The notes under the pieces: model-generated
What the model was told of the DNA's origin: nothing
The model's input: the letters and a program-made list of their open reading frames with translations, nothing else
Database searches by the model: none
From: Amycolatopsis umgeniensis
GTDB taxonomy: Bacteria; Actinomycetota; Actinomycetes; Mycobacteriales; Pseudonocardiaceae
Direction: 5' to 3'
Assembly (NCBI RefSeq): GCF_014205155.1
Contig: NZ_JACHMX010000001.1
Coordinates: forward strand, 6,386,001 to 6,450,000
Length of the DNA stretch: 64,000 nucleotides
Made by a program: the position numbers and the translations under genes
In this document: piece after piece, positions 1-64,000 of the stretch
Layout of the letters: the number at the start of each line of letters is the position of its first letter
Position numbering within the stretch: the stretch's first letter is position 1

Positions 1-462
1 ACGGCGCTCTTCCGCGGCGACCTGGAGGCACTCCTGCCCGGTGACCCGGTGGCGAAACTGCTCGCCGAGCAGACCCGCACCTTCGCCGAACTGATCGAGG
101 ACTCACCGCTGGAGTTCCGGTCGCTGGACGTCGAAGCGCTCAGCCAGGTCCACTGCCACCAGCACGCCGTGCTCGGCTTCGGCGCCGACGAGGCGGCGAT
201 GCGCGCGGCGGGTATCCACAATTCCACCATGGATTCCGGCTGCTGTGGACTGGCGGGCAACTTCGGCTTCGAACGCGGCCACTACGACGTTTCCGTCGCC
301 TGCGCCGAAGATCGCATGCTCCCCGCGATCCGTGCCGCGGCCGAGGGCACCGAAGTGGTCGCGGACGGGTTCAGCTGCCGGACGCAGATCGAACAACTCG
401 ACGGACGCAAGGCCGTGCACCTGGCTGAGCTGCTACGACGCGCGCTGCCCTCTCGTGACTGA
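1..462 (+). CDS. C-terminal part of an FAD-linked oxidase / (Fe-S)-binding protein (5' end outside window)
   Basis: The reading frame is open from base 1, so the start lies upstream of the window. The visible 153 residues are the end of a cysteine-rich CCG (DUF224) module. CHQH and a DSGCCGLAGNFG block match the second CCG repeat of glycolate-oxidase iron-sulfur subunits (GlcF/LutA) and of fused FAD-FeS D-lactate dehydrogenase-like proteins. A further Cys follows in GFSCRTQI. This domain carries electrons from a flavin-bound 2-hydroxyacid to the respiratory chain at the membrane. Whether the FAD half is fused upstream cannot be seen. The substrate is unknown; family assignment is firm, subfamily is not. 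Confidence 0.85.
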   Translation, partial: TALFRGDLEALLPGDPVAKLLAEQTRTFAELIEDSPLEFRSLDVEALSQVHCHQHAVLGFGADEAAMRAAGIHNSTMDSGCCGLAGNFGFERGHYDVSVACAEDRMLPAIRAAAEGTEVVADGFSCRTQIEQLDGRKAVHLAELLRRALPSRD

Positions 463-536
463 GGGCCGGTTTGTCTTGGGGGATAAGCAAAGGTGGAGTG
501 CTCGTGCTGTCCTTCGGCGCCGGTCGCGGGGCAGGT

Positions 537-589
537 GTTGCGAAAGCCACGTTCGCAACGTTGAAGGTTGCGAACGTGGCTTTCGCAAC
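537..589. repeat. Hairpin element, GCGAAAG/CTTTCGC family, copy 1
   Basis: Two 23-bp arms (537-559 and 567-589) are exact reverse complements around a 7-nt loop. Each arm is itself nearly palindromic (GTTGCGAA...TTCGCAAC). The same module recurs at 851-905, 10049-10105, 47033-47153 and 55016-55070. Its position after a gene end fits a transcription terminator or a REP-like element; there is no U-tract. Confidence 0.75.
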
Positions 590-718
590 GCCGTTGCCCG
601 GGTTCGTGGCGTTTCGGACGTGACGAAGAAGCCTTCAGTCCCGGACCGCGTGGGTCGAGTTGGTCGTGAATCGCGTTGCGGGTTGTCTTGAGGGTGAGCG
701 AGGGCGTGATCCGGCTCC

Positions 719-781
719 AATCACACGTGATCGCCCCCCAATCACACGTGATCGCCGCCCAATCACACGTGAACGCCCATC
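719..781. repeat. Three tandem 21-bp repeats (AATCACACGTGATCGCCC type)
   Basis: Units begin at 719, 740 and 761, giving an exact 21-bp period. Each starts AATCACACGTGA, which contains the palindrome TCACACGTGA or a close form, followed by a C-rich tail. Related units occur in reverse orientation at 9905-9967 and as a long array at 35791-36062. Function unknown. Confidence 0.8.
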
Positions 782-850
782 TCGCCCGAACACGCCACGT
801 TCGACCTTCCCCTCAAGTGAACCCGAACCGCCACTCACGACTGTCTCGGG

Positions 851-905
851 TGTCGCGAAAGCCACTTTCGCGACTTCTGATGTCCCGAAAGTGGCTTTCG
901 CGACA
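851..905. repeat. Hairpin element, GCGAAAG/CTTTCGC family, copy 2
   Basis: Arms 851-874 and 882-905 are reverse complements at 23 of 24 positions with a 7-nt loop. The right arm ends 34 bp from the stop codon of the leftward SRPBCC gene, a position suited to a terminator for that gene. Confidence 0.75.
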
Positions 906-938
906 AGGCCGCTACGCCTTCACGTACCGAAACGCCAC

Positions 939-1484
939 TCACAACGCGCGCAGTGTCAGAGCGTCGCGTTCCGCGTACTTCTTGAGCGTCAGCAACTGTT
1001 TCCGCATCATGATCAGGTCGCCCCAGCCGAGCAGGAACTCCTTGAGGCGGCCGCGGAACCCTTGTGAGGTCACGACGATGCGGCACAGCATCCGGCACGA
1101 GTTCTCGTCGATCGGCTCGACCGAGTACGTGGCGGCCACCGGTCCGAACAGGTTCTCGGATTTGGCGAAGGTGCGGCCGGTGAGGCTGCGGCCCCGCTCG
1201 ACCTCGGTCAGCTCGAACACGATCAGCGTGTCGCCGGGAGCGAGCTCGTCGGCGCCGGGGGTGAGCGTGTCCGGGCTGCGGCGCCCCAGGTTGTCGAGCA
1301 GGTCGTAGCTGTAGGGCGCGACCGAGATCTGGCAGAGCCAGCGATAGGCGAGCGCGGCGGGCGCCCGCACGGTGACGGCGCGGTCGAAGAGCGCGACGGG
1401 GCCGTCGAGCAGCGTGTCCGCCGGCTGTGCGCGGCGGCGCTCGGCCGGGGTCGCGCCCCAGTTCGCGAGTGATCCGAAAGGCAT
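939..1484 (-). CDS. SRPBCC-family (START/polyketide-cyclase-like) protein
   Basis: A 181-residue protein. The start at 1484 (MPFGSLANW) lies 51 bp from the divergent regulator; the reading frame stays open further upstream but would run through that gene. Features seen are an early FDRAVTVRAPAALAYRWL segment typical of the first strand and helix of SRPBCC folds, a central GDTLIVFELTEVE, and a late LGWGDLIMMRKQLL helix. Family members bind hydrophobic ligands in a deep pocket; no enzyme function can be assigned. It is divergent from a TetR gene, and two copies of the likely operator sit between the two starts, so it is probably the gene that regulator controls. Confidence 0.7.
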   Translation of the reverse strand: MPFGSLANWGATPAERRRAQPADTLLDGPVALFDRAVTVRAPAALAYRWLCQISVAPYSYDLLDNLGRRSPDTLTPGADELAPGDTLIVFELTEVERGRSLTGRTFAKSENLFGPVAATYSVEPIDENSCRMLCRIVVTSQGFRGRLKEFLLGWGDLIMMRKQLLTLKKYAERDALTLRAL

Positions 1485-1494
1485 GGCCGCCTCC

Positions 1495-1530
1495 GTACGG
1501 TGCCGTATGTTTTTCCATACGGTACCGTAT
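1495..1530. promoter_or_regulatory. Double palindromic operator between SRPBCC gene and TetR gene
   Basis: The perfect 14-bp palindrome ATACGGTACCGTAT lies at 1517-1530. A second copy at 1495-1508 (GTACGGTGCCGTAT) matches it at 12 of 14 positions. The centres are 22 bp apart, about two helical turns, so two TetR dimers could bind on the same face. The pair sits between the two divergent start codons (1484 and 1536). The sites are seen directly; the bound protein is inferred. Confidence 0.75.
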
Positions 1531-1535
1531 GCTCC

Positions 1536-2096
1536 GTGGCCGGGAAACGGAAGCTCGCCCGTGAAGATTGGGCCGACGCGGCGCTCGAGGCGTTGTGCGA
1601 CGGCGGGGTCGCCGCGATCGCCGTCGAGCCCATCGCGGCGAAACTCGGGACGACGAAGGGCAGTTTCTACTGGCATTTCGCGAACCGGGACGCGCTGGTC
1701 GAAGCCGCCGTGCGCCGCTGGGTCGACCAGGACACCGAGGCGCTGATCGCGCTGCTGGACGGGATCTCGGATCCGGCGTCGCGGCTGCGTGAACTCTTCG
1801 AGCTCGTCTTCGGAACGAAGGACGAGCAGCGCGCGGAACTGGCCCTGCTCGCCGACGCCGGAGACCCGGTGATCGGTCCGATGCTCGCCGACGTCACCGC
1901 GCGGCGCGTCGACTTCATCGTCCGCTGCTTCCGGGAGATGGGCTGCCCCGAAGTCGAGGCCGGACATCGGGGATTGCTGGCCTACACGGCCTTCATCGGA
2001 TTGATCCAGGCGCAGCGGGCGAGCGGCGGGACGCTGCTGCCGTCGGCCGAGCGGCCGGGCTACCTGGAGTTCCTGCGCGGGATTATCACGCGGTGA
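1536..2096 (+). CDS. TetR-family transcriptional regulator
   Basis: Predicted 186-residue repressor starting at GTG 1536 (MAGKRKLAREDWADAAL). Upstream in-frame starts would place coding sequence over the operator, so the later start is preferred. The N-terminal HTH is clear: AALEALCDGGVAAIAVEPIA, then KLGTTKGSFYWHFANRDALV, which matches the TetR recognition helix and the YWHF signature. The C-terminal ligand domain is not recognisable to a subfamily. The perfect palindrome just upstream suggests autoregulation and control of the divergent SRPBCC gene. The next gene (P450 at 2173) follows on the same strand after 76 bp and could be co-transcribed. Confidence 0.85.
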   Translation: MAGKRKLAREDWADAALEALCDGGVAAIAVEPIAAKLGTTKGSFYWHFANRDALVEAAVRRWVDQDTEALIALLDGISDPASRLRELFELVFGTKDEQRAELALLADAGDPVIGPMLADVTARRVDFIVRCFREMGCPEVEAGHRGLLAYTAFIGLIQAQRASGGTLLPSAERPGYLEFLRGIITR

Positions 2097-2172
2097 GAAG
2101 GATCTTCGGCTCTTCGGGCGGGTGATCGGCCGGAGCCTTCCGGCGGTGCCGCCCGCCACTCATCATCGGCCC

Positions 2173-3375
2173 ATGACAGCCACGTATCCCGCGGCGAAGG
2201 ACGATCCCGCGACCCCGATGGGCGCGATCTACGCCGAGTATCCGCCGATGTCCCGGGTCGTCTTCCCCAGCGGTTGCGAAGGCTGGTTGGTGACCCGGTA
2301 CGAAGACGTCCGCCTGATCTTCTCGGACACGCGGTTCTCCCGGAACCTGCTCGATCCCGGCGCGCCGTGCCTCATCGAACCGGGCGATTTCTCCACCGGT
2401 GACCACAGCATCCTGAACATGGACCCGCCGGATCACACCCGGTTGCGGAAGCTTTCGGCGCCCGCCTTCACCGTCCGCCGGATCGCCGGGCTGCGGCCGC
2501 GGATCCAGGAGATCGCCGAAGGACTTCTGCACGACCTGGTCCGGCACGATCCGCCGGTGGATCTCGTGGAGACGTTCGCCTTCCCGTTGCCCACAGCGGT
2601 CATGTGCGAGATCCTCGGCGTCCCGTTCGAGGGCAAGGAACGGTTTCGTCAGTGGTCGCGGGTGATCGTCACGCCGATGGCGTACACCCCCGCTGAAGTG
2701 GCGCGGGCCCGTCGTGACGGGGCGGACGACATGGCGGCACTCGTCGCCGTCAAGCGGTCGGAGCCGGGTGATGACCTGCTGAGCGTTCTCGTGCACACCC
2801 GCGACGAAGACGGAGATCGGCTCACCGAGGCGGAGCTGATCGACCTGGCCACTCAGCTCCTGCTGGCCGGGCACGAGACCACGGTCAGCCTGATCGCGAC
2901 CGGGATCGTGCTGCTGTCGGCGAATCCGGACCAGTTCGCCGCGCTGCGTTCGGATCCCGGACTGATGGCGGGGGCGGTCGAGGAGATCATGCGGTTCGAC
3001 GGACCGGCCGACGCGTCGCTGCTCCGGGTCGCGCTCGAGGACATCCAGCTGAGTGGCGGCCTGGTCCGGCGCGGTGAGGCCGTACTGGCGCACACCGGCG
3101 CCGCGAACCGCGACGAGAACGCCTTTCCCGGCGCGTCGCGGTTCGACATCCGGCGCCGGAACGCGCCGCAACTCGGCTTCGGGCACGGAATCCACTTCTG
3201 CCTCGGGGCGGCGCTCGCCCGGCTCGAAGGGGAGATCGCGTTCCGGACCCTGCTCGACGGCCTCCCGGGACTGGATCTCGCCGTCCCGGTTTCGGACATC
3301 GTGTGGCGCCCGCCGCTTTCGATCCGCGGCCCGGAAGCCGTGCCGGTGACCTGGGCTACCACCAAGCGCGGCTGA
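2173..3375 (+). CDS. Cytochrome P450 (CYP105/CYP107-like bacterial class I)
   Basis: A 400-residue soluble monooxygenase, the usual length for actinobacterial P450s. Start ATG 2173 (MTATYPAAKDD) is preferred over an in-frame ATG at 2122. Diagnostic motifs are present: DPPDHTRLR in the C-helix region, the I-helix oxygen-binding segment LLLAGHETT, the ExxR pair in VEEIMRF, and the heme loop FGHGIHFCLGAALAR with the proximal Cys ligand. No ferredoxin gene is attached; the ferredoxin at 6186 belongs to the other P450. It follows the TetR gene on the same strand and overlaps the convergent kinase gene by 20 bp. Substrate unknown. Confidence 0.92.
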   Translation: MTATYPAAKDDPATPMGAIYAEYPPMSRVVFPSGCEGWLVTRYEDVRLIFSDTRFSRNLLDPGAPCLIEPGDFSTGDHSILNMDPPDHTRLRKLSAPAFTVRRIAGLRPRIQEIAEGLLHDLVRHDPPVDLVETFAFPLPTAVMCEILGVPFEGKERFRQWSRVIVTPMAYTPAEVARARRDGADDMAALVAVKRSEPGDDLLSVLVHTRDEDGDRLTEAELIDLATQLLLAGHETTVSLIATGIVLLSANPDQFAALRSDPGLMAGAVEEIMRFDGPADASLLRVALEDIQLSGGLVRRGEAVLAHTGAANRDENAFPGASRFDIRRRNAPQLGFGHGIHFCLGAALARLEGEIAFRTLLDGLPGLDLAVPVSDIVWRPPLSIRGPEAVPVTWATTKRG

Positions 3376-4270
3376 GGCTCTCCAGCGTCGGTTCTTCCGG
3401 CGCCGGAAGAACCTTGAGGTACCAGGTGAAATTGCTGTAGACGTGCAAAAGCGCGTACGCCAGGCAGCGCCGGGAGAACCCCTCGTCCGGTTCGACGCCG
3501 TATCCGGCGAGCAGTCGCCGCAGGAAATCCTTGTCCCCACCGGAAACGAACAGGCCGACGGCGACGAAGTCGTACTCGGCCGCGCCGCGCATCGCCGGTT
3601 CGAAGTCGAAGAGCCCGGTCAGTCGCGGGCGTTCGCCGTCATGGGCGACCATGACGTGGTCGCGCATGAACTCGGTGTGCAGCGGGACGGCGGGCGGGCT
3701 GCCCAGCTCGACGGAGTCGAGGAACGCCGGGATCCGCGCGATCCAGCTCTCGTCGAGGCCGGTCCGGCGGTGGTGCTCGACGGCGTTCGCGCGCTGCTCG
3801 GCGACGAACGCGCCCCAGTCCGGCGGATCCAGGACGTCCAGCCGCGGGTCGTGCAGTGAATGCAGGACGGCCAGCGCCTCGCCGAGTTCGGGGGCGAGCC
3901 GGTGTTTGTCCTCTGTGGACAGTTTCGGCCAGGCGTCCTTCAGCGTTTCGCCGCGCAGGCGCTCCATGAGCACGTAGCCCCAACCGTCCCGCTCGCCGAC
4001 GTCGTGCACGGCGGGCGTCGGGATCGGCAGCTTCCCGTGCAGGACCTCGAGCATCGTCCGCTCGGTCGGGAGTTCGTCGAGATGCACCGGCGGGAACAGC
4101 TTCAGCACCAGGTCTTCGCCGACGGCGTAGACCGGCAGCGAGCCTTCGGTGAACGGGACGACTTCGCCGAGACCGAGCGATCCGGTCAAGGAAGTCACGG
4201 CCGGAAGCAGGCTTTGCCTGGTCAGGGCGTCGAACTCGGCTTCGGTGCCGGCGGGCGGGAACGAGATCAC
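3356..4270 (-). CDS. APH/choline-kinase-like phosphotransferase
   Basis: A 304-residue protein kinase-like enzyme of the aminoglycoside phosphotransferase family. The N-lobe Lys is in EDLVLKLFP. The catalytic loop reads HTEFMRDHVMV instead of the common HGDxxxxN, and the metal-binding segment is LTGLFDFEPA. HTE-type loops occur in some actinobacterial members, so activity is plausible but unproven. It may modify an antibiotic or a small metabolite; there is no evidence that it confers resistance. Its stop codon lies inside the last 20 bp of the convergent P450 gene. The next gene upstream (TetR) is on the same strand 42 bp away. Confidence 0.75.
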   Translation of the reverse strand: MISFPPAGTEAEFDALTRQSLLPAVTSLTGSLGLGEVVPFTEGSLPVYAVGEDLVLKLFPPVHLDELPTERTMLEVLHGKLPIPTPAVHDVGERDGWGYVLMERLRGETLKDAWPKLSTEDKHRLAPELGEALAVLHSLHDPRLDVLDPPDWGAFVAEQRANAVEHHRRTGLDESWIARIPAFLDSVELGSPPAVPLHTEFMRDHVMVAHDGERPRLTGLFDFEPAMRGAAEYDFVAVGLFVSGGDKDFLRRLLAGYGVEPDEGFSRRCLAYALLHVYSNFTWYLKVLPAPEEPTLESLSRAWW

Positions 4271-4312
4271 GGAACCGACCGTAGAACAGGGGGAGCGGAC
4301 GCGGCGAGGTAT

Positions 4313-4879
4313 TTACCCGCTGCGTTCCAGCAGCGTCCGAGCCGCGCCGAGCACGAGGCGGCAGACGTCGTCGGGATCCGCGCTGGCCAGGGGTTCCTTA
4401 CCGGTGATCTCGCGGACCAGGCCGATCCCGAGCAGCCACGCCAGGATGAGGTCGGCCCGCAGATCCGCGTCTTCGGCGTCCGTCAGCGTCGCGAGCACCT
4501 TCGCGTACTCCCCGCCGAGCTGCCGTCGGACCGCCGCGGCGGCGCTGTCGTGCCCTGTCGAGCGCAGGTAGGCGTCGAGGGTGCGGTCACGGCCGGTGTC
4601 GGACTCCAGCATGCTGCGGAGCGCCGTCCCGAGCAGTTCGCCCGGTGGTGTGGTGGCGATCTGCTCGCGTCCGCCGCGTGCCAGGACCTCCTCGAAGAGC
4701 GCGTCCTTCGACCCGAAGTAGCGGAACAGCAGCGCCTGATTGGCTCCGGCGAGCTTCGCGATGTCTCGTACGGTCGTCCGGTCGAAGCCGCGTTCGGCGA
4801 ACAGCGCCGCCGCCGCGTCGAGCAGGGCCGCTCTCGTGGCGGCCGCGTCGCGCTTGCGGACCTGCGGTTCTTCCGTCAT
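4313..4879 (-). CDS. TetR-family regulator, probable repressor of the adjacent P450/ferredoxin operon
   Basis: 188 residues from ATG 4879 (MTEEPQVRKRDAAATRAALL). The N-terminal HTH is clear: FAERGFDRTTVRDIAKLAG followed by ANQALLFRYFGSKDALFEEV. The remaining helical domain resembles the C-terminal domain of general TetR_C proteins. It is divergent from the P450 at 4993. A perfect 9-2-9 inverted repeat at 4945-4964, placed at the predicted transcription start of the P450, is the likely operator. The inducer is unknown. Confidence 0.88.
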   Translation of the reverse strand: MTEEPQVRKRDAAATRAALLDAAAALFAERGFDRTTVRDIAKLAGANQALLFRYFGSKDALFEEVLARGGREQIATTPPGELLGTALRSMLESDTGRDRTLDAYLRSTGHDSAAAAVRRQLGGEYAKVLATLTDAEDADLRADLILAWLLGIGLVREITGKEPLASADPDDVCRLVLGAARTLLERSG

Positions 4880-4916
4880 CGGGCACAGGCTAGCCGGACG
4901 TCGCACGGTAGGCGCA

Positions 4917-4945
4917 TTGACGCTCACCGTGATCATGGTTAGCGT
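4917..4945 (+). promoter_or_regulatory. Predicted promoter of the P450/ferredoxin operon
   Basis: TTGACG at 4917-4922 and TAGCGT at 4940-4945 are separated by 17 bp, a good fit to the principal sigma-factor consensus of actinobacteria (TTGAC, TAnnnT). The operator begins at the last base of the -10 box, so repressor binding would block initiation. Confidence 0.6.
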
Positions 4946-4964
4946 TGTAAGCAGTTGCTTACAA
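4945..4964. promoter_or_regulatory. Perfect inverted repeat, likely TetR operator
   Basis: TTGTAAGCA and TGCTTACAA are exact reverse complements around GT. It lies between the divergent TetR (start 4879) and P450 (start 4993) genes and overlaps the predicted P450 transcription start. Confidence 0.8.
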
Positions 4965-4992
4965 ACCGCCGAGCCGGGGGGTTTCCGGACAA

Positions 4993-6183
4993 ATGACCAC
5001 CACAGACACCGAATTCATCGCCTATCCGTTCAACCAGGACACGGGACTCGAACTCGACGAGGCCTACGCCACCGCCCGCGCGGCCAAGGGCATGATCCGC
5101 GTCCGCCTCCCGCACGGTGAGCCGACGTGGCTCGCCACCCGGTACGCGGACGCGCGGTTCGTCCTCGGCGACAGGCGGTTCTCCCGCGCGATGGCCACGG
5201 ACAAGGACGAGCCGCGGATGGCGCCGGGCAGGCGGCCGGGTGGCATCCTGAGCATGGACCCGCCCGACCACACCCGGCTCCGCACGCTGGTCGCGAAGGC
5301 GTTCACCATGCGCCGCGTCGAACTGCTGCGGCCGAGGGTCGCGGATCTCGCGGCAGGCCTGATCGAGGACATGAAGGCCAAGGGACAGCCCGCCGACCTG
5401 GTCGAGGACTACGCGCTGCCGATCCCGGTGGCGGTGATCTGCGAACTGCTCGGCGTCCCCGTCGAGGACCGGCCGAAGTTCCGCGTGTGGAGCGACGCCG
5501 CGCTGTCGACCAGCCCGTTGACCACCGAAGAGATGATGGCCAACCAGGACGAGCTGCGGGCGTACATGCACGTGCTCATCGAAGAGCACCGTGCCCGGCC
5601 GCAGGACGACCTGATGACCGCGCTGATCGAAGCGCGCGACGTCCGCGACAGGCTGAGCGAGCTGGAACTGGTCGACATGTGCATCGGCATCCTGGTCGCC
5701 GGGCACGAGACCACCGCGAGCCAGATCCCGAACTTCGTCTACGCCCTGCTCGAACAGCCGGAGCAGCTCGCCCGGCTGCGCGCGGACCTGGACCTGATCC
5801 CGGCGGCGGTCGAGGAACTGCTGCGGTTCGTCCCGCTGGGTGCCGGAGCCGGGTTCGCCCGCTACGCCACCGAAGACGTCCAAGTGGGTGACGTGCTGGT
5901 GAAGGAAGGCGAGCCGGTGATGGTCGCGATCGGCGCCGCCAACCGGGACGCGCTCCAGTTCACCTCGGCGGAAACCCTCGAATTCGGCAGGGAAGCCAAT
6001 CCCCACCTCGGTTTCGGGCACGGTGTGCACCACTGCCTCGGCGCCCCGCTGGCCAGGCTGGAACTGCAGGAAGCCCTGCGGGCATTACTCCGAGATCTCC
6101 CCGGACTGCGCGTCGACGGCGATATCGTGTGGAAGACGCAGATGCTGGTGCGGGGGCCCCGCTCCATGCCGATCGGATGGTGA
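4993..6183 (+). CDS. Cytochrome P450 (CYP105-like) with dedicated ferredoxin
   Basis: A 396-residue class I P450. Motifs: MDPPDHTRLRTLVAKAFT in the C-helix region, I-helix ILVAGHETTASQ, the ExxR pair in VEELLRFVPL, and the heme loop FGHGVHHCLGAPLARLE with the Cys thiolate ligand. Homology is to the CYP105 group, whose members hydroxylate varied xenobiotics and polyketides. The ferredoxin gene follows directly, so the two proteins form an electron-transfer pair that still needs an NAD(P)H ferredoxin reductase from elsewhere. Transcription is probably repressed by the divergent TetR protein through the site at 4945-4964. Substrate unknown. Confidence 0.93.
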   Translation: MTTTDTEFIAYPFNQDTGLELDEAYATARAAKGMIRVRLPHGEPTWLATRYADARFVLGDRRFSRAMATDKDEPRMAPGRRPGGILSMDPPDHTRLRTLVAKAFTMRRVELLRPRVADLAAGLIEDMKAKGQPADLVEDYALPIPVAVICELLGVPVEDRPKFRVWSDAALSTSPLTTEEMMANQDELRAYMHVLIEEHRARPQDDLMTALIEARDVRDRLSELELVDMCIGILVAGHETTASQIPNFVYALLEQPEQLARLRADLDLIPAAVEELLRFVPLGAGAGFARYATEDVQVGDVLVKEGEPVMVAIGAANRDALQFTSAETLEFGREANPHLGFGHGVHHCLGAPLARLELQEALRALLRDLPGLRVDGDIVWKTQMLVRGPRSMPIGW

Positions 6184-6185
6184 GC

Positions 6186-6401
6186 ATGAGCTGGAAAGTC
6201 GAGGTCGATGGCGGAACGTGCATCGGCTCGGGGATGTGTGCCGCGTTGGTGCCGGAGGTCTTCGAACTCGAAGGCGTCACGGCGACGGTGATCGAGGGCG
6301 AGGTGAACCCGGACGAGATGGTGCTGGACGCGGCGGACTCCTGCCCCGCGATGGCCATCGAGGTCAAGGAAAAGGGTGAAGTGATCGGGCCGCGGCCCTG
6401 A
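6186..6401 (+). CDS. [3Fe-4S] ferredoxin, redox partner of the upstream P450
   Basis: A 71-residue acidic protein. The cluster ligands are Cys-x5-Cys in CIGSGMC and a third Cys in SCPAMAI; the Ala/Met at the place of the missing fourth ligand is typical of P450-linked [3Fe-4S] ferredoxins. It delivers single electrons to the P450. ATG 6186 is chosen; an in-frame GTG at 6180 would overlap the P450 stop codon by 4 bp (GTGA) and is an equally possible, coupled start. Confidence 0.9.
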   Translation: MSWKVEVDGGTCIGSGMCAALVPEVFELEGVTATVIEGEVNPDEMVLDAADSCPAMAIEVKEKGEVIGPRP

Positions 6402-6454
6402 TGTCCGCTCTTTAATGCGTGGCGGTCGTCGGTGAACTGGCGTAGGACGACAGG

Positions 6455-7675
6455 GTGAGCGATGACGGCTTGACCCTCCGCACCCTGACCACCGACGACC
6501 TGCCCGCGTTCGCGGAATTGCTCGCGGGCGCCTTCCTCACCGACCCCACGGACGGGTTGAAACACCGCGAAGAGCTGGTGTTCGAGCCGGACCGTACGCA
6601 CGGTGTGTTCGACGGCGAAGAGCTCATCGGAACGGGTGAACTGCTCACCCGCAAGATCACCGTTCCCGGTGCCGGGCAGACGCCGCTCGCCGCGGTGACT
6701 TCGGTCGGTGTCGCACCGGGGCATCGCAGGCGGGGCGCGCTCACCCGGGTCATGCGGGCGCAATTGCACGGCCTGCACGAGGACGGCGGCGAACCGATCG
6801 CCGCGCTGTGGGCGTCCGAAGCGGTCATCTACCCCCGCTTCGGCTACGGCCTCGCGGCGCAGTTCTTCCGCGCGAAGGTGCACGCGAAAGCGGAATTCCG
6901 GCCCGGCGTCGAACTCGAAGCGGAGCGGGTGCGTGAAGTCCGGCGTGAGCAGGCGATCCCTCTGATCAAGGCGATCTACGAGAAAGAAGCGCCGTTGCGG
7001 GTCGGTGCCCTCGACAGGCCCGAGTCCACGTGGGAATTCCTGCTCGACGACCCGGAGTACCGGCGCCACGGCGCGACCGCGCTGAAATTCGCCGTCCTGC
7101 CGGACGGTTACGCGATCTACCGGGTCAAGAACGACTGGAACGAAGAGGGCCCGCGAGGGACGTTGACGGTGCAGGAACTGGTCGCGAACACGCCGGAGAC
7201 CTACGCGACGCTGTATCGCTACTTGCTCGACTACGACCTGATTTTCACGGTGGAGGCATTCGCCGCCCTCGACGAACCGCTCATCCACCTCCTCGCCAAC
7301 CCCCGCAAGATGACCCGGTCCGCCGGTGACTCGCTGTGGTTCCGGATCGTCGACGTCGATCGCGGCCTGGTCACCCGCCGCTACAACGCTCCGGTGGATC
7401 TGGTGTTCGGCGTGCACGACGCGTTCTGCCCGTGGAACACCGGGAACTGGCGGCTCGTCACCGACGAGGGCGGGAACGCCGAGGTGACCAGGGTGACCGA
7501 CGCGCCCGATCTCGAACTGGACGTGATCGACCTCGGCGCGATCTTCCTCGGCGGGACCCGGCCGAGCACGCTGGCCGCGGCCGGGCGGATCAAGGAGCGG
7601 AGCGCCGGCGCGGTCTCGCGGGCGACGGCCGCGTTCGCCACCGACCGTGAGCCGTCCTGTCTCGAATCCTTCTAG
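6455..7675 (+). CDS. Eis-like GNAT N-acetyltransferase
   Basis: 406 residues from GTG 6455, matching the ~400-residue Eis family with an N-terminal GNAT domain, a second degenerate GNAT domain and a C-terminal sterol-carrier-like domain. The acetyl-CoA loop is seen in TSVGVAPGHRRRGALTRVM. A conserved Tyr lies in AVIYPRFGYG. The chain ends CLESF; in mycobacterial Eis the C-terminal carboxylate takes part in catalysis. Family enzymes acetylate amines of aminoglycosides or lysines. The natural substrate here is unknown, and drug resistance is only a possibility. Confidence 0.85.
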   Translation: MSDDGLTLRTLTTDDLPAFAELLAGAFLTDPTDGLKHREELVFEPDRTHGVFDGEELIGTGELLTRKITVPGAGQTPLAAVTSVGVAPGHRRRGALTRVMRAQLHGLHEDGGEPIAALWASEAVIYPRFGYGLAAQFFRAKVHAKAEFRPGVELEAERVREVRREQAIPLIKAIYEKEAPLRVGALDRPESTWEFLLDDPEYRRHGATALKFAVLPDGYAIYRVKNDWNEEGPRGTLTVQELVANTPETYATLYRYLLDYDLIFTVEAFAALDEPLIHLLANPRKMTRSAGDSLWFRIVDVDRGLVTRRYNAPVDLVFGVHDAFCPWNTGNWRLVTDEGGNAEVTRVTDAPDLELDVIDLGAIFLGGTRPSTLAAAGRIKERSAGAVSRATAAFATDREPSCLESF

Positions 7676-7733
7676 CGCGGCATTACCTGGCGGGTAATCG
7701 ACTTCCCGCTGCCTCGGTTGCCAAGGTGAGCAG

Positions 7734-8438
7734 GTGGGAGAAATCTTCGAGGTCGAAGGCGCCGTTTCGCCGGGTGCCCGCGCTTTCATCACCAAGCAGA
7801 CCGAATTCGGGGCGATGCGGTCGGCGACGCCGGAAGAGCGGGAAGCCCGTGTCCGGTTGTACGGCTCGATCTTCGCCGCCGACGGGACCTTGGCGGAATC
7901 GGGAAGCGCTCCGCCGGTGAAGGGCAGGACGAACATCGAGGGCAACCTGCGGACCCTGCTGGGCGCCTTCCCGACCTTCCGGTTCACGCCGGTGAAGATC
8001 GTGGTCAGCGGCGACACCGTGTTCTACGAAGCGGCCAACGAAGCGGTGATCGGCGGCGAGACCGTGCGGTACCCGGCCGTGTACCGCGTGGTGCTCGCGG
8101 GCGGGGAGGTCGTCCAGGGGCGCCGCTACCACGATCGGACGGAATGGTTCCGCCCCCTCGAAAAGGGCGCCCTCCGCCACCTCGGCAGGCTCTCGGAGGC
8201 GATGACCGACGTCCGCCTGAAGCCCGATCAGACGGCGGCCGGTCCGCACACGAGGTTCCAGGAGTACCGCGGAACCGTGCGGGCGAAGGGGCGGACGATC
8301 GACTTCGGGATGATCACGCGCACCGGGCGGGGCGCGATCCGCCACTACTTCGACACGCTTCCGCTGAACTACGACGACGCGGAGATGGCGGCCTTGTTCA
8401 CCAAGCTGCTCACGGGCTCAGCACACCCTGCTCCGTGA
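7734..8438 (+). CDS. NTF2/SnoaL-like protein
   Basis: A 234-residue protein with a GTG start. One SnoaL-like cone is seen at about residues 30-125: RLYGSIFAADGTL, LLGAFPTFRFTPVKIVVSGDTVFYEAANEA. A second segment (residues ~150-230) is of unclear fold. NTF2-like proteins are isomerases, cyclases or ligand carriers; no function can be named. The gene's last 29 bp overlap the end of the convergent mtnA gene. Confidence 0.6.
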   Translation: MGEIFEVEGAVSPGARAFITKQTEFGAMRSATPEEREARVRLYGSIFAADGTLAESGSAPPVKGRTNIEGNLRTLLGAFPTFRFTPVKIVVSGDTVFYEAANEAVIGGETVRYPAVYRVVLAGGEVVQGRRYHDRTEWFRPLEKGALRHLGRLSEAMTDVRLKPDQTAAGPHTRFQEYRGTVRAKGRTIDFGMITRTGRGAIRHYFDTLPLNYDDAEMAALFTKLLTGSAHPAP

Positions 8439-9375
8439 CCACCGCGGTGACCAGCTCGAACGGCGTCACATCGAAGGCCGGGTTGAACACCTCCGCACCT
8501 TCTGGGGCGACCTTCGTGCCGCCGAAGCTCAGGACTTCGCCGGGGTCGCGTTCCTCGATCACGATCCCGGCGCCGTCCGGCATCGCCGAGTCCACAGTGG
8601 ACGATGGGGCGACCACCACGAACGGGATCCCGTGGTGTTTCGCCGCTATCGCCAGACCGTAGGTACCGATCTTGTTGGCGACGTCGCCGTTGGCGGCGAT
8701 CCGGTCGGCGCCGACGAGCACGCAGTCGACCAGGCCGCGGCTCATCGCGGCGGCGGCCGCGCCGTCGGGCTGGATCCGGTACGGGACACCGGCTTCGGCC
8801 AGCTCCCAAGCGGTCAGGCGGGCACCCTGCAGGAGCGGCCTGGTCTCGTCGACCAGTACGGAACCGACCAGGCCACGAGCGTGCAGATGCCAGACGACAC
8901 CGAGCGCGCTGCCCCAGGCGACCGTCGCGAGGTGGCCCGCGTTGCAGTGGCTGAGCAGGCTCAACGGCCGCCGCCCGCACTGTGCGAGCACCACCTCGGC
9001 CGCCAGCCGGGAGGCCTCGCGGTTGATCCGCTCGTCCTCGTCGAGGATCGCCAGCGCTTCGGCGAGGACCGCTTCCGGCCCCTCCGGGAGCTTCGCGAGC
9101 GCTCGGGAGACACCCCAGCTCAGGTTGACCGCTGTCGGCCGGGCCTGGGCGACACGGTCCGCATCGGCCTCGACGTCACCGTTCGCGCGGGTCGCGAGCA
9201 CCACGCCGAGCGCGCCCGCCGCGCCGAGCGCCGGTGCCCCGCGGACCGCGAGCCGCTGGACGGCGTCGACGAGTTCCCCGACCGTACGCAGCTCGAGCAC
9301 GCGATACTCGGCGGGAAGGGCGGTCTGGTCGATGATCGTGACCGCGTCGCCGGTCCAGTCGATCGTCCTGCGCAT
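8410..9375 (-). CDS. mtnA: S-methyl-5-thioribose-1-phosphate isomerase
   Basis: 321 residues starting at ATG 9375 (MRRTIDWTGDAVTIID). The protein converts methylthioribose-1-phosphate to methylthioribulose-1-phosphate in the methionine salvage pathway. Family marks are RLAVRGAPALGAAGALG, the catalytic Cys in SHCNAGHLAT, and the catalytic Asp in VLVGADRIAANGDVANKIGT. The length is somewhat short of many MtnA proteins (~340-350), but the key residues are present. No other salvage gene adjoins it. It is divergent from ridA across 57 bp. Confidence 0.93.
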   Translation of the reverse strand: MRRTIDWTGDAVTIIDQTALPAEYRVLELRTVGELVDAVQRLAVRGAPALGAAGALGVVLATRANGDVEADADRVAQARPTAVNLSWGVSRALAKLPEGPEAVLAEALAILDEDERINREASRLAAEVVLAQCGRRPLSLLSHCNAGHLATVAWGSALGVVWHLHARGLVGSVLVDETRPLLQGARLTAWELAEAGVPYRIQPDGAAAAAMSRGLVDCVLVGADRIAANGDVANKIGTYGLAIAAKHHGIPFVVVAPSSTVDSAMPDGAGIVIEERDPGEVLSFGGTKVAPEGAEVFNPAFDVTPFELVTAVVTEQGVLSP

Positions 9376-9432
9376 GGCTCCCCCGTGAAATCCGGTTGTC
9401 CGGCCTCGGCCGCCTCGGTGAGGATGCGGCCT

Positions 9433-9831
9433 GTGACCATTCAACGCCACCATCCGCCCGGTCTGCACCCCACGCCCACCTACCACCACGTGACCATCGT
9501 CGAAGGACGGCGGGACGTCCACCTCGCCGGCCAGTGCCCGCTCACCGAAGACGGGAAGGTCGTCGAGGGTGACGTTCTCGCCCAGGTCGACCAGGTCGTC
9601 GCGAACACCGCCGCCGCACTCGCCTTCGCCGGGGCGACCCCGGCCGACGTGGTGCGCACGGTGATCTACGTGGTGACACCGGACGCCGACGTGCTTTCGG
9701 CCGTGTGGGACCGGTTCGTCGAGTCGAAGATCGGGGACGCCTTCACGACCGCGAGCACCCTGCTCGGCGTCGCGCAGCTCGGCTACCCCGGACAGCTCGT
9801 CGAACTCGACGTCACCGCCGCCACGGCCTGA
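9433..9831 (+). CDS. RidA/YjgF-family protein
   Basis: 132 residues from GTG 9433 (MTIQRHHPPGLHPT). RidA proteins hydrolyse reactive enamine/imine intermediates produced by PLP enzymes. Seen: VHLAGQCPLTEDGKVVEGD, DVVRTVIYVVTPD and a C-terminal LGYPGQLVELDV. The segment before the end lacks the usual Arg of canonical RidA, which places it in one of the Rid1-7-type subgroups and makes deaminase activity uncertain. Divergent from mtnA; a shared promoter region is likely. Confidence 0.85.
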   Translation: MTIQRHHPPGLHPTPTYHHVTIVEGRRDVHLAGQCPLTEDGKVVEGDVLAQVDQVVANTAAALAFAGATPADVVRTVIYVVTPDADVLSAVWDRFVESKIGDAFTTASTLLGVAQLGYPGQLVELDVTAATA

Positions 9832-9904
9832 CCGTCCCGCCAAGTGGGTCGCGAGTGGCGATTCGGGTTGTCGAGGGGAAGGGCAACCGTGGCGTGTTCG
9901 GGCG

Positions 9905-9967
9905 GGATGGGCGATCACGCGTGCTTGGGGGGCGATCACGTGTGATTGGAGCCGGATCTCGTGTGAT
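9905..9967. repeat. Three 21-bp repeats in reverse orientation
   Basis: Units at 9905-9925, 9926-9946 and 9947-9967 are reverse-complement forms of the 719-781 units (GGGCGATCACGTGTGATT type), again with an exact 21-bp period. Confidence 0.75.
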
Positions 9968-10048
9968 CGGGCGACGATGACGGAGTTCGCCGCCTGAGCA
10001 CGCGAGATCCGTTCCTGAACACGCGAGTCACGCCTTCGCTCACCCGGG

Positions 10049-10105
10049 GTGTCGCGAAAGCCACTTTCGGGACGTCAGACGTCCCGAAAGTGGCTTTCGC
10101 GACAC
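10049..10105. repeat. Perfect 27-bp-arm hairpin, GCGAAAG/CTTTCGC family, copy 3
   Basis: Arms 10049-10075 and 10079-10105 are exact reverse complements with a 3-nt loop. Contains GCGAAAG, CCACTTTC and the central GGGACGT/ACGTCCC. A strong hairpin between two convergent genes, probably a bidirectional terminator or a repeat element. Confidence 0.8.
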
Positions 10106-10160
10106 GGCCGCTCGGCGTCGGACGCGGCGAAGGCTCATCGGGACCTGGGAAGCGGCGACG

Positions 10161-10625
10161 TCAGGTGATGATCGTGACGACCGGTTCACCGGCCTTCGCG
10201 GCTCCGGCGAAGAAGGTCACGAGCTCGTCGTGGTAGCCCCTCACGTAGTCCAGCGCTTCGGGCTCGTCCCAGATCGACGGGTAGATGCCGTTGGCCTCGA
10301 GGTCCGAGAGCTCGACGCCCCGTGAGAGCTGGTCGAACCCCGTCCCGGACAGCTCCGCGGCGGCCTTCCGCACCTCGTCGGCCGTGAAGTACCGCGGCGG
10401 CCCGTCACTGTCGGCTTCCCCCAGCAGTGTTCCGCCCAGCACGAAGTCGACCTCGGATCCGGCCCGCTCGGCCAGGTACCACAGCGCGTGCCAGGCCTTG
10501 TCGACGTCCACCGCCCGCTCGGTGCCCACGGCCTTCTCCGCGAACCCCCAGTACCGATCGGGCTCCTCGATCAGCTCGCGCAGCTCATCCGGCGTGACCC
10601 GCAGATACGCACCGCACATGCCCAT
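10161..10625 (-). CDS. DUF1877 (YfbM-like) protein
   Basis: 154 residues; begins MGMCGAYLRVTPDELREL, the usual start of this family, and has a DKAWHALWYLAE segment typical of it. The family has a small mixed fold and no known biochemical role. It lies 3 bp downstream of the PIG-L gene on the same strand, so the two form an operon. Confidence 0.85.
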   Translation of the reverse strand: MGMCGAYLRVTPDELRELIEEPDRYWGFAEKAVGTERAVDVDKAWHALWYLAERAGSEVDFVLGGTLLGEADSDGPPRYFTADEVRKAAAELSGTGFDQLSRGVELSDLEANGIYPSIWDEPEALDYVRGYHDELVTFFAGAAKAGEPVVTIIT

Positions 10626-10628
10626 CGG

Positions 10629-11426
10629 TCAGAGACCCGCCATCAGATCGGTCTCGGTGATGCCCGGCCCCTGCCCCGCGCGGATGAACCACTCGACGCC
10701 GAAAGCCCGCGCGAAACCCTCGTCGGGCATCGCGAGGAAGAACGAGTCCTCGCTGATCTGGCTGGCGTGCGCGCGCATCGCGGCCCGCTTCTGGGGCAGG
10801 TACTCGTGGACGTCCACCCGCGCGGTCAGCACCGCTTCCGGCTTGCCGAACTCGGCGCCGCCCTCTTCGAAATCGGGAAGGTCTTCGGCCTTCATCTCCC
10901 CGGTCCGCACCGCCTCCTCCATGCCGCGGCGCATCTCGTCACTGTTGCTCGTCGCCTCGTAGACCCGCGGCGTGCCCGCCAGCTCGGCCGCGCGCATGCC
11001 GACGCGATGCACCTGGATGTGGTCCGGATGCCCGTAGCCGCCGTTGTCGTCGTACACGGTCAGGACGTCGGCCTGCTCCTCGCGCAGGATCTCGGCCAGC
11101 CGCTGCGCGGCCTCCTCGACATCGGCCTGCCAGAACGTGCCGGGCACGTCGTTGCGCGGCTCGCCCATCATGCCGGAGTCGGTGTACCCCAAGAACTCCA
11201 CGCGCTTGGCTCCCAGCACCTCGGCCGAAGCGTGCGTCTCCTGCACGCGGCGCTGCCACAACTCCTCTCCGTCGTCGAGGAACCCGTCCGGGACCTCGCC
11301 GACCTCCCCCCTGGTCGCGACGACGAGCACGACACGGTGACCTTCCTCGAAGGCCTTGCGCATGACGCCGCCCGCGACGATGCACTCGTCGTCGGGGTGG
11401 GCGTGAAAACTCACCAATGTGGCCAT
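10629..11426 (-). CDS. PIG-L family zinc deacetylase / amidase (Mca/MshB-like)
   Basis: 265 residues from ATG 11426 (MATLVSFHAHPDDE). Zinc ligands are in HAHPDDE and, after about 130 residues, GYGHPDHIQ. These motifs define LmbE/PIG-L enzymes, which cleave N-acyl groups from glucosamine-containing substrates. In actinobacteria the closest roles are mycothiol S-conjugate amidase (Mca) and GlcNAc-inositol deacetylase (MshB). The subfamily cannot be fixed by eye. First gene of a two-gene operon with DUF1877. Confidence 0.88.
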   Translation of the reverse strand: MATLVSFHAHPDDECIVAGGVMRKAFEEGHRVVLVVATRGEVGEVPDGFLDDGEELWQRRVQETHASAEVLGAKRVEFLGYTDSGMMGEPRNDVPGTFWQADVEEAAQRLAEILREEQADVLTVYDDNGGYGHPDHIQVHRVGMRAAELAGTPRVYEATSNSDEMRRGMEEAVRTGEMKAEDLPDFEEGGAEFGKPEAVLTARVDVHEYLPQKRAAMRAHASQISEDSFFLAMPDEGFARAFGVEWFIRAGQGPGITETDLMAGL

Positions 11427-11561
11427 GGTGGGGAAACTACCGGGAGGCACCGACATATTCCGACGATGCCCGCCTGCGTGACAGTTGACCATCGCAGGTT
11501 GCGGATTCGGCCATTCACACGACTCATGTCACACGGACGACAGGGCGGAAGGTGGCCGACT

Positions 11562-12251
11562 GTGGTGGGGATCGACGATTGGTATCTGGCCCGGGCACAT
11601 CGACACGAGGTCATGCCGGAGTACGGCCCTGACGATGACATTCCGGATCCGGAGGTTTTCGGGGAGTCACCGGCTCAAGGGTGGATCGTCCATGGGAGCG
11701 GGCAGCGGCTCAGACACAAAAAGCGTGTTCCGGCGCCCGATGGTCCGCGCACGGTGCCATCTGCTGTCTCCGGAGGCACTTGGCAGTCGGCAGCAAGGAA
11801 ATGGCTGGCTGCCTTCCCTCAGGGAACGAACCGTGAGTGCTTGCGCGCCTTGCGCTCGGCGGGCCACAAGAACGCGACGACGCAGCTGATCGAGCGCTTG
11901 CGTGTCAAGTCACGCACGGACCCGGCACGGGCCAAGAAACACGTCCGCCGCAGCACTTCGGGAAACAAGAGGCGTCGTTCCGCCGACGATGTAGCGTGGC
12001 ATGGCTTCGCCGTCCAGTGGTTGCGAACTCATCCGGGCGCGAGCAATCGCCAATGGCGGGAAGCGGTCGAGGAGGCGGGGTTCGCGGGTGTCAGCAGTGC
12101 GGCGATTGCCGCGCTCCGCGGTGAAGTCCGATCCCGCAAGGCGAAACCGCTTAACCCATCGACCGCACGTCCGACGCCACTACACGTCAAGGTCGACTAC
12201 TGCGACGGCTGCGGTATCGCGGTCCGCGACGATGGTCTCTGCCGCTGTTAG
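11562..12251 (+). CDS. Unrecognised protein with two repeated helical modules and a Cys-rich tail
   Basis: Not recognised. GTG 11562 is chosen because GGAAGGTGG precedes it; ATG 11526 is also in frame. The 229-residue product has two similar ~45-residue segments, one with WLAAFPQGTNRECLRALRSA, the next with WLRTHPGASNRQWREAVEEA, each followed by a helix ending LR..V.SR. A basic linker (KKHVRRSTSGNKRRRS) lies between them. The chain ends in CDGCGIAVRDDGLCRC, a CxxC...CxC pattern that could bind zinc. The composition suggests nucleic-acid binding. Base composition looks less G+C-rich than its neighbours, which could mean acquisition. Confidence 0.6.
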   Translation: MVGIDDWYLARAHRHEVMPEYGPDDDIPDPEVFGESPAQGWIVHGSGQRLRHKKRVPAPDGPRTVPSAVSGGTWQSAARKWLAAFPQGTNRECLRALRSAGHKNATTQLIERLRVKSRTDPARAKKHVRRSTSGNKRRRSADDVAWHGFAVQWLRTHPGASNRQWREAVEEAGFAGVSSAAIAALRGEVRSRKAKPLNPSTARPTPLHVKVDYCDGCGIAVRDDGLCRC

Positions 12252-12268
12252 CCGGAACAGCGACGCCC

Positions 12269-12315
12269 GACTGTGTGGATTTCGGGACATCTGACGTCCC
12301 GAAATCCACACAGTC
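12269..12315. terminator. Bidirectional terminator-like hairpin
   Basis: Arms 12269-12288 and 12296-12315 are perfect 20-bp reverse complements with a 7-nt loop. The gene at 11562 ends 17 bp before it and the convergent dienelactone-hydrolase gene ends 18 bp after it. The inner part (GGGAC, ATCTGAC, GTCCC) matches the centres of the hairpins at 10049 and 47099, while the outer arms differ. Confidence 0.75.
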
Positions 12316-12333
12316 CCGGCTAAGCATCCCCAC

Positions 12334-13035
12334 TCACGAGGCCGGAAACGTGCGTCCCAGGAATTCCAGCGTCAGCGCCCAAGCGGCCGCGGCGGGCTCA
12401 GGCTGGTGGAACATCGGCGCGACATGGTTGTGGAACGCGTGTCCCGCCCCCTCGTGGATGTGGATCTCCGCGCCCTCGTGGGAAGCGACCGCGTCGGCCA
12501 GGCGACGCACTCCCTCGACGGGAATGTACGGATCCGCCTCGCCGAACTGGAACTGGATCGGGCAGGTGATCTTGTCCAGCAACGGAAGCTGCTCCGGAAC
12601 CCGCGAACCGTAGTACGACACCGCGACGTCCGGGGCGCCTTCGGCGGCGGCCGCGTAGGCCATAGAGCCGCCGAGGCAGAAGCCGAAGACGCCCGCGCGG
12701 CCGTCGGTTTCGGGCAGGGAGCGCAGCGTCGCCAGGGTCGCGAGGACGTCGGTGACGGCGCGTGCCGGGTCGAGCTTGCCGGCGACCTCCATCGACGCCG
12801 AGACGCCTGCTTCGTCGTGGGTGGCCGACCAGCCGGGGGCGATCCGCCAGAACAGTTCGGGCACGGCGACGACGTAGCCGAGTGCGGCCAGGTCGGCGGC
12901 GACCGATTCGAGGTAGTCGTCGAGACCGAAGATCTCCTGGATCAGCACCAGACCCGGGCCGGAGCCGGATTCGGGCAGCCAGAGCGGGGCGTCGAACGAG
13001 CCGTCGGCGACGGTCACCTGAGTCACCTGGGTCAT
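12334..13035 (-). CDS. Dienelactone hydrolase-family protein
   Basis: 233 residues, the normal length for the family. The alpha/beta hydrolase triad is visible: Cys in GVFGFCLGGS, Asp in QFGEADPYIP, His in GAGHAFHNH, as in dienelactone hydrolase proper. The substrate may be dienelactone or another small ester/lactone; no aromatic ring-cleavage gene adjoins it. Start ATG 13035 overlaps the stop of the upstream arginase-like gene by 4 bp (ATGA), so the two are translationally coupled. Confidence 0.88.
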   Translation of the reverse strand: MTQVTQVTVADGSFDAPLWLPESGSGPGLVLIQEIFGLDDYLESVAADLAALGYVVAVPELFWRIAPGWSATHDEAGVSASMEVAGKLDPARAVTDVLATLATLRSLPETDGRAGVFGFCLGGSMAYAAAAEGAPDVAVSYYGSRVPEQLPLLDKITCPIQFQFGEADPYIPVEGVRRLADAVASHEGAEIHIHEGAGHAFHNHVAPMFHQPEPAAAAWALTLEFLGRTFPAS

Positions 13036-13916
13036 CGGAGTCCTTCCAGTGCGCGCACGAGACAGTCCGTCACCAGGGCGGCCTGCGTGCCGTCGGGGTC
13101 GAGGTCGGGATCGAAGATGGTCAGTTCCAGTCCGGCCGCGCCGGGGATCGCGAGCAGGCCGCGGAGAAGTTCGACGAGCCTGTCCGGGCTGAGCCCGCCG
13201 GGGTCGGGACTGTCCACGGCGGACACGAACTCCGGGTCGAGCGTGTCGATGTCGATGTGGATCCAGAAACCGTCCAGTGGCGCGAAAATCTCGCGTGCGG
13301 CGGCGAGCGCCTCCTCGGTGCCGGAGGCCATGAGCTCTTGGCTGGTCACGACGCGAAGCCCGGCTTCCCGTGCTTCGGCGGACTCTTCCGCGCGAACACC
13401 GAGCACGAGGACGTCTTCGTCCCGGACGTAGGGCGAAAGGCCGTCCACATCGGTCAGTTCCGGAGCGCCGCGGCCGGTCACGACGGCGAGCGCTTCGCCG
13501 CCGACGTTGGCGACGAAGTCGGAGTTGCCGGGGTGCCGGAAGTCGTCGTGACCGTCGAAGTAGACGATGCCGAAGCGCCCTTCGCGACGCAGGGTCAGCA
13601 TCGCGGCGAGCGCGATGGAGCAGTCGCCGCCGAGGACGACCGGGAAGCCGCCGTCCGCGCGGATCTTCGCGACACGCCCGGCGAGGGCCGCCGTGTACGC
13701 CGCGATACCGGCCGCGTTCCGGACGCGGCCGTCCGGCGACCAGTCGGGCAGATACCGCGGCGGAGTGACGACTCCGCCGTCGGCCGCCCCCAAACGTGTG
13801 AGCAGGCCGTGGTCACGCAGCGCGCCCGGCGCCTTGTAACAGCCCGGAACCACTCCTTCGGCGGGTGGACGCAGCCCGAGATTCGACGGTGCGTCGAGCA
13901 GTACGAGATTCCCCAT
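13032..13916 (-). CDS. Arginase/agmatinase (ureohydrolase)-family protein
   Basis: 294 residues from ATG 13916 (MGNLVLLDAPSNLGL); GTG 13922 is an alternative. Metal-binding blocks: VVLGGDCSIAL, YFDGHDDF and HIDIDTLDP. The usual first ligand His (GGDHS) is Cys here, and DAHxD is DGHDD. GGDCS variants exist in the wider family, so this is probably a hydrolase of unknown guanidino or amide substrate and not a standard arginase. Coupled with the dienelactone hydrolase gene downstream. Confidence 0.8.
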   Translation of the reverse strand: MGNLVLLDAPSNLGLRPPAEGVVPGCYKAPGALRDHGLLTRLGAADGGVVTPPRYLPDWSPDGRVRNAAGIAAYTAALAGRVAKIRADGGFPVVLGGDCSIALAAMLTLRREGRFGIVYFDGHDDFRHPGNSDFVANVGGEALAVVTGRGAPELTDVDGLSPYVRDEDVLVLGVRAEESAEAREAGLRVVTSQELMASGTEEALAAAREIFAPLDGFWIHIDIDTLDPEFVSAVDSPDPGGLSPDRLVELLRGLLAIPGAAGLELTIFDPDLDPDGTQAALVTDCLVRALEGLR

Positions 13917-13989
13917 GCCCACACCGTAGTAGCGATCCCTGGTGTCACGCCGTCCGTCCCTTTAGGTTGAAGAGAACGGAGGAGGCTCA

Positions 13990-15342
13990 ATGGCGGAGCG
14001 GACGAAGTACATCCTCGACGAAGCGGACCTGCCGACCCGGTGGTACAACGTCATCCCGGATCTGCCGGAGCCGCCACCGCCGCCCCTGCATCCGGGCACA
14101 CGCGAGCCTGTCGGCCCGGAAGATCTCGCACCGCTGTTCCCGCAGGCGCTCATCGCGCAAGAGGTCACCACCGAACGGTACGTCGACATCCCCGAAGAGG
14201 TCCTGGACGTCTACCGGCTCTGGCGTCCTTCGCCGCTGTTCCGCGCGAGGCGGCTGGAGAAGGCGCTCGGCACGCCCGCCCGCATCTACTACAAGTACGA
14301 AGGTGTCAGCCCGGTCGGCTCGCACAAGCCCAACACCGCGGTGCCGCAGGCGTTCTACAACGCGGCCGAGGGCGTCACGAGGCTGACCACGGAAACCGGC
14401 GCCGGGCAGTGGGGGAGCGCGCTCGCGTTCGCCTGCGCCACCTTCGGGCTCGAATGCGAGGTGTGGCAGGTCCGCGCCTCGTACGACCAGAAGCCCTACC
14501 GCAAGCTGATGATGGAGACGTTCGGCGCCACCGTGCATCCGAGCCCGTCCGAGCTGACCGCGTCCGGCCGCGCGATCCTGGCCGCCGACCCGGGATCGAC
14601 CGGAAGCCTCGGCATCGCGATCAGTGAGGCCGTCGAGCAGGCGGCGCAGGCGGAGGACACCCGCTACGCGCTCGGCAGCGTGCTCAACCACGTCCTCCTG
14701 CACCAGACGATCATCGGCGAAGAGGCGCTCAAGCAGTTCGAGCTGGCCGGGGACACTCCGGACGTCCTTGTCGGCTGCACCGGCGGCGGGTCCAACTTCG
14801 GCGGGCTCGCCTTCCCGTTCCTGCGCGAGAAACTCGCCGGGCGGATGGACCCGGTGATCCGCGCGGTCGAACCGGCCGCCTGCCCCTCGCTCACCCGGGG
14901 GAAGTACGCGTACGACTTCGGCGACACCGCGGGGCTGACGCCGTTGCTGAAGATGCACACCCTCGGTCATGGCTTCATCCCCGACCCCATCCACGCCGGC
15001 GGCCTGCGCTATCACGGGATGTCGCCGCTGATCTCGCACATCTACGAGCTCGGCCTCATCGACGCGATCGCCATCGGTCAGGAAGCCTGCTTCGCTGCGG
15101 GTGTCCGGTTCGCTCGGACGGAGGGCATCATCCCGGCGCCCGAGCCGACGCACGCGCTCGCCGCCTGTATCCAGGAAGCGTTGCGGTGCAAGGAAACCGG
15201 CGAGGAGAAGGTGATTCTGACCGCGTTGTGCGGGCACGCCCACCTCGACCTCCCGGCGTACGGCGCGTACCTCGCGGGCGACATCGTCGACAACGCGCTG
15301 CCCGACGAGGCCCTCGAGAAGTCGCTGGCCGGGCTTCCCTGA
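13990..15342 (+). CDS. TrpB2-type tryptophan synthase beta-like PLP enzyme
   Basis: 450 residues. The PLP Lys is at about residue 113 in [13 protein letters not shown], followed by [14 protein letters not shown] and the phosphate-binding [11 protein letters not shown]. The long N-terminal extension and these blocks are those of TrpB2, which makes tryptophan from indole and serine but often lacks a TrpA partner. No trpA is adjacent. Divergent from the arginase-like gene. Confidence 0.9.
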
Positions 15343-15348
15343 CCCGGG

Positions 15349-16599
15349 TCAGCCGGTCACCTGATAGCCGGAGGTCCGGTTCCGGCCGGTGTTCTTGGCC
15401 TCGTACAGCGCCCGGTCCGCGACGGCGATCACCGCGTCGAGGTCGGCCACCCCCGGCCGGTCGGCGAGGCCGATCGACACGGTGACGTGCTCCGGCAGGT
15501 CACCGGCCCGGCCCGCGATACTCGACCGGATGCGTTCCGCGATCGCGTGGGCGTGCACGGCGGGCGTACCGGGCAGCAGGACGACGAATTCCTCGCCGCC
15601 GAACCGTCCGACCAGATCCGTGCCGCGCACTTCGGTGCGCAGCGTTTCCGCGATGGCGGCGAGATACCGGTCGCCGACCAGATGCCCGTGCCGGTCGTTG
15701 ATCAGTTTGAACCGGTCGACGTCGAGCATCAGGAGGCTGGTGTGCCGTCCCGCGCGCCGCGCGCGATCGAGTTCGTCGGACGCGGCCTCGCGCCACGCCT
15801 TCGCGTTGAGCAGCCCTGTCTTGGCGTCGCTGCGCGCTTGCCGTTTCAGTTGCCTCAGCAGCACGCCACGGTGCAGCACCAGCGTGATCCCGACGACCAG
15901 CAGCAGCACCACCGGCCAGTCCCGCAGCGCCCACGCCACGATGATGCCGAGCGCGATCGTCGCCGTCTCGAGCGCGTACTCGAACGGCTTCGCCAGCGCG
16001 TCGCGCAGCCTGTCGTGCGGGGTGCCGTAGTACACCGCGGTCGTCATCAGCGCGGTGTTGACCAGCAGGAACACTCCGCCCGCGGCGACCACGAGCCCGA
16101 ACGAGCGGACGTCGCGGGGGAGGACGTCGAACGGGTCCGCGTACCGGGCGAGGAACACCGCGGCCGCGAAGCCCGAGAGCACTGTCGCCGACGCGGAGAA
16201 CGTCCGACGGAACAACGGGTTCGGTTGCCCGCGGAACCAGCGGTAGAAGAACGACATGGCGATGACCAGTGCGGCGAGCCCGGGGTGCACCAGCAACACG
16301 GCCGCGAAGGTCCAGACACTGTCGAGCGAGATGTGCGGCGTGCCCGCGAACCGTTCCCGCACGCGCTCCACCGGCCGCGACAATTCCGTGTACAGCACGA
16401 CACTGGCGATCAGGATCGCGAAGGGCACGGCGTCGCCCGGAGTGAAGGGGACGCGGAGAAAAGACCAGGCGGATCCGGCGATCGCCGCGACGTCCACCAG
16501 GAGGACGAAGCCGATCAAACCGCGATTGGGCAGCCGCCACAGCGCCCAATTCGTTAGCGCCACGGTGACGAACGTAATCGGTTGGATACTAGGTGTCAC
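15349..16599 (-). CDS. Membrane-anchored diguanylate cyclase (GGDEF)
   Basis: 416 residues, GTG start. Residues ~1-245 form about six or seven hydrophobic segments of an unassigned membrane sensor. The GGDEF domain follows (KTGLLNAKAW, LLMLDVDRFKLINDRHGH) with the active-site signature RFGGEEFVVLLPG. An RxxD inhibitory site (RGTD) stands five residues before GGEEF, so product feedback by c-di-GMP is expected. No EAL domain. It makes c-di-GMP, which controls development in actinomycetes. Ends 6 bp beyond the stop codon of the convergent TrpB2 gene. Confidence 0.9.
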   Translation of the reverse strand: MTPSIQPITFVTVALTNWALWRLPNRGLIGFVLLVDVAAIAGSAWSFLRVPFTPGDAVPFAILIASVVLYTELSRPVERVRERFAGTPHISLDSVWTFAAVLLVHPGLAALVIAMSFFYRWFRGQPNPLFRRTFSASATVLSGFAAAVFLARYADPFDVLPRDVRSFGLVVAAGGVFLLVNTALMTTAVYYGTPHDRLRDALAKPFEYALETATIALGIIVAWALRDWPVVLLLVVGITLVLHRGVLLRQLKRQARSDAKTGLLNAKAWREAASDELDRARRAGRHTSLLMLDVDRFKLINDRHGHLVGDRYLAAIAETLRTEVRGTDLVGRFGGEEFVVLLPGTPAVHAHAIAERIRSSIAGRAGDLPEHVTVSIGLADRPGVADLDAVIAVADRALYEAKNTGRNRTSGYQVTG

Positions 16600-16702
16600 T
16601 ACGCTGTATGGGTAGGCGTGGGTGCACCACGCGTGACCGGGATCGGGACTTGGAGGGGGTGAGCTCCATGCGCGGGCAGAACTGGTGAATACCCGGTTCC
16701 GG

Positions 16703-17914
16703 TCAAAGGGGGTGAAGAGGGGCCACGTGGCGCCAAGCCCGGGTGGCCGGAACAGCCACTACGAGACCGGCCAATGCGATGACCGAGACCGTCGTCGCGG
16801 GTGAACCGAGCACGCCGACGAGCAGGCCGCCGGCGATCAGCCCGATTCCCTGCACGGCGATGAGTCCCGACCCGGCGAGGCCGAAGGCCTGGCCTCGTTC
16901 GGTGTCGGGGACCAACCGCATGAACGTGGTGCTCGCGGTGACCTGATAGGCCGCGCACATCCCGGACAGCACGAGCAGTCCGGCGGCGTAGGGGAGCGAC
17001 GGCCGGAACCAGAACGCCGCGAGCGGCACGATCGCACCGAGCGCGAGTATCCCGACCATCCGCAGCCGGACTTCGGGCCGCACCAGACGGCCCAGCACGA
17101 ACACACCGAGCACGATCCCCGCAGGATGCGCCGCGAGCAGCAGTCCCGCCGTCCCCGCCCCGCCGCCGATCTCCGCGGCGTACGGCACGGCGAGCCCTTC
17201 CGGCACGATCACGAAACCCGCCAGCCACGCCAGGCCGACCAGCGCGCGCAGCCGCCGGTCGCGCCAGATCGTGCGGGCACCCGACGAAAGCCGCCGTAGG
17301 GTCGACGTCGCCCGTCCGGCGGGGCCCGAAGCGGGCCGCGCGCGGACCCCCAGCCGCAGGACGACCGCCGAGATGCCGAACGTCACCGCGTCGAGGGCCA
17401 GTCCGCGTCCCGGGCCGATCGTGGCGATCACCGCGCCGCCCAAGGCGAATCCGGCGAGCTGCCCGACCTGGTTGGTGATCTTCATCAGCGACTGCCCGAG
17501 CACGTAGTGGTCCCCGCTCAGCACCGACGGCAGGACGGCGGCCTGCGCGGCGGTGAACGGCGCGTTCGCCAGCTGCACCACCACGAGGACGGCGGCGAGT
17601 ACGGGCAGCGGGATGCCGGGGATCGCGAGGACCGCGACCAGGAGCGCCCGGACGACGTCGGAGCAGACCATCACCGCCCGCCGCGGGAACCGGTCGGCGA
17701 GACCGCCGAGCAGCGGTCCGCCGATCAGATCGGGCAGGTAGGTGAGCGCGTAGGTCAGCGCGGGCCAGGTCGCCGAGTTGGTCCGCTGGAACACCAGCAC
17801 CGACAGGGCGACCCTGGCCACCTGATCGCCGAGGATCGACTGGAGTTCCGCGAACCAGATCGCCCGCAGTTCACCGACCGCGAGGATCTGCCGGAAGGTC
17901 GCCGTCGAGGTCAT
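16703..17914 (-). CDS. MFS transporter (probable efflux)
   Basis: 403 residues with about 12 hydrophobic segments. The loop 2-3 motif is seen as GGLADRFPRRAVMV. The start region (MTSTATFRQILAVGELRAIWFAEL) and overall pattern resemble enterobactin-exporter/MdtG-like drug efflux MFS proteins. Substrate unknown. The terminator at 17994-18037 separates it from the VanW gene upstream. Confidence 0.85.
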   Translation of the reverse strand: MTSTATFRQILAVGELRAIWFAELQSILGDQVARVALSVLVFQRTNSATWPALTYALTYLPDLIGGPLLGGLADRFPRRAVMVCSDVVRALLVAVLAIPGIPLPVLAAVLVVVQLANAPFTAAQAAVLPSVLSGDHYVLGQSLMKITNQVGQLAGFALGGAVIATIGPGRGLALDAVTFGISAVVLRLGVRARPASGPAGRATSTLRRLSSGARTIWRDRRLRALVGLAWLAGFVIVPEGLAVPYAAEIGGGAGTAGLLLAAHPAGIVLGVFVLGRLVRPEVRLRMVGILALGAIVPLAAFWFRPSLPYAAGLLVLSGMCAAYQVTASTTFMRLVPDTERGQAFGLAGSGLIAVQGIGLIAGGLLVGVLGSPATTVSVIALAGLVVAVPATRAWRHVAPLHPL

Positions 17915-17993
17915 GTCGTGGCCACCCCCACCTGATCGAGTGAGTTACTTAGCGTACCTCCTCGGCCGCGCTCGGTGAAGTCCGGAGAAGGCT

Positions 17994-18037
17994 GAAGGGC
18001 GCTTTCCCCGCATGGTCATGCAGGGAAAGCGCCCTTC
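17994..18037 (-). terminator. Terminator hairpin after the VanW gene
   Basis: GAAGGGCGCTTTCCC (17994-18008) and its exact complement (18023-18037) flank an inner GCATG/CATGC pair. It begins 37 bp beyond the stop codon of the leftward VanW gene and precedes the MFS gene. Confidence 0.75.
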
Positions 18038-18073
18038 GCCGCGTGAGATGAGGGGATGGTTCCCCTCAGCCCG

Positions 18074-19924
18074 CTACTCCGTGCCGCAGGTGATCTTCGG
18101 CTGCGGGTTGTAGTGCACGTTCCGGGTGTGGCGCCGGACCTCGCGGCCGCTCGCGGCGTCCTTGATGATCCGGGTGTCCGAAGTGGTGAAGCCGGGTGCG
18201 CCGTTGCTGGGCTTGCAGTTCTCGGCGGGGCCGGGCTTCGTCGGCGGCTCGGACGGGTTGCTGCGGCCGCCGGGTACCGACTCGACGGTGTACTTCTTGG
18301 TGCCCCACAGCCGGATCGTGATGTCCGAAGGCGACCAGATGGTCTGGATCGCGACACCGGTGTCACCGTCGTTGGTGAACTTCAGGTCGATGACGCTGCC
18401 GCCGTTGTGGTTCTGGAACACCGTCGCCTCGCGCGCGGCGGGGTAGCGGCTGATGTAGTAGCTGTGTTCCTTGTGCTCGGTGTCCTTCATGCCGGCGAAG
18501 TACGAGGCGTTGTACAGCGTGGTCGCGAACTGCGAGATCCCGCCGCCGACCTCGCGGCCGGGCGCGCCGTCCTTGATGACCCCGGCCTCGACGTAACCCT
18601 GCGCCGCGCCGCGCGGCCCGGTGAACCCGTTGAGGCTGAACGTCTCGTTCGGCTTCACGATGGCGCCGTTGACCTTCTGCGCCACGACCCGGATGTTCGT
18701 CCCCGAGTCCGCGGCGAACCCGGCGGTCTTGAACTCGCTGACGACCTCCTTGATGCCGAGCTGGTTCGCCTGCTCGGTGGTCACCTTGGCGGGGGTCTTC
18801 TTGTAGGTCACCGGCAGGTCGCGGGCACCGGTGCGCTTGAGCACGTCGAGCACCGGCTTCAGGCTCGGCTCCCAGTCGACGACGTTGGCGTCCTCGGAGG
18901 GCTGGACGGTCGGCTTGCCGCCTTCGAAGACGATCTGCGCGTCCTTGCCCTCCTTCTCGGTGGACTTCAGCTGCGGGCCCGCGGCCTCGATGATCTTGTT
19001 GTTGTCCACCTTCGGGTTCAGCACGCCGCCGTCGGCGGCCTCGAAGGTGAGCGCGCCGGCGATGGCGTCCGGTTTGACGATCGCGTCCTTGCCCTCGCCC
19101 TTGATCACGAGCGGCGCCGCTACGGCGGGCTTCGCCACCTGCTCGAGAGCGGCGTGGACGGCTTCCGGCGAGACCTTGACCGGGGTCTGCGTGACCGCGA
19201 GGGTGAGTGGCTCCCCGCCGGCCCAGCGGTCCAGGATCGTCTGCTTGGCGGCCTCGACGTCGAGCTTCTGCCCGGTCTTCGGCTCGACGGCGACCGGCTT
19301 GGCCTCCTCGAAGCGGACGGTGCCTTCGACGGGGTCGCGGTCGATCTTCTCGCGCAGGTTCTCGAGCGCGGCGGTGAGCTTGCCGTCCTCCGTCTGCGTG
19401 ACGACGCCGACCTCGGTGGTCGTGAAGAACGACGCGACCCGCGTGAACGGGTTCAGCGGCTGGTCACCCGCCTGGTCGAGGGTGGCGGGCCAGTCGAGGC
19501 GCAGTCCGGCCGCCGTCGGCGCCAGCGACTCCTCGGCGTCGCCCGCGACGACCTTCACCGGCCGGGTCAGCCGCGGCTCGATGCCGCCCCTGAGCTCCCT
19601 CTCGGCGGCCGTACGGTCCATCCCGCCGACATCGACCCCGGCGACGGTGACGCCGCGCGGGACGCTGCCCTGGGAGACCAGCACGTCGAGGGCGTACGCG
19701 ACGACCAGCAGGCCGAACACGCCGCCGCCGATGAAAGCGGCCTTGCGATAGCTCCGGCGGCGCTTCGGTGGCGTGGGCTCCTGCGGCGTGGCAGACTCCG
19801 CGAACCCGGGCGTGACGACCGGGAGAATGTCCGTCTGCTCAGCGTGGGACTCGGGCCAGCGCGGTTCCTGCGGCAACTCTCCACCCTCCACGGTCCAGTG
19901 AGCCTGGACGTCGTGATCGAACAT
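18074..19924 (-). CDS. VanW-family, membrane-anchored peptidoglycan-binding protein
   Basis: 616 residues from ATG 19924 (MFDHDVQAHWTVEGG), with GGAAGG five bases upstream. An acidic cytoplasmic N-terminus precedes one transmembrane helix at about residues 62-84 (AAFIGGGVFGLLVVAYALD). The outer part has at least two PG_binding_4 repeats (GMDRTAAERELRGG; VSPEAVHAALEQVA), then a VanW domain (about residues 400-510: GYVEAGVIKDGAPGREVGGG, ISQFATTLYNASYFAG). The tail is Pro/Asn-rich with two Cys. VanW was named in glycopeptide resistance clusters but is widespread; the exact wall role is unknown. Confidence 0.88.
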   Translation of the reverse strand: MFDHDVQAHWTVEGGELPQEPRWPESHAEQTDILPVVTPGFAESATPQEPTPPKRRRSYRKAAFIGGGVFGLLVVAYALDVLVSQGSVPRGVTVAGVDVGGMDRTAAERELRGGIEPRLTRPVKVVAGDAEESLAPTAAGLRLDWPATLDQAGDQPLNPFTRVASFFTTTEVGVVTQTEDGKLTAALENLREKIDRDPVEGTVRFEEAKPVAVEPKTGQKLDVEAAKQTILDRWAGGEPLTLAVTQTPVKVSPEAVHAALEQVAKPAVAAPLVIKGEGKDAIVKPDAIAGALTFEAADGGVLNPKVDNNKIIEAAGPQLKSTEKEGKDAQIVFEGGKPTVQPSEDANVVDWEPSLKPVLDVLKRTGARDLPVTYKKTPAKVTTEQANQLGIKEVVSEFKTAGFAADSGTNIRVVAQKVNGAIVKPNETFSLNGFTGPRGAAQGYVEAGVIKDGAPGREVGGGISQFATTLYNASYFAGMKDTEHKEHSYYISRYPAAREATVFQNHNGGSVIDLKFTNDGDTGVAIQTIWSPSDITIRLWGTKKYTVESVPGGRSNPSEPPTKPGPAENCKPSNGAPGFTTSDTRIIKDAASGREVRRHTRNVHYNPQPKITCGTE

Positions 19925-20025
19925 CCGGGCCTTCCACACGTTCCGGACGTACGTTCAAGATACGGGGGGCGTTTTGTGGCCGTGCAACTCGCCCGGTTGG
20001 GTGAGCCCGTCACTCCGTCGGGTGG

Positions 20026-21655
20026 TCACTGGGCGTCAGGTTCCGGATTTTCGCCCACTCTGGCGAGAAAGTCGAAGTCACAGCCCTCGTCGGCTTGCGT
20101 GATGTGTTCGGAATACAACGCGCCGTAACCCCGTTCGTACCGCGGGGGTGGTGTGGTCCACCTCGCCCGGCGTTGTTGCAATTCCGCATCATCGACGTCG
20201 AGGCTCAACCGTCGCGAAGGGACGTCCAAGGTGATCGGATCGCCGTCGCGGACCAGCGCGAGTGGCCCGCCCACGTGGGATTCCGGCGCGACGTGCAGCA
20301 CGCAGGCGCCGTAACCGGTGCCGCTCATCCGCGCGTCGGACACCCGGACCATGTCGCGGATCCCCTTGGCCAGCAGGTGATCGGGCAGCGGCAGCATCCC
20401 GTACTCGGGCATGCCGGGGCCGCCGAGCGGGCCGGAACCGCGCAGCACCAGGACGGAGTCCTCGGTGATGCCGAGCGCGGGGTCGTTGATGCGTTTCTTC
20501 AAGTCCTCGTAGTCGTCGAACACCACCGCGGGTCCTGTGTGGACGAGCAGCCGCGGTTGGGCGGCGATGTGCTTGATCACCGCGCCCGACGGCGCGAGAT
20601 TCCCGCGAAGTATGGCGACACCTCCTTCGGCGGCGACAGGGTTCTCGCGGGTGCGGATGACGTCGTCGTTGTGCACCCGCGCCGTTTCCAGTGTCTCGCC
20701 GAGGGTCCGGCCGGTGACGGTGACACGATCGGTGTGCAGCAGGTCGGTCAGCCGGGAGAGCAGACCGCGTCGAAATCGTCGACGGACAACGGGATCCGCC
20801 CGCGACCGGCCATCGCGATCAGGTGGATGACGGCGTTGGTGGAGCCGCCGAGCGCGAGCACGGTCGTGATCGCGTCGGCGTACGCGCGCTCGTCGAGGAT
20901 CTTCGTGATGGTGAGGTCCTCCCACACCATGTCCACCACGCGGGCGCCGCTCGCCGCGGCCATCCGGTGGTGCGCCGAGTCCACGGCGGGGATCGACGCC
21001 GCGCCGGGCAGGGTCAGGCCGAGCACCTCGGCGACCGACATCATCGTGGCGGCGGTCCCCATCGTCATGCAGGTGCCGGGGAACGGGCGAGCCCACGCTC
21101 CAATTCGGACAGTTCCTCGTCGCCGATCAGCCCGGCACGCTTGTCGTCCCAGTACTTCCACATGTCGGTGCCGCTGCCGAGCACCTCGTCGCGCCAGTGC
21201 CCGCGCAACATCGGGCCCGCGGGCACGAAGATGGCGGGCAGGCCCGCGCTCGTCGCGCCCATCAGCAACGCCGGAGTCGTCTTGTCGCAGCCGCCCATGA
21301 GGACGGCGCCGTCGATCGGGTAGGAGCGCAGGATCTCTTCGGTCTCCATCGACAGCAGGTTGCGGTAGAGCATGGGCGTCGGTTTCTGAAAGGTCTCCGA
21401 GAGCGTCGCGACCGGGAACTCCAGCGGGAATCCGCCCGCCTGCCACACCCCGCGTTTGACCTGCTCCGCCCGCTCGCGCAGGTGCATGTGGCACGGGTTG
21501 ATGTCGCTCCACGTGGTGAGGATCGCGATGACGGGTTTCCCGAGGTGTTCTTCGGGGTTGTAGCCGAGTTGCCTGCTCCGGGCCCGGTGACTGAAGCCGC
21601 GCAGTTCGTCGCCACCGAACCAACGGTGGCTTCGGAGTTCCTCGGGGGCTTTCAT
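20026..21655 (-). pseudogene. Dihydroxy-acid/sugar-acid dehydratase (IlvD/Edd family), disrupted by two lesions
   Basis: The IlvD/Edd protein is spread over three frames. Frame 1 runs from ATG 21655 (MKAPEELRSHRW) through MGGCDKTTPALLMGA to GLARSP. Near 21078-21081 one C is missing from a run (CCCC, coding strand), and the protein resumes in frame 2 as GTCMTMGTAATMM through GGSTNAVIHLIAMAGR to VDDFDAV. At about 20751-20775 the frame shifts again and roughly 35 residues, including the usual RPSG...MEDF part, are absent; frame 3 carries LTDLLHTDRVTVTGRTLGE to the end, DAQ. Cluster Cys blocks remain. The relatives are L-arabinonate/sugar-acid dehydratases. The single-base lesion could be a sequencing error; the deletion is harder to explain so. 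Confidence 0.85.
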
Positions 21656-21673
21656 GCTCCCGAGTATGGCATC

Positions 21674-21683
21674 TCATATATGA
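21674..21683. promoter_or_regulatory. Palindrome TCATATATGA, candidate GntR operator
   Basis: A perfect 10-bp palindrome in an A+T-rich 35-bp gap between the dehydratase remnant and the gntR start. FCD-type GntR proteins bind short A+T-rich palindromes, so autoregulation is plausible. Confidence 0.5.
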
Positions 21684-21690
21684 TTGCCCG

Positions 21691-22350
21691 ATGTCATCGA
21701 CCTTCAGCCTGCCCGCCTCGCGTACCGAAGTGGTGCTCGAGGAGATTCGCCGCGGCATCCTCACCCGTGAGCTGAAGCCCGGTCAGCCGCTGGTCGAAGC
21801 CGAGCTCGCGGCCCGGCTCGGAGTGTCGAAGACGCCGGTCCGCGAGGCGCTCAAGGTGCTGTCGAACACGGGGCTCGTGACGTTCAGCCCGTACAAGGGC
21901 GCGTCGGTATGCGTGGTGGACGCGGAGCTGGCGAGGTCGGTCTACGACGTCCGCATGGTGCTGGAGCCCGAAGCCGTGCGCCGGTCGGTGGAACGCCGCG
22001 CGCCGGAGCTGCTCGAAGACGCCGCGGAGGCGCTGAAGGAGGCGTCGGCGGCGATCGCGGACAAGGACCAGGCCGCCCTCAGCCTGCTCAACCGCCGGTT
22101 CCACCGCGCGCTCTACAGCGGCTGCGGCAATCCGCTGATGGTCTCGATACTCGACGACCTCAAGGATCGCGCCGCGTTGATCAGTGTGGTCGGCTGGGAG
22201 GCGAACCCCAGCTGGCGCAAGGAGTGGACAGAGCACAAGGCGGTGCTGGCGGCGGCGAAGAAGGGCGACGCCGACGGAGCGGCCGGGCTGTTGCGCGCCC
22301 ACATCGGCGACTTCCTCGGCCGGATCCTCGAGGCCATCGGAGACGAGTGA
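21691..22350 (+). CDS. GntR-family regulator, FCD subgroup
   Basis: 219 residues. Winged HTH at residues ~10-75 (ILTRELKPGQPLVEAELAARLG, VSKTPVREALKVLSNTGLV), then an all-helical FCD ligand domain with the metal-ligand pattern seen in DVRMVLEPEAVRR, NRRFHRALY and EHKAVLAAAKKGD. Members respond to sugar acids, lactate and similar carboxylates. Its natural target was probably the divergent sugar-acid dehydratase, now a pseudogene. It appears intact, and its stop overlaps the next start by 1 bp (TGATG). Confidence 0.9.
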   Translation: MSSTFSLPASRTEVVLEEIRRGILTRELKPGQPLVEAELAARLGVSKTPVREALKVLSNTGLVTFSPYKGASVCVVDAELARSVYDVRMVLEPEAVRRSVERRAPELLEDAAEALKEASAAIADKDQAALSLLNRRFHRALYSGCGNPLMVSILDDLKDRAALISVVGWEANPSWRKEWTEHKAVLAAAKKGDADGAAGLLRAHIGDFLGRILEAIGDE

Positions 22351-22853
22351 TGCGCCTGCTGCTCATCGCCGACACGCATCTTCCGCCGCGCGCGAAGGCA
22401 CTGCCGGAACAGGTCTGGCGTGAGGTCGAAGCGGCGGACGTCGTCGTCCACGCGGGCGACTGGGTCGAGGTCGCCCTGCTGGACGAACTCGAGGCCCGGA
22501 GCAAGCGGCTCATCGGGGTCTACGGCAACAACGACGGCGCGGACCTGCGGGCGCGGCTCCCCGAGATCGCGCGGGCCGAACTAGGGGGTGTCCGCCTGGC
22601 GGTCATCCACGAAACCGGCGGCAAACAGGGACGCGAGCGCCGCTGCGACGAACTCTTCCCGGACACCGACGTCCTCGTGTTCGGGCACAGTCACATCCCG
22701 TGGGACACGGTCACGCCGAAGGGGCTGAGGCTGCTGAACCCCGGCTCGCCGACGGACCGGCGCCGTCAGCCGTTCTGCACGTACCAGACCGCCGAGATCG
22801 GCGACGGCGAGTTGCGCGACGTCGCTCTGCATGAGCTGCCTCTTCGCCGCTGA
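22350..22853 (+). CDS. YfcE/MJ0936-type metallophosphoesterase
   Basis: 167 residues. All calcineurin-like metal blocks are present: LLIADTH, VVHAGDWVE, GVYGNNDG and VFGHSHIPW. Small single-domain phosphodiesterases of this kind act on cyclic nucleotides or artificial phosphodiesters in vitro; the physiological substrate is unknown. Start ATG 22350 shares a base with the stop of gntR. Confidence 0.88.
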   Translation: MRLLLIADTHLPPRAKALPEQVWREVEAADVVVHAGDWVEVALLDELEARSKRLIGVYGNNDGADLRARLPEIARAELGGVRLAVIHETGGKQGRERRCDELFPDTDVLVFGHSHIPWDTVTPKGLRLLNPGSPTDRRRQPFCTYQTAEIGDGELRDVALHELPLRR

Positions 22854-22870
22854 CGGGGTAGACAGGAGCC

Positions 22871-23863
22871 ATGGAACCGGCGCAGGCGTTGAGGGAGATC
22901 GCGTTCCGGCTGGAGCGCGCGGGCGAGCCGACCTACCGGGTGCGGGCCTTCCGGCAGGCGGCGGCGGTCATCGCCAAGGTCAAACCGGATGACCTGCGCA
23001 AACGTGCCGAGGCCGGCACGTTGACCGCGTTGCCGAATATCGGCAAGGCGACAGCGGCCGTGGTCGAAGACGTCCTCGCCGGACGTCGTCCCGCGTACTT
23101 CGAAAAGCTCGGCGAGCCGAAACTGCCCGACGGCGGTCCCATGCGGGCGGCGTTGCGCGGCGACTGCCACACCCATTCGGACTGGTCCGACGGCGGGAGC
23201 CCGATCGAGGAGATGGCCGAGGCCGCTCGCTCGCTCGGGCACGAATGGATGGTGCTGACCGACCACTCACCCCGGCTGACCGTCGCCAACGGCCTTTCGC
23301 CCGAACGGCTGCGGCGGCAGATGGACGTCGTCGCGGAACTGAACGAGACGATGGCGCCGTTCCGGATCCTGCACGGCATCGAGGTCGACATCCACCTCGA
23401 CGGCACGCTGGACCAAGAGGAAGACCTGCTGGAGCAGCTGGACTTCGTCGTCGCGAGCGTGCATTCGAAACTGCGGATGCCCGCGAAGGAGATGACGCCG
23501 CGGATGCTCGCGGCCGTCCAGCATCCGCGGGTCCGGGTGCTGGGGCACTGCACCGGGCGGCTGGTGATGGGGGCGCGCGGGAAGCGGCCCGAGTCGGAGT
23601 TCGACGCGGAGGCGGTGTTCACCGCTTGCCGGGGCAACGGGGTCGCCGTCGAGATCAACTCGCGGCCCGAACGCCGGGATCCGCCGACGCGGCTGCTGAA
23701 CCTCGCGGTGGACCTGGGCTGCGACTTCGCGATCGACAGCGACGCGCACGCGCCTGGTCAGCTGGACTGGCTGGTCTACGGCTGTGTGCGGGCCACCGAG
23801 CTGGGGATCGAACCGGACAGGGTGATCAACACGCGGACCGCTGAGGACCTGCTGGCCATGTGA
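22871..23863 (+). CDS. PHP-domain protein with N-terminal helix-hairpin-helix (PolX-like, no polymerase core)
   Basis: 330 residues. The N-terminal ~85 residues (ALREIAFRLERAGEPTYRVR, TALPNIGKATAAVVEDVL) match the 8-kDa/HhH part of family X polymerases. Residues ~95-330 are a PHP phosphoesterase: GDCHTHSDWSDG, VLTDHSPRL, HGIEVDIH, VASVHSKLR, LGHCTGR, AIDSDAHAP. The palm/fingers polymerase region of bacterial PolX is missing. It may be a DNA 3'-end processing enzyme or a phosphatase. It follows the metallophosphoesterase by 17 bp, likely the same operon. Confidence 0.85.
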   Translation: MEPAQALREIAFRLERAGEPTYRVRAFRQAAAVIAKVKPDDLRKRAEAGTLTALPNIGKATAAVVEDVLAGRRPAYFEKLGEPKLPDGGPMRAALRGDCHTHSDWSDGGSPIEEMAEAARSLGHEWMVLTDHSPRLTVANGLSPERLRRQMDVVAELNETMAPFRILHGIEVDIHLDGTLDQEEDLLEQLDFVVASVHSKLRMPAKEMTPRMLAAVQHPRVRVLGHCTGRLVMGARGKRPESEFDAEAVFTACRGNGVAVEINSRPERRDPPTRLLNLAVDLGCDFAIDSDAHAPGQLDWLVYGCVRATELGIEPDRVINTRTAEDLLAM

Positions 23864-23880
23864 GTTCGTGGGTCCGGTCC

Positions 23881-23927
23881 GTGAAGGACTCCTTGCCTAC
23901 CCTGAGGGTAGTGAAGGAGGCCTTCAC
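23881..23927. terminator. Bidirectional terminator hairpin (CTACCCT/AGGGTAG type, copy 1)
   Basis: Outer arms GTGAAGGACTCCTT (23881-23894) and 23914-23927 pair at 13 of 14 positions; the inner CTACCCT-G-AGGGTAG (23897-23911) is perfect. It lies between the convergent PHP and chitosanase genes. A near-identical hairpin is at 47189-47231. Confidence 0.8.
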
Positions 23928-24016
23928 GGACTTGCGGATCGCCACTTCCGGCTCACGCGCACCAGCAGTCACACCGGCCGCGCGTGAAGGCCCCTCGCCA
24001 CTCACGAGGCCACGCG

Positions 24017-24868
24017 CTAGTCGATCTCGAACGGGTCCCCGTAGACCTTCCACTTCAGCGGGGTGTGCAGGTCGAGGTTGCCCGCGTCGAGCCACACCAG
24101 TTGCGCGGTGTCGATCCGCGAGGTGTCCGCGTGCGCCTCTTCCTGCTTCATGATCACGCGCCGCGCGTCGAGGAACGCCTTCAGGTACGTCGTTTCGTCG
24201 CCGCCCTGTGACGGCGGCCGGGCCGACCGGAGCGCGGTGGAGCGGATGCCGCCGAAGCTGTCCGAGCTGGTGCCCGGGCCGTGCATCACGATGGCGTCGT
24301 AGTAGATGAATTGTCCCAGTGCGCCCAAGCCGTCCGATTTCGCCTGGTTCACCGACGGATCGAAATAGACGCGGTCGCGTTCGCCGTTCTGCGCCGCTTG
24401 GAAGTCCGAACGGGCGGCGGCCTGGCGCCACGCGTTTTCGAAACCGCTGCCGAGGCCCTCGTGCGAATCGCTGCCGTCGACCTTCCGTAGCGCGGGGAGG
24501 TATTCCGCGAGCGGATTATCGGGAACCGAATTCGTGTACCGCTCAACGAGATCGAGCATGTCACCGGTACCGGAACAGAACCCGATGATGCCGGCGGTGT
24601 ACCCGCGTCCGTCGCCGATGTCCTCGATGTACTCGTACTGCGCTTTCCAGTCCAGCGAAGAGTTTTCCGCGCTGGAGACGATCTGCATCGCGATCTCCTT
24701 CTTCTCCGGCGAGGCGAGGTCGCCACCGGAAGCGAAGATCGACGCCGTCGCCGGGGCGGGCTCGGCGGAGGCGAACGAGGAGATCGCGACCGGGCCGGAA
24801 ACGGCGAGAGCGAGGACGGAGACCGCGCCGAGAGCGCGGCGCATCGCGGGCCGCAGGGTGTCACTCAT
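24017..24868 (-). CDS. csn: Secreted chitosanase, glycoside hydrolase family 46
   Basis: 283 residues with a Sec signal peptide (RRALGAVSVLALAVSG; likely cleavage after ASA near residue 35). GH46 features: IVSSAENSSLDW with the general acid Glu at ~68, YIEDIGDGRGYTAGIIGF with the catalytic Asp at ~86, and DALGQFIYYDA-type and GNLDLHTPLKWKVYGDPF segments. It hydrolyses beta-1,4 linkages in chitosan outside the cell. Length and motifs agree with Streptomyces CsnA. Monocistronic; the upstream gap is A+T-richer but no operator is claimed. Confidence 0.93.
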   Translation of the reverse strand: MSDTLRPAMRRALGAVSVLALAVSGPVAISSFASAEPAPATASIFASGGDLASPEKKEIAMQIVSSAENSSLDWKAQYEYIEDIGDGRGYTAGIIGFCSGTGDMLDLVERYTNSVPDNPLAEYLPALRKVDGSDSHEGLGSGFENAWRQAAARSDFQAAQNGERDRVYFDPSVNQAKSDGLGALGQFIYYDAIVMHGPGTSSDSFGGIRSTALRSARPPSQGGDETTYLKAFLDARRVIMKQEEAHADTSRIDTAQLVWLDAGNLDLHTPLKWKVYGDPFEID

Positions 24869-24998
24869 GAAAGGTGTCCCTTTCCACAGAGAATTGTCAT
24901 TTTCTCATCGGTTCGACTGCGGCGTGCGCACACGATAACCACGAATGACAGTTTCCGGCAAGGGTGTCGGATGGTTGAAGATTTTTGCGCGGCTCCGC

Positions 24999-26165
24999 CT
25001 AGAGGGTCGCGAAACGCAGGCCGGCGTCGCTCAGCCTGCCGATCAGGGCCTGCCCCATCGCGTTCGCCGTGGTGACCTGCCCGGCCGTCTCCGGCAGGTC
25101 GTCCAGCGCCAGGCACAGGGCGGACTCGCCGAGCATCTTCGCCGTCTCGCCGTAACCCGGGTCGCCGCCGGACACCTCGGTCACGACGCGCTCGCCGCCG
25201 CTCTCGGCGTGGAACCGCACGGAGAACCACGACCGGGCCCGCCGGGCCTCGTCCGGGCCGCCGCCGGGCTTCAGCAGCTTCGACAGCGCCCGCCGCGCGG
25301 GTGGGATCTGGGCGGCGCCGAAGACGAGACCCATCCCGGCGGCACCGGCGGCCACCATCGGAAGCCGTTTGACCGCCGCGTAATGCCGGTACGTGAAGTC
25401 GGGGCCGTACGCGGGGAGCGCGGCGGCGGAGCGTTCGACGATCATCGGGTCGATGGTCGGCAGCGGGACCGCCCAGAAACCGTCGGGGCCGCGATGCGGA
25501 GTGCCGAGCGGGGAACGCGCACGGCGGCCCTCCGGTCGTGGCTCGGCCGCGGCGCGGTCCCGCGCGGCGCGGAAACTCGAAGGCAGCCGGGAAAACGCGG
25601 TCAGCGCCGAAAGGAACGTGCCGCCCGACGGAAGTGCGCCCGCGCGCACGTATCCGTCGATCCGGATCGGTTTCCCTTGCGGCAGCCGGGAAATCGTGAA
25701 GAGGACGCCCAGGTCGTGCGGGATCGAATCGAAACCGCAGGCGTGCACGAGCCGGGCGCCGGTTTCGACGGCGCGGGCGTGATGGGCGACGTACATCCTG
25801 TCGACGAACTCGGGCTCGCCGCACAGATCGGCGTAGTCGGTCCCGGCCTCGGCACACGCGGCGACCAGCGGTTCTCCGTAGTGGACATACGGGCCGACCG
25901 TGGTGGCGACGACCTTCGTGGACTCCGCGACCCGCCGCAGCGAGTCCACATCGGAGACGTCGGCCCGCACCAGTGGCAAAGCGCCGAACTCCGCGTTGAG
26001 CGAGAAAAGCTTTTCCCGCAACGCTTCCAGCTTGCCGAGATCGCGTCCGGCCAAAGCGAGGCGCAGGCCGGGCGGCGCGGTGCGCGCGAGGTACTCCGCC
26101 GTCAGGCCACCGGTGAACCCGGTGGCGCCGAACAGCACGACGTCGTGATCACGGCCGCTGGGCAT
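24999..26165 (-). CDS. Saccharopine-dehydrogenase-like / trans-acting enoyl reductase-family protein
   Basis: 388 residues. The NAD(P)-binding start is VVLFGATGFTGGLTAEYLA, then ALAGRDLGKLEAL and VATTVGPYVHYGEPLVAACA, a pattern shared with mycobacterial trans-acting enoyl reductase (phthiocerol/phenolphthiocerol pathway) and Rv2449c-type proteins. Mid-protein CGFDSIPHDLGV is typical. True saccharopine dehydrogenase activity is unlikely. No polyketide synthase is nearby, so the substrate is unknown. The gene upstream (GPP34) is 19 bp away on the same strand, so the two may be co-transcribed. Confidence 0.85.
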   Translation of the reverse strand: MPSGRDHDVVLFGATGFTGGLTAEYLARTAPPGLRLALAGRDLGKLEALREKLFSLNAEFGALPLVRADVSDVDSLRRVAESTKVVATTVGPYVHYGEPLVAACAEAGTDYADLCGEPEFVDRMYVAHHARAVETGARLVHACGFDSIPHDLGVLFTISRLPQGKPIRIDGYVRAGALPSGGTFLSALTAFSRLPSSFRAARDRAAAEPRPEGRRARSPLGTPHRGPDGFWAVPLPTIDPMIVERSAAALPAYGPDFTYRHYAAVKRLPMVAAGAAGMGLVFGAAQIPPARRALSKLLKPGGGPDEARRARSWFSVRFHAESGGERVVTEVSGGDPGYGETAKMLGESALCLALDDLPETAGQVTTANAMGQALIGRLSDAGLRFATL

Positions 26166-26184
26166 GGCGCCACACTACCGTCGG

Positions 26185-26826
26185 TCACCGCCTGTCGCCG
26201 GTGTAGACGACCGCGGCCCCCACCGCGTCCACGCCCGAGATCAGCTCGGCGAGCGCCTTGGGGAGTTCCCGGTGGGTGGCTTCGGCCCAGGCCCGCAGGC
26301 CCGCGCGGTCGAGTTCCGGTTCGCAGAGATCGTCGAGGCCGACGGTCCAGGCCAGCAGCGCCAGGCAGACCGAATGCGGATCCGGCCGGTCGGTGCCGAG
26401 TACGGCGGCCCTCGCCTTGCTGCGCGCGGCCGTCGACATCAGCAGATCCCGCGGCGGGTACCGGTGATTTTTCCGCATGAGCACGCGGTCGGTCTCGCGG
26501 TTGATCACTCCCGCGTGGAGCAGATTGTTCGCGACCGTTTCCCCGAGATCCTGGCGGAGGTGGTCGACCCATTCCCGGACGGTGTGCCACTCGCGCTCGC
26601 CGAGGATTTCCGAGAACACCCGATCCAGCGCGGGATGGGCGAGGCCACGCCGTGACAACGGCCGGATTCGCTTGCGTTCCACGGTGATCCGCTCGGCGAG
26701 GAGGAGATCGCAGAGCGCGGAACCGGCCATTCCGATGCCGAGTCCCGTGCGGCGCAGCGCGGGTTTTCCGGTGAACTCGTCGTGGGCGAGGAAGAACAGG
26801 GAATCGACCAAGGTCAGCCGACGCAT
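26185..26826 (-). CDS. GPP34 (GOLPH3-like) family protein
   Basis: 213 residues from ATG 26826 (MRRLTLVDSLFFLAHDEFTG), the standard opening of bacterial GPP34 proteins. The predicted all-helical body includes ALCDLLLAERITVERKRIRP and the segment VNNLLHAG-like at ETVANNLLHAGVI. In eukaryotes GOLPH3 binds phosphatidylinositol-4-phosphate; in actinobacteria the family is common but uncharacterised. Probably a peripheral membrane protein. Confidence 0.85.
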   Translation of the reverse strand: MRRLTLVDSLFFLAHDEFTGKPALRRTGLGIGMAGSALCDLLLAERITVERKRIRPLSRRGLAHPALDRVFSEILGEREWHTVREWVDHLRQDLGETVANNLLHAGVINRETDRVLMRKNHRYPPRDLLMSTAARSKARAAVLGTDRPDPHSVCLALLAWTVGLDDLCEPELDRAGLRAWAEATHRELPKALAELISGVDAVGAAVVYTGDRR

Positions 26827-27029
26827 GAATAGGCACGCCCTCCGGCGTTGTAGTGCGGGACGGCCAAAGTAGCGGTAGCCGCCCACCCGCTGCGACCCGA
26901 GGTCCGTTTTTAGCCTGAACGGACGTACCTAGCCGGGTTGTCCGGCCCTAAGGTTGGATGGCTTTCACAAGATCAAGAACGTGGATCGAACGCGTTCGCC
27001 GCCAAACCGACGTCCGGGGGGACGGGTTC

Positions 27030-28502
27030 ATGGGTACGCACAGACCGCGGCGCGGTCTCGGCCAACGGCGGCTCGGAGCCGCTCAGATCGTCTTCTTCGT
27101 GGTGGCGGCGGCGGGTCCGCTCTTCGCCATCGCGGGCGGGGTCCCGACGAACTACGCGGTCACCGGCAATGTCGGTGTGCCCTTGTCGTTCCTCCTGCTC
27201 GCTCCGATCCTGGGGCTGTTCGCGGTCGGGTACGCGGCGATGAGCCGCTACATCACCAACGCCGGCGCCTTCTATCCCTACGTCGCCAACGGCGTCGGCA
27301 AATCCACCGGCGCCGGGATCGCGTTCGTCACGCTGATCACCTACAACGCCATCCAGATCAGCATCTACGGCCTGTTCGGCTGGTCGGTGTCGACCTGGCT
27401 CGGCACGCTCACCGGATCCCCGCCGCCGTGGTGGCTGTGCGCGCTGGTGATGGTGGTGATCGTCGGCGCGCTCGGGGTCCTGCGGATCGACCTCAACGCC
27501 AAGGTGCTCGGGGTGGCGCTGTGCCTCGAGGTCGCCGTCGTCGCGATCGTCGACATCGCGTTGTTCGCGAATCCCGCGGGCGGCAGCGTTTCCTGGGTGC
27601 CGCTGGAGCCGTCGAGCCTGTTCACCACCGGGGTGGGCGCGGTGTTCGCATTCTCCGCCGCGGCGTTCATCGGTTTCGAGGGCGCGGCGACCTACGGCGA
27701 GGAGACGCGCGAGCCCAGCCGCACGGTCGGCCGGGCGACGTTCGCCGCGATCGGCCTCACCGCGGTGCTCTACGTCGTTTCGTCGCTCGCGCTGGCCGTG
27801 GGCGCCGGACCCGACGTCATCGTCACCACCGCGGCCGCGCAGGGGCCGGATCTGCTGTTCAACCTGGCGGGTCAACATCTCGGCGGAACGTTCTCCGACA
27901 TCGCCTACACGCTTTTCGTGACCGGGCAATGCGCGGCGCTGCTGAGCTTCCACAACGCCGTCGCGCGCTACTTCTTCGCGCTGGGCCGGGAAGGGCTGCT
28001 GCCGCGTTCGCTGGCCAAGACGAGCAAACGCACCGGCTCCCCGGTGGCCGGATCGCTCACGCAGACCGCGCTCGCCCTGGTGGTCGTGGCCCTGTTCGCG
28101 ATCGCGGACCGCGACCCGGTGACCGAACTGTTCACCTGGCTCGGCACGACGGCGTCGACCGGGGTCGTGGTGATCATGATCGCCGTCTCGCTTTCGGTGA
28201 TCGGCTTTTTCAAACGGCGCCGCCACGCCGAAAACGCTTGGCGCCGCTGGATCGCGCCGGGGCTGGCGATCCTCGCGCTGTCGGCCGTGCTCGCGCTGAT
28301 CCTGGTCAACTTCGATCTGCTGCTCGGCCCGGCGGGCAACTTCGCGTTGCGCTGGGGGCTGCCCGGTCTCGTGGTCCTCGCGGCCCTGGTGGGTTTCCTG
28401 CGCGCGGAAGTGCTGCGGACACGCGATCCCGAGACGTACGCCGCCATCGGTGGCCCGCTCGAAGACGAGGACGCGCCGGCCACGCCGAGGTCCGGACGAT
28501 GA
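27030..28502 (+). CDS. APC-superfamily amino acid/polyamine permease
   Basis: 490 residues from ATG 27030 (MGTHRPRRGLGQRRLGA), preceded by a G-rich ribosome site; an in-frame ATG at 26958 is less likely. About 12 hydrophobic segments. The first helix motif FFVVAAAGPLFAIAGGVPTN and SAAAFIGFEGAATYGEETREP are hallmarks of the APC family. Imports amino acids or amines; specificity unknown. The acetyltransferase gene downstream overlaps by 4 bp (ATGA), so uptake and acetylation may concern related substrates. Confidence 0.9.
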   Translation: MGTHRPRRGLGQRRLGAAQIVFFVVAAAGPLFAIAGGVPTNYAVTGNVGVPLSFLLLAPILGLFAVGYAAMSRYITNAGAFYPYVANGVGKSTGAGIAFVTLITYNAIQISIYGLFGWSVSTWLGTLTGSPPPWWLCALVMVVIVGALGVLRIDLNAKVLGVALCLEVAVVAIVDIALFANPAGGSVSWVPLEPSSLFTTGVGAVFAFSAAAFIGFEGAATYGEETREPSRTVGRATFAAIGLTAVLYVVSSLALAVGAGPDVIVTTAAAQGPDLLFNLAGQHLGGTFSDIAYTLFVTGQCAALLSFHNAVARYFFALGREGLLPRSLAKTSKRTGSPVAGSLTQTALALVVVALFAIADRDPVTELFTWLGTTASTGVVVIMIAVSLSVIGFFKRRRHAENAWRRWIAPGLAILALSAVLALILVNFDLLLGPAGNFALRWGLPGLVVLAALVGFLRAEVLRTRDPETYAAIGGPLEDEDAPATPRSGR

Positions 28503-29071
28503 CCGTGCGCGCCGCCGGACCGTCCGAAATGGACACCGTGGTCGACGTGCTGTCCGAGGCCTTCCACGAAGACCCGGTCAGCGTGTGGGTCTTCCCCGAT
28601 GACGGGCGCCGCGCGGTGGCGCTGCCGATCTTCCACCGCGCGATCGCGCGCGGGGCGCTGGCCGCGGGCGGCCACATCGACGTCACCGGCGACCTCTCCG
28701 GCGCCGTCCTCTGGACGCCCGCCGGTGCGGAGGACATGGACGGCGAAGCGTTCGCAGGACTCTCCAGGGAAGAACTGGGCAGGCTCGCCGCGTTGTTCGA
28801 GTTGATGGAGGAACACGCTCCCGGCGGCGAATACCACCACGCGCAGTTCATCGGCGTCCGCGAGAACGCTCAGCGTCAGGGGATCGGCGCACGGCTGCTG
28901 CGGTACGGCCTCGACCGCAACGGAACCGTGCCCGCGTACCTGGAGGCCAGCAGCCCGGAGAGCGCGAAACTGTACCGGCGGCTGGGTTTTCGCGATCATG
29001 GCCGGGTTTTCGCGGTCGACGGCGGGCCGCCGATGCTGCCCATGTGGCGGGACCCGTCGATTTGTCTATAA
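28499..29071 (+). CDS. GNAT-family N-acetyltransferase
   Basis: 190 residues. The acetyl-CoA pyrophosphate loop is ENAQRQGIGARLL, preceded by HHAQFIGVRE and followed by YLEASSPESAKLYRRLGF, a typical GNAT C-terminal half. Substrate unknown. Translationally coupled to the permease. Confidence 0.88.
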   Translation: MTVRAAGPSEMDTVVDVLSEAFHEDPVSVWVFPDDGRRAVALPIFHRAIARGALAAGGHIDVTGDLSGAVLWTPAGAEDMDGEAFAGLSREELGRLAALFELMEEHAPGGEYHHAQFIGVRENAQRQGIGARLLRYGLDRNGTVPAYLEASSPESAKLYRRLGFRDHGRVFAVDGGPPMLPMWRDPSICL

Positions 29072-29090
29072 AGGACTGGTAAAGTATCTG
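29062..29090 (+). promoter_or_regulatory. Possible promoter of the 29095 gene
   Basis: TTGTCT (29062-29067) and TATCTG (29085-29090) are 17 bp apart in an A+T-rich patch. With the start codon at 29095 the message would be leaderless, a common arrangement in actinobacteria. Weak match at the last -10 base. Confidence 0.3.
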
Positions 29091-29094
29091 TCAG

Positions 29095-29406
29095 ATGACG
29101 ACGGACCGTGCCCCCGCCCCACGGCACCGTTCCGTCTTCTTCCTGCTGATCTTGCTCGTCTTCGCCTTCGTCACGCCGACGGTCCCCCACGGGCACGGCC
29201 GCGCGGCGAAGGAAGACCCGGTCGCCGTCTTCGCGACCCATCCGCTGCCCGCCTTTCACGGCGGCCAAGCAGTTCCGCTCGCCGACGTGCCCGCCGAGAC
29301 GGCGACCGTCGAGCTCCTCGACGCCGGACCAGCCCCTGAGCAGGGCGAATCCGTCGTCATCAGCCGTGCGGTGCCCCAGGCGCCCGCACGCGCGCCTCCG
29401 CGCTGA
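29095..29406 (+). CDS. Small single-span membrane or exported protein, unknown
   Basis: 103 residues, not recognised. One hydrophobic helix at about residues 13-30 (SVFFLLILLVFAFVTPTV) follows a short basic N-terminus; the remainder is polar, Ala/Pro-rich and contains HGHG. It could be a signal-anchored or secreted protein. It stands 41 bp before the antiporter gene on the same strand and may be co-transcribed with it. Its coding status rests on codon composition and position only. Confidence 0.5.
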   Translation: MTTDRAPAPRHRSVFFLLILLVFAFVTPTVPHGHGRAAKEDPVAVFATHPLPAFHGGQAVPLADVPAETATVELLDAGPAPEQGESVVISRAVPQAPARAPPR

Positions 29407-29447
29407 CCCGGTCCTCAGCCAGAAGTCAGCCACCATCGGAGGTCTCC

Positions 29448-30656
29448 ATGAGTTCCGGTCATGCCTTGCTGGCCGTCGGCGGGGCGTTCCTCGCCGCCGG
29501 TGTCATCGCCAGAGCCGGCGCCCGCATCGGGCTGCCCACCATCCCCCTGTTCATGCTGGCCGGATTCGTCTTCGGCCCCAACACCCCCGGACTGTCCCTT
29601 GTGGACGATCCGAGCGAGCTCGGTGTGCTCGCCGGTCTCGGTCTGGTCTTCCTCCTGTTCTACCTCGGCCTCGAGTTCTCACTCGACGATCTCGCCAAGG
29701 GCGGGCGCAAACTCGTCTGGTCCGGGCTGATCTACCTGATCCTCAACATCGGCGGCGGGCTCGCGTTCGGCTTCCTGCTGGGCTGGGGGACCAGGGAAGC
29801 GCTGGTCATCGCCGGTGCCATCGGGATCTCGTCGTCGGCGATCGTCACCAAACTCCTGCTCGAAGCGCGCCGGATGAACAACCCCGAATCCCGGCTGATC
29901 ATGGGCATCATCGTGATCGAGGACCTGTTCCTCGCGCTGTACCTGGCGTTGCTGCAGCCGGTGTTGTCCGGGGCCGGCAGTTTCGGCTCGGCCATGGCCG
30001 ATTTCGGCAAGGCCTTCGCGTTCCTGATCGTGATGGCCGCGCTCGCCCGCTGGGGCGGCCGGGTGGTGTCGAAGCTGTTCGGCTCGGCCGACGACGAACT
30101 GCTGACAGTCTGCTTCGTCGGTGTCGCCGTCATGGGCGCCGCCGTCGCCGAAGAGGTCGGGGTGTCCGACGCCATCGGCGCGTTCATGGTCGGCATGATG
30201 CTCGGCGGGTCGAAGGTCGCGCCGCGGATCCACAAGCTGGTGCTCCCGCTGCGGGACGCTTTCGGCGCGCTGTTCTTCTTCATCTTCGGGCTCAGCATCG
30301 ACCCGAACGCGGTCGGCTCGGTGGTCGTGCCGGTGCTGATCGCGGTGGCGCTGACCATCGTGCTGAACCTGGGCGCGGGAGCGCTGGCCGCGAGACTGCA
30401 CGGATTCGACCGCCAAGCCGGGGTGAACATCGGGCTGACCGTGCTCACCCGCGGCGAGTTCTCCCTGGTGCTCGCCGCGATGGCGACCGCGGCCGGGCTG
30501 GACTCGCGGGTCGCGCCGTTCGTCGCGGGCTACGTCCTGCTGCTGGCCGTGATCGGTCCAGTCGCGGTCATCCGCTCGGAGAAACTCACCTGGTTACTAC
30601 CGGCGGGTATCGTCCGAGGCTCGACCCGCCGCGAAGAGCCGGCCAGGGCGACGTGA
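29448..30656 (+). CDS. CPA2-family cation:proton antiporter (KefB-like, no regulatory domain)
   Basis: 402 residues starting at ATG 29448 with GGAGG upstream. About 12 transmembrane segments. The ion-site region reads GIIVIEDLFLALYLALLQ, and SDAIGAFMVGMMLGG follows. The chain stops after the membrane domain, without the TrkA-N/RCK domain of Kef proteins; such short forms often use a separate KhtT-like subunit, but the small upstream protein does not resemble KhtT. It exchanges K+ or Na+ for H+ at the cytoplasmic membrane. Confidence 0.9.
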   Translation: MSSGHALLAVGGAFLAAGVIARAGARIGLPTIPLFMLAGFVFGPNTPGLSLVDDPSELGVLAGLGLVFLLFYLGLEFSLDDLAKGGRKLVWSGLIYLILNIGGGLAFGFLLGWGTREALVIAGAIGISSSAIVTKLLLEARRMNNPESRLIMGIIVIEDLFLALYLALLQPVLSGAGSFGSAMADFGKAFAFLIVMAALARWGGRVVSKLFGSADDELLTVCFVGVAVMGAAVAEEVGVSDAIGAFMVGMMLGGSKVAPRIHKLVLPLRDAFGALFFFIFGLSIDPNAVGSVVVPVLIAVALTIVLNLGAGALAARLHGFDRQAGVNIGLTVLTRGEFSLVLAAMATAAGLDSRVAPFVAGYVLLLAVIGPVAVIRSEKLTWLLPAGIVRGSTRREEPARAT

Positions 30657-30669
30657 CGAGGAGGCCCGG

Positions 30670-31833
30670 GTGACCGAGCGGTTCGGCGGCTACCAGAACG
30701 AGATCTACCTGCAGGGGCTCGGCGGGACTTTCCCGCCGTGCTCCACCGACGCCACGAAACTGGAGGAGTCGGCGCGGGAGATCCTGGAGCCCGGCCCGTT
30801 CTGGTACGTCGCGGGCTCGGCCGGTTCGGGCGCCACCGCGCGCGCCAACCGCGAGGCCTTCGACCGCTGGCGCCTGGTGCCCCGGATGCTGACCGGCTCC
30901 ACCGACCGCGACCTGTCGACGACGGTTCTGGGGACCACGCTGCCGGCGCCGGTGCTGCTGGCGCCGGTCGGTGTCCAGTCGATCGTGCACGAGGGTGCCG
31001 AGCCATCGGCCGCGCGGGCGGCGGCGTCGGTCGGCCTGCCCTACATCATGTCGACGGCGTCCTCGACCAGCATCGAGGACGTCGCCGAGGCCAGTGGCGA
31101 CGGGCAGCGCTGGTTCCAGCTGTACTGGCCGACCGACAACGACGTCTGCGCGAGCATCCTGGCGCGGGCGAAGGCCGCGGGCTTCACCACGCTCGTGGTC
31201 ACGCTCGACACCTGGACGCTGGCGTGGCGCCCGAACGACCTCGACCACGCGTACCTGCCGTTCATCAAGGGCGAGGGGCTCGGGATCCCGCTCAGCGACC
31301 CGGTGTTCCGCGGCCTGCTGGAAAAGACGCCCGAAGAGGACCCGCCCACCGCGATCCTGCGCTGGATCTCGATGATCACCGGCACCGACAGCACCTGGGA
31401 CAGGCTGCCGTTCCTGCGTGAGCACTGGGACGGGCCGATCGTCCTCAAGGGCATCCAGCACCCCGACGACGCGCGCCGTGCCGTGGAAGCGGGGATGGAC
31501 GGGATCGTCGTGTCCAACCACGGCGGTCGCCAGGTCGACGGGGCCGTCGGCTCGCTCGACGCGCTCCCGGAGATCGTGGCCGCGGTCGGCGACCGGATCG
31601 AGGTGCTGTTCGACTCCGGCATCCGCACCGGCGCCGACATCGCCAAGGCGCTCGCGCTCGGGGCGAAGGCCGTGCTGGTGGGACGGCCCTGGGTGTACGG
31701 GCTCGCGCACGCGGGGGAGGAGGGCGTCCGGCACGTGCTGCGGAGCCTGCTCGCCGACCTCGACCTGACCATGGGCCTGTCCGGTCACCGGCGGATCGCC
31801 GATCTCACGCCGGGGTCGCTCACCCGTTCCTGA
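30670..31833 (+). CDS. FMN-dependent alpha-hydroxyacid oxidase, lactate 2-monooxygenase type
   Basis: 387 residues, GTG start. FMN and substrate blocks: PVLLAPVGVQSIVHEGAE, FQLYWPTDNDV, the catalytic His/Arg segment VVSNHGGRQVDG, and FDSGIRTGADIAKAL with VLVGRPWVYGL at the phosphate site. The ITGTDSTWDRLPFLR loop and size are as in mycobacterial lactate 2-monooxygenase, which converts L-lactate and O2 to acetate, CO2 and water. A plain oxidase remains possible. 13 bp after the antiporter gene. Confidence 0.87.
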   Translation: MTERFGGYQNEIYLQGLGGTFPPCSTDATKLEESAREILEPGPFWYVAGSAGSGATARANREAFDRWRLVPRMLTGSTDRDLSTTVLGTTLPAPVLLAPVGVQSIVHEGAEPSAARAAASVGLPYIMSTASSTSIEDVAEASGDGQRWFQLYWPTDNDVCASILARAKAAGFTTLVVTLDTWTLAWRPNDLDHAYLPFIKGEGLGIPLSDPVFRGLLEKTPEEDPPTAILRWISMITGTDSTWDRLPFLREHWDGPIVLKGIQHPDDARRAVEAGMDGIVVSNHGGRQVDGAVGSLDALPEIVAAVGDRIEVLFDSGIRTGADIAKALALGAKAVLVGRPWVYGLAHAGEEGVRHVLRSLLADLDLTMGLSGHRRIADLTPGSLTRS

Positions 31834-31902
31834 CCAGGGGGATGTCGCCTCCGGCATATTCGGAGGCCCTGATCGTCACGCACGGCTATCCTGGTGCCGG
31901 TC

Positions 31903-34900
31903 ATGGCTGGTTCCACAACTTCCCCGCTCGGCGCCCTGCGCGCTCGCCTGCCCGAGTTGATGTCGCGCGACGAGCACCGCCTCCGGCGCCGGCTCGACGG
32001 TGCCCGGAAAGCGCGGAACGCCGAGAGCGCCGCCGCGCAGATCGAGGCCGACATCGAGGCCGCGGAGCTGCGGGTCACCCGCCGCCGCGACGGCGTCCCG
32101 AAGATCTCCTATCCCGAAGAGCTGCCGGTCAGCCAGCGCAAGGACGAGATCGCCGCGGCCATCCGCGATCACCAGGTGGTGATCGTCGCGGGGGAGACCG
32201 GCTCCGGGAAGACGACCCAGCTGCCGAAGATCTGTCTCGAACTCGGCCGCGGGATCCGGGGCCAGATCGGGCACACGCAGCCGAGGCGGCTCGCCGCGCG
32301 CACGGTCGCCGACCGGATCGCCTCCGAGCTGAACACCGAACTCGGTGAGGCCGTCGGCTACAAGGTCCGGTTCACCGACCAGTCCGGCCAGGACACGCTG
32401 GTCAAGCTGATGACCGACGGCATCCTGCTCGCCGAGATCCAGACCGACCGGATGCTGCGGCAGTACGACACGCTGATCATCGACGAGGCGCACGAGCGCA
32501 GCCTCAACATCGATTTCATCCTCGGCTACGTCAAGCAGCTCCTGCCGCGCCGTCCCGACCTCAAGGTGATCATCACCTCGGCGACCATCGATCCGGAGCG
32601 CTTCTCCCAGCATTTCGACGACGCGCCGATCGTCGAGGTCTCCGGCCGGACGTATCCGGTCGAGGTCCGCTACCGGCCGGTCGTCGACCCAGACGATCCG
32701 GACGCCGACACCGATCGTGACCAGACGCAGGCCATCTGCGACGCCGTCGGCGAACTCCAGCACGAGGGCCCCGGGGACATCCTGGTGTTCCTCTCCGGCG
32801 AGCGCGAGATCCGCGACACCGCGGACGCACTGTCCAAACTGGACCTGAGGAACACCGAGATCCTCCCGCTGTACGCGCGGCTTTCGTCGTCGGACCAGCA
32901 TCGGGTGTTCCAGCGTCACACCGGGCGGCGGGTCGTGCTCGCGACGAACGTCGCCGAGACCTCGCTGACCGTGCCGGGTATCAAGTACGTCGTCGACCCC
33001 GGCACCGCGAGGATCTCGCGCTACAGCCATCGCACCAAGGTCCAGCGGCTGCCGATCGAGCCGGTCTCGCAGGCGTCCGCGAACCAGCGCAAGGGCCGGT
33101 GCGGGCGAACCTCCGACGGTATCTGCGTCCGCCTGTACTCCGAGGACGACTTCGACGCGCGGCCCGAGTTCACCGATCCGGAGATCCTGCGGACCAACCT
33201 CGCGTCGGTCATCCTGCAGATGACGTCGCTCGGCCTCGGCGACATCGCGGCGTTCCCGTTCGTCGAACCGCCGGATCGCCGCCAGGTCACCGACGGTGTC
33301 CAGCTGCTGCAAGAGCTCGGCGCCTTCGAGATGACCGACGGCAAGAAGCTCACCGAAACCGGCCGCAAGCTGGCGTTGCTCCCTGTCGACCCGCGGATGG
33401 CGCGGATGGTGCTGGAAGCCGCGAGCAACGGCTGTGTGCGGGAAGTGATGATCATCGCCGCCGCGCTGTCCATCCAGGACCCGCGCGAGCGGCCCGCGGA
33501 GAAGCAGCAGGCGGCGGACGAGCAGCACGCGCGCTTCGCCGACAAGACGTCCGACTTCCTGGCGTACCTGAACCTGTGGGAGTACGTCAGCGAGCAGCAG
33601 AAGGCGTTGTCCAGCAACCAGTTCCGCCGGTTGTGCCGTAACGAGTACCTGAACTACCTGCGTATCCGCGAATGGCAGGACATCTTCAGCCAGCTCCGCC
33701 AGCTGGCCAAACCGCTCGGCATCACCCTCGCCACGGTTTCCACCGGCCCGGCCGATCCGCAACGTGTGCACACGTCGCTGATCGCCGGGCTGTTGTCGCA
33801 TGTGGGGCTCAAGGATCCGGCGAAGGGCGACTACCTCGGCGCGCGGGGAGCGCGGTTCTCGGTGTTCCCGGGTTCGGCGCTGTTCAAGAAGCAGCCGCGG
33901 TTCGTGATGTCGGCCGAACTGGTCGAGACTTCGCGCCTGTGGGGCCGGGTCAACGCGCGGATCGAGCCGGAATGGGTCGAGCCGCTCGCCGGGCACGTGG
34001 TGAAGCGGAACTATTCCGAGCCGCACTGGGAACGCAAGCAGGGCGCGGTGATGGCGCTCGAGAAGGTGACCCTGTACGGGGTCCCGCTGGTCGCCGACCG
34101 CCGGGTCAACTACGGCCGGATCGACCCGGAGATGAGCCGCGAGCTGTTCATCCGGCACGCGCTGGTCGAAGGCGACTGGGAGACCAGGCACCACTTCTTC
34201 CGCGAGAACCGCGCGCTGCTCGACGAGGTCGAGGATCTGGAGAACCGGGCCCGGCGCCGCGACATTCTGGTCGACGACGAGACGCTGTTCGAGTTCTACG
34301 AGCAGCGCGTCCCGGCGGACGTCGTCTCCGCACGGCATTTCGACAGCTGGTGGAAGAAGGCGCGGCACACCGAGCCCGATCTGCTGAGCTTCGAGAAGAC
34401 GATGCTCATCAACGAGACCGCGGGTGGCGTACGCGAGGCCGACTACCCCGACTTCTGGACCCAGGGCACACAGACCTTCAAGCTCACGTACCAGTTCGAG
34501 CCGGGCGCGGACGCGGACGGTGTCACCGTGCACATCCCGCTGCCGGTGCTGAACCAGGTCACCCCGGACGGCTTCGACTGGCAGGTCCCCGGCCTGCGCG
34601 AAGAACTGGTGACGCAGCTGATCAAATCGCTGCCCAAGGCGATCCGGCGCAACTTCGTGCCGGCGCCCGATCACGCGAAGCTCGTGTTGTCCCGGGTCGG
34701 CCCGGCCGACGGGCCGCTGCTGCACGCCGCCGCCGACGAGCTGGAAGCGTTGCGCGGGGTGGTGATCCCGGACGACGCTTGGCAGCTGTCCGCGGTACCC
34801 GAGCATTTGAAGATGACCTTCCGCGTGGTCGACGTCCGCGGCAAGAAGGTGTCCGAGGGCAAGGACATCGAGGCGCTCAAACGGGACCTGAGCGGCCAGG

Positions 34901-35790
34901 TGCGCGCGACGATCTCCCAGGCCGCCGACAGCATCGAGCGCCAGGGCCTGACCACACCCGCGTTCGGCGAGCTGCCGAAGGTGTTCGCGAGCAAGCAGCG
35001 CGGGCACGACGTCAAGGCGTATCCGGCGCTGGTCGACGAAGGCGGCACCGTGGCGGTGCGGCTGCTCGACACGCCGGGGCAGCAGGAAAAGTCGATGTGG
35101 GCGGGCACACGGCGGATGCTGCGGCTGAACCTGCCGTCGCCGATGAAGTTCATCACCCGCAACCTCGGCAACTCGTCGAAGCTCGTGCTGAACCGGAATC
35201 CGCACGGCTCCGTGGCGGCCCTGCTCGAAGACTGCGTCGACTGCGCCGTCGACAAGCTTGTGGCCGACAACGGCGGCCCGCGCTGGGACGAGGCCGGTTT
35301 CGCCGTCCTGCAGGAAAAGGTGCGCGCCGGGCTGAACGCCGGGGTGCTCGACGTGCTGACCAACGTCGAGAAGATCCTGCGCGCGGCGAACGACGTCGAA
35401 ACGCGGCTGGCCGACACCCGCGGTCCGGCGGATTCGCTCGCGGACATCCGTTCGCAGCTGAACGGGCTGGTGCACAAGGGTTTCGTCACCGAGACCGGGC
35501 AAGACAGGCTCAAGCACGTCGTCCGGTACCTGCGCGGGATCGAACGGCGACTGGAGAAACTCCCGACCGAGCCGACCCGTGACATCCAGCGCACCGGCGA
35601 CATCGCGTGGCTGCGCAACGAGTACCAGACCGCGCTCGACGCGGTGCCGCCCGGGACTTCGTCACCTGCCCTGCAAGAGATCCGGTGGATGATCGAGGAA
35701 CTGCGGGTCAGCTTCTTCGCCCAGACACTCGGCACCGCCCACCCCGTTTCCCTCAAGCGGGTCATCAAGGCCCTCGACGACGCCGCCTGA
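31903..35790 (+). CDS. hrpA: ATP-dependent RNA helicase HrpA (DEAH box)
   Basis: 1295 residues from ATG 31903 (GTG 31894 in frame is an alternative), the full length of HrpA. Helicase motifs in order: I GETGSGKTTQLPK (residue ~96), II DEAHERSLNIDF (~193), III SATIDPERFS, V TNVAETSLTVPGIKYVVD, VI QRKGRCGRTSDG. The HA2, OB-fold and DUF3418 regions follow. HrpA unwinds RNA and resolves stalled ribosomes in E. coli. Probably its own transcription unit; the 21-bp repeat array starts at its stop codon. Confidence 0.95.
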   Translation: MAGSTTSPLGALRARLPELMSRDEHRLRRRLDGARKARNAESAAAQIEADIEAAELRVTRRRDGVPKISYPEELPVSQRKDEIAAAIRDHQVVIVAGETGSGKTTQLPKICLELGRGIRGQIGHTQPRRLAARTVADRIASELNTELGEAVGYKVRFTDQSGQDTLVKLMTDGILLAEIQTDRMLRQYDTLIIDEAHERSLNIDFILGYVKQLLPRRPDLKVIITSATIDPERFSQHFDDAPIVEVSGRTYPVEVRYRPVVDPDDPDADTDRDQTQAICDAVGELQHEGPGDILVFLSGEREIRDTADALSKLDLRNTEILPLYARLSSSDQHRVFQRHTGRRVVLATNVAETSLTVPGIKYVVDPGTARISRYSHRTKVQRLPIEPVSQASANQRKGRCGRTSDGICVRLYSEDDFDARPEFTDPEILRTNLASVILQMTSLGLGDIAAFPFVEPPDRRQVTDGVQLLQELGAFEMTDGKKLTETGRKLALLPVDPRMARMVLEAASNGCVREVMIIAAALSIQDPRERPAEKQQAADEQHARFADKTSDFLAYLNLWEYVSEQQKALSSNQFRRLCRNEYLNYLRIREWQDIFSQLRQLAKPLGITLATVSTGPADPQRVHTSLIAGLLSHVGLKDPAKGDYLGARGARFSVFPGSALFKKQPRFVMSAELVETSRLWGRVNARIEPEWVEPLAGHVVKRNYSEPHWERKQGAVMALEKVTLYGVPLVADRRVNYGRIDPEMSRELFIRHALVEGDWETRHHFFRENRALLDEVEDLENRARRRDILVDDETLFEFYEQRVPADVVSARHFDSWWKKARHTEPDLLSFEKTMLINETAGGVREADYPDFWTQGTQTFKLTYQFEPGADADGVTVHIPLPVLNQVTPDGFDWQVPGLREELVTQLIKSLPKAIRRNFVPAPDHAKLVLSRVGPADGPLLHAAADELEALRGVVIPDDAWQLSAVPEHLKMTFRVVDVRGKKVSEGKDIEALKRDLSGQVRATISQAADSIERQGLTTPAFGELPKVFASKQRGHDVKAYPALVDEGGTVAVRLLDTPGQQEKSMWAGTRRMLRLNLPSPMKFITRNLGNSSKLVLNRNPHGSVAALLEDCVDCAVDKLVADNGGPRWDEAGFAVLQEKVRAGLNAGVLDVLTNVEKILRAANDVETRLADTRGPADSLADIRSQLNGLVHKGFVTETGQDRLKHVVRYLRGIERRLEKLPTEPTRDIQRTGDIAWLRNEYQTALDAVPPGTSSPALQEIRWMIEELRVSFFAQTLGTAHPVSLKRVIKALDDAA

Positions 35791-36062
35791 CCACGCGAGT
35801 CCCGCCCCCAATCACGCGTGGCCCGCCTCCAATCACGCGAGTCCCGCCCCCAATCACGCGTGTCCCGCCTCCAATCACGCGAGTCCCGCCCCCAATCACA
35901 CGTGTCCCGTCCTCAATCACGAGTGTCGTCCCTCCGATCACGCGAGTTCGTCGCCCGATCACGGGTGTTCCGCTGGCTGGAAGGCGGAACTCGCGTGATT
36001 GAGGGGCGAACTCGCGTGATCAGAGGCGGAACTCGCGTGCTTGGGGGCGGAACTCACTTCGC
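35791..36062. repeat. Array of 21-bp-period repeats, two blocks of opposite orientation
   Basis: From 35810 to 35956 seven units repeat with an exact 21-bp period (35810, 35831, 35852, 35873, 35894, 35915, 35936), each beginning AATCAC or GATCAC, then GCGAGT or GCGTGT, then a C-rich tail. A partial unit lies at 35791 and a diverging one at 35957. After a short break, units at about 35980-36042 repeat in reverse complement (GGCGGAACTCGCGTGATT type), also 21 bp apart. The last half-unit runs over the stop codon of the leftward polymerase gene at 36054. Between convergent genes; a long imperfect hairpin could form. Confidence 0.85.
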
Positions 36063-37760
36063 GTCGGCGTAGGTGTCCACGGCGGCGATGTGCAGCGGGA
36101 ACCGGACCGGGCAGGCGGTGCCGAACAGCATCCGCGCCGCCTCCGCCATGCTGTCCACAATGGACTGTGAGACCTCGTCGGCGAACTCGGCGGGGGTGTG
36201 CACCAGGACCTCGTCGTGCTGGAAGAACACCAGATGCGCGGGGGAGGGGAGCTTTCCCCGCAGGGTCGCCAGCAGGACCGCTGTCATGTCGGCCGCACTC
36301 GCCTGCACGACGAAGTTCCGGGTGAACCGGCCCCAGTTGCGTGACGCCTGGCGGGCCTTGAGCTCGCCGGCCTCGTCCTCCGCGACGCCGCCGGTCAGCG
36401 CGCGCCAGGCCTCCGACGGCGCGGGTGACGTCCGGCCCAGCCGGGAGCGGACACGCTCACCGCGTTCCCCCGCCTGCGCGGCACGCTCCACATAGGACAC
36501 CGCGTCCGGGAACCTGGTCCGCAGCAACGCCAGCAGCGGTCCCGCCTCGCCGGACGTGCCGCCGTACATCGCCGACAGCATCGCGATCTTCGCCCGGTCC
36601 CGATCGTCGCGGTCGTCCCAGGCGGGCACCGGAACACGGCGGACTCCGGAGAACATCGCCTCGGCGAGGCTCGCGTACAGATCCGTGGCCGCGGCGACGT
36701 CGGCCAGCTTGCGGTCCCCGGACAGCGCCGTCAGCACCCGCGGCTCCAGTTGCGCGGCGTCGGCGACCACCAATTTCCAGCCCGGATCCGCCCGGACGCA
36801 GGTCCGCAGCACCTTCGGGATCTGCAGTGCGCCACCACCCCGGCTCGCCCAGCGTCCCGAGACGACCCCGCCGACGATGTAGTGCGGGCGGAACCGGCCG
36901 TCGTGCACCCACTCGTCGAGCCAGGTCCAGCCGTTGGCCGAATGCAGCCGCGCGAGTTCCTTGTACTCCAGCAGCGGCGGGACGGCGGGGTGGTCGATGT
37001 CGCGCAGCAGGTACTTCCTCGCCGACGTGACCTCGATGCCCTCGCGTCCGAGCGCCCGGACGACGCTGGCCGGGGCATCCGGGTTGACCGGACGACCGCC
37101 GAAAGCGTCGCTGATCTTCGCCGCCAGCTCGACCAGCCGCTTCGGACGGCTCCCGGCGGGCACGCGTGGCCCGAGCTGGTCGGCGAGCAACTGGAGGTGC
37201 AGATCGGCTCGCCACGGCAAGCCGTCGGCCGACATCTCCGCGGCCGCCAGCGCGCTCGCCGACTCCGCCGCGAAAAGCAGCCGGAGCCGCTCCGGATGCT
37301 CGGTGAGCGCGACCCGCTTCTCCTGCTCGGCCAGCACCCGGCGGGCCGCGTCGAGCAGGGTGACACCGGGCGGCAGTCGGGGACCGCGCGTCTCGAACAG
37401 CGTCGGCTGGTCGTCCTCGGCCCAGACCGGCGCCTCGTCGGCGGGCGCCTCCTGACCGTTCGCCCTGGCCAGCGCGCCGTGCAGGCTCCGGGACTCCTGC
37501 GGACGGCCCTCGTGCGCCAGCAGCAGACCCTCGGTCAGCGTCAGGTCGTGACACCGCCGCACCCGGACGCCCGCCTTGATCAACGCCGGATACGTCCGTT
37601 CGACCGACGGGAACACCCAACGGGGTGAGTGCTCCGCCTCCGAACTCCGTACCCGGTCCACGAACTCCGGGAGCTTCAGGCCTCGCAGCGGCCGTTCCCC
37701 GGAAATCGAGATCGCGAAGTCGCCCTCTTCCTCTTGACCTGCGATCGCCTGCACACTCAC
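36054..37760 (-). CDS. Family A DNA polymerase-like protein (short, actinobacterial second PolA type)
   Basis: 568 residues, GTG start. Polymerase motif A is VVADAAQLEPRVLTALSGD (in place of DYSQIELR), with the fingers helix around RDRAKIAMLSAMYGGTSGEA and motif C QHDEVLVHTP. The N-terminal 200 residues are poorly conserved; exonuclease acidic motifs are not evident, and the flap-nuclease domain of PolI is absent. Databases call such proteins bifunctional 3'-5' exonuclease/DNA polymerase. Its role, perhaps repair or damage tolerance, is unproven. Confidence 0.85.
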   Translation of the reverse strand: MSVQAIAGQEEEGDFAISISGERPLRGLKLPEFVDRVRSSEAEHSPRWVFPSVERTYPALIKAGVRVRRCHDLTLTEGLLLAHEGRPQESRSLHGALARANGQEAPADEAPVWAEDDQPTLFETRGPRLPPGVTLLDAARRVLAEQEKRVALTEHPERLRLLFAAESASALAAAEMSADGLPWRADLHLQLLADQLGPRVPAGSRPKRLVELAAKISDAFGGRPVNPDAPASVVRALGREGIEVTSARKYLLRDIDHPAVPPLLEYKELARLHSANGWTWLDEWVHDGRFRPHYIVGGVVSGRWASRGGGALQIPKVLRTCVRADPGWKLVVADAAQLEPRVLTALSGDRKLADVAAATDLYASLAEAMFSGVRRVPVPAWDDRDDRDRAKIAMLSAMYGGTSGEAGPLLALLRTRFPDAVSYVERAAQAGERGERVRSRLGRTSPAPSEAWRALTGGVAEDEAGELKARQASRNWGRFTRNFVVQASAADMTAVLLATLRGKLPSPAHLVFFQHDEVLVHTPAEFADEVSQSIVDSMAEAARMLFGTACPVRFPLHIAAVDTYADAK

Positions 37761-37908
37761 ATTGTGGTGGTTCCCACCGACATTTCTGTCACCAGACGGT
37801 TAGTGCGCCTGCGCTATCGGTCGGCTACTGTCGAGTAGCAACCCATACCGCCGGTACGCGAACACCGTCGGCATGGTGTCTCGCCGCAGCAGCAACGGAG
37901 GTGCCCGG

Positions 37909-39543
37909 ATGAGAAACCCCACCGGCCTCGCCACCATGGTGGCGGGCAAGGTGACCGAGACCGTGCGGAGTATCGACGTGATGCGCCAAGCGGGCCTGCT
38001 CCCGATCCCGAGGGTCGACGAGGGCCTGCGCTCGCTGGTCATGGTGCGGAAGTGGGGTCCGTTCGCCGGCGCGAACATGATCGCCGCCCGCCGGGACCCG
38101 ACCGCGACGGGCATCATCGACGAACTCGGCCCGCTGACCTTCAAGCAGCTCGACACCCAGTCGAACGCGCTGGCCAGGGCGTGGTCCGAACGCGGTCTCG
38201 GCCCGGGTTCGGTGATCGCGGCGTTGTGCCGGGACCACCGCGGTCTCGTGCTGACGATGCTCGCCTCGGGCAAACTCGGCGCGAAACTGCTGCTGATGAA
38301 CACCGGGTTCGCCAAACCGCAGCTCGCGGACGTCTCGAAGCGCGAAGGTGTCACGGCGCTCGTGTACGACCAGGAGTTCACCGACCTGCTGGACGCTGTC
38401 GAGGGCGAGGTCGACCACTACCTCGCGTGGGTCGACTCGGACACCGTGCGCCCCCGCGACATCCCGGTCGTCACCGAACTGGTCGCGAGCACCGACGACC
38501 GTCCGTGGCCCGCGCCCGCCAAACCGGGTGGCTTCATCCTCCTGACCAGCGGCACCACCGGGACGCCGAAGGGCGCGCCGCGGCCGCACACCTCCGCGCT
38601 CGCCTCCGCGCAGTTCCTCGACCGCATCCCGCTGCGGACCGGCGAGGCGACCTACATGGGCGCGCCGCTGTTCCACGGCACCGGGCTTTCGCAGTTCATC
38701 CTGTCCTTCGCGCTCGGCTCGAAGGTCGTCATGCGGCGCAAGTTCGTGCCGGAGGAGACGCTGCGCGGGGTCGCGGAGAACCGCTGCACCACGCTCGTCC
38801 TGGTTCCGACGATGCTGCAGCGGATCGTCGACCTGCCCGAAGAGATCCGCGCCAAGTACGACACCTCGTGCCTGCGGATCATCTTCGTCGCGGGCTCCGC
38901 GCTGTCCCCGGACCTCGGGAACCGCGCGACCACCGCGTTCGGCGACGTCGTGCACAACCTCTACGGTTCGACCGAGGTCGCGGTCGCCACGGTCGCGACG
39001 CCCGAGGACTGGCGCAAGGCGCCGGGCACGGTCGGCCGCGCGCCGGTGGGCTGCAAGGTCGCGCTGTACGACGAAAAGGGCGGCAAGATCACCGAGCCGC
39101 ACGTCACCGGCCGGGTGTTCGTCGGCAGCGGGCTCAGCTTCCAGGGCTACACCGACGGCCGGAACAAGGAGATCATCGACGGTCTCCTCTCCAGTGGCGA
39201 CGTCGGCCATTTCGACGAGGACGGCTTGCTGTTCATCGACGGCCGCGACGACGAGATGATCGTCTCCGGCGGCGAGAACGTCTTCCCGATCGAGGTGGAG
39301 AATCTCCTGGTCGAACGCGAGGACGTACTCGAGGCGGCGGTCATCGGCGTCGAGGATCCCGAGTTCGGGCAGCGGCTGAAGGCGTTCGTGGTGCGGGCCG
39401 AGAAGTCGGATCTGGACGTCGAGGGGGTGCGTGAGTACGTCAAGGCCAACCTCGCCCGGTACAAGGTGCCGCGCGACGTGGAGTTCCTCGACGAGCTACC
39501 GCGCAACGCGACCGGGAAGGTGCTGCGCACCAAGCTGCACTAG
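37909..39543 (+). CDS. AMP-binding acyl-CoA synthetase (FadD-like)
   Basis: 544 residues from ATG 37909, with GGAGG eight bases upstream. Adenylation motifs: the P-loop LLTSGTTGTPKGAPRP, the A5 block NLYGSTEVAVATVATPED, the A8 hinge SGDVGHFDEDGLLFIDGRDD, and the catalytic Lys in LPRNATGKVLRTKL. It activates a fatty or aryl acid via an acyl-adenylate to the CoA thioester. The acid is unknown. Its last 4 bp overlap the convergent regulator gene. Confidence 0.9.
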   Translation: MRNPTGLATMVAGKVTETVRSIDVMRQAGLLPIPRVDEGLRSLVMVRKWGPFAGANMIAARRDPTATGIIDELGPLTFKQLDTQSNALARAWSERGLGPGSVIAALCRDHRGLVLTMLASGKLGAKLLLMNTGFAKPQLADVSKREGVTALVYDQEFTDLLDAVEGEVDHYLAWVDSDTVRPRDIPVVTELVASTDDRPWPAPAKPGGFILLTSGTTGTPKGAPRPHTSALASAQFLDRIPLRTGEATYMGAPLFHGTGLSQFILSFALGSKVVMRRKFVPEETLRGVAENRCTTLVLVPTMLQRIVDLPEEIRAKYDTSCLRIIFVAGSALSPDLGNRATTAFGDVVHNLYGSTEVAVATVATPEDWRKAPGTVGRAPVGCKVALYDEKGGKITEPHVTGRVFVGSGLSFQGYTDGRNKEIIDGLLSSGDVGHFDEDGLLFIDGRDDEMIVSGGENVFPIEVENLLVEREDVLEAAVIGVEDPEFGQRLKAFVVRAEKSDLDVEGVREYVKANLARYKVPRDVEFLDELPRNATGKVLRTKLH

Positions 39544-40490
39544 TACTCCCAGTCGATGCCGAAAACGCCGGGACCGAAGTCGAGCGCGACGGCGTGGACA
39601 CCGCTGCCCTGGTCCAGGGTGAGTTCCTTCCGGTCCAGCGGTGAGGTGCCTTGCCGGGAGTATTGCCAGCATTTCGTCGGGATGGTGTCCGGGTCGAACC
39701 GGATCTCCAGCAGGTACTCCCGGACCGGACGCCGGAACTCGCGATAGTGCGTGTTCCGGCATTCCGGGTACGGCGGCCCCGGGTTCGTCAGGGAATACTC
39801 GATCAGATGCGTCTCACCGCGATCGATCGGCCGGTCGAAGAGCAGTTCGGCCACCGTGAGCCCGTGCTCGTCGTCGACCTCGGCGCGGCCGACGTGGCAG
39901 TTGCGCAGCGTGTTCAGCACCGGCGGCCCCGCCTCCGGATCGCCCTGGGCGTAGACCAGCAGCCAGCGGTCCTGCCCGTCCGCGCCCGCCTGGAACACCG
40001 CCCGCGCGGTCACCGCGCGTTGCCCGCCGTCCGCGGCGATCTCGCACAGATCGTGCAGGCCGACCAGTTTCAGCTGATGGTGTTGTTCGAGCGCGTTGGG
40101 GGCGCCGACCTTCTCCAGCAGCGCCTGGAGCGCTTCGAGAGGGAAGGTCATCGGCTGTTCGGTGGTGGCGCGGCTGCGGCGTGAGGACGCTCCGCGCGGC
40201 CTCGGCGGCGGCAGCAGGCTGAGCAGCGAACCCGCGGGAACCGCCAGTACCTCTTCGAGGACCCGGACGGCGGACAGTGAACTCTGCCGTTCCGGCTGGC
40301 GTTTACCCGACTGCCAGTAACTCAACGCGGTGACGCTGACCGACGCGCCACGGGCCAAGAGCCGGGCTTGGATCCGATCGAGACTCAGGCCGCTGGTGGC
40401 GATGGCCGATCGCAACGCCGTGGCGAACGCGGTACGCGGCTCCTCTTCGTCGTTCGTGGTCACTCGGTCCGCCGTGCTCCCCGCCACCAT
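39540..40490 (-). CDS. HTH (XRE-like) regulator with large C-terminal domain
   Basis: 316 residues from ATG 40490 (MVAGSTADRVTTNDEEEPR); GTG 40463 is possible. The N-terminal HTH is at about residues 20-80: FATALRSAIATSGLSLDRIQ, RGASVSVTALSYWQSGKRQPE. The C-terminal ~180 residues form a beta-rich domain (LKLVGLHDLCEIAADGG, ETHLIEYSLTNPG) not recognised, seen in a group of actinobacterial XRE-type proteins. Target unknown; the upstream A+T-rich gap with an inverted repeat suggests autoregulation. Confidence 0.75.
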   Translation of the reverse strand: MVAGSTADRVTTNDEEEPRTAFATALRSAIATSGLSLDRIQARLLARGASVSVTALSYWQSGKRQPERQSSLSAVRVLEEVLAVPAGSLLSLLPPPRPRGASSRRSRATTEQPMTFPLEALQALLEKVGAPNALEQHHQLKLVGLHDLCEIAADGGQRAVTARAVFQAGADGQDRWLLVYAQGDPEAGPPVLNTLRNCHVGRAEVDDEHGLTVAELLFDRPIDRGETHLIEYSLTNPGPPYPECRNTHYREFRRPVREYLLEIRFDPDTIPTKCWQYSRQGTSPLDRKELTLDQGSGVHAVALDFGPGVFGIDWEY

Positions 40491-40537
40491 ATGTCGCCCG
40501 ACCGCCCCCGCCTGCCGTTTCTTGACACCCTCGGAGT

Positions 40538-40563
40538 TGATAACAACACGAATAACTTTATCA
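40538..40563. promoter_or_regulatory. A+T-rich inverted repeat TGATAA-N14-TTATCA upstream of the HTH gene
   Basis: TGATAA at 40538-40543 and TTATCA at 40558-40563 lie in the most A+T-rich short stretch of the region, between the divergent HTH regulator and subtilase genes. A candidate operator or promoter zone; no direct evidence. Confidence 0.35.
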
Positions 40564-40751
40564 GTCTGGGGTAACACTCCAGGGGCGCCTTCTGCCAGGC
40601 GAAAACGCCTTTCCGGACGAGCGTGACTAGTCCGTATGGCCTAGTACTGGTAACTGTGAATCATTGCCCGGCACCTTGCGAACCGGTTTGCATGGCTGCA
40701 GCAACGATCATCCTCCCGGGTGATCCGCACGGCGCGGCAGGAAGGGAACCA

Positions 40752-42002
40752 GTGAGCAAGTCCCGGAAGAACCTGAAGTCCCGAAAGACCCGTAGCGGTT
40801 TGGTGGCGGGGGTCGCCCTCGCCGGTGTGACCGCGGCGGTCGCCACGTTCGGTGCGGGTGCGGCCAACGCCGACCAGCAGGGCGAGATCCGCGGCGCCGG
40901 CGCGGCCAACGCGGTCGGCGGCAGCTACATCGTCGTCCTCAAGCCCACCGCGGTCGGCCAGGGCGTGGCCGCGGCGAGCGAGATCACCGCGAACGTCGCC
41001 TCCAAGGCGCAGGGCCTCACCGGTCAGTACGGCACCACGCTTTCCCGCACGTTCGGCTCGGCGCTGAACGGCTTCTCGATCAAGGCCGACGAGGCCGCCG
41101 CGAAGCGTCTCGCCGCCGACCCGCAGGTCGCGTACGTCGTCCAGAACAAGACGTTCAAGATCAGCGAAACCCAGGACAACCCGCCGTCGTGGGGCCTCGA
41201 CCGCGTCGACCAGGCGGACCTGCCGCTCGACCAGAAATACACCTACCCGACGAAGGCCGACAACGTCACCGCCTACGTCATCGACACCGGTGTCCGCGGC
41301 TCGCACAAGGACTTCGGTGACCGCGCGACCGGCGGCAAGGACTTCGTCGACAACGACGACACCCCCAACGACGAGCACGGCCACGGCACGCACGTCGCCG
41401 GCACCATCGGCGGCACGGACCACGGCCTGGCCAAGGGCGTCAAGATCGTCGGCGTGCGCGTGCTGGACGCCAACGGCAGCGGCACCACCGAAGGTGTCGT
41501 CGCCGGTGTCGACTGGGTCGCGGCGAACGCCAAGGGCCCGTCGGTCGCGAACATGAGCCTGGGCGGTGGCGCGGACGACGCCCTGGACGAGTCGGTCAAG
41601 GGAGCCATCGCCAAGGGCGTGACCTTCGCGCTCGCGGCGGGCAACGAGTCCTCCGACGCCGGCACCACCTCGCCGGCCCGTGTCAAGGAGGCCATCACGG
41701 TGGCCGCCAGCGACAAGACCGACAAGCAGGCCAGCTTCTCGAACTACGGTTCGGTCGTCGACCTGTACGCGCCGGGTGTCGACATCACCTCGTCGTGGGG
41801 AACCGGTGACGACGCCACGAACACCATCAGTGGCACCTCGATGGCTTCGCCGCACGTCGCGGGCGCTGCCGCGCTCTACCTCTCGGCCCACCCTGACGCC
41901 ACCCCGGCCCAGGTCGCCGAAGGTCTGGTCGCCGCGGCCGCCGACGGCAAGATCAGCAACCCGACCGGTGGCACGGCGAACAAGCTGCTCCAGGTGAAGT
42001 AA
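40752..42002 (+). CDS. Secreted subtilisin-family serine protease (S8) with I9 propeptide
   Basis: 416 residues from GTG 40752 (MSKSRKNLKSRKTRSG), with GAAGGGAA just upstream. A long basic signal peptide (VAGVALAGVTAAVATFGAGA) ends near ANA|DQQ. An I9 inhibitor propeptide follows (YIVVLKPTAVGQGVAAASE ... RLAADPQVAYVVQNK). The catalytic triad is Asp in AYVIDTGVRGSH, His in HGHGTHVAGTIGG and Ser in SGTSMASPHVAGAAALY. An extracellular proteinase K/aqualysin-like peptidase. Ends in a strong terminator hairpin. Confidence 0.94.
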   Translation: MSKSRKNLKSRKTRSGLVAGVALAGVTAAVATFGAGAANADQQGEIRGAGAANAVGGSYIVVLKPTAVGQGVAAASEITANVASKAQGLTGQYGTTLSRTFGSALNGFSIKADEAAAKRLAADPQVAYVVQNKTFKISETQDNPPSWGLDRVDQADLPLDQKYTYPTKADNVTAYVIDTGVRGSHKDFGDRATGGKDFVDNDDTPNDEHGHGTHVAGTIGGTDHGLAKGVKIVGVRVLDANGSGTTEGVVAGVDWVAANAKGPSVANMSLGGGADDALDESVKGAIAKGVTFALAAGNESSDAGTTSPARVKEAITVAASDKTDKQASFSNYGSVVDLYAPGVDITSSWGTGDDATNTISGTSMASPHVAGAAALYLSAHPDATPAQVAEGLVAAAADGKISNPTGGTANKLLQVK

Positions 42003-42013
42003 GCGCTCCTTTC

Positions 42014-42065
42014 GGACAGGCTGCCCCCGGCGAATCCCAGGCGCCGGGGGCAGCCGCCTGTCCGA
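42014..42065 (+). terminator. Terminator hairpin after the subtilase gene
   Basis: A 13-bp perfect stem (42021-42033 with 42043-42055, GCTGCCCCCGGCG type) around a 9-nt loop, extended outside by CGGACAGG/CCTGTCCG. It starts 11 bp past the stop codon. Confidence 0.85.
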
Positions 42066-42103
42066 GGGGCGCCGGACTTGTTACCAACGGGTAAGCTCCA
42101 GCC

Positions 42104-42856
42104 ATGGTCCTGCGGAAGAACATCCTGATCACCGGGGCGAGCTCCGGACTCGGCGAGGGAATGGCCAGGCAGTACGCCGCAAGAGGCCGCAATCTGGCAC
42201 TGGCGGCACGTCGTGTCGACAGGCTCGACACCCTCGCCGCGGAGCTCAAGAAGGCCTACCCGGGCATCACCGTGATCACCCGGAAGCTGGACGTGAACGA
42301 CCACGACCAGGTCTTCACCGTCTTCGAGGAGTTCCGCGAGGAGCTCGGATCCCTCGACCGCGTGATCGTGAACGCGGGCCTCGGCAAGGGCCAGCCGATC
42401 GGCTCCGGCCGGTTCGACGCCAACCGCCAGACCCTGCAGACGAACTTCCTCGCCGCGGCCGCCCAGATCGAGGCCGCCGCCGGCATCTTCCGCAAGCAGA
42501 AGGAAGGCCACCTCGTCGTGGTTTCCTCCTTCTCCGCGCTTCGCGCCTTCCCCGGCAACCTGACCGCGTATGCCGCTTCGAAGGCGGGCGTCTCGGCGCT
42601 GACCGAGGGCACTCGGATCGAGCTCATGAAGACGCCGATCAAGGTCACCCAGCTGCTGCCCGGCTTCATCGAGTCGGAGATGAACGTGGACATCTCGAAG
42701 ATCCCGCTCGCCACCAAGGCGGAAGCCGGCGCGCAGGCGCTGGTCAAGGCGATCGAAACCGAGAAGCCGAAGGCGTTCGTGCCGTCGTGGCCGTGGAGCC
42801 TGCTCGCGAAGGTGTTCCGGTTCGTCCCGGTGTCGGTGCTGAAGAAGTTCGGATGA
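42104..42856 (+). CDS. Short-chain dehydrogenase/reductase
   Basis: 250 residues. Rossmann motif ILITGASSGLGEGMA, NAG block VIVNAGLGKG, and the catalytic Ser...Tyr-x3-Lys in SSFSALRAFPGN and TAYAASKAG. The C-terminal PSWPWSLLAKVFRFVPV tail is hydrophobic, as in SDRs that work on lipid substrates near membranes. First gene of a four-gene operon; its stop overlaps the next start by 4 bp. Confidence 0.9.
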   Translation: MVLRKNILITGASSGLGEGMARQYAARGRNLALAARRVDRLDTLAAELKKAYPGITVITRKLDVNDHDQVFTVFEEFREELGSLDRVIVNAGLGKGQPIGSGRFDANRQTLQTNFLAAAAQIEAAAGIFRKQKEGHLVVVSSFSALRAFPGNLTAYAASKAGVSALTEGTRIELMKTPIKVTQLLPGFIESEMNVDISKIPLATKAEAGAQALVKAIETEKPKAFVPSWPWSLLAKVFRFVPVSVLKKFG

Positions 42857-43902
42857 CCTCGGCCGCGGACAAGACCGTCGAGGTACGCGGTGAGGACTCG
42901 TTCGACCCCGCCGCGGTGCACGCCTGGCTGGCCGGACCCGGCGACTCGCCGCCCGAGGTCCGTCAGTTCCCCGGTGGTGCCTCGAACCTCACCTACCTGC
43001 TGACCTACCCGGACCGGGAACTGATCTTGCGGCGCCCGCCCCTCGGGCACAAGGCCGCTTCCGCGCACGACATGCGCCGCGAGTTCCGGGTCCAGCGGGC
43101 TTTGCGGCCTGTCTTCCCTTATGTGCCCGAGGTTCTCGCCTTCTGCGACGACGAAACCGTGCTCGGCGGCGACTTCTACGTGATGGAACGCCTCGAAGGC
43201 TTGATCCTGCGAGGAGACCTTCCTCCAGGGCTCGACCTGACGGCGGAGAGCGCGCTCGAGCTGTGCGGCAAGGTCGTCGACAGGCTGGTGGAGTTGCACG
43301 CCGTCGACGTGGAGGCCGCCGGGCTGGCCGATCTCGGCAAGGGCGCCGGTTACGTCGAACGTCAGGTGCGCGGCTGGTCGGAGCGGTTCCTCAAGGCGCG
43401 CACGGACAACGTCCCGGACTGCGCCGAGGTGATGGCGTGGCTGAAGGAGAATCAGCCGTCCGAGGTCAAGATCTGCCTGATCCACAACGACTACCGGCTC
43501 GACAACCTGGTGCTCGACGACGAGCTCGACATCGTCGGCGTGCTCGATTGGGAGATGGCCACCCTCGGCGATCCGCTGATGGAACTCGGCAGCACCCTCG
43601 CGTACTGGGTGCAGGACGACGATGACGACGTCATGAAGCTCAGCCGCCGTCAGCCGACGCATGTGCCGGGGATGTACACGCGCGAGGAATTCGTCCGGCG
43701 GTACGCGGAGCGCTCCGGTCTCGAGATCGGCGACTGGACGTTTTACGAGGTGTACGGCCTGTTCCGGCTCGCGGTGGTGATCCAGCAGATCTACTACCGT
43801 TTCCACGAAGGACAGACGACGAACCCGGCGCTGAAGGATCTCTGGCAGTTCGTCGGCTATCTCGACGGACGTTGCCGCCGGATCATCGGAGGGCGGGCGT
43901 AG
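42853..43902 (+). CDS. Phosphotransferase-family protein (APH/ACAD10-like)
   Basis: 349 residues, ATGA-coupled to the SDR. N-lobe FPGGASNLTYLLTYPDRELI and LRRPPLGHKAASAHD, then catalytic loop LIHNDYRLDNLVLD and metal site VGVLDWEMATLGDPL. This set is characteristic of the kinase domain found alone in actinobacteria or fused to acyl-CoA dehydrogenase (ACAD10/11), where it phosphorylates 4-hydroxyacyl-CoAs. A role in hydroxyacyl-CoA breakdown is therefore more likely than antibiotic modification. Confidence 0.85.
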   Translation: MTSAADKTVEVRGEDSFDPAAVHAWLAGPGDSPPEVRQFPGGASNLTYLLTYPDRELILRRPPLGHKAASAHDMRREFRVQRALRPVFPYVPEVLAFCDDETVLGGDFYVMERLEGLILRGDLPPGLDLTAESALELCGKVVDRLVELHAVDVEAAGLADLGKGAGYVERQVRGWSERFLKARTDNVPDCAEVMAWLKENQPSEVKICLIHNDYRLDNLVLDDELDIVGVLDWEMATLGDPLMELGSTLAYWVQDDDDDVMKLSRRQPTHVPGMYTREEFVRRYAERSGLEIGDWTFYEVYGLFRLAVVIQQIYYRFHEGQTTNPALKDLWQFVGYLDGRCRRIIGGRA

Positions 43903-44559
43903 ATGGGTGCGATCTACCTGGTCCGGCACGGGCAGGCTTCGTTCGGCGCGGAGAATTACGACCAGCTCTCGCCGCGCGGCTTCGAACAGTCCACCGTGGT
44001 CGGTGAGGAACTGCTGCGGCGAGGTGTCGAGTTCACCCAGGCGCGAGCCGGTTCCCTTGCCCGCCAACGGGACACGGCGGCGACGGCGTTGAAGACGCTC
44101 GGCTCCGGAATCGCCGTCGTCGAGGACGAACGCTGGAACGAGTACGATCACGTCGACATCGCGAAGTACCATGCCGCCGGGGTTCAGCAGACCGATTCGC
44201 GGGCGTATCAGGCCGCGTTGGACGGTGCGCTGAGCGCTTGGGTCTCGGCGGGGGCTTCCGGTCCGTGCGCCGAGACGTGGCCCCAGTTCTTGGAGCGGGT
44301 GAAGGGCGCGCTGGCGGATGTCGTGGCGTCACTGGGCAAGGGCGAGCACGCCGTCGTCTTCAGCTCCGGCGGTGTGATCGCGACGGTTTGCGGCGCGCTG
44401 ATGGGCACGCCCGAAGCGGGACTGCTGAAGCTGAACCGGGTCACCGTGAACGCGGGCATCACCAAACTGGTGTCCGGCCGCGGCGGGGTGACCTTGTTGT
44501 CGTTCAACGAACATCCGCATTTCGAGGCGGAAGCCGCGGAACTGCTCACCTACCGCTAG
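43903..44559 (+). CDS. Histidine phosphatase-superfamily protein with altered second motif
   Basis: 218 residues, starting on the base after the stop of the kinase gene. The phosphohistidine motif LVRHGQASFG is intact. The second catalytic His block, normally SHGG, reads FSSGGVIATV, so the residue is Ser. Variants like this occur in actinobacteria; activity may be altered. It is the third gene of the operon and could act on the product of the kinase. Confidence 0.82.
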   Translation: MGAIYLVRHGQASFGAENYDQLSPRGFEQSTVVGEELLRRGVEFTQARAGSLARQRDTAATALKTLGSGIAVVEDERWNEYDHVDIAKYHAAGVQQTDSRAYQAALDGALSAWVSAGASGPCAETWPQFLERVKGALADVVASLGKGEHAVVFSSGGVIATVCGALMGTPEAGLLKLNRVTVNAGITKLVSGRGGVTLLSFNEHPHFEAEAAELLTYR

Positions 44560-44569
44560 GAGACACGCG

Positions 44570-45487
44570 ATGGCGTTCGGCGAGGTCACGGTCATCCCGG
44601 TCAACGGGCACGGTCCCGAGGACGTCGTGGTCGACGATCAGGGACGCGTCTACACCGGCGTCGACGACGGGCGGATCCTGCGCGTCTCGCCGGACGGCAA
44701 GCGGATCGACGTCCTCGGCGACACCGGCGGCCGTCCGCTGGGGCTGGAGTTCTTCGGTGAAGACCTCCTGATCTGCGACGCCAAGGCCGGGCTCTTGACG
44801 ATGCCGCTCGCCGGTGGCGACGTCACCACACTGGCGACTTCGGCGGTGGGGCTGGACTTCGTGTTCTGCAACAACGCCGCCGTCGCCGCCGACGGCACGG
44901 TGTACTTCACCGACTCGTCGCGGCGGTTCGGCATCGAGAAGTGGCGCGACGACCTGATCGAGCAGACCGGCGGCGGCCGGTTGCTGCGCCGGACCCCGGA
45001 CGGGAAGATCGAGCAGCTCGCCGACGGTTTCCAGTTCGCCAACGGGGTCGCGCTGCCGCCCGACGAGTCCTATGTGGCCGTTGCCGAGACCGGCGCCTAC
45101 CGGGTCGCCCGCGTTTGGCTCGCGGGTGACCGGGCGGGCACGCGGGACTATCTCGTCGACGATCTGTGGGGCTATCCCGACAACATCTCGACCGGCAGCG
45201 ACGGGCTGATCTGGATCACCGTGGCGAGCCCGAAGGTTCCCGCGCTTTCCTTGGTGCAGAAGCTCCCCGCGCCGCTGCGGGCAGGCGTCCGCGCGCTGCC
45301 GACGTCGCTCCAGCCCGCGCCCGCACGGGAATGCGGGGTGCGCGGCGTGACTCCGGACGGGAAGCAGGTCCACGAACTGCGCGGGGAGATCGACGGGTTC
45401 CATGTGCTCGTCGGGGTCCGGGAGCGGGCCGGGAAGCTGTATTTCGGCTCGCTGGAGGACAACGCGATCGCCGTCACGTCAGTCTAG
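44570..45487 (+). CDS. SMP-30/gluconolactonase-like beta-propeller hydrolase
   Basis: 305 residues. Repeated beta-propeller strands with GPEDVVVDDQGRVYTGVDDG, VYFTDSSRRFG and FANGVALPPDESYVAVAETG, the pattern of strictosidine-synthase-like/APMAP lactonases. Probably a calcium-dependent lactone or ester hydrolase. Starts 10 bp after the phosphatase gene; overlaps the convergent VOC gene by 9 bp. With its three upstream genes it may process a hydroxy- or keto-acid or lactone. Confidence 0.85.
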   Translation: MAFGEVTVIPVNGHGPEDVVVDDQGRVYTGVDDGRILRVSPDGKRIDVLGDTGGRPLGLEFFGEDLLICDAKAGLLTMPLAGGDVTTLATSAVGLDFVFCNNAAVAADGTVYFTDSSRRFGIEKWRDDLIEQTGGGRLLRRTPDGKIEQLADGFQFANGVALPPDESYVAVAETGAYRVARVWLAGDRAGTRDYLVDDLWGYPDNISTGSDGLIWITVASPKVPALSLVQKLPAPLRAGVRALPTSLQPAPARECGVRGVTPDGKQVHELRGEIDGFHVLVGVRERAGKLYFGSLEDNAIAVTSV

Positions 45488-45949
45488 GCAGAATTCGTTG
45501 CCCTCCGGGTCGTTCATCACGATGAAGCCGAGGCTCAGCGGCTGCTCGGGCTCGAAGCGCTGAATTCGCTTCGCCCCGAGTGCGACGAGCCTTTCGCACT
45601 CGGCCTCGAGCGCCGCCATACGCTCGTCCCCCTGGAGTCCGGGCGCGGCGCGGAGGTCGAGGTGGACGCGGTTCTTGGCGACCTTGTCCTCCGGAACCTG
45701 CTGGAAGAAGATCCTCGGCCCTTCGCCGTCCGGGTCTTCGAGGGCCGACCTGCTGTTGCGCTGCTCGACGGGCACGCCCACCCGCTCGAGGAACTCGTCC
45801 CACGCGTCCAGCGGATCGGTGCCCTCGGGCACTTCGACCCCCGGCGGGCCGGGGTGGACGTAGCCCAGGGCGTCGCGCCAGAAGGTCGACAGGGCTTTCG
45901 GGTCGAGGGCGTCGAAGCTGACCTGGAATTCGCGGCTCTTGCGGTTCAT
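45479..45949 (-). CDS. VOC (glyoxalase-like) superfamily protein
   Basis: 156 residues from ATG 45949 (MNRKSREFQVSFDALDP). The fold signature is two babbb modules: FWRDALGYVHPGP and RIFFQQVPEDKVAKNRVHLD..., with terminal FIVMNDPEGNEFCLD carrying the last conserved Glu. Actinobacterial VOC-like proteins of this type are often of unknown function or bind small drugs. Divergent from a WYL regulator, which probably controls it. Confidence 0.85.
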   Translation of the reverse strand: MNRKSREFQVSFDALDPKALSTFWRDALGYVHPGPPGVEVPEGTDPLDAWDEFLERVGVPVEQRNSRSALEDPDGEGPRIFFQQVPEDKVAKNRVHLDLRAAPGLQGDERMAALEAECERLVALGAKRIQRFEPEQPLSLGFIVMNDPEGNEFCLD

Positions 45950-45968
45950 GGGGTCACTCTGACACACC

Positions 45969-45991
45969 TAGCGGACAGGATCGGTCCGCTA
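45969..45991. promoter_or_regulatory. Inverted repeat TAGCGGAC-N7-GTCCGCTA, candidate operator
   Basis: A perfect 8-bp inverted repeat with a 7-bp spacer in the 53-bp gap between the divergent VOC (start 45949) and WYL regulator (start 46003) genes. TAnnnT -10-like hexamers lie within the arms. Likely binding site of the WYL protein. Confidence 0.6.
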
Positions 45992-46002
45992 TCTCTGACA
46001 CA

Positions 46003-46950
46003 GTGAGGGACATGGAGGACGAGCGGGGTACGACGGAGCGGGTGCTCACCCTGCTCGGACTGCTGCAGCAACGCGCGGTGTGGACCGGCCCCGAACTGGG
46101 CGAACGGCTCGGCGTCACCCCGCGCACGATCCGGCGGGACATCGAGCGGCTGCGCGCGCTCGGCTATCCGGTGCAGGCCAGCAACGGCGTCGGCGGCGGC
46201 TATCAGCTCGGTCCCGGCCACGACATGCCGCCACTGCTGCTGGACGACGAGGAGGCGATCGCCACCGCCGTGTCGTTGCTCGCCGGCGCGGGCAGCGGTG
46301 AAGCGGCGCTGCGGGCGTTGGCGAAACTCGACCGGGTGCTGCCGACCAGACTCCGGCACGAGGTCCGCGCGCTGTCCGGCTCGGTCGTCTCGTTCGACGG
46401 AAGCCGCGCGCCGATCGACCCTGACGTCCTGATGACCTTGGCTCGCGCGTGCCGGGACGAGGTCGAGGCGGGCTTCGGGTATCCGTCCTCTGGAGGGGTT
46501 GCTGCTCGGCGGGTGGAGCCGTATCGGTTGGTGGCTTCGGGGAGGCGTTGGTATCTGTTGGCTTTCGACCTCGACCGGGATGACTGGCGCACCTTCCGCG
46601 TCGACCGGATGACCGAGGTTTCCGCGCGCTCCTGGCGTTTCCGTCCGCGTCCGGCGCCTGATGCGGCGGCCTATGTGCAGGAGAACGTGGCCAGCCGGGT
46701 CTATCGGTATCAGGCGCGTTTTTTGGTGCACGCGCCCGCTTCTGTCGTGCGGGCGCAGATCCCGGCGTCGGCGGCGGTGGTGCGGGACGCCGGTCGTTCG
46801 CGGTGCGAGGTGCTGAGCGGGGCCGGGGATCTCGACTTCCTGCTGATGCATGTGGTGGTGCTGGGGCATTCTTTCGAGGTGATCGAACCGGTGGAGCTGG
46901 GGGAGCGGTGCCGGGTTCTGGCTGAACGTTTGCTCGCGGCCCGCATTTAG
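46003..46950 (+). CDS. YafY-type HTH/WYL-domain regulator
   Basis: 315 residues from GTG 46003 (ATG 46012 possible). HTH_11 at residues ~10-65 (GPELGERLGVTPRTIRRDIE, RLRALGYPVQASNGVGGGYQ), then a WYL domain (RRVEPYRLVASGRRWYLLAF, DLDRDDWRTFRVDRM) and the WCX extension. WYL proteins sense nucleic-acid or small ligands. Divergent from the VOC gene across a candidate operator. Confidence 0.9.
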   Translation: MRDMEDERGTTERVLTLLGLLQQRAVWTGPELGERLGVTPRTIRRDIERLRALGYPVQASNGVGGGYQLGPGHDMPPLLLDDEEAIATAVSLLAGAGSGEAALRALAKLDRVLPTRLRHEVRALSGSVVSFDGSRAPIDPDVLMTLARACRDEVEAGFGYPSSGGVAARRVEPYRLVASGRRWYLLAFDLDRDDWRTFRVDRMTEVSARSWRFRPRPAPDAAAYVQENVASRVYRYQARFLVHAPASVVRAQIPASAAVVRDAGRSRCEVLSGAGDLDFLLMHVVVLGHSFEVIEPVELGERCRVLAERLLAARI

Positions 46951-47032
46951 AGGACTGAATGCGTGGGTCGGGTGGGTCGTGAGTGGTGAGGGCGCGGCGA
47001 ACGTGCCTTGGTCGTGGGTGAGCCAGGGGTGT

Positions 47033-47085
47033 GTTGCGAAAGTGGCGTTCGCAACGGTGAAGGTTGCGAAAGTGGCTTTCGCAAC
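47033..47085. repeat. Two direct copies of the GCGAAAG/CTTTCGC module, copy 4
   Basis: Modules at 47033-47055 and 47063-47085 differ by one base and stand in the same orientation (TGG in the loop of each), unlike the other sites where the two modules face each other. The second module forms a perfect 10-bp stem with a TGG loop. Confidence 0.75.
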
Positions 47086-47098
47086 GCTGCCACCCTGA

Positions 47099-47153
47099 TG
47101 TCGCGAAAGCCACTTTCGGGACATCAGACGTCCCGAAAGTGGCTTTCGCGACA
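47099..47153. repeat. Perfect hairpin, GCGAAAG/CTTTCGC family, copy 5
   Basis: Arms 47099-47122 and 47130-47153 are exact 24-bp reverse complements with a 7-nt loop (ATCAGAC), nearly the same element as 10049-10105. Confidence 0.8.
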
Positions 47154-47188
47154 CGCCTGATCGCCGACAGCGCCCGACCGGACGTAGC

Positions 47189-47231
47189 GAAGGCCTCCTT
47201 CCCTACCCTCAGGGTAGGCAAGGAGGCCTTC
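47189..47231. terminator. Terminator hairpin (CTACCCT/AGGGTAG type, copy 2)
   Basis: GAAGGCCTCCTT (47189-47200) pairs exactly with 47220-47231, and CCTACCCT-C-AGGGTAGG pairs inside. A 43-bp almost perfect palindrome, 16 bp beyond the stop of the leftward enoyl-CoA hydratase gene; same design as 23881-23927. Confidence 0.85.
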
Positions 47232-47247
47232 ACGGAAAGAGGACGGG

Positions 47248-48075
47248 CTACCGCCCGGTCCACCGAGGCGACCGCCCAGCCGCCCAGGCCGCATAGAACT
47301 CCCCGTGGTCCTTCGCCGTCATCAGCAAAGCCTGCGTGATCGCCTCGAGTTCGATGGAACTCCCAAGATCCATGTCCAGTTCCCGGGTCAGCAGGACCTT
47401 CGTCGTGCTGTACGCCAGCGCCGGTCCATCGGCCAAACGCCGTGCCAGCGAAGAAGCCGCCGAAGCCAAGTCGGAGTCGGGGACGACCTGCGAAGCCAGC
47501 CCGATGGCCTCGGCCCGCGCGGCGTCGATCTTGTCGCCCAGCATCAGCAATTCCGTCGCCCGGCCCAGGCCGACCAGCCGCGGCAGCAGGTACGCCGAGC
47601 CCATGTCCGCACCGGCCAGCCCGACCTTCGTGAACAGGAAGGCGAACTTCGCCGACGAAGCCAGCAGCCGGAAGTCGCTGGCCAGCGCGATCACCGAACC
47701 CGCGCCTGCCGCGACACCGTTCACCGCGGCGATCACCGGGATGGGGCACTCGCGCAGCGCCTTCACCACCGCGCCGGTCATGCGGGTGAACTCCAGCAGT
47801 TCGGCGGACTCCATTTTCTGGAGTTCGCCGATGATCTCCTCGACGTCGCCGCCTGAGCAGAATCCGCGGCCGCGGCCGGTGATGACCAGCACCCGGACGT
47901 CGCCGCGGTGCGGCAATTCGGCCAGCAGATCGCGGAGGTCCGCGTAGATGTCGAAGGTGAGCGCGTTCAGCTTTTCGGGGCGGTCCAGGGTGACCGTGGC
48001 GACGCCGTCGTCCACGGTGAACTCGAAGTGTTCCCAGTCCGCCGTGATCGGCGGCGTGGCACGGAACGGGCTCAT
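47248..48075 (-). CDS. Enoyl-CoA hydratase/isomerase-family protein
   Basis: 275 residues from ATG 48075 (MSPFRATPPITADWEHF). Crotonase motifs: TLDRPEKLNALTFD, oxyanion-hole segments ITGRGRGFCSGGDVEE and AVNGVAAGAGSVIALASDF, then FTKVGLAGADMGSAYLLPRL. The usual catalytic Glu positions are replaced by Ala/Gly and Asp residues, a pattern found in crotonases of aromatic-CoA pathways. Last gene of the four-gene leftward operon; its start overlaps the SDR stop by 4 bp. Hydration or ring hydrolysis of an aryl/alicyclic CoA ester is inferred from context. Confidence 0.88.
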   Translation of the reverse strand: MSPFRATPPITADWEHFEFTVDDGVATVTLDRPEKLNALTFDIYADLRDLLAELPHRGDVRVLVITGRGRGFCSGGDVEEIIGELQKMESAELLEFTRMTGAVVKALRECPIPVIAAVNGVAAGAGSVIALASDFRLLASSAKFAFLFTKVGLAGADMGSAYLLPRLVGLGRATELLMLGDKIDAARAEAIGLASQVVPDSDLASAASSLARRLADGPALAYSTTKVLLTRELDMDLGSSIELEAITQALLMTAKDHGEFYAAWAAGRSPRWTGR

Positions 48076-48764
48076 GATTGGATCCCACCTCCATCGAGGA
48101 CGAGTGTCTGTCCGTTGATCGCGGCGGCTTCGGCGGCCGCGAAGAAGGTCACCGCGTGGGCGACCTCGCCGGGTTCGAGCAGGCGGCCGAGTGGGGACGC
48201 GGCGGCGAGGGCGGCTTCCGCGTCGGCTTCGTCGCGGCCGGTTCGTTCTTGGATCCGGGCCACCGAGGCGGCGGTCATGTCCGTGCGGACGAAGGCCGGG
48301 CAGACGGCGTTCGCGGTGACGCCGGTGCCGGCGACTTCGGCGGCTGTCGCCCGCATCAGGCCGACAGCGGCGTGTTTCGACGCGGTGTACCCGGCCGTGT
48401 AGCGGTAGCCGATATGCGACGCGGTCGACGCGACGGTGACGATCCGGCCCGTGTCGCGCGATCGCATGCCGGGCAGAACCGCCCGCGTGCACAGGAAAGC
48501 GCCGGTCGCGTTGACTTCGATCTGCGTTCGCCACTGCTCCAGCGATGTCTTCGCCAGCGGCGCGCTCGCCGAGATCCCGGCGTTGTTCACCAGCACGTCC
48601 ACCGGGCCGAGGCCGTCGAAGTACCGGGCGACGGCGGCCTCGTCGGTGACGTCGCAGTCGGCCCGGCCGGGGGCGTGCACCTTGTCCCCGGCGGCCTGGA
48701 ACCGGGCGGCGATGGCCGCGCCGATCCCGCGTGTCCCGCCGGTGACGACGACGATCCTGCTCAC
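48072..48764 (-). CDS. SDR-family oxidoreductase
   Basis: 230 residues from GTG 48764. Motifs: VVVTGGTRGIGAAIA, DVLVNNAGIS, Ser in TVASTASHIG, YTASKHA, and the terminal NGQTLVLDGGG common to FabG-like enzymes. The adenine-ribose loop reads GRADCDVTD. It probably oxidises a hydroxyl on a CoA-bound intermediate produced with the neighbouring ligase and hydratase. GTGA overlap with the ligase and ATGA overlap with the hydratase show translational coupling. Confidence 0.88.
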   Translation of the reverse strand: MSRIVVVTGGTRGIGAAIAARFQAAGDKVHAPGRADCDVTDEAAVARYFDGLGPVDVLVNNAGISASAPLAKTSLEQWRTQIEVNATGAFLCTRAVLPGMRSRDTGRIVTVASTASHIGYRYTAGYTASKHAAVGLMRATAAEVAGTGVTANAVCPAFVRTDMTAASVARIQERTGRDEADAEAALAAASPLGRLLEPGEVAHAVTFFAAAEAAAINGQTLVLDGGGIQS

Positions 48765-50263
48765 TCTGCCTCCACCCGGCGCAGCGCGCGCCGATCGAGT
48801 TTTCCGTTGGCGGTGCGGGGGAGTCCGGTCACGAACACCACCTCGCGCGGATATTTGTGCTTCGCCAGATGCGTCCGCGCGTAGTCCTTCAGTTCGTCCG
48901 GCGTGACGGAAAAGCCTTCCGCCAGGACGACGCACGCCCGCGGGACCATCAGGCCGTCGACGGTCACGCCCAGCACCGCGCAGTCGACGACGGCGGGATG
49001 ACCGATGAGACAGTCTTCGATCTCGCTCGGCGCGACGAACACGCCGGACACCTTCAGCAGGTCGTCGGCACGGCCGTGGTGGTGGAAGAACCCGTCGGTG
49101 TCGCGGCTGAACAGGTCGCCGGTGCGCAGGGTGTCGCCGCGGAACGTCCGCGCGGTCTTCTCCGCGTCGCCGAAGTATTCGCGCGCGATGGTCGGACCGG
49201 TGACCTCCAGGGTGCCGATCTCGCCGTCCGGCAACGGATCATCGCTCTCGTCCAGGATGCGGGCGCGGTAGCCGGGGACCTCGCGGCCGAGGCTGCCGAC
49301 CCGCTGCGCGCCGGGCACATTGGACAGATAGATGTGGTACGCCTCCGACGAGCCGATCCCGTCGATCACCGGGACACCGAACAGGTTGTCCCACTTGCGA
49401 TGCAGCTCTGAAGGCAGCGCCTCGCCCGCCGACGTCGCGAGCCGCAACGAACTCATGTCCACAGTGGACGCCGCCGGATGGGCGATCATCGCGCTCATCA
49501 TGGTCGGCACGTTGACCAGGATCGTCGGCCGATAGCGCTCGATCAGCGAGAAGAGCAGATCGGCGGTGCTGCGCTGCGGGAACACGATCCCGGAAGCACC
49601 CACGCCGAACGGGAACAGCGCTGTCAGATCCCGCGCGTAACCGAAGAACAGCTTCGGCACGGCCAGCACTCGGTCGTCCTCGCGGAGGCCGAGTACGCCG
49701 AGCGCGTAGCGGTCGAAGCTCTCCAGCGCGCTGCGCGCCGGATGCACGCACGCCTTGGGCGAGCCGGTGCTCCCGGTGGTGAACTTCCAGATCGCGACGT
49801 CGTCCAGCGAAGTCGGCGCGGCTTCCAGTTCAGCCGACGCCGACGCGACCAGCGAGGCGAACGAGTGCTCGCCGGGCTCCAGCGCGACATCGCCGATCAC
49901 CAGCAGGTTCCGCGCCCCGGCCTCGCGCAGCGCGGGCAGCGTCGAGCCGTCCGCGATGACGACGACGGCCTCGGTGTAGTCCAGGTAGTACGCGTAATCC
50001 TTGGGCTGCAGGAAGGAGTAGACCTCGGCGGTGACCGCGCCGATCTTCTGCGCCGCGTACCAGACGGCCACGAACTCGACGCTGTCGTTCAACGCCAGCA
50101 GGACCCGCTGTCCACTTCGGACACCCAGCTCCCGCAGCACGTTCCCGGCCCGGTTCACCAACGTCGCCAACTCCGCGTAGGTGACTTCGTCGTCGCCGCA
50201 CACCAGCGCCGTGCGGGAACCGGGGAGGCGGTCCACGAAATGGGTCGCCAGGTTGAAGGTCAT
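48761..50263 (-). CDS. Benzoate/aminobenzoate-type aryl-CoA ligase
   Basis: 500 residues from ATG 50263 (MTFNLATHFVDRLPG). Adenylation motifs: P-loop KFTTGSTGSPKACVHP, A5 DGIGSSEAYHIYLSN, A8 hinge RTGDLFSRDTDGFFHHHGRAD, and Lys in LPRTANGKLDRRAL. The segment FLQPKDYAYYLDYTEAVVV is typical of the benzoate-CoA ligase subfamily (BadA, 2-aminobenzoate-CoA ligase), which is longer and distinct from fatty-acyl ligases. The likely substrate, judged by the neighbouring tryptophan-degrading genes, is anthranilate; 4-hydroxybenzoate- or benzoate-like acids are alternatives. Coupled at both ends to its neighbours. Confidence 0.88.
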   Translation of the reverse strand: MTFNLATHFVDRLPGSRTALVCGDDEVTYAELATLVNRAGNVLRELGVRSGQRVLLALNDSVEFVAVWYAAQKIGAVTAEVYSFLQPKDYAYYLDYTEAVVVIADGSTLPALREAGARNLLVIGDVALEPGEHSFASLVASASAELEAAPTSLDDVAIWKFTTGSTGSPKACVHPARSALESFDRYALGVLGLREDDRVLAVPKLFFGYARDLTALFPFGVGASGIVFPQRSTADLLFSLIERYRPTILVNVPTMMSAMIAHPAASTVDMSSLRLATSAGEALPSELHRKWDNLFGVPVIDGIGSSEAYHIYLSNVPGAQRVGSLGREVPGYRARILDESDDPLPDGEIGTLEVTGPTIAREYFGDAEKTARTFRGDTLRTGDLFSRDTDGFFHHHGRADDLLKVSGVFVAPSEIEDCLIGHPAVVDCAVLGVTVDGLMVPRACVVLAEGFSVTPDELKDYARTHLAKHKYPREVVFVTGLPRTANGKLDRRALRRVEAE

Positions 50264-50985
50264 ACCAGCTCCCGGATCGCTTCGACCAGGATGTCGGCGA
50301 GCACCGAGAAGGTCTTCTCGCCTTCTTCGGCGGTCGCCTGGGCGGGGGTTCCGCAGTAGGCGTCGGTCATCCCGGCCGAGGCGAAATCCGTGACCCCGCC
50401 GCGCGCCAGGTCGACGTGGACCGGTCGCAACTCGCGTTGAATCGTGACATCGACGAGGTCCGGGCGGTCGGCGAGCACCAGCGACGTCTCGTACTGCCCG
50501 GCATGACACTCGCCGGAGCGGAACTCGTCGGTGAGCCGCGCCGCGTACCGGCGGCGCACCAGATCGACGAGGCCGACGCCCGCCGTCTCCGCCACCCGCC
50601 GCAGCACCGCGAGATGCGCGGGCTCGAAATGATTGTTGACCAGCAGGATCCGGGAGAGTCCCTGCTCGACGAGCGCGCCGCAGATGTCGGTGAGCAGCGC
50701 GTGCAGCGTCTCCTCGCCGATCGAGATACCGCCCGCGAACCCGGCCGCGAACCGTGTCACGCCGTAGGGCACCTCGGGCAGGATCAGCACGTGGACGCTC
50801 GCGTCGCCCGCCAGCCGCGCGGCCGCGCGCTCGCACATCCCCCGCGAGATCAGGGGATCGGTGCCCAGCGGCGCGTGCGGTCCGTGCGGTTCGACGGCGC
50901 CCACCGGCAACAGCAGCACGGGAACGCGCGCGTCGGACGCGAGCGCGGCGACCTGACGCGAGCTCAAATCCGCGAAGTACGTCAC
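50260..50985 (-). CDS. Creatininase-family metal-dependent amidohydrolase
   Basis: 241 residues from GTG 50985 (MTYFADLSSRQVAALAS). Metal-ligand blocks: LPVGAVEPHGPHAPLGTD (Glu, His, Asp) and LLVNNHFEPAH, whose HxE spacing matches the His/Glu pair of creatininase proper. A later catalytic-type GECHAGQYETSLVLA follows. The family hydrolyses cyclic amides and formamides: creatininase, MftE and the archaeal FAPy deformylase ArfB belong to it. First gene of the leftward operon; 48 bp separate it from the PaaX-type regulator. A possible N-formylkynurenine deformylase, by inference from neighbours only. Confidence 0.85.
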   Translation of the reverse strand: MTYFADLSSRQVAALASDARVPVLLLPVGAVEPHGPHAPLGTDPLISRGMCERAAARLAGDASVHVLILPEVPYGVTRFAAGFAGGISIGEETLHALLTDICGALVEQGLSRILLVNNHFEPAHLAVLRRVAETAGVGLVDLVRRRYAARLTDEFRSGECHAGQYETSLVLADRPDLVDVTIQRELRPVHVDLARGGVTDFASAGMTDAYCGTPAQATAEEGEKTFSVLADILVEAIRELV

Positions 50986-50996
50986 CCGAATCAAGC

Positions 50997-51020
50997 TACA
51001 CCGCAGCGGCCTGAGGTGTA
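50997..51020. promoter_or_regulatory. Inverted repeat TACACC-N12-GGTGTA in the divergent control region
   Basis: TACACC at 50997-51002 and GGTGTA at 51015-51020 are exact complements. The site lies in the 48-bp gap between the starts at 50985 and 51034. TAnnnT hexamers are present on both strands at its edges (TAGAGT at 51021-51026 for the rightward genes). Likely binding site of the PaaX-type protein, controlling both operons. Confidence 0.6.
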
Positions 51021-51033
51021 TAGAGTTGCCCGC

Positions 51034-51846
51034 ATGCCCGAATCCCACGGCGACCCAGGTCCCCAAGAGCTGGTGGTGACACTGCTCGGCACGTACGTGT
51101 CGCCGCGCGAGAGCCGCCGCGTCTGGTCCGGCGGCCTGGTCGGCGTGCTCGCCGGGCTCGGCTTCTCCGACGGCGCCGCGCGGATCGCGCTGGCCAGGCT
51201 CGCCCGCCGCGACCTGCTCGCGAGACACAAGGCGGGCAGGCTCGTCCACTACTCGCTGACCCGCCGCACGATCGCGTTGCTCGAGGACGGCGACCGCCGG
51301 ATCTTCTCACTCGGCAGACGCGAACGCGAGGTCGGCGAGTGGACGGTGCTGTGGCAGAGCATCCCGGAAAGCCGCCGTCAGGCTCGGGAACGGCTGGTGC
51401 GCCGCCTGCGTTTCCTCGGGTTCGGCCCGGTGCAGGACGGCACCTGGATCGCCCCGCACGACCGCGAGGCCGAGGTGCTCGCCCTGCTGACCGAATTGGA
51501 CGTTTCCGAACACGCCGGGCTGATGCTCGGCAAACCGTCGGCCGGTCTCGACGTCCGGCGGTTCGCCGGCCGGGCCTGGAACCTCGACGACCTCGCCGCG
51601 CGTTACGACGCGTTCGTCCGAGATTTCGGCGGATATTCAGGCGACCTGCCTGACGCCGAGGCGTTCCAGGTCCGAACCTGGCTGACGCACACCTTCCGCG
51701 CCTTCCCGTCGCTCGACCCGGAACTCCCGGTCGGGCTGGTGCCGGCTCCGCCGAGCCGGGCGGCCGCGGTCGAGCTGTTCCACGATCTGTACCAGGCGCT
51801 GGCCCCGGCGGCACAGCGCCACTTCGATGAGGTGACCGAACCATGA
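51034..51846 (+). CDS. PaaX-family transcriptional repressor
   Basis: 270 residues from ATG 51034 (MPESHGDPGPQELVVTLL). The N-terminal winged helix is RIALARLARRDLLARHKAGR, LVHYSLTRRTIALLEDGDRR, followed by the PaaX central domain (WTVLWQSIPESRRQARERLV, RRLRFLGFGPVQDGTWIAPH) and PaaX_C (FHDLYQAL). E. coli PaaX is released from DNA by phenylacetyl-CoA, so an aryl-CoA such as anthraniloyl-CoA, the expected product of the divergent ligase, is a natural inducer candidate. ATGA overlap with the dioxygenase gene. Confidence 0.9.
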   Translation: MPESHGDPGPQELVVTLLGTYVSPRESRRVWSGGLVGVLAGLGFSDGAARIALARLARRDLLARHKAGRLVHYSLTRRTIALLEDGDRRIFSLGRREREVGEWTVLWQSIPESRRQARERLVRRLRFLGFGPVQDGTWIAPHDREAEVLALLTELDVSEHAGLMLGKPSAGLDVRRFAGRAWNLDDLAARYDAFVRDFGGYSGDLPDAEAFQVRTWLTHTFRAFPSLDPELPVGLVPAPPSRAAAVELFHDLYQALAPAAQRHFDEVTEP

Positions 51847-52628
51847 ACGAAGACACGCAGGCCGCATTGAGTTACACGTCCTACCTTTCGCTGGACGAAT
51901 TGCTGGACGCGCAGCATCCGAGGTCCGAAGAGCACGACGAACTGCTCTTCATCGTGATCCACCAAGTGTATGAACTTTGGTTCAAACAAGTTCTCCACGA
52001 GGCGCTTTACCTGCAGGAGCAACTCGAAGCGGGTAACACCGCTCACGCCACCCGCACGCTGAGGCGAATCCTGACTATCTTCAAGGTGGTGGTCGCGCAG
52101 ATCGATGTGCTCGAGACGATGACTCCGAGCCAGTTCACCAGCTTTCGCGCGCGACTCGACGCTTCGAGCGGGTTCCAGTCGGCTCAATTCCGTGTTCTGG
52201 AGGCCGTTCTCGGCCGTCGGGACGAGCGGGTGTTCGCGCATTACCCCGAGGGCGGTGACCAGCGTGCCCAGATCGCGGACGCGATGGCACGGCCGTCGCT
52301 GTTCGATTCCTTCACCACCTACCTCGCGGTGAAGGGGTACGACGTCCCGACCGGGCGCGATGTCACCAAGCCACTCGAACCCTCTCCGGCGCTCCAAGAG
52401 GTTCTGCTGCGGGTCTACCGCGACGACACAGGGCCGTCCGTCGTGGCGGAGCACCTGGTCGATCTGGACGAAGGGATGCAGGAGTGGCGGTATCGGCACG
52501 TGAAGATGGTCGAGCGCACCATCGGAGACAAGACCGGGACGGGGGGTTCGTCGGGCGCGCATTACCTGCGTACGACGCTTTTCTCCCCGATGTTCCCGGA
52601 CCTCTGGGCGGTGCGGAGCAGGCTTTGA
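51843..52628 (+). CDS. kynA: Tryptophan 2,3-dioxygenase
   Basis: 261 residues, the normal length for bacterial TDO. Heme/substrate blocks: LLFIVIHQVYELWFKQVLHE with the distal His, and EWRYRHVKMVERTIGDKTGT with the proximal heme His, then GGSSGAHYLRTTLFSPMFPD. It opens the indole ring of L-tryptophan with O2 to give N-formylkynurenine. Translationally coupled to the PaaX gene before it and to the kynureninase gene after it. Confidence 0.95.
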   Translation: MNEDTQAALSYTSYLSLDELLDAQHPRSEEHDELLFIVIHQVYELWFKQVLHEALYLQEQLEAGNTAHATRTLRRILTIFKVVVAQIDVLETMTPSQFTSFRARLDASSGFQSAQFRVLEAVLGRRDERVFAHYPEGGDQRAQIADAMARPSLFDSFTTYLAVKGYDVPTGRDVTKPLEPSPALQEVLLRVYRDDTGPSVVAEHLVDLDEGMQEWRYRHVKMVERTIGDKTGTGGSSGAHYLRTTLFSPMFPDLWAVRSRL

Positions 52629-53815
52629 CGAACCTCGACGAACTCCGCCGCGACCCGAACGCGCTCGCGGCGCACTACACGGAATTCGGTGTGGCGGACC
52701 GGATCCTGTTGACCGGGCACTCGCACCAGGCTTGGCCGGACGTCGCACGGGAAGGCCTTCTGGAGGCTTTCGCGGACGCGGCCGAAGAGGTCGACACGAA
52801 ATGGGACCGGGCCTTCGCCAAGGCCGACGAGCTGCGGGCCGGGTTCCGGGCGCTGCTCGGTGACCCGCACGGCGGCATCGCGCTCGGCGCCAGCACCCAC
52901 GATCTGGTGATCCGGTTCCTTTCCGCGATGGACCTGCGCGGCCGTCCGCGCCTGATCACCACCGACGGGGAGTTCCACACACTGCGCCGTCAGCTGGCGA
53001 GGCTGGCCGAGGAGGGTGTCGAGGTCGTTCGCGTCCCCTCGACCCCTGTCGCCACCCTGGCCGAACGCGTCGCGGCCGAGGTCACCGAAGACACCGCCGC
53101 CGTACTCGTCTCGGCCGTGCTGTTCGAGACCTCCCGGCTGGTGCCGGGGCTGGCCCACCTCGCCGACGTCTGCCTTTCGAAGTCGGTGAACCTCGTCGTC
53201 GACGCCTACCACGCGCTCGGCGTCGTCCCGTTCGCGCTGCACGACCTCGGGCTCACCAACGCCTGGGTGCTCGGCGGCGGCTACAAGTACCTCCAGCTCG
53301 GCGAGGGCAACTGCTTCTTGCGGATGCCCGCGCACGCGCAGGAACTGCGGCCGGTCGTCACCGGCTGGTACGCCGAGTTCGGCGCGCTCGCGGACGAGCG
53401 CCGGCCCGGCCAGGTCGCCTACGCCAGCGGTTCGGACAGGTTCGCCGGGGCGACCTACGACCCGACGAGCCACTACCGGGGCGCCCGCGTCTTCCGGTTC
53501 TTCGCCGAGCACGGGCTCACACCCGAGTTCCTGCGGGAGGTGTCGCGGCACCAGGTCGGCTTCCTCGCCGAGGGTTTCGACAAGCTCGGCCTGCCCGAAG
53601 ACATCATCACGCGCGACCGCGAGACCCCGCTGGACCGCATCGGCGGCTTCCTGTCGCTGAAGTGCGCAGACGCCGGAGCGCTGCAGGCCGCCCTCGCCGA
53701 ACGCGGGGTACGGACCGACAGCCGCGGCGCGTACCTGCGGTTCGGACCGGCGCCGTATCTGTCCGACAGTCAGCTCGACTCCGCACTCCGCATCCTGGGC
53801 GAGATCGTCCGCTAG
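52625..53815 (+). CDS. kynU: Kynureninase (PLP-dependent) with a TTG start
   Basis: 396 residues. The best start is TTG 52625 (TTGACGAACCTCGACGAACT region), which overlaps the TDO stop as TTGA; no ATG or GTG is well placed. Aminotransferase class V fold: Asp in NLVVDAYHALGVVPF, PLP Lys in LGGGYKYLQLGEGNC, and GSDRFAGATYDPTSHYRGA at the substrate side. Kynureninase cleaves kynurenine to anthranilate and alanine. Position directly after TDO supports this against a general cysteine-desulfurase-like function. N-formylkynurenine must first be deformylated by another enzyme. Confidence 0.9.
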   Translation: MTNLDELRRDPNALAAHYTEFGVADRILLTGHSHQAWPDVAREGLLEAFADAAEEVDTKWDRAFAKADELRAGFRALLGDPHGGIALGASTHDLVIRFLSAMDLRGRPRLITTDGEFHTLRRQLARLAEEGVEVVRVPSTPVATLAERVAAEVTEDTAAVLVSAVLFETSRLVPGLAHLADVCLSKSVNLVVDAYHALGVVPFALHDLGLTNAWVLGGGYKYLQLGEGNCFLRMPAHAQELRPVVTGWYAEFGALADERRPGQVAYASGSDRFAGATYDPTSHYRGARVFRFFAEHGLTPEFLREVSRHQVGFLAEGFDKLGLPEDIITRDRETPLDRIGGFLSLKCADAGALQAALAERGVRTDSRGAYLRFGPAPYLSDSQLDSALRILGEIVR

Positions 53816-53931
53816 GTTTGCGCTGTGGCACCGTCGCCGCCGGACGACCTTCGTCGGGGACTGTGCCTTGTTCCAGGAACTTCGCACGTGAGCCACAAGC
53901 CACGGGCACTCCATGACAAGGAGTCACCACA

Positions 53932-55002
53932 GTGACCGAAGTGTTCGGCCAAGGTACCGGCCATGAACAGGTCGTCTTCTGCCAAGACCAGGCCACCGGC
54001 CTGAAGGCCATCATCGGGATCTACTCGACGGCGCTGGGGCCGTCGCTCGGCGGGACCCGGTTCTACCCGTACGCCTCCGAGGAAGCCGCGCTCGCGGACG
54101 TCCTCGCGCTGTCGAAGGGCATGGCCTACAAGAACGCGCTCGCCGGGCTCGACCTCGGTGGCGGCAAGGCCGTCATCATCGGCGACCCCCACAAGCACAA
54201 GACCGAAGCGCTGCTTCGCGCCTTCGGCCGGTTCGTCCAGTCGCTGGGCGGCCGCTACATCACCGCCTGCGACGTGGGCACCTACGTCCAGGACATGGAC
54301 ATCGTCGCCCGCGAATCGGAGTTCGTCACGGGCCGCTCGCCGGAGAACGGCGGCGCCGGCGACTCCTCGGTGCTCACCGCCTTCGGCACCTACCAGGGCA
54401 TGCGCGCGTCCGCGGACGCCGTCTGGGGCGTTCCCGACCTCGCGGGCCGCAAGGTCGGCGTCGCCGGGGTCGGCAAGGTCGGGCACATCCTGGTCGGGCA
54501 TCTGATCGAGGCGGGCGCGCAGGTGGTCATCACCGACGTCTCGCCCGCGGCGATCGAGCGCACCCGCGCGGCGTACCCCGGCGTCGAGGTCGTCGAAGAC
54601 CTCGACGCGCTGATGCGCACCGAACTCGACGTCTTCGCGCCGTGCGCGCTGGGCGGGGTGCTCACCGACGAGAGTGTCGCCGAGCTCCGCACCAAGATCG
54701 TCTGCGGCGCCGCCAACAACCAGCTCGCGCACCCCGGTGTCGACAAGCTGCTCGACGACCGCGGCATCCTCTTCGCGCCGGACTACCTGGTCAACGCCGG
54801 TGGCGTGATCCAGGTCGACGACGAGCGGCACGGCTTCGACTTCGCGCGCGCGAAGCGCAAGACGACGGCCATCTTCGACACCACCAAGGCGGTGTTCGCG
54901 CTGGCCAAGGCCGACGGCGTGCCCCCGGCCGCGGCGGCGGACAGGCTGGCCGAGCGCCGGATGACCGAGGTCGGCGGACTGCGGTCGATCCTGACGGTGT
55001 AG
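53932..55002 (+). CDS. Leucine/valine dehydrogenase (Glu/Leu/Phe/Val dehydrogenase family)
   Basis: 356 residues, GTG start with AAGGAG eight bases upstream. Catalytic Lys in [20 protein letters not shown], nucleotide fold [17 protein letters not shown], and [12 protein letters not shown] and [15 protein letters not shown] at the active site. The closest roles are valine and leucine dehydrogenases of actinomycetes, which deaminate branched-chain amino acids with NAD+ and supply precursors for polyketide synthesis. 116 bp after kynureninase with its own likely promoter. Confidence 0.93.
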
Positions 55003-55015
55003 CTAGGAGAGGCAG

Positions 55016-55070
55016 TGACGCGAAAGCCACTTTCGCAACCTTGAAGGGTGCGAAAGTGGCTTTCGCGTCA
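55016..55070. repeat. Hairpin, GCGAAAG/CTTTCGC family, copy 6
   Basis: Arms 55016-55037 and 55049-55070 are exact 22-bp reverse complements with an 11-nt loop. Between the convergent dehydrogenase and DUF5302 genes. Confidence 0.8.
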
Positions 55071-55099
55071 TGTCCGTCCGGGCCGGGAGGCCTAGGAGC

Positions 55100-55288
55100 T
55101 CAGCCGCTCTTGCGACGGAAGGTGCGCTTGTTCGCGGCGGGCCCGTGCGCGTGCAGGTTCTTGCCGCCCGCGTTCTCGTGGGCCGAGCCGGAGCGGGCCT
55201 GAGCCTGCTTGCGCTCCAGCGCCTCACGGAACTTGCGCTTGGTGTCGTCCTCTTCTCCATCCGCTGGGGACGGCGCGGGTTCAGTCAT
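55100..55288 (-). CDS. DUF5302-type small basic/acidic protein
   Basis: 62 residues from ATG 55288 (MTEPAPSPADGEEDDTKRKF), with GGAGG 7 bases upstream. Acidic first part, then FREALERKQAQAR and a Gly/His/Lys-rich tail ending ANKRTFRRKSG. It matches the short actinobacterial DUF5302 proteins, whose role is unknown; probably cytoplasmic and largely disordered. Confidence 0.85.
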   Translation of the reverse strand: MTEPAPSPADGEEDDTKRKFREALERKQAQARSGSAHENAGGKNLHAHGPAANKRTFRRKSG

Positions 55289-55364
55289 TGCTACCTCCGA
55301 GGTGACGACATGTGACAAGTCCTCAGCCTGTCAGGAACCACTCCGGTTGGCGAGTCGATTTACG

Positions 55365-56330
55365 TCACCTCGGCGGGGCGGGAAGCTGGACCGGGCCGCC
55401 GAACTGGATCCGGTTCCGCAGCAGCGGCCGCCAGCAGTGGTCGCACAGCAGGATCGGCTTCAGCCGGTTGCCGCAGTCCACGTGCTCCAGCGTGATGTCC
55501 GGCTCCTGTCCCGGAACCTCGAAGCCCCGCGACCATTCGGCGATGAAGGCCAGCGCGGGGAAGAACGCGAGCCCTTTCGCCGTCAGCCGGTAGTCGTGCG
55601 CGTCGGTGCGGGTCTTCGCGATCCCCGTCCGCAGCACGCCGACTTCCACGAGTTTCGAGAGCCTGCCCGAAAGAACGCTGGGCCCGATGCCGAGTTCGCG
55701 TTCGAACTCCGAGAAGTGCCGCGCCCCGAGCAGCGCGCTCACGACCAGCCCCGTCGACCACCTGTCGCCGAGGAGTTCCATGGTGTCGGGGAAGAACATC
55801 AGCGGATCGGCGGCGAGGGACTCGGCGTCCTTGCGGCGGAAGCGTTTCGTCGCCGTCGCCTCGACGACGCCGGTGTCGTCGAGGCGCCGCGCGCGGATGT
55901 CGCGGGCGTCGACACGGCGTTCGCAGGCGGCGCAGCCGAGCGGCGCCGAGGTGGCCAGTTCGCAGTCGAGGTGGATCAGCGTGGGCAGGACGGCCCGCCT
56001 TCCCTCGACCCATTCCCGTTCCCACGCCCAGATCGAGATCAGCAGCGGCCTCAGTTCGAGGCCGCGTTCGGTGAGCCGGTACTCGTGCCGGGTGCGGCGC
56101 GCGTCCCGGTACGGCGTGCGGACGAGCATGCCCGCGTCGACCATTTCGCGCAGCCGCCCGGACAACGCGGTGGGGGAGATGCCGAGCCGGAGCCGGAGCT
56201 CTTCGTAGCGGCGGAAGCGGAGGAAGAGGCTTTGCAGGATCAGCAAGGTCCACTGATCGCCGAGCAGTTCGAGTGCCCGGCGCAGCGGGTCGCCCGCCGG
56301 CCTGACGCGGTGCGCCGTCGCCTCTGTCAC
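55365..56330 (-). CDS. Tandem HxlR-type regulator (two winged-helix domains in one chain)
   Basis: 321 residues, ATG 56330. The first HxlR domain is at ~10-105 (ALELLGDQWTLLILQSLFLR, RLGISPTALSGRLREMVDAG), the second at ~180-275 (TMELLGDRWSTGLVVSALLG, ELGIGPSVLSGRLSKLVEVG). Cys pairs CAACERR and CDHCWRP follow each domain, so each half may carry a metal or redox site. Usual HxlR proteins are ~110-150 residues and dimeric; here one chain holds both halves. Divergent from the carotenoid oxygenase gene, whose promoter carries direct repeats. Confidence 0.85.
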   Translation of the reverse strand: MTEATAHRVRPAGDPLRRALELLGDQWTLLILQSLFLRFRRYEELRLRLGISPTALSGRLREMVDAGMLVRTPYRDARRTRHEYRLTERGLELRPLLISIWAWEREWVEGRRAVLPTLIHLDCELATSAPLGCAACERRVDARDIRARRLDDTGVVEATATKRFRRKDAESLAADPLMFFPDTMELLGDRWSTGLVVSALLGARHFSEFERELGIGPSVLSGRLSKLVEVGVLRTGIAKTRTDAHDYRLTAKGLAFFPALAFIAEWSRGFEVPGQEPDITLEHVDCGNRLKPILLCDHCWRPLLRNRIQFGGPVQLPAPPR

Positions 56331-56366
56331 GTAGTTCCCTTCGGAGGTGTCGCTCTCAGCGTACTA

Positions 56367-56418
56367 CTGACTACAGCAAAAGAAGTCTATTGACAGCTGG
56401 CTACAGAAATCATAGTGT
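56367..56418 (+). promoter_or_regulatory. Promoter and direct repeats before the carotenoid oxygenase gene
   Basis: TTGACA (56390-56395) and TAGTGT (56413-56418) are spaced by 17 bp, a good principal-sigma promoter. Two direct repeats CTG(A/G)CTACAG lie at 56367-56376 and 56397-56406, 30 bp apart (about three turns); the second is inside the promoter spacer. Likely site of repression by the tandem-HxlR protein. Confidence 0.65.
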
Positions 56419-56458
56419 CTCACCCAATCGGTCAACGCGAACCAACCGGGGAGAGCCG

Positions 56459-57931
56459 ATGACGAGTACCTCCGAGCAGCCGATCCTGGTGGCAGCCGCC
56501 ACCGGGGAACCCGAGGTCAACCCGTATCTGATGGGCGTCTACGCCCCGGTCGGCGAAGAGATCGACGCGAGCGATCTCGAGGTCATCGGCAAGATCCCCG
56601 CCGATCTCAACGGCGTGTACCTGCGCAACGGGCCCAACCCCCGGTTCGCCCCGGAGGGCCGCTACCACTGGTTCGACGGCGACGGCATGATCCACGCCGT
56701 CCACCTGGAGAACGGCAAGGCCCGCTACCGCAACCGCTGGGTCCGCACCAAGGCCTTCGAGGCCGAATCCGAAGCGGGCAAGGCGCTCTGGAAGGGCGTC
56801 ATGGAGTCGCCCAAGGGCAACCCGTTCGGCAACACGCACGGCCTGAACGTCAAGGACAGCGCCAACACCGACCTGATCTTCCACCGGGGCCAGGTGCTCT
56901 CCACCTGGTACATGTGCGGCACGCCGTACGCGGTCGACCCGCTCTCGCTGGAGACGCTGGGCGCCGAGGACTTCCTCGGCACGCTGGTCGGCGACATGAT
57001 GGCCCATCCGAAGGTCGACGAGCGCACCGGCGAGATGTTCTGGTTCGACTACGGGCCGCGGCCGCCGTACCTGCGTTACGGCGTGATCAGCGCGGACGGC
57101 AAGGTCGTGAACACGACCGAGATCGCACTCCCCGGCCCGCGCCTGCCGCATGACATGGCGATCACCGAGAACTACGCCGTGCTGATGGACTTACCGCTGG
57201 TCCAGGACATGGAAGCGGCGCGCAACGGACGCCACAAGCTGCTGTTCGACCGTTCGCTGCCGAGCCGGTTCGGGGTGTTGCCTCGCTACGGTGACGGTAG
57301 CCAGATCCGCTGGTTCGAAGCCAGCCCGTGCTACATCTACCACGTCGTCAACTCCTGGGAGCAGGGCGAGGAAATCGTCCTCGACGTCTGCCGCGTGCAG
57401 CGCCCGCAGCCACGCGCCGACGCGCACACCCCGCTCGCCAAAATGCTGTCGTACCTGCGGCTGGACGCGTCGCTGCACCGCTACCGGTTCAACCTGCGGA
57501 CCGGACAGTGCCTGGAGGCCCAGCTCGACGACGACAACACCGAATTCCCGTCCGTCGACTCGAGGGTGGTCGGCGGCCGGAACCGCTTCTCCTACGCGGT
57601 GCACATCTCGCCGGATTCGACGCTCAAGTTCGACGGCCTGGTGTGCTACGACAATCGTGCCGGCGCCAAGACCGAGTATCGCTTCGGTCCGGGCCGGTGG
57701 GGTAGTGAGGCGCCGTTCGCACCCCGCGACGGCGCGGCCGCCGATTCCGATGACGGCTATCTGGTGACCTTCGTCCAGGACGAGCGTGAGGGGCGCTCCG
57801 AACTGGACATCTTCGACGCCGCCGATCTCACTGCCGGACCCGTGGCCAGGGTCCTGTTGCCCCAGCGTGTCCCGCTCGGTTTTCACGCGACCTGGGTCCG
57901 GGCGGACCAGCTGGAACCTTCCCGTAAGTAG
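56459..57931 (+). CDS. Carotenoid cleavage oxygenase-family protein
   Basis: 490 residues from ATG 56459 (MTSTSEQPILVAAATG), with GGGGAG upstream. Family opening LNGVYLRNGPNPRFAPEGRYHWFDGDGMIH and four His ligands for the non-heme iron in GNTHGLN (or HDMAIT), YIYHVVNSW and the C-terminal GFHATWV block. It cleaves carotenoid or stilbenoid double bonds with O2. Plant-like and lignostilbene-dioxygenase-like members share this length. A natural substrate is not evident, since no carotenoid synthesis gene is here. Confidence 0.9.
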   Translation: MTSTSEQPILVAAATGEPEVNPYLMGVYAPVGEEIDASDLEVIGKIPADLNGVYLRNGPNPRFAPEGRYHWFDGDGMIHAVHLENGKARYRNRWVRTKAFEAESEAGKALWKGVMESPKGNPFGNTHGLNVKDSANTDLIFHRGQVLSTWYMCGTPYAVDPLSLETLGAEDFLGTLVGDMMAHPKVDERTGEMFWFDYGPRPPYLRYGVISADGKVVNTTEIALPGPRLPHDMAITENYAVLMDLPLVQDMEAARNGRHKLLFDRSLPSRFGVLPRYGDGSQIRWFEASPCYIYHVVNSWEQGEEIVLDVCRVQRPQPRADAHTPLAKMLSYLRLDASLHRYRFNLRTGQCLEAQLDDDNTEFPSVDSRVVGGRNRFSYAVHISPDSTLKFDGLVCYDNRAGAKTEYRFGPGRWGSEAPFAPRDGAAADSDDGYLVTFVQDEREGRSELDIFDAADLTAGPVARVLLPQRVPLGFHATWVRADQLEPSRK

Positions 57932-57998
57932 TGATCCCCTTCGCGTCCGCCCACCGGAGGGGTGTGGGCAGGCGCGCAAGGGCCGGAAAGCCGCCGTC

Positions 57999-58031
57999 CG
58001 AGTCGCCCCTTCCAGGGGGTGGGGCGACTCG
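57999..58031 (+). terminator. Terminator hairpin after the carotenoid oxygenase gene
   Basis: CGAGTCGCCCC (57999-58009) and GGGGCGACTCG (58021-58031) form a perfect 11-bp stem with an 11-nt loop, between the oxygenase and thiolase genes. Confidence 0.75.
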
Positions 58032-58072
58032 GGCACGGCACCAGGTCAGGACCTGGAGAGTGGAACCGGCCG

Positions 58073-59296
58073 ATGACGGTCTTCGTACTGGGCGGGGCAC
58101 AGACCGATTTCGCGCGGAACTTCGCGAAAGAGGGCGGCGGACTGTTCGAGATGTTCGCCGAAGTGGTCCCGGACGCACTGGTGGACGCGCAGGTCGAGAC
58201 GAACGAGATCGGTGTCGCCCACGTCGCCAACCTGGCGGGCGAGTTGTTCACCGGCCAGGCCCAGCTCGGTGGGCTGCTGGTGTCGGCCGTCCCGGAGCTG
58301 GACGGCGTCCCGAGCACCCGGCACGAGGCCGCTTGCGCTTCGGGCGGGACGGCGGTGCTCGCCGCGAGCGCCGACCTCGAATCCGGCCGGTACGACGTCG
58401 CGCTGGTGACCGGGCTGGAGATCATGCGCAACACCGACGCGCGGACGGCGGCCGCCCATCTCGGGTCGGCCGCGTGGGTCGGCGCCGAGGCGCAGGCGGC
58501 CGAGTTCCCTTGGCCCGCCTTGTTCGCCGACGTCGCCGATGTCTACGACTGGCGGTACGGACTCGATCCCGCGCACCTCGGCCTGTTCGCCCGCAACGCT
58601 TTCGCGAACGCCGCGCTCAACCCGATGGCGCAGGCACGCGGCTGGAATTTCCCGGACGGCTCGTTCGGCCAGGACGATGGGCTCAACCCCGTCGTGGAAG
58701 GCGTCCTGCGCAAGAACGACTGCGGCCGCATTTCCGACGGGGCCGCCGCGATCGTCCTCGCCTCACCGGGGTTCGCCGCCGAGTGGGCGAAACGGGTCGG
58801 CCGCGATCTCGCCGAAGTTCCGCGCCTGGCCGGATTCGGGCATCGCACGGCGCAGTTGTCCTTACGGGGCAAGCTGGATCGCGCCGAAGGTCACGAGTAC
58901 CTGTTCCCACATCTGCGCGGAGCGGTGCTCGACGCGTACAAGCGCGCGAAGGTCTCCGGCGCCGAGGAGATGGACGTCGTCGAACTGCACGACTGTTTCA
59001 CCATCACCGCGCTGGTGGCGCTGGAACATCTCGGCGCGGCTCCGCCGGGGTCGGCGGGACGGCTCATCGAGTCCGGCGGCATCGCGCGCGACGGTGTCCT
59101 GCCGGTGAATCCCGGCGGCGGGCTGCTCGGACTCGGTCACCCGGTCGGCGCGACCGGGGTGCGGATGGTGCACGACGCCGCGCGCCAGGTCGCGGGAACC
59201 GCGGGACCGCTTCAGATCGAAGGCGTGCGGAACGTGCTGACCTTGAACGTCGGCGGATCCTTCACGACCGTGGTCGCGATGGTCGTCGCCCGCTGA
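58073..59296 (+). CDS. Thiolase-family acetyl-CoA acyltransferase (SCP-x-like)
   Basis: 407 residues from ATG 58073 (MTVFVLGGAQTDFARNF). Nucleophilic Cys in HEAACASGGTAVLA, general-base segment VELHDCFTITALVAL and GLLGLGHPVGATGVRM. The spacing is that of the SCP-x/lipid-transfer thiolases, which lack the second active Cys of classical FadA. It cleaves 3-oxoacyl-CoA, often from sterols or branched acids. The terminator before it suggests its own transcription unit. Its last 85 bp overlap a possible leftward membrane-protein gene. Confidence 0.88.
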   Translation: MTVFVLGGAQTDFARNFAKEGGGLFEMFAEVVPDALVDAQVETNEIGVAHVANLAGELFTGQAQLGGLLVSAVPELDGVPSTRHEAACASGGTAVLAASADLESGRYDVALVTGLEIMRNTDARTAAAHLGSAAWVGAEAQAAEFPWPALFADVADVYDWRYGLDPAHLGLFARNAFANAALNPMAQARGWNFPDGSFGQDDGLNPVVEGVLRKNDCGRISDGAAAIVLASPGFAAEWAKRVGRDLAEVPRLAGFGHRTAQLSLRGKLDRAEGHEYLFPHLRGAVLDAYKRAKVSGAEEMDVVELHDCFTITALVALEHLGAAPPGSAGRLIESGGIARDGVLPVNPGGGLLGLGHPVGATGVRMVHDAARQVAGTAGPLQIEGVRNVLTLNVGGSFTTVVAMVVAR

Positions 59297-59610
59297 ACCC
59301 ATCGGCCGCGATACGCCGCTCCGGTGAGCGTCGCCCCGAAGAAGACGGCGGCCGCGACACCGGTTTCGGGTGTGAATTCGAGCGCGCCCAGCGATCCGGC
59401 GGTGAATCCCGAGTGGACACTCCAGGCGATCAGCATCGTCCCGGCCGCCGCCACCATACTCGTCACGGCACCGGCGACGAGGACGACGAAACCCAAGGCC
59501 ACCAAGGAAATTTCGTGATGTCGTGCCGAGCCGAGCAGTCCGGCGACCGACGCGGCGGCGACGACGGCGACACAACCGAACGGGAAACCGAAGCACTCGG
59601 GATTCCTCAT
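59212..59610 (-). CDS. Possible small multi-span membrane protein overlapping the thiolase gene
   Basis: 132 residues from ATG 59610 (MRNPECFGFPFG), not recognised. Three hydrophobic stretches: CVAVVAAASVAGLLG, LVALGFVVLVAGAVTSMVAA, and GVAAAVFFGATLTGAAYRG. The 3' 85 bp are antisense to the thiolase end; if translation continued to 59212 the last ~28 residues (TTIATTVVKDPPTF...) would be shared DNA. The hydrophobic pattern supports a real gene, but the overlap lowers confidence. Confidence 0.5.
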   Translation of the reverse strand: MRNPECFGFPFGCVAVVAAASVAGLLGSARHHEISLVALGFVVLVAGAVTSMVAAAGTMLIAWSVHSGFTAGSLGALEFTPETGVAAAVFFGATLTGAAYRGRWVQRATTIATTVVKDPPTFKVSTFRTPSI

Positions 59611-59701
59611 CCGCCCAGTCAACTCCGCGTGACCGGACGTGTCGCCCGCGTGAACGGTTTCCCTACGCTGTCGTCGCTTTTCTTGACGAAATCCTGATGC
59701 C

Positions 59702-60571
59702 TCAGGCCTTGCGCGCGTGCGCGATGATCGTTTCGGCGATCGCGGGCCACAGCTGCCGCGGCAGTTCGTGTCCCGTCCCGGGGAACAGCACCAGTTCGGC
59801 GTCCGGGATCGCTTCCGCCGTCGCCTTCCCGCCGCTGACGTTGATCAGCGGGTCGCTCTCGCCGTGGAGGACGAGCGTCGGGACGCGGACTTCGCGCAGT
59901 TCCGCCGTGCGATCGCCCGAAGCGACGACGGCGGCGGCCTGCCGCAATCCGCCCGCCGGATGGTTCGCCCTGTCGTGGTTACGGGTGGCTTTCATCCGCA
60001 GGAACTCGTCGTCGGAGGGATGACCGGGCGAGCCCACGAGCTTGAACCACGCGACACCGTCTTCGATCGCCTGCTCACGGGTGGCGGCGGGCGGGCGCGT
60101 CAGCCCGGCCAGCGCCGCCGGCTCCGGATGCCCGACCGAGGGATCCCCGGTGGTCGACATGATCGACGTGAGGCTGAGCAGCCGTTCCGGCGCGTCGATC
60201 GCGAGCTGCTGCACGATCATCCCGCCCATCGACGCGCCGACGACGTGCGCGCGCCCGAACCCGAGCGCGTCGAACAGCCCGGTGACGTCGGACGCGAGAT
60301 CCGAGAGCAGGTACGGCGCCGTCGTCAGGTCACCCGCGGCGAGAGCGCCGAGGTCAGGCGTGGGGAGATCGTCCAGATAGGACGAGAGGCCGATGTCGCG
60401 ATTGTCGAACCGGACGACGTGGAAACCGCCCTCGGCGAGCAGCTCGCAGAAGCCGACCTCCCACGTGACCATCTGGGCGCCGAGCCCCATCACCAGGACG
60501 AGCGGCGGATCCGCGGGGGAGCCGAAGGTGTCGTACTCGAGCTCGAGACCGTTCACACGCGCGCGGGGCAT
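59702..60571 (-). CDS. Alpha/beta hydrolase
   Basis: 289 residues from ATG 60571 (MPRARVNGLELEYDTFG). Oxyanion block LVLVMGLGAQMVTW, nucleophile Ser in VVGASMGGMIVQQLA, Asp in LVLHGESDPLINVSGG, and His in PGTGHELPRQ. It resembles esterases/lipases of the DR-like 3-oxoadipate enol-lactonase shape (wide specificity). Divergent from a TetR gene 61 bp away, which may control it. Confidence 0.88.
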   Translation of the reverse strand: MPRARVNGLELEYDTFGSPADPPLVLVMGLGAQMVTWEVGFCELLAEGGFHVVRFDNRDIGLSSYLDDLPTPDLGALAAGDLTTAPYLLSDLASDVTGLFDALGFGRAHVVGASMGGMIVQQLAIDAPERLLSLTSIMSTTGDPSVGHPEPAALAGLTRPPAATREQAIEDGVAWFKLVGSPGHPSDDEFLRMKATRNHDRANHPAGGLRQAAAVVASGDRTAELREVRVPTLVLHGESDPLINVSGGKATAEAIPDAELVLFPGTGHELPRQLWPAIAETIIAHARKA

Positions 60572-60632
60572 GGCACGATCCTGCCGGAAGCCCCCGCCAT
60601 GCGACCAGCCGAATGCGGATACGGTAGCCCGC

Positions 60633-61370
60633 ATGCCGACTTTCTCCGAAGACGCGGGTGCGCGCCCCCGATCCCGCGCGGCTTCCGGACGGCCGGCGGT
60701 CACCAGGGACCGGATCGTCGACGCCGCGCTCGAACTGTCGTCCGAGACCGGTCTGGAGAACTGGACGTTGCGGCAGCTCGCGGCCGCCGTCGACGCCTAC
60801 CCCGCGGTGGTCTACCACCACGTCGGGGACCGGGACACCGTCGTCGTCGCGGTACTGGACCGGGTGGTCGGCGAACTGACCCTGCCCGAGGAGACCCTGC
60901 CGTGGCGGGCCTGGTTCGACGAGTTCCTGCCCACCGTGCGGACCGTGCTGCGCCGCTATCCGGGTTCGGCGCGACGGCTGGCCCTGTTCGGGCCGTCGGT
61001 CGCGGCCGCCGTGCCGACCATGAACACCGGTATCGGCCGCCTGCTCGCGGCCGGATTCGGCACCGAGGCGCCGTTCGCCTACAACCTGCTGCTCGCCACC
61101 GCCTGCCAGTTCGTCGCGATGGAGGACGACCGCGAGAGCGCGATGGCGCTCCAGCTCGACCGGTCCGAGGGCTACGCGGCGTACCGCGACCGCGAAGACC
61201 TGCCGGGCATGGCGGCGCTGGGCGAATCGATCGCGGCGCTGGTCGCCGACCCCGATCTCGCGGCCGGTTACTACGAACGTCTCTACGGTTACGCTGTCGA
61301 GCGCTGCCTCGACGGGCTCGAGCACCGGCTCACCCAGTTGAACGCTCTTGAAAGTTTGACAGAGCCGTGA
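60633..61370 (+). CDS. TetR-family regulator
   Basis: 245 residues, ATG 60633 (MPTFSEDAGARPRSRAASG). The HTH is TRDRIVDAALELSSETGLEN, WTLRQLAAAVDAYPAVVYHH; the recognition helix is less typical (VYHHVGDRDTVVVAVLD) but in register with the family. The C-terminal domain looks like TetR_C_11/ActR-like actinobacterial members. Divergent from the alpha/beta hydrolase gene. Confidence 0.87.
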   Translation: MPTFSEDAGARPRSRAASGRPAVTRDRIVDAALELSSETGLENWTLRQLAAAVDAYPAVVYHHVGDRDTVVVAVLDRVVGELTLPEETLPWRAWFDEFLPTVRTVLRRYPGSARRLALFGPSVAAAVPTMNTGIGRLLAAGFGTEAPFAYNLLLATACQFVAMEDDRESAMALQLDRSEGYAAYRDREDLPGMAALGESIAALVADPDLAAGYYERLYGYAVERCLDGLEHRLTQLNALESLTEP

Positions 61371-61420
61371 CAGTGAATCGGCGTAGTGTGGAGGGATACC
61401 GGTGCTCAGTCACCGGTCCC

Positions 61421-61464
61421 GAAGCCCCTGGCACCCACCTCCCCCTCGAGGTGCCGGGGGCTTC
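61421..61464. terminator. Bidirectional terminator between two TetR genes
   Basis: GAAGCCCCTGGCACC (61421-61435) and GGTGCCGGGGGCTTC (61450-61464) pair at 14 of 15 positions. It lies between the convergent ends at 61370 and 61470. Confidence 0.8.
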
Positions 61465-61469
61465 TCATG

Positions 61470-62090
61470 TCACTTGCGCTGGATCTCGGGGAACACTTCA
61501 CCGACCAGCGTGACGAGGGATTTGCTCAGCAGCGTGTGCACCTGGGTGCGATCGAGCGAACCGCGGACGAGCCATTCGCGGCCCGCCGCCTTGACCATTC
61601 CGCCGAATGCGCGGACCAGCGCGTTCAGCTCTTGCCCGTGTTCGCTCTCGCGGGAAAGGCCGACGGCTTCGAGCACCCTGTCGGCGGATTCGCGATCGGC
61701 CTCTTCGAGGATCCGTTCGACCTCGAGGTCGCGCCCGATGCCCTCCGGCGCGATCGCGGCCAGCCACATCTTCTCCTGACTGGTGACCATGTCCAGGAAC
61801 CAGTCGATGGCGACGTCGGCGCGCAGTTCGAGCGGGCCCTCCGGCAAAATCTCGACAGCGAGCCGCGGCACGGTCAGCGCCCGCCGGATGATCTCCAGGT
61901 AGAGCTCGCGTTTGGTGCCGAAATAATGGTTGATCAGACCCCTGGCCACCCCGGCCTCGGCCGCGATGTCCGATGTGGACACTTCGGAGTAGGGCCGGTC
62001 CCCGAAAAGACGCGCCGCGCAGGCGAAGATCTGTTCCTTGCGCTCATCCGGTTCCAGTCTCCGCCATCTCGGCGCCGGCTCCGTGGTCAT
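61470..62090 (-). CDS. TetR-family regulator
   Basis: 206 residues from ATG 62090 (MTTEPAPRWRRLEPDERKEQ). HTH FGDRPYSEVSTSDIAAEAGV, ARGLINHYFGTKRELYLEII is a strong TetR match. The tail resembles the TetR_C_33/Rv-type ligand domain. Target unknown; there is no obvious neighbour gene that it would control on either side. Confidence 0.88.
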   Translation of the reverse strand: MTTEPAPRWRRLEPDERKEQIFACAARLFGDRPYSEVSTSDIAAEAGVARGLINHYFGTKRELYLEIIRRALTVPRLAVEILPEGPLELRADVAIDWFLDMVTSQEKMWLAAIAPEGIGRDLEVERILEEADRESADRVLEAVGLSRESEHGQELNALVRAFGGMVKAAGREWLVRGSLDRTQVHTLLSKSLVTLVGEVFPEIQRK

Positions 62091-62291
62091 ACGTCATATC
62101 TTCCCACGATCGATTCAGCCCGGCCGGACGGTCGCGGATTCTCTGTGACATTTGAAAGCAAAGTGTAAGTTAATCCGGCGTGTACCGTCTGTTGGCCCGC
62201 CGGTCTTTACCGTCTTCTCTCAGGTGGCATGCCGTGCGCGCTGTCGGGGCGCGTTTGCCTCCTACCGGCCCGGCCTGGCGAGTAACCCCCC
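62091..62291. other. 201-bp gap, partly A+T-richer
   Basis: Contains the TetR promoter region (ATTTGAAAGCAAAGTGTAAGTT is part of an A+T-richer stretch) and then the left half of the terminator at 62274-62304. No gene or further element is recognised. Confidence 0.5.
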
Positions 62292-62304
62292 CTAGCTCGC
62301 CAGG
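62274..62304 (-). terminator. Terminator hairpin at the end of the sensor kinase gene
   Basis: CCTGGCGAG (62274-62282) and CTCGCCAGG (62296-62304) are exact complements, extended by GGCCCGG/CCCGGGCC outside. The kinase stop codon (62292-62294) lies in the loop side, so this hairpin would end the leftward transcript. Confidence 0.7.
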
Positions 62305-63620
62305 CCCGGGCCTTCTTCACGCGGTGCGGGCCGTTCGGCGGGCAAGAGCAGCGTGAACGTCGTCGGCGACGGGCTCGTCAGCCGCAGCCTCCCGCCCTCC
62401 GCCTCGGACAGGCTCCGCGCCAGCCGCAGCCCGATCCCGTGGCCTTCCCGCTCCTCGGTCCGCTCTTCGGTCACGAACGGATCGCTCCCGTCCGGGATCG
62501 CCCCCTCGTCGCTCACGTCGATGGCCAGCGCGTCCCCGGCGTCGCGTGCGACGACGGTGACCGTGCCGCGTCCGTGCGCCGCCGCGTTGTCCAGCAGGAC
62601 GGCGAGCACCTGCCGCACGGCCGCGTCCGCAGCCCGCGCCGGCAGGGCCTCGCGGCCGCTGATCCGCAGCGCGCGACCGCGTCCGGCGAGCAGGCCGTGC
62701 CAGGTCTGGCGGACCTCCTCGAAGAGTTTGCCGAGATCGAGCAGCGCGCGCGGGGCCCTGGTCTGCTTGGCCAGCGCCAGCAGGTCGTCGATGGTGCGCT
62801 CCAGCCTGTCGGCCGACGTGATGCCGTCGCGGATCGTCGCGTAGGGGTCGCGATCGGGACTCTCCAGCGCCGCTTCGAGTTGCAGGCGCAGCCCGGTCAG
62901 CGGCGTCCGCAGCTGATGGGAGGCGTCGGAGGAGAACGTGCGCTCGCGTTCCAGCGTCTCGCCGATCCTCGCGGAGGTGGCGTCGAGCGCCTCGGCGACC
63001 TGATCGATCTCACGGACCCCGGTACGGCGGGTGCGCACGGTGAAGTCGCCTTCGCCGAGACGTTCTGCGGTGACGGCCAGTTCCTCCAGCGGCCGGGCGA
63101 GCCGGGTGGCGATCCGGCGTCCGATCAGCCAGCTGGCCGCGATCGCGACGAGGGCGAGCCCGCCCATCTTCAGCCAGGTCAGCCGGATCCTGGAGTCCAG
63201 TTCGGACCGTGGATGGGCGGCGCGGACCACCCCGACCAGCGAAGGTCCGCTGAGGACCGGGACGGCGAGGACCACTTCGTCGCCGAGTGTCCCCGTCGCC
63301 ATGTCGATGTCGTGCGCCCTCCGCACGAACTCGTCCTCCGTGGCCGGGCCGTCCCCGGTCATGAGCCTGCCGGTGGGGGTGTAGACCGCGACCTCGATGC
63401 CCCGGATGCGTTCGTCGTCGTCACCGGGCTTGATCTCCGGGATCCGGCCGTTGGCGAGATCGCCGGTCACCGCGAGGGCGACGGTGTCGGCGGCGCGTTC
63501 GAGGTCGTGAGTGGACATGCCTTCGTGGAATTTGGCGACCGCGATGGCCAGTGGCACCCCGAAGAGGGTGATCGCCAGCACCGCGGCCAGCACGGTGAGG
63601 GTGACGATCCGGCGGCGCAC
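62292..63620 (-). CDS. Two-component sensor histidine kinase
   Basis: 442 residues from GTG 63620 (MRRRIVTLTVLAAVLAITLF). Transmembrane helices at ~6-28 and ~148-168 flank a ~115-residue extracellular sensor. HAMP follows (RIATRLARPLEELAVTAERL), then HisKA with the phosphoacceptor His in FSSDASHQLRTPLTGLRLQL, and HATPase_c with VLLDNAAAHGRGTVTV, DEGAIPDG and GHGIGLRLARSL. No response-regulator gene is next to it on the expected side; the upstream gene is divergent. It may be an orphan or its partner may lie outside the window. Confidence 0.88.
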   Translation of the reverse strand: MRRRIVTLTVLAAVLAITLFGVPLAIAVAKFHEGMSTHDLERAADTVALAVTGDLANGRIPEIKPGDDDERIRGIEVAVYTPTGRLMTGDGPATEDEFVRRAHDIDMATGTLGDEVVLAVPVLSGPSLVGVVRAAHPRSELDSRIRLTWLKMGGLALVAIAASWLIGRRIATRLARPLEELAVTAERLGEGDFTVRTRRTGVREIDQVAEALDATSARIGETLERERTFSSDASHQLRTPLTGLRLQLEAALESPDRDPYATIRDGITSADRLERTIDDLLALAKQTRAPRALLDLGKLFEEVRQTWHGLLAGRGRALRISGREALPARAADAAVRQVLAVLLDNAAAHGRGTVTVVARDAGDALAIDVSDEGAIPDGSDPFVTEERTEEREGHGIGLRLARSLSEAEGGRLRLTSPSPTTFTLLLPAERPAPREEGPGLAS

Positions 63621-63730
63621 GGACAGAGTGTGGCCGACGAGGACGAGGATCACCCACCCGAAGCGATATTTTGCCGTCCGTTGACCTGAGATCAAGGCGA
63701 TGTTGACCCCGTTCGCTTTACCTTGGGGCC

Positions 63731-64000
63731 ATGCGCCGACGTGCCGCCGTCATGGCAGGCCCGGGGCCCGGATCCGTCCCCCTCGTCCGGTTCGCCGTCC
63801 CGGGCGAGTGTGTGGCCGTGCTGCCCACCGGCGGTTACGACACCTCCGGTGGTGCTCCCGGCGTCGGCGTCCTGCTCAGACGAGGGAACCTCTTCGACCA
63901 TCTCACCGTCGAGCAGAACGTGTTGCTCGCGGGTCGGCTCGTCGGCCGCCACACCGCCGCAACCGCCGCTGACCTGCTGGAACTGGTCGGCCTGGCCGGG
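63731..64000 (+). CDS. ABC transporter ATP-binding protein-like, 3' end outside window, no visible Walker A
   Basis: Open from ATG 63731 to the window end (90 residues), with no in-frame stop. The opening PLVRFAVPGECVAVL and the later block GVGVLLRRGNLFDHLTVEQN, VLLAGRLVGR, are typical of ABC ATPases, the latter normally after the Q-loop. Between them the expected GxxGxGKST P-loop is missing: VLPTGGYDTSGGAPG stands there instead. About 45 residues of a normal ABC domain appear absent. Either a degenerate subunit or a decayed gene; the rest of the gene is not visible. Divergent from the sensor kinase. Confidence 0.6.
   Translation, partial: MRRRAAVMAGPGPGSVPLVRFAVPGECVAVLPTGGYDTSGGAPGVGVLLRRGNLFDHLTVEQNVLLAGRLVGRHTAATAADLLELVGLAG

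Follow-up and report, generated by a model that had tools for sequence, protein, structure and literature searches.

A divergent gene cluster of Amycolatopsis umgeniensis with a predicted role in tryptophan degradation through anthraniloyl-CoA

We analysed a 64-kb stretch of Amycolatopsis umgeniensis DNA, called the window below, in which seven genes form two divergent operons, four reading leftward and three rightward. All five junctions within the operons are overlaps of exactly 4 bp. The seven genes, these overlaps and the 48-bp control region, all described in an earlier sequence-only reading, were confirmed from coordinates and family searches. The palindrome that it placed in the control region was found there as the sole match in the window (0.00 expected from 100 shuffles). 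The features are as follows:

47248..48075, minus strand: ECH, a crotonase-fold enoyl-CoA hydratase/hydrolase of the PRK08258 type, with ECH_1 and NF006107 matches
48072..48764, minus strand: SDR, a short-chain dehydrogenase (adh_short; PF00106 and PF13561)
48761..50263, minus strand: LIG, an aryl-CoA ligase of the TIGR02262 benzoate-CoA ligase family
50260..50985, minus strand: CRE, a creatininase-family metal amidohydrolase (PF02633)
50986..51033, no strand: divergent control region of 48 bp, bounded by the flanking gene starts
50997..51020, no strand: 24-bp palindrome TACACC-N12-GGTGTA, the proposed PaaX operator
51034..51846, plus strand: PaaX-type regulator (PF07848, PF20803, PF08223)
51843..52628, plus strand: TDO, tryptophan 2,3-dioxygenase (PF03301)
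52625..53815, plus strand: KYNU, a divergent kynureninase with a TTG start, whose family profile has kynureninase-only PDB matches

TDO scored 210.6 bits against PF03301 (Trp_dioxygenase, cut-off 34.9), below the cut-off of the stricter TIGR03036 model (269.6 against 390.7 bits). It is the only PF03301 match of its genome at E≤0.001, and 15 of its 15 PDB matches are tryptophan 2,3-dioxygenases. As a single sequence, KYNU fell under the TIGR01814 cut-off (23.3 against 246.4 bits), with cysteine desulfurases as its top PDB matches. A profile of 13 KYNU relatives matched kynureninases exclusively (4/4 PDB matches at E≤1e-5; best 1qz9, E 4.3e-15), and in its alignment with 1qz9 we found the Tyr-Lys, Asp/His, Trp and Arg residues that we take to be catalytic in kynureninase. 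Judging from these matches, the tryptophan 2,3-dioxygenase and kynureninase steps of the kynurenine route are both present.

We compared 43 loci carrying a KYNU orthologue, drawn from 150 genomes of the family searched overall. TDO relatives in other families were compared at 12 of 18 fetched loci (L112-L123, leaving out L124-L129). Co-conservation of the two halves of the cluster was run as a check on the sequence-only reading, which it passed. TDO occurs in all 43 loci and LIG in 35; the PaaX gene is present in 33 of these 35 and in none of the eight loci lacking LIG. SDR was found in at least 25 of the 43, some loci running past the stretch compared. The compared genomes share ancestry, so that these counts are not independent events. 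At loci L054, L056, L077 and L078 an alpha/beta hydrolase gene adjoins KYNU.

The sequence-only reading had further noted that a ring-attacking enzyme was absent from the window, and had taken the pathway to be incomplete there. The absence holds for the window cluster, which contains no homologue of anthraniloyl-CoA monooxygenase/reductase (ACMR, PRK08255 type), RidA or acyl-CoA dehydrogenase. The incompleteness does not, since an ACMR gene lies elsewhere in the same genome (G000:C1:3448368-3450650; NF006101, 1226.9 bits against a cut-off of 1078) and ACMR is part of the same leftward operon in 20 of the 43 relatives. The pathway thus appears split rather than incomplete. The ACMR of A. umgeniensis has an intact HCAH motif and lies together with RidA and acyl-CoA dehydrogenase genes 3 Mb from the window cluster, without a ligase; no LIG, ECH or SDR was found in the 20 kb around it. 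The two loci are therefore complementary and jointly equal the full operon of the relatives, except for its luciferase-like flavoprotein (LLM) gene. Of the ACMR proteins encoded in the relatives' clusters, 20/20 lack the first His of the OYE motif and 20/20 are paired with the separate LLM gene. This pairing would amount to another, split version of anthraniloyl-CoA dearomatisation. ACMR was detected in all 37 LIG-bearing genomes and, at E≤1e-150, in none of the eight with TDO and KYNU but without LIG, a threshold below which a weak copy may fall, as that of genome G006 did. It also occurs in 34 of 105 other genomes of the family, and is thus not specific to the TDO-KYNU-LIG cluster. No anthranilate 1,2-dioxygenase over the cut-off was found in the genome of A. 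umgeniensis (best 105.8 against 671.9 bits).

From the gene content, architecture and co-conservation of the cluster, the presence of the missing module and the recurrence of the operator described below, a tryptophan-to-anthraniloyl-CoA degradation pathway is, as a whole, quite probable. The genome comparison supports this reading, in which the substrate of LIG and the effector of PaaX are predicted parts; we infer the other substrates and the order of deformylation as well. TDO would open the indole ring of tryptophan to give N-formylkynurenine, from which CRE would take off the formyl group. KYNU would then free alanine and anthranilate, and LIG would convert the latter into anthraniloyl-CoA. 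The ACMR-type flavoprotein encoded 3 Mb away would dearomatise this ester, RidA would remove the enamine nitrogen, and the crotonase, SDR and acyl-CoA dehydrogenase would carry out further beta-oxidation-like steps. ECH, which exceeds the NF006107 cut-off (405.8 against 330 bits; best PDB match 3g64), is a candidate for a hydration or ring-opening step of this lower pathway; homologues 65-70% identical to the cluster ECHs occur in 8 of 20 fetched ACMR loci. The alternatives considered below partly concern single steps, and their probabilities thus do not add up to one.

The function of CRE was approached through its family and its distribution. It matches PF02633 (Creatininase) with 174.9 bits (cut-off 31.3) and stays below the equivalog cut-offs for MftE (106.2 against 172) and creatininase (78.2 against 235). 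Residues E32, H34, D43, H119, E121, H161 and E166 are present and align with creatininase (1q3k), in what is presumably its ligand region. At E≤1e-25, a search across the class detected CRE in one of 394 genomes, namely that of A. umgeniensis. We rejected the idea that CRE simply tracks TDO. In three genomes of genus g15, CRE does adjoin TDO where neither KYNU nor LIG is present, but their copies, like both copies of genus g44, have lost conserved residues in the alignment, which weakens that idea. The sequence-only reading had assigned CRE no specific role; the gene probably belongs to the deformylation step and not to ring degradation. It is somewhat likelier than even that CRE is a deformylase, acting on N-formylkynurenine or on N-formylanthranilate, in either order. 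The chances seem evenly balanced that it represents a new class of deformylase in tryptophan catabolism, unrelated to KynB and possibly acting on N-formylanthranilate after KYNU has accepted N-formylkynurenine, a non-canonical order, with the split ACMR-LLM dearomatisation in the relatives. A KynB-type kynurenine formamidase (TIGR03035) would share this proposed chemistry, but the two differ in Pfam family, CRE being a PF02633 member and KynB-type enzymes belonging to the PF04199 cyclase family. None of the 150 family genomes has a protein over the TIGR03035 cut-off (best in A. umgeniensis 24.9 against 223.05 bits), a cut-off that none of 14 control genomes reached either. Matches below it, scoring at most 147.7 bits overall and at most 73.5 bits in KYNU-bearing genomes, occur in 88 of the 150, so some formamidase of that family may exist. 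In the open-licence literature, searches combining the creatininase family with tryptophan returned no paper, those with kynurenine formamidase or formylkynurenine a kidney paper only, and those with deformylase an unrelated match only.

The place of CRE relative to KYNU could be reversed. KYNU would then act directly on N-formylkynurenine, and CRE would deformylate the resulting N-formylanthranilate just before LIG. This order is rather unlikely, although intact CRE tracks LIG and not TDO-KYNU alone: LIG lies in the same cluster in 34/34 relatives with an intact copy, and among 78 named loci 24 have both genes and none has CRE without LIG. CRE is missing from two LIG-bearing relatives (G008/L072 and G011/L208). 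A non-homologous formamidase beside TDO-KYNU elsewhere was also sought and rejected: no formamidase family was found among ten scanned neighbours of TDO-KYNU loci, and the neighbours scanned overall were peptidases, SIR2, transporters, RecX, TatD, a thioesterase and others. KYNU moreover reads GHSHQ at the position of GNSLG in 1qz9. According to PMC3869250, the antimycin ligase AntF uses anthranilate and not N-formylanthranilate, which makes deformylation ahead of the ligase plausible in either order. Kynurenine-first is, however, the canonical order, and the bare TDO-KYNU pairs might rely on a formamidase gene located elsewhere.

About as unlikely is a role of CRE as a ring-opening or other lower-pathway hydrolase, like the creatininase-family inosose hydrolase IolN, with deformylation left to an unlinked enzyme. 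CRE adjoins ACMR and LIG in the relatives' operon, is either missing or degenerate in the genomes that lack LIG and ACMR (eight TDO-KYNU genomes) and is weakly similar to IolN (44.6 bits, cut-off 245). Yet none of the 34 ACMR-bearing genomes without a KYNU orthologue has CRE, nor does any of nine of their loci inspected gene by gene, and the annotated genes of the pAL1 stretch described below include no creatininase.

LIG exceeds the TIGR02262 cut-off (440.5 against 375.25 bits); its closest PDB relatives are benzoate-CoA ligases, the anthranilate-CoA ligase 4wv3 ranking fifth. It could thus activate another aryl acid (benzoate, salicylate or kynurenate), the operons being mere neighbours without a common pathway, and the ACMR of pAL1 is annotated as salicylyl-CoA 5-hydroxylase/oxidoreductase. 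We consider this very improbable, as LIG stays with TDO and KYNU across Actinomycetota, Gemmatimonadetes and Gammaproteobacteria, and the RidA of the ACMR module would suit an amino substrate. We propose from this linkage that LIG is an anthranilate-CoA ligase. Still slightly less credible is a biosynthetic cluster that would provide anthranilate as the starter unit of a natural product. Antimycin clusters do join TDO, sometimes kynureninase, and an anthranilate-activating ligase (AntN, AntP, AntF, AntHIJKL; PMC3869250, in part), and locus L120 combines TDO and PaaABCDE-like genes with a 63.5%-identical ligase. However, a scan of ten window proteins (three from flanking genes) gave no PKS/NRPS Pfam match, and the relatives have acyl-CoA dehydrogenase, crotonase and RidA instead. 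The antimycin system is biosynthetic and tied to a carrier protein, and neither ACMR nor RidA is described in that part of the source.

All three PaaX Pfam domains of the regulator score over their cut-offs, and the protein is below the equivalog cut-off of PaaX proper (TIGR02277, 154.2 against 264.55 bits). The 48-bp control region is near-identical in six congeners. The palindrome recurs above chance: 13 of 33 family loci have it upstream of PaaX, identical or with up to two mismatches. We predict that PaaX, bound to the palindrome, would keep both operons repressed and release them once an aryl-CoA, most likely anthraniloyl-CoA, accumulates. The ACMR gene of A. umgeniensis adjoins a second PaaX gene, and the 20 kb around it contain no palindrome at up to two mismatches. 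As a genome-wide regulon finder the palindrome was of no use, giving 125 sites (up to two mismatches) against 70 for a reversed control.

A comparable region is that of plasmid pAL1 (Arthrobacter sp. Rue61a, quinaldine/anthranilate genes), which likewise combines a CoA ligase, ACMR, RidA and PaaX-type regulators. Its MeqR2 reportedly responds to anthraniloyl-CoA and binds TGACGNNCGTcA, a motif that occurs in pAL1. The ACMR and second PaaX of A. umgeniensis are 67% and 50% identical to pAL1 proteins. In contrast, the 26 kb of annotated pAL1 genes lack TDO, kynureninase, creatininase, crotonase and SDR, the window PaaX is only 29.5% identical to the regulator at the meqR2 position, the operator palindromes differ, and the pAL1 ligase is 33% identical to LIG and falls in a separate clade. 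The pAL1 ACMR adjoins an AMP-binding gene, by position the experimentally confirmed anthranilate-CoA ligase (PMC3534580, in part). The 2-aminobenzoyl-CoA (abm) pathway of Azoarcus evansii/Cupriavidus runs from ligase to monooxygenase/reductase to beta-oxidation (PMC4539516, in part), the same order as proposed here. In Cupriavidus metallidurans the annotation assigns tryptophan to kyn genes, anthranilate to abmG and 2-aminobenzoyl-CoA to abm genes (PMC8879955, in part). A single kyn-ligase-PaaX cluster and a creatininase-family member are described in neither part. The overall route is thus already annotated in Cupriavidus, and the divergent tryptophan-ligase-PaaX cluster is a variant of a known route.

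If the assignments are correct, a dedicated CoA-dependent tryptophan route would exist in actinobacteria and in certain other phyla. They would also explain formyl removal in genomes where no KynB is recognised and assign a function to one clade of the creatininase family. PaaX control by anthraniloyl-CoA, so far tied to a quinaldine plasmid, would extend to tryptophan catabolism encoded on chromosomes. In a Gemmatimonadetes MAG (locus L158), LIG, CRE, SDR, RidA, ECH, acyl-CoA dehydrogenase, ACMR, TDO and KYNU lie together, and the cluster partly recurs in two Gammaproteobacteria MAGs.

The predicted arrangement of seven genes in two divergent runs sharing a control region was borne out. The leftward run encodes a creatininase-family protein (CRE), an aryl-CoA ligase (LIG, the proposed anthranilate-CoA ligase), an SDR and a crotonase (ECH), and the rightward run a PaaX-type regulator, tryptophan 2,3-dioxygenase (TDO) and a divergent kynureninase (KYNU); every junction is a 4-bp overlap and the gap between the runs is 48 bp. 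The palindrome proposed for the control region was also recovered (24 bp, 50997-51020); it occurs only once in the window, and shuffled sequences gave an expectation of 0. LIG passes the TIGR02262 cut-off for the benzoate-CoA ligase family, and ECH passes the one set for NF006107. As a single sequence, KYNU gave poor family and PDB scores; a 13-sequence KYNU profile compared with the PDB retrieved kynureninases only (E<=1e-5). The gene after KYNU (53932-55002) belongs to the Glu/Leu/Phe/Val-dehydrogenase family and has counterparts at >=70% identity in 11 of the 43 loci from relatives. Among NCBIfam models it comes closest to tryptophan dehydrogenase ScyB (322.7 bits, under the cut-off of 600).

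KYNU was searched for in 150 genomes of the family, 45 of which, own genome counted, contained a match at E<1e-80. This gave 43 loci of relatives (L045-L087), plus that of G011 (L208), examined separately. The two halves of the system proved to be co-conserved, as the sequence-only reading requires: PaaX accompanies LIG in 33 of 35 clusters and was found in none of the 8 that lack LIG. The same reading held that a ring-attacking enzyme was absent from the window and the pathway incomplete there. Such an enzyme does lie outside the window cluster, but the own genome, a single contig of 9.2 Mb, carries at 3.448 Mb a homologue of anthraniloyl-CoA monooxygenase/reductase (ACMR, an FAD-monooxygenase/OYE fusion), and relatives carry it in the cluster. 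In 20 of the 43 loci, a stretch of roughly 3 kb separates PaaX from CRE (or LIG) and codes for ACMR and a luciferase-like flavoprotein (PF00296); G011 also has both genes in its cluster. The neighbours of the own ACMR are a second PaaX, RidA and acyl-CoA dehydrogenase; the 20 kb examined contain no ligase, ECH or SDR, and this distant arrangement is common to six congeners (L093, L096-L098, L100, L103). RidA and acyl-CoA dehydrogenase also occur downstream of ECH in some of the 20 loci with in-cluster ACMR; they were counted in 16 and 15 of the 43 loci, respectively, some loci being truncated by the stretch compared.

ACMR was present somewhere in the genome for 37/37 LIG-cluster genomes: 34 of 35 relatives at E<=1e-150, the 35th (G006) from its locus (L083), plus G011 and the own genome. 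At the same threshold it was not found in the eight TDO-KYNU genomes without LIG (G036, G039, G044, G045, G070, G073, G077, G136), where a weaker copy outside the loci examined is possible. Fisher's test on 36/0 versus 0/8, G011 excluded, gave 6e-9, a descriptive figure only since the genomes are related. ACMR also occurs in 34 of 105 other family genomes (70 matches in total) and is therefore not specific to the TDO-KYNU-LIG cluster. In all 20 in-cluster ACMRs (loci within L051-L086) the OYE motif ELHCAHGY has Asp or Glu at the position of its first His, the second His being retained in six, and each of the 20 has a PF00296 gene as its partner. The motif is kept in the own ACMR and the 20 others compared (21/21; L042, L091-L110), and no PF00296 neighbour was seen near these within the stretches examined. 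The partner gene lacks a close counterpart in the own genome (best match 36%, over part only). The work of the reductase half of ACMR may have passed to the PF00296 protein.

Conversion of tryptophan to anthranilate requires deformylation, and the window cluster lacks a gene for the known kynurenine formamidase KynB. No family genome (0/150) reached the cut-off of the KynB model TIGR03035, a soft negative since 0/14 control genomes did so either. Sub-cut-off matches were found in 88/150; five genomes, none with a KYNU orthologue, scored 132-148 bits, and the own PF04199 match scored 24.9 against a cut-off of 223. The creatininase family includes an N-formyl hydrolase, the archaeal FAPy deformylase. 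CRE was detected at E<=1e-30 in 40/150 genomes: the own, 36 in KYNU clusters and three next to TDO alone. Its conserved residues are all retained by the window copy and by those of the 34 relatives that have CRE together with LIG, but the set is disrupted in L077 and L078, which lack LIG, and in L088-L090, which lack both KYNU and LIG. These five homologues still adjoin TDO, the gene being in decay or changed in role. CRE was not found in any of the 34 ACMR-bearing genomes that lack a KYNU orthologue, indicating that it is not needed for ring degradation; in nine of these genomes the ACMR locus, inspected gene by gene (L091, L092, L094, L095, L101, L102, L104, L109, L110), had no CRE and varying sets of ligase, crotonase, SDR, RidA or acyl-CoA dehydrogenase. 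Since CRE is thus dispensable for ring degradation and stays intact only where TDO-KYNU feeds LIG, its distribution points to a putative role in deformylation. Against this, however, two LIG-bearing relatives (G008 and G011) lack CRE, and where TDO-KYNU occurs without LIG, the genomes contain no intact CRE and no KynB above cut-off. The latter result makes another order worth considering, in which N-formylanthranilate would be deformylated after the KYNU step and before LIG, though we regard this order as unlikely.

The association of the putative deformylase CRE with LIG was also seen in a scan of named genomes (78 loci, from the best 80 of 86 relatives). By identity thresholds, 24 loci had LIG and CRE, three LIG alone, none CRE alone and 51 neither. 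The three exceptions are L148, whose proteins are 100% identical to those of L072; L193, contained within the G011 contig; and L160, whose ligase is only 35% identical and about 8 kb off. Records of Amycolatopsis, Actinokineospora and Actinophytocola also contain the gene set of the window. With MAG taxonomy taken from record titles, which may be wrong, a Gemmatimonadetes MAG (L158) has LIG, CRE, SDR, RidA, ECH, acyl-CoA dehydrogenase, ACMR, TDO and KYNU all at one locus, and two Gammaproteobacteria MAGs (L168, L176) have TDO-KYNU-LIG-CRE, the L168 CRE being 39% identical to the window CRE family over a nearly full-length alignment. L193 is titled Candidatus Melainabacteria, yet lies in a contig (L208) of a genome from the window's own family; this cluster lacks the creatininase-family gene and SDR.

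Allowing up to two mismatches, the palindrome was found upstream of PaaX in 13/33 family loci, six of them, all congeners, with the identical 24-mer. It was not found in the other 20, several of which carry a similar element whose left arm contains TTGAC. Overall the palindrome occurred at 31/56 PaaX loci (duplicates between collections included), versus 1.1% of 260-bp windows drawn at random from these loci (n = 5600). MeqR2 reportedly responds to anthraniloyl-CoA. The regulator at the meqR2 position of pAL1, the Arthrobacter sp. Rue61a plasmid, is 29.5% identical to the window PaaX and 50% identical to the second PaaX, beside the distant ACMR. The genome paper on that strain describes quinaldine degradation under two PaaX-related regulators (PMC3534580).

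The CoA branch of anthranilate degradation has been reviewed (PMC4539516), and Cupriavidus metallidurans is annotated with kyn genes (tryptophan), abmG (anthranilate) and abm genes (2-aminobenzoyl-CoA) together (PMC8879955). The new elements are the compact PaaX-controlled cluster, the distinct LIG clade and the creatininase-family member. At L120 (G471, 3078-16444), a ligase 63.5% identical to LIG is divergent from TDO, near PaaABCDE-like oxygenase genes and without a creatininase; these genes may form an anthranilate oxygenase cluster, antimycin-like or of another kind. L122 and L123 have in one run TDO, an FAD monooxygenase, another kynureninase, an amidohydrolase, 3-hydroxyanthranilate dioxygenase and RidA, which is a different kynurenine route.
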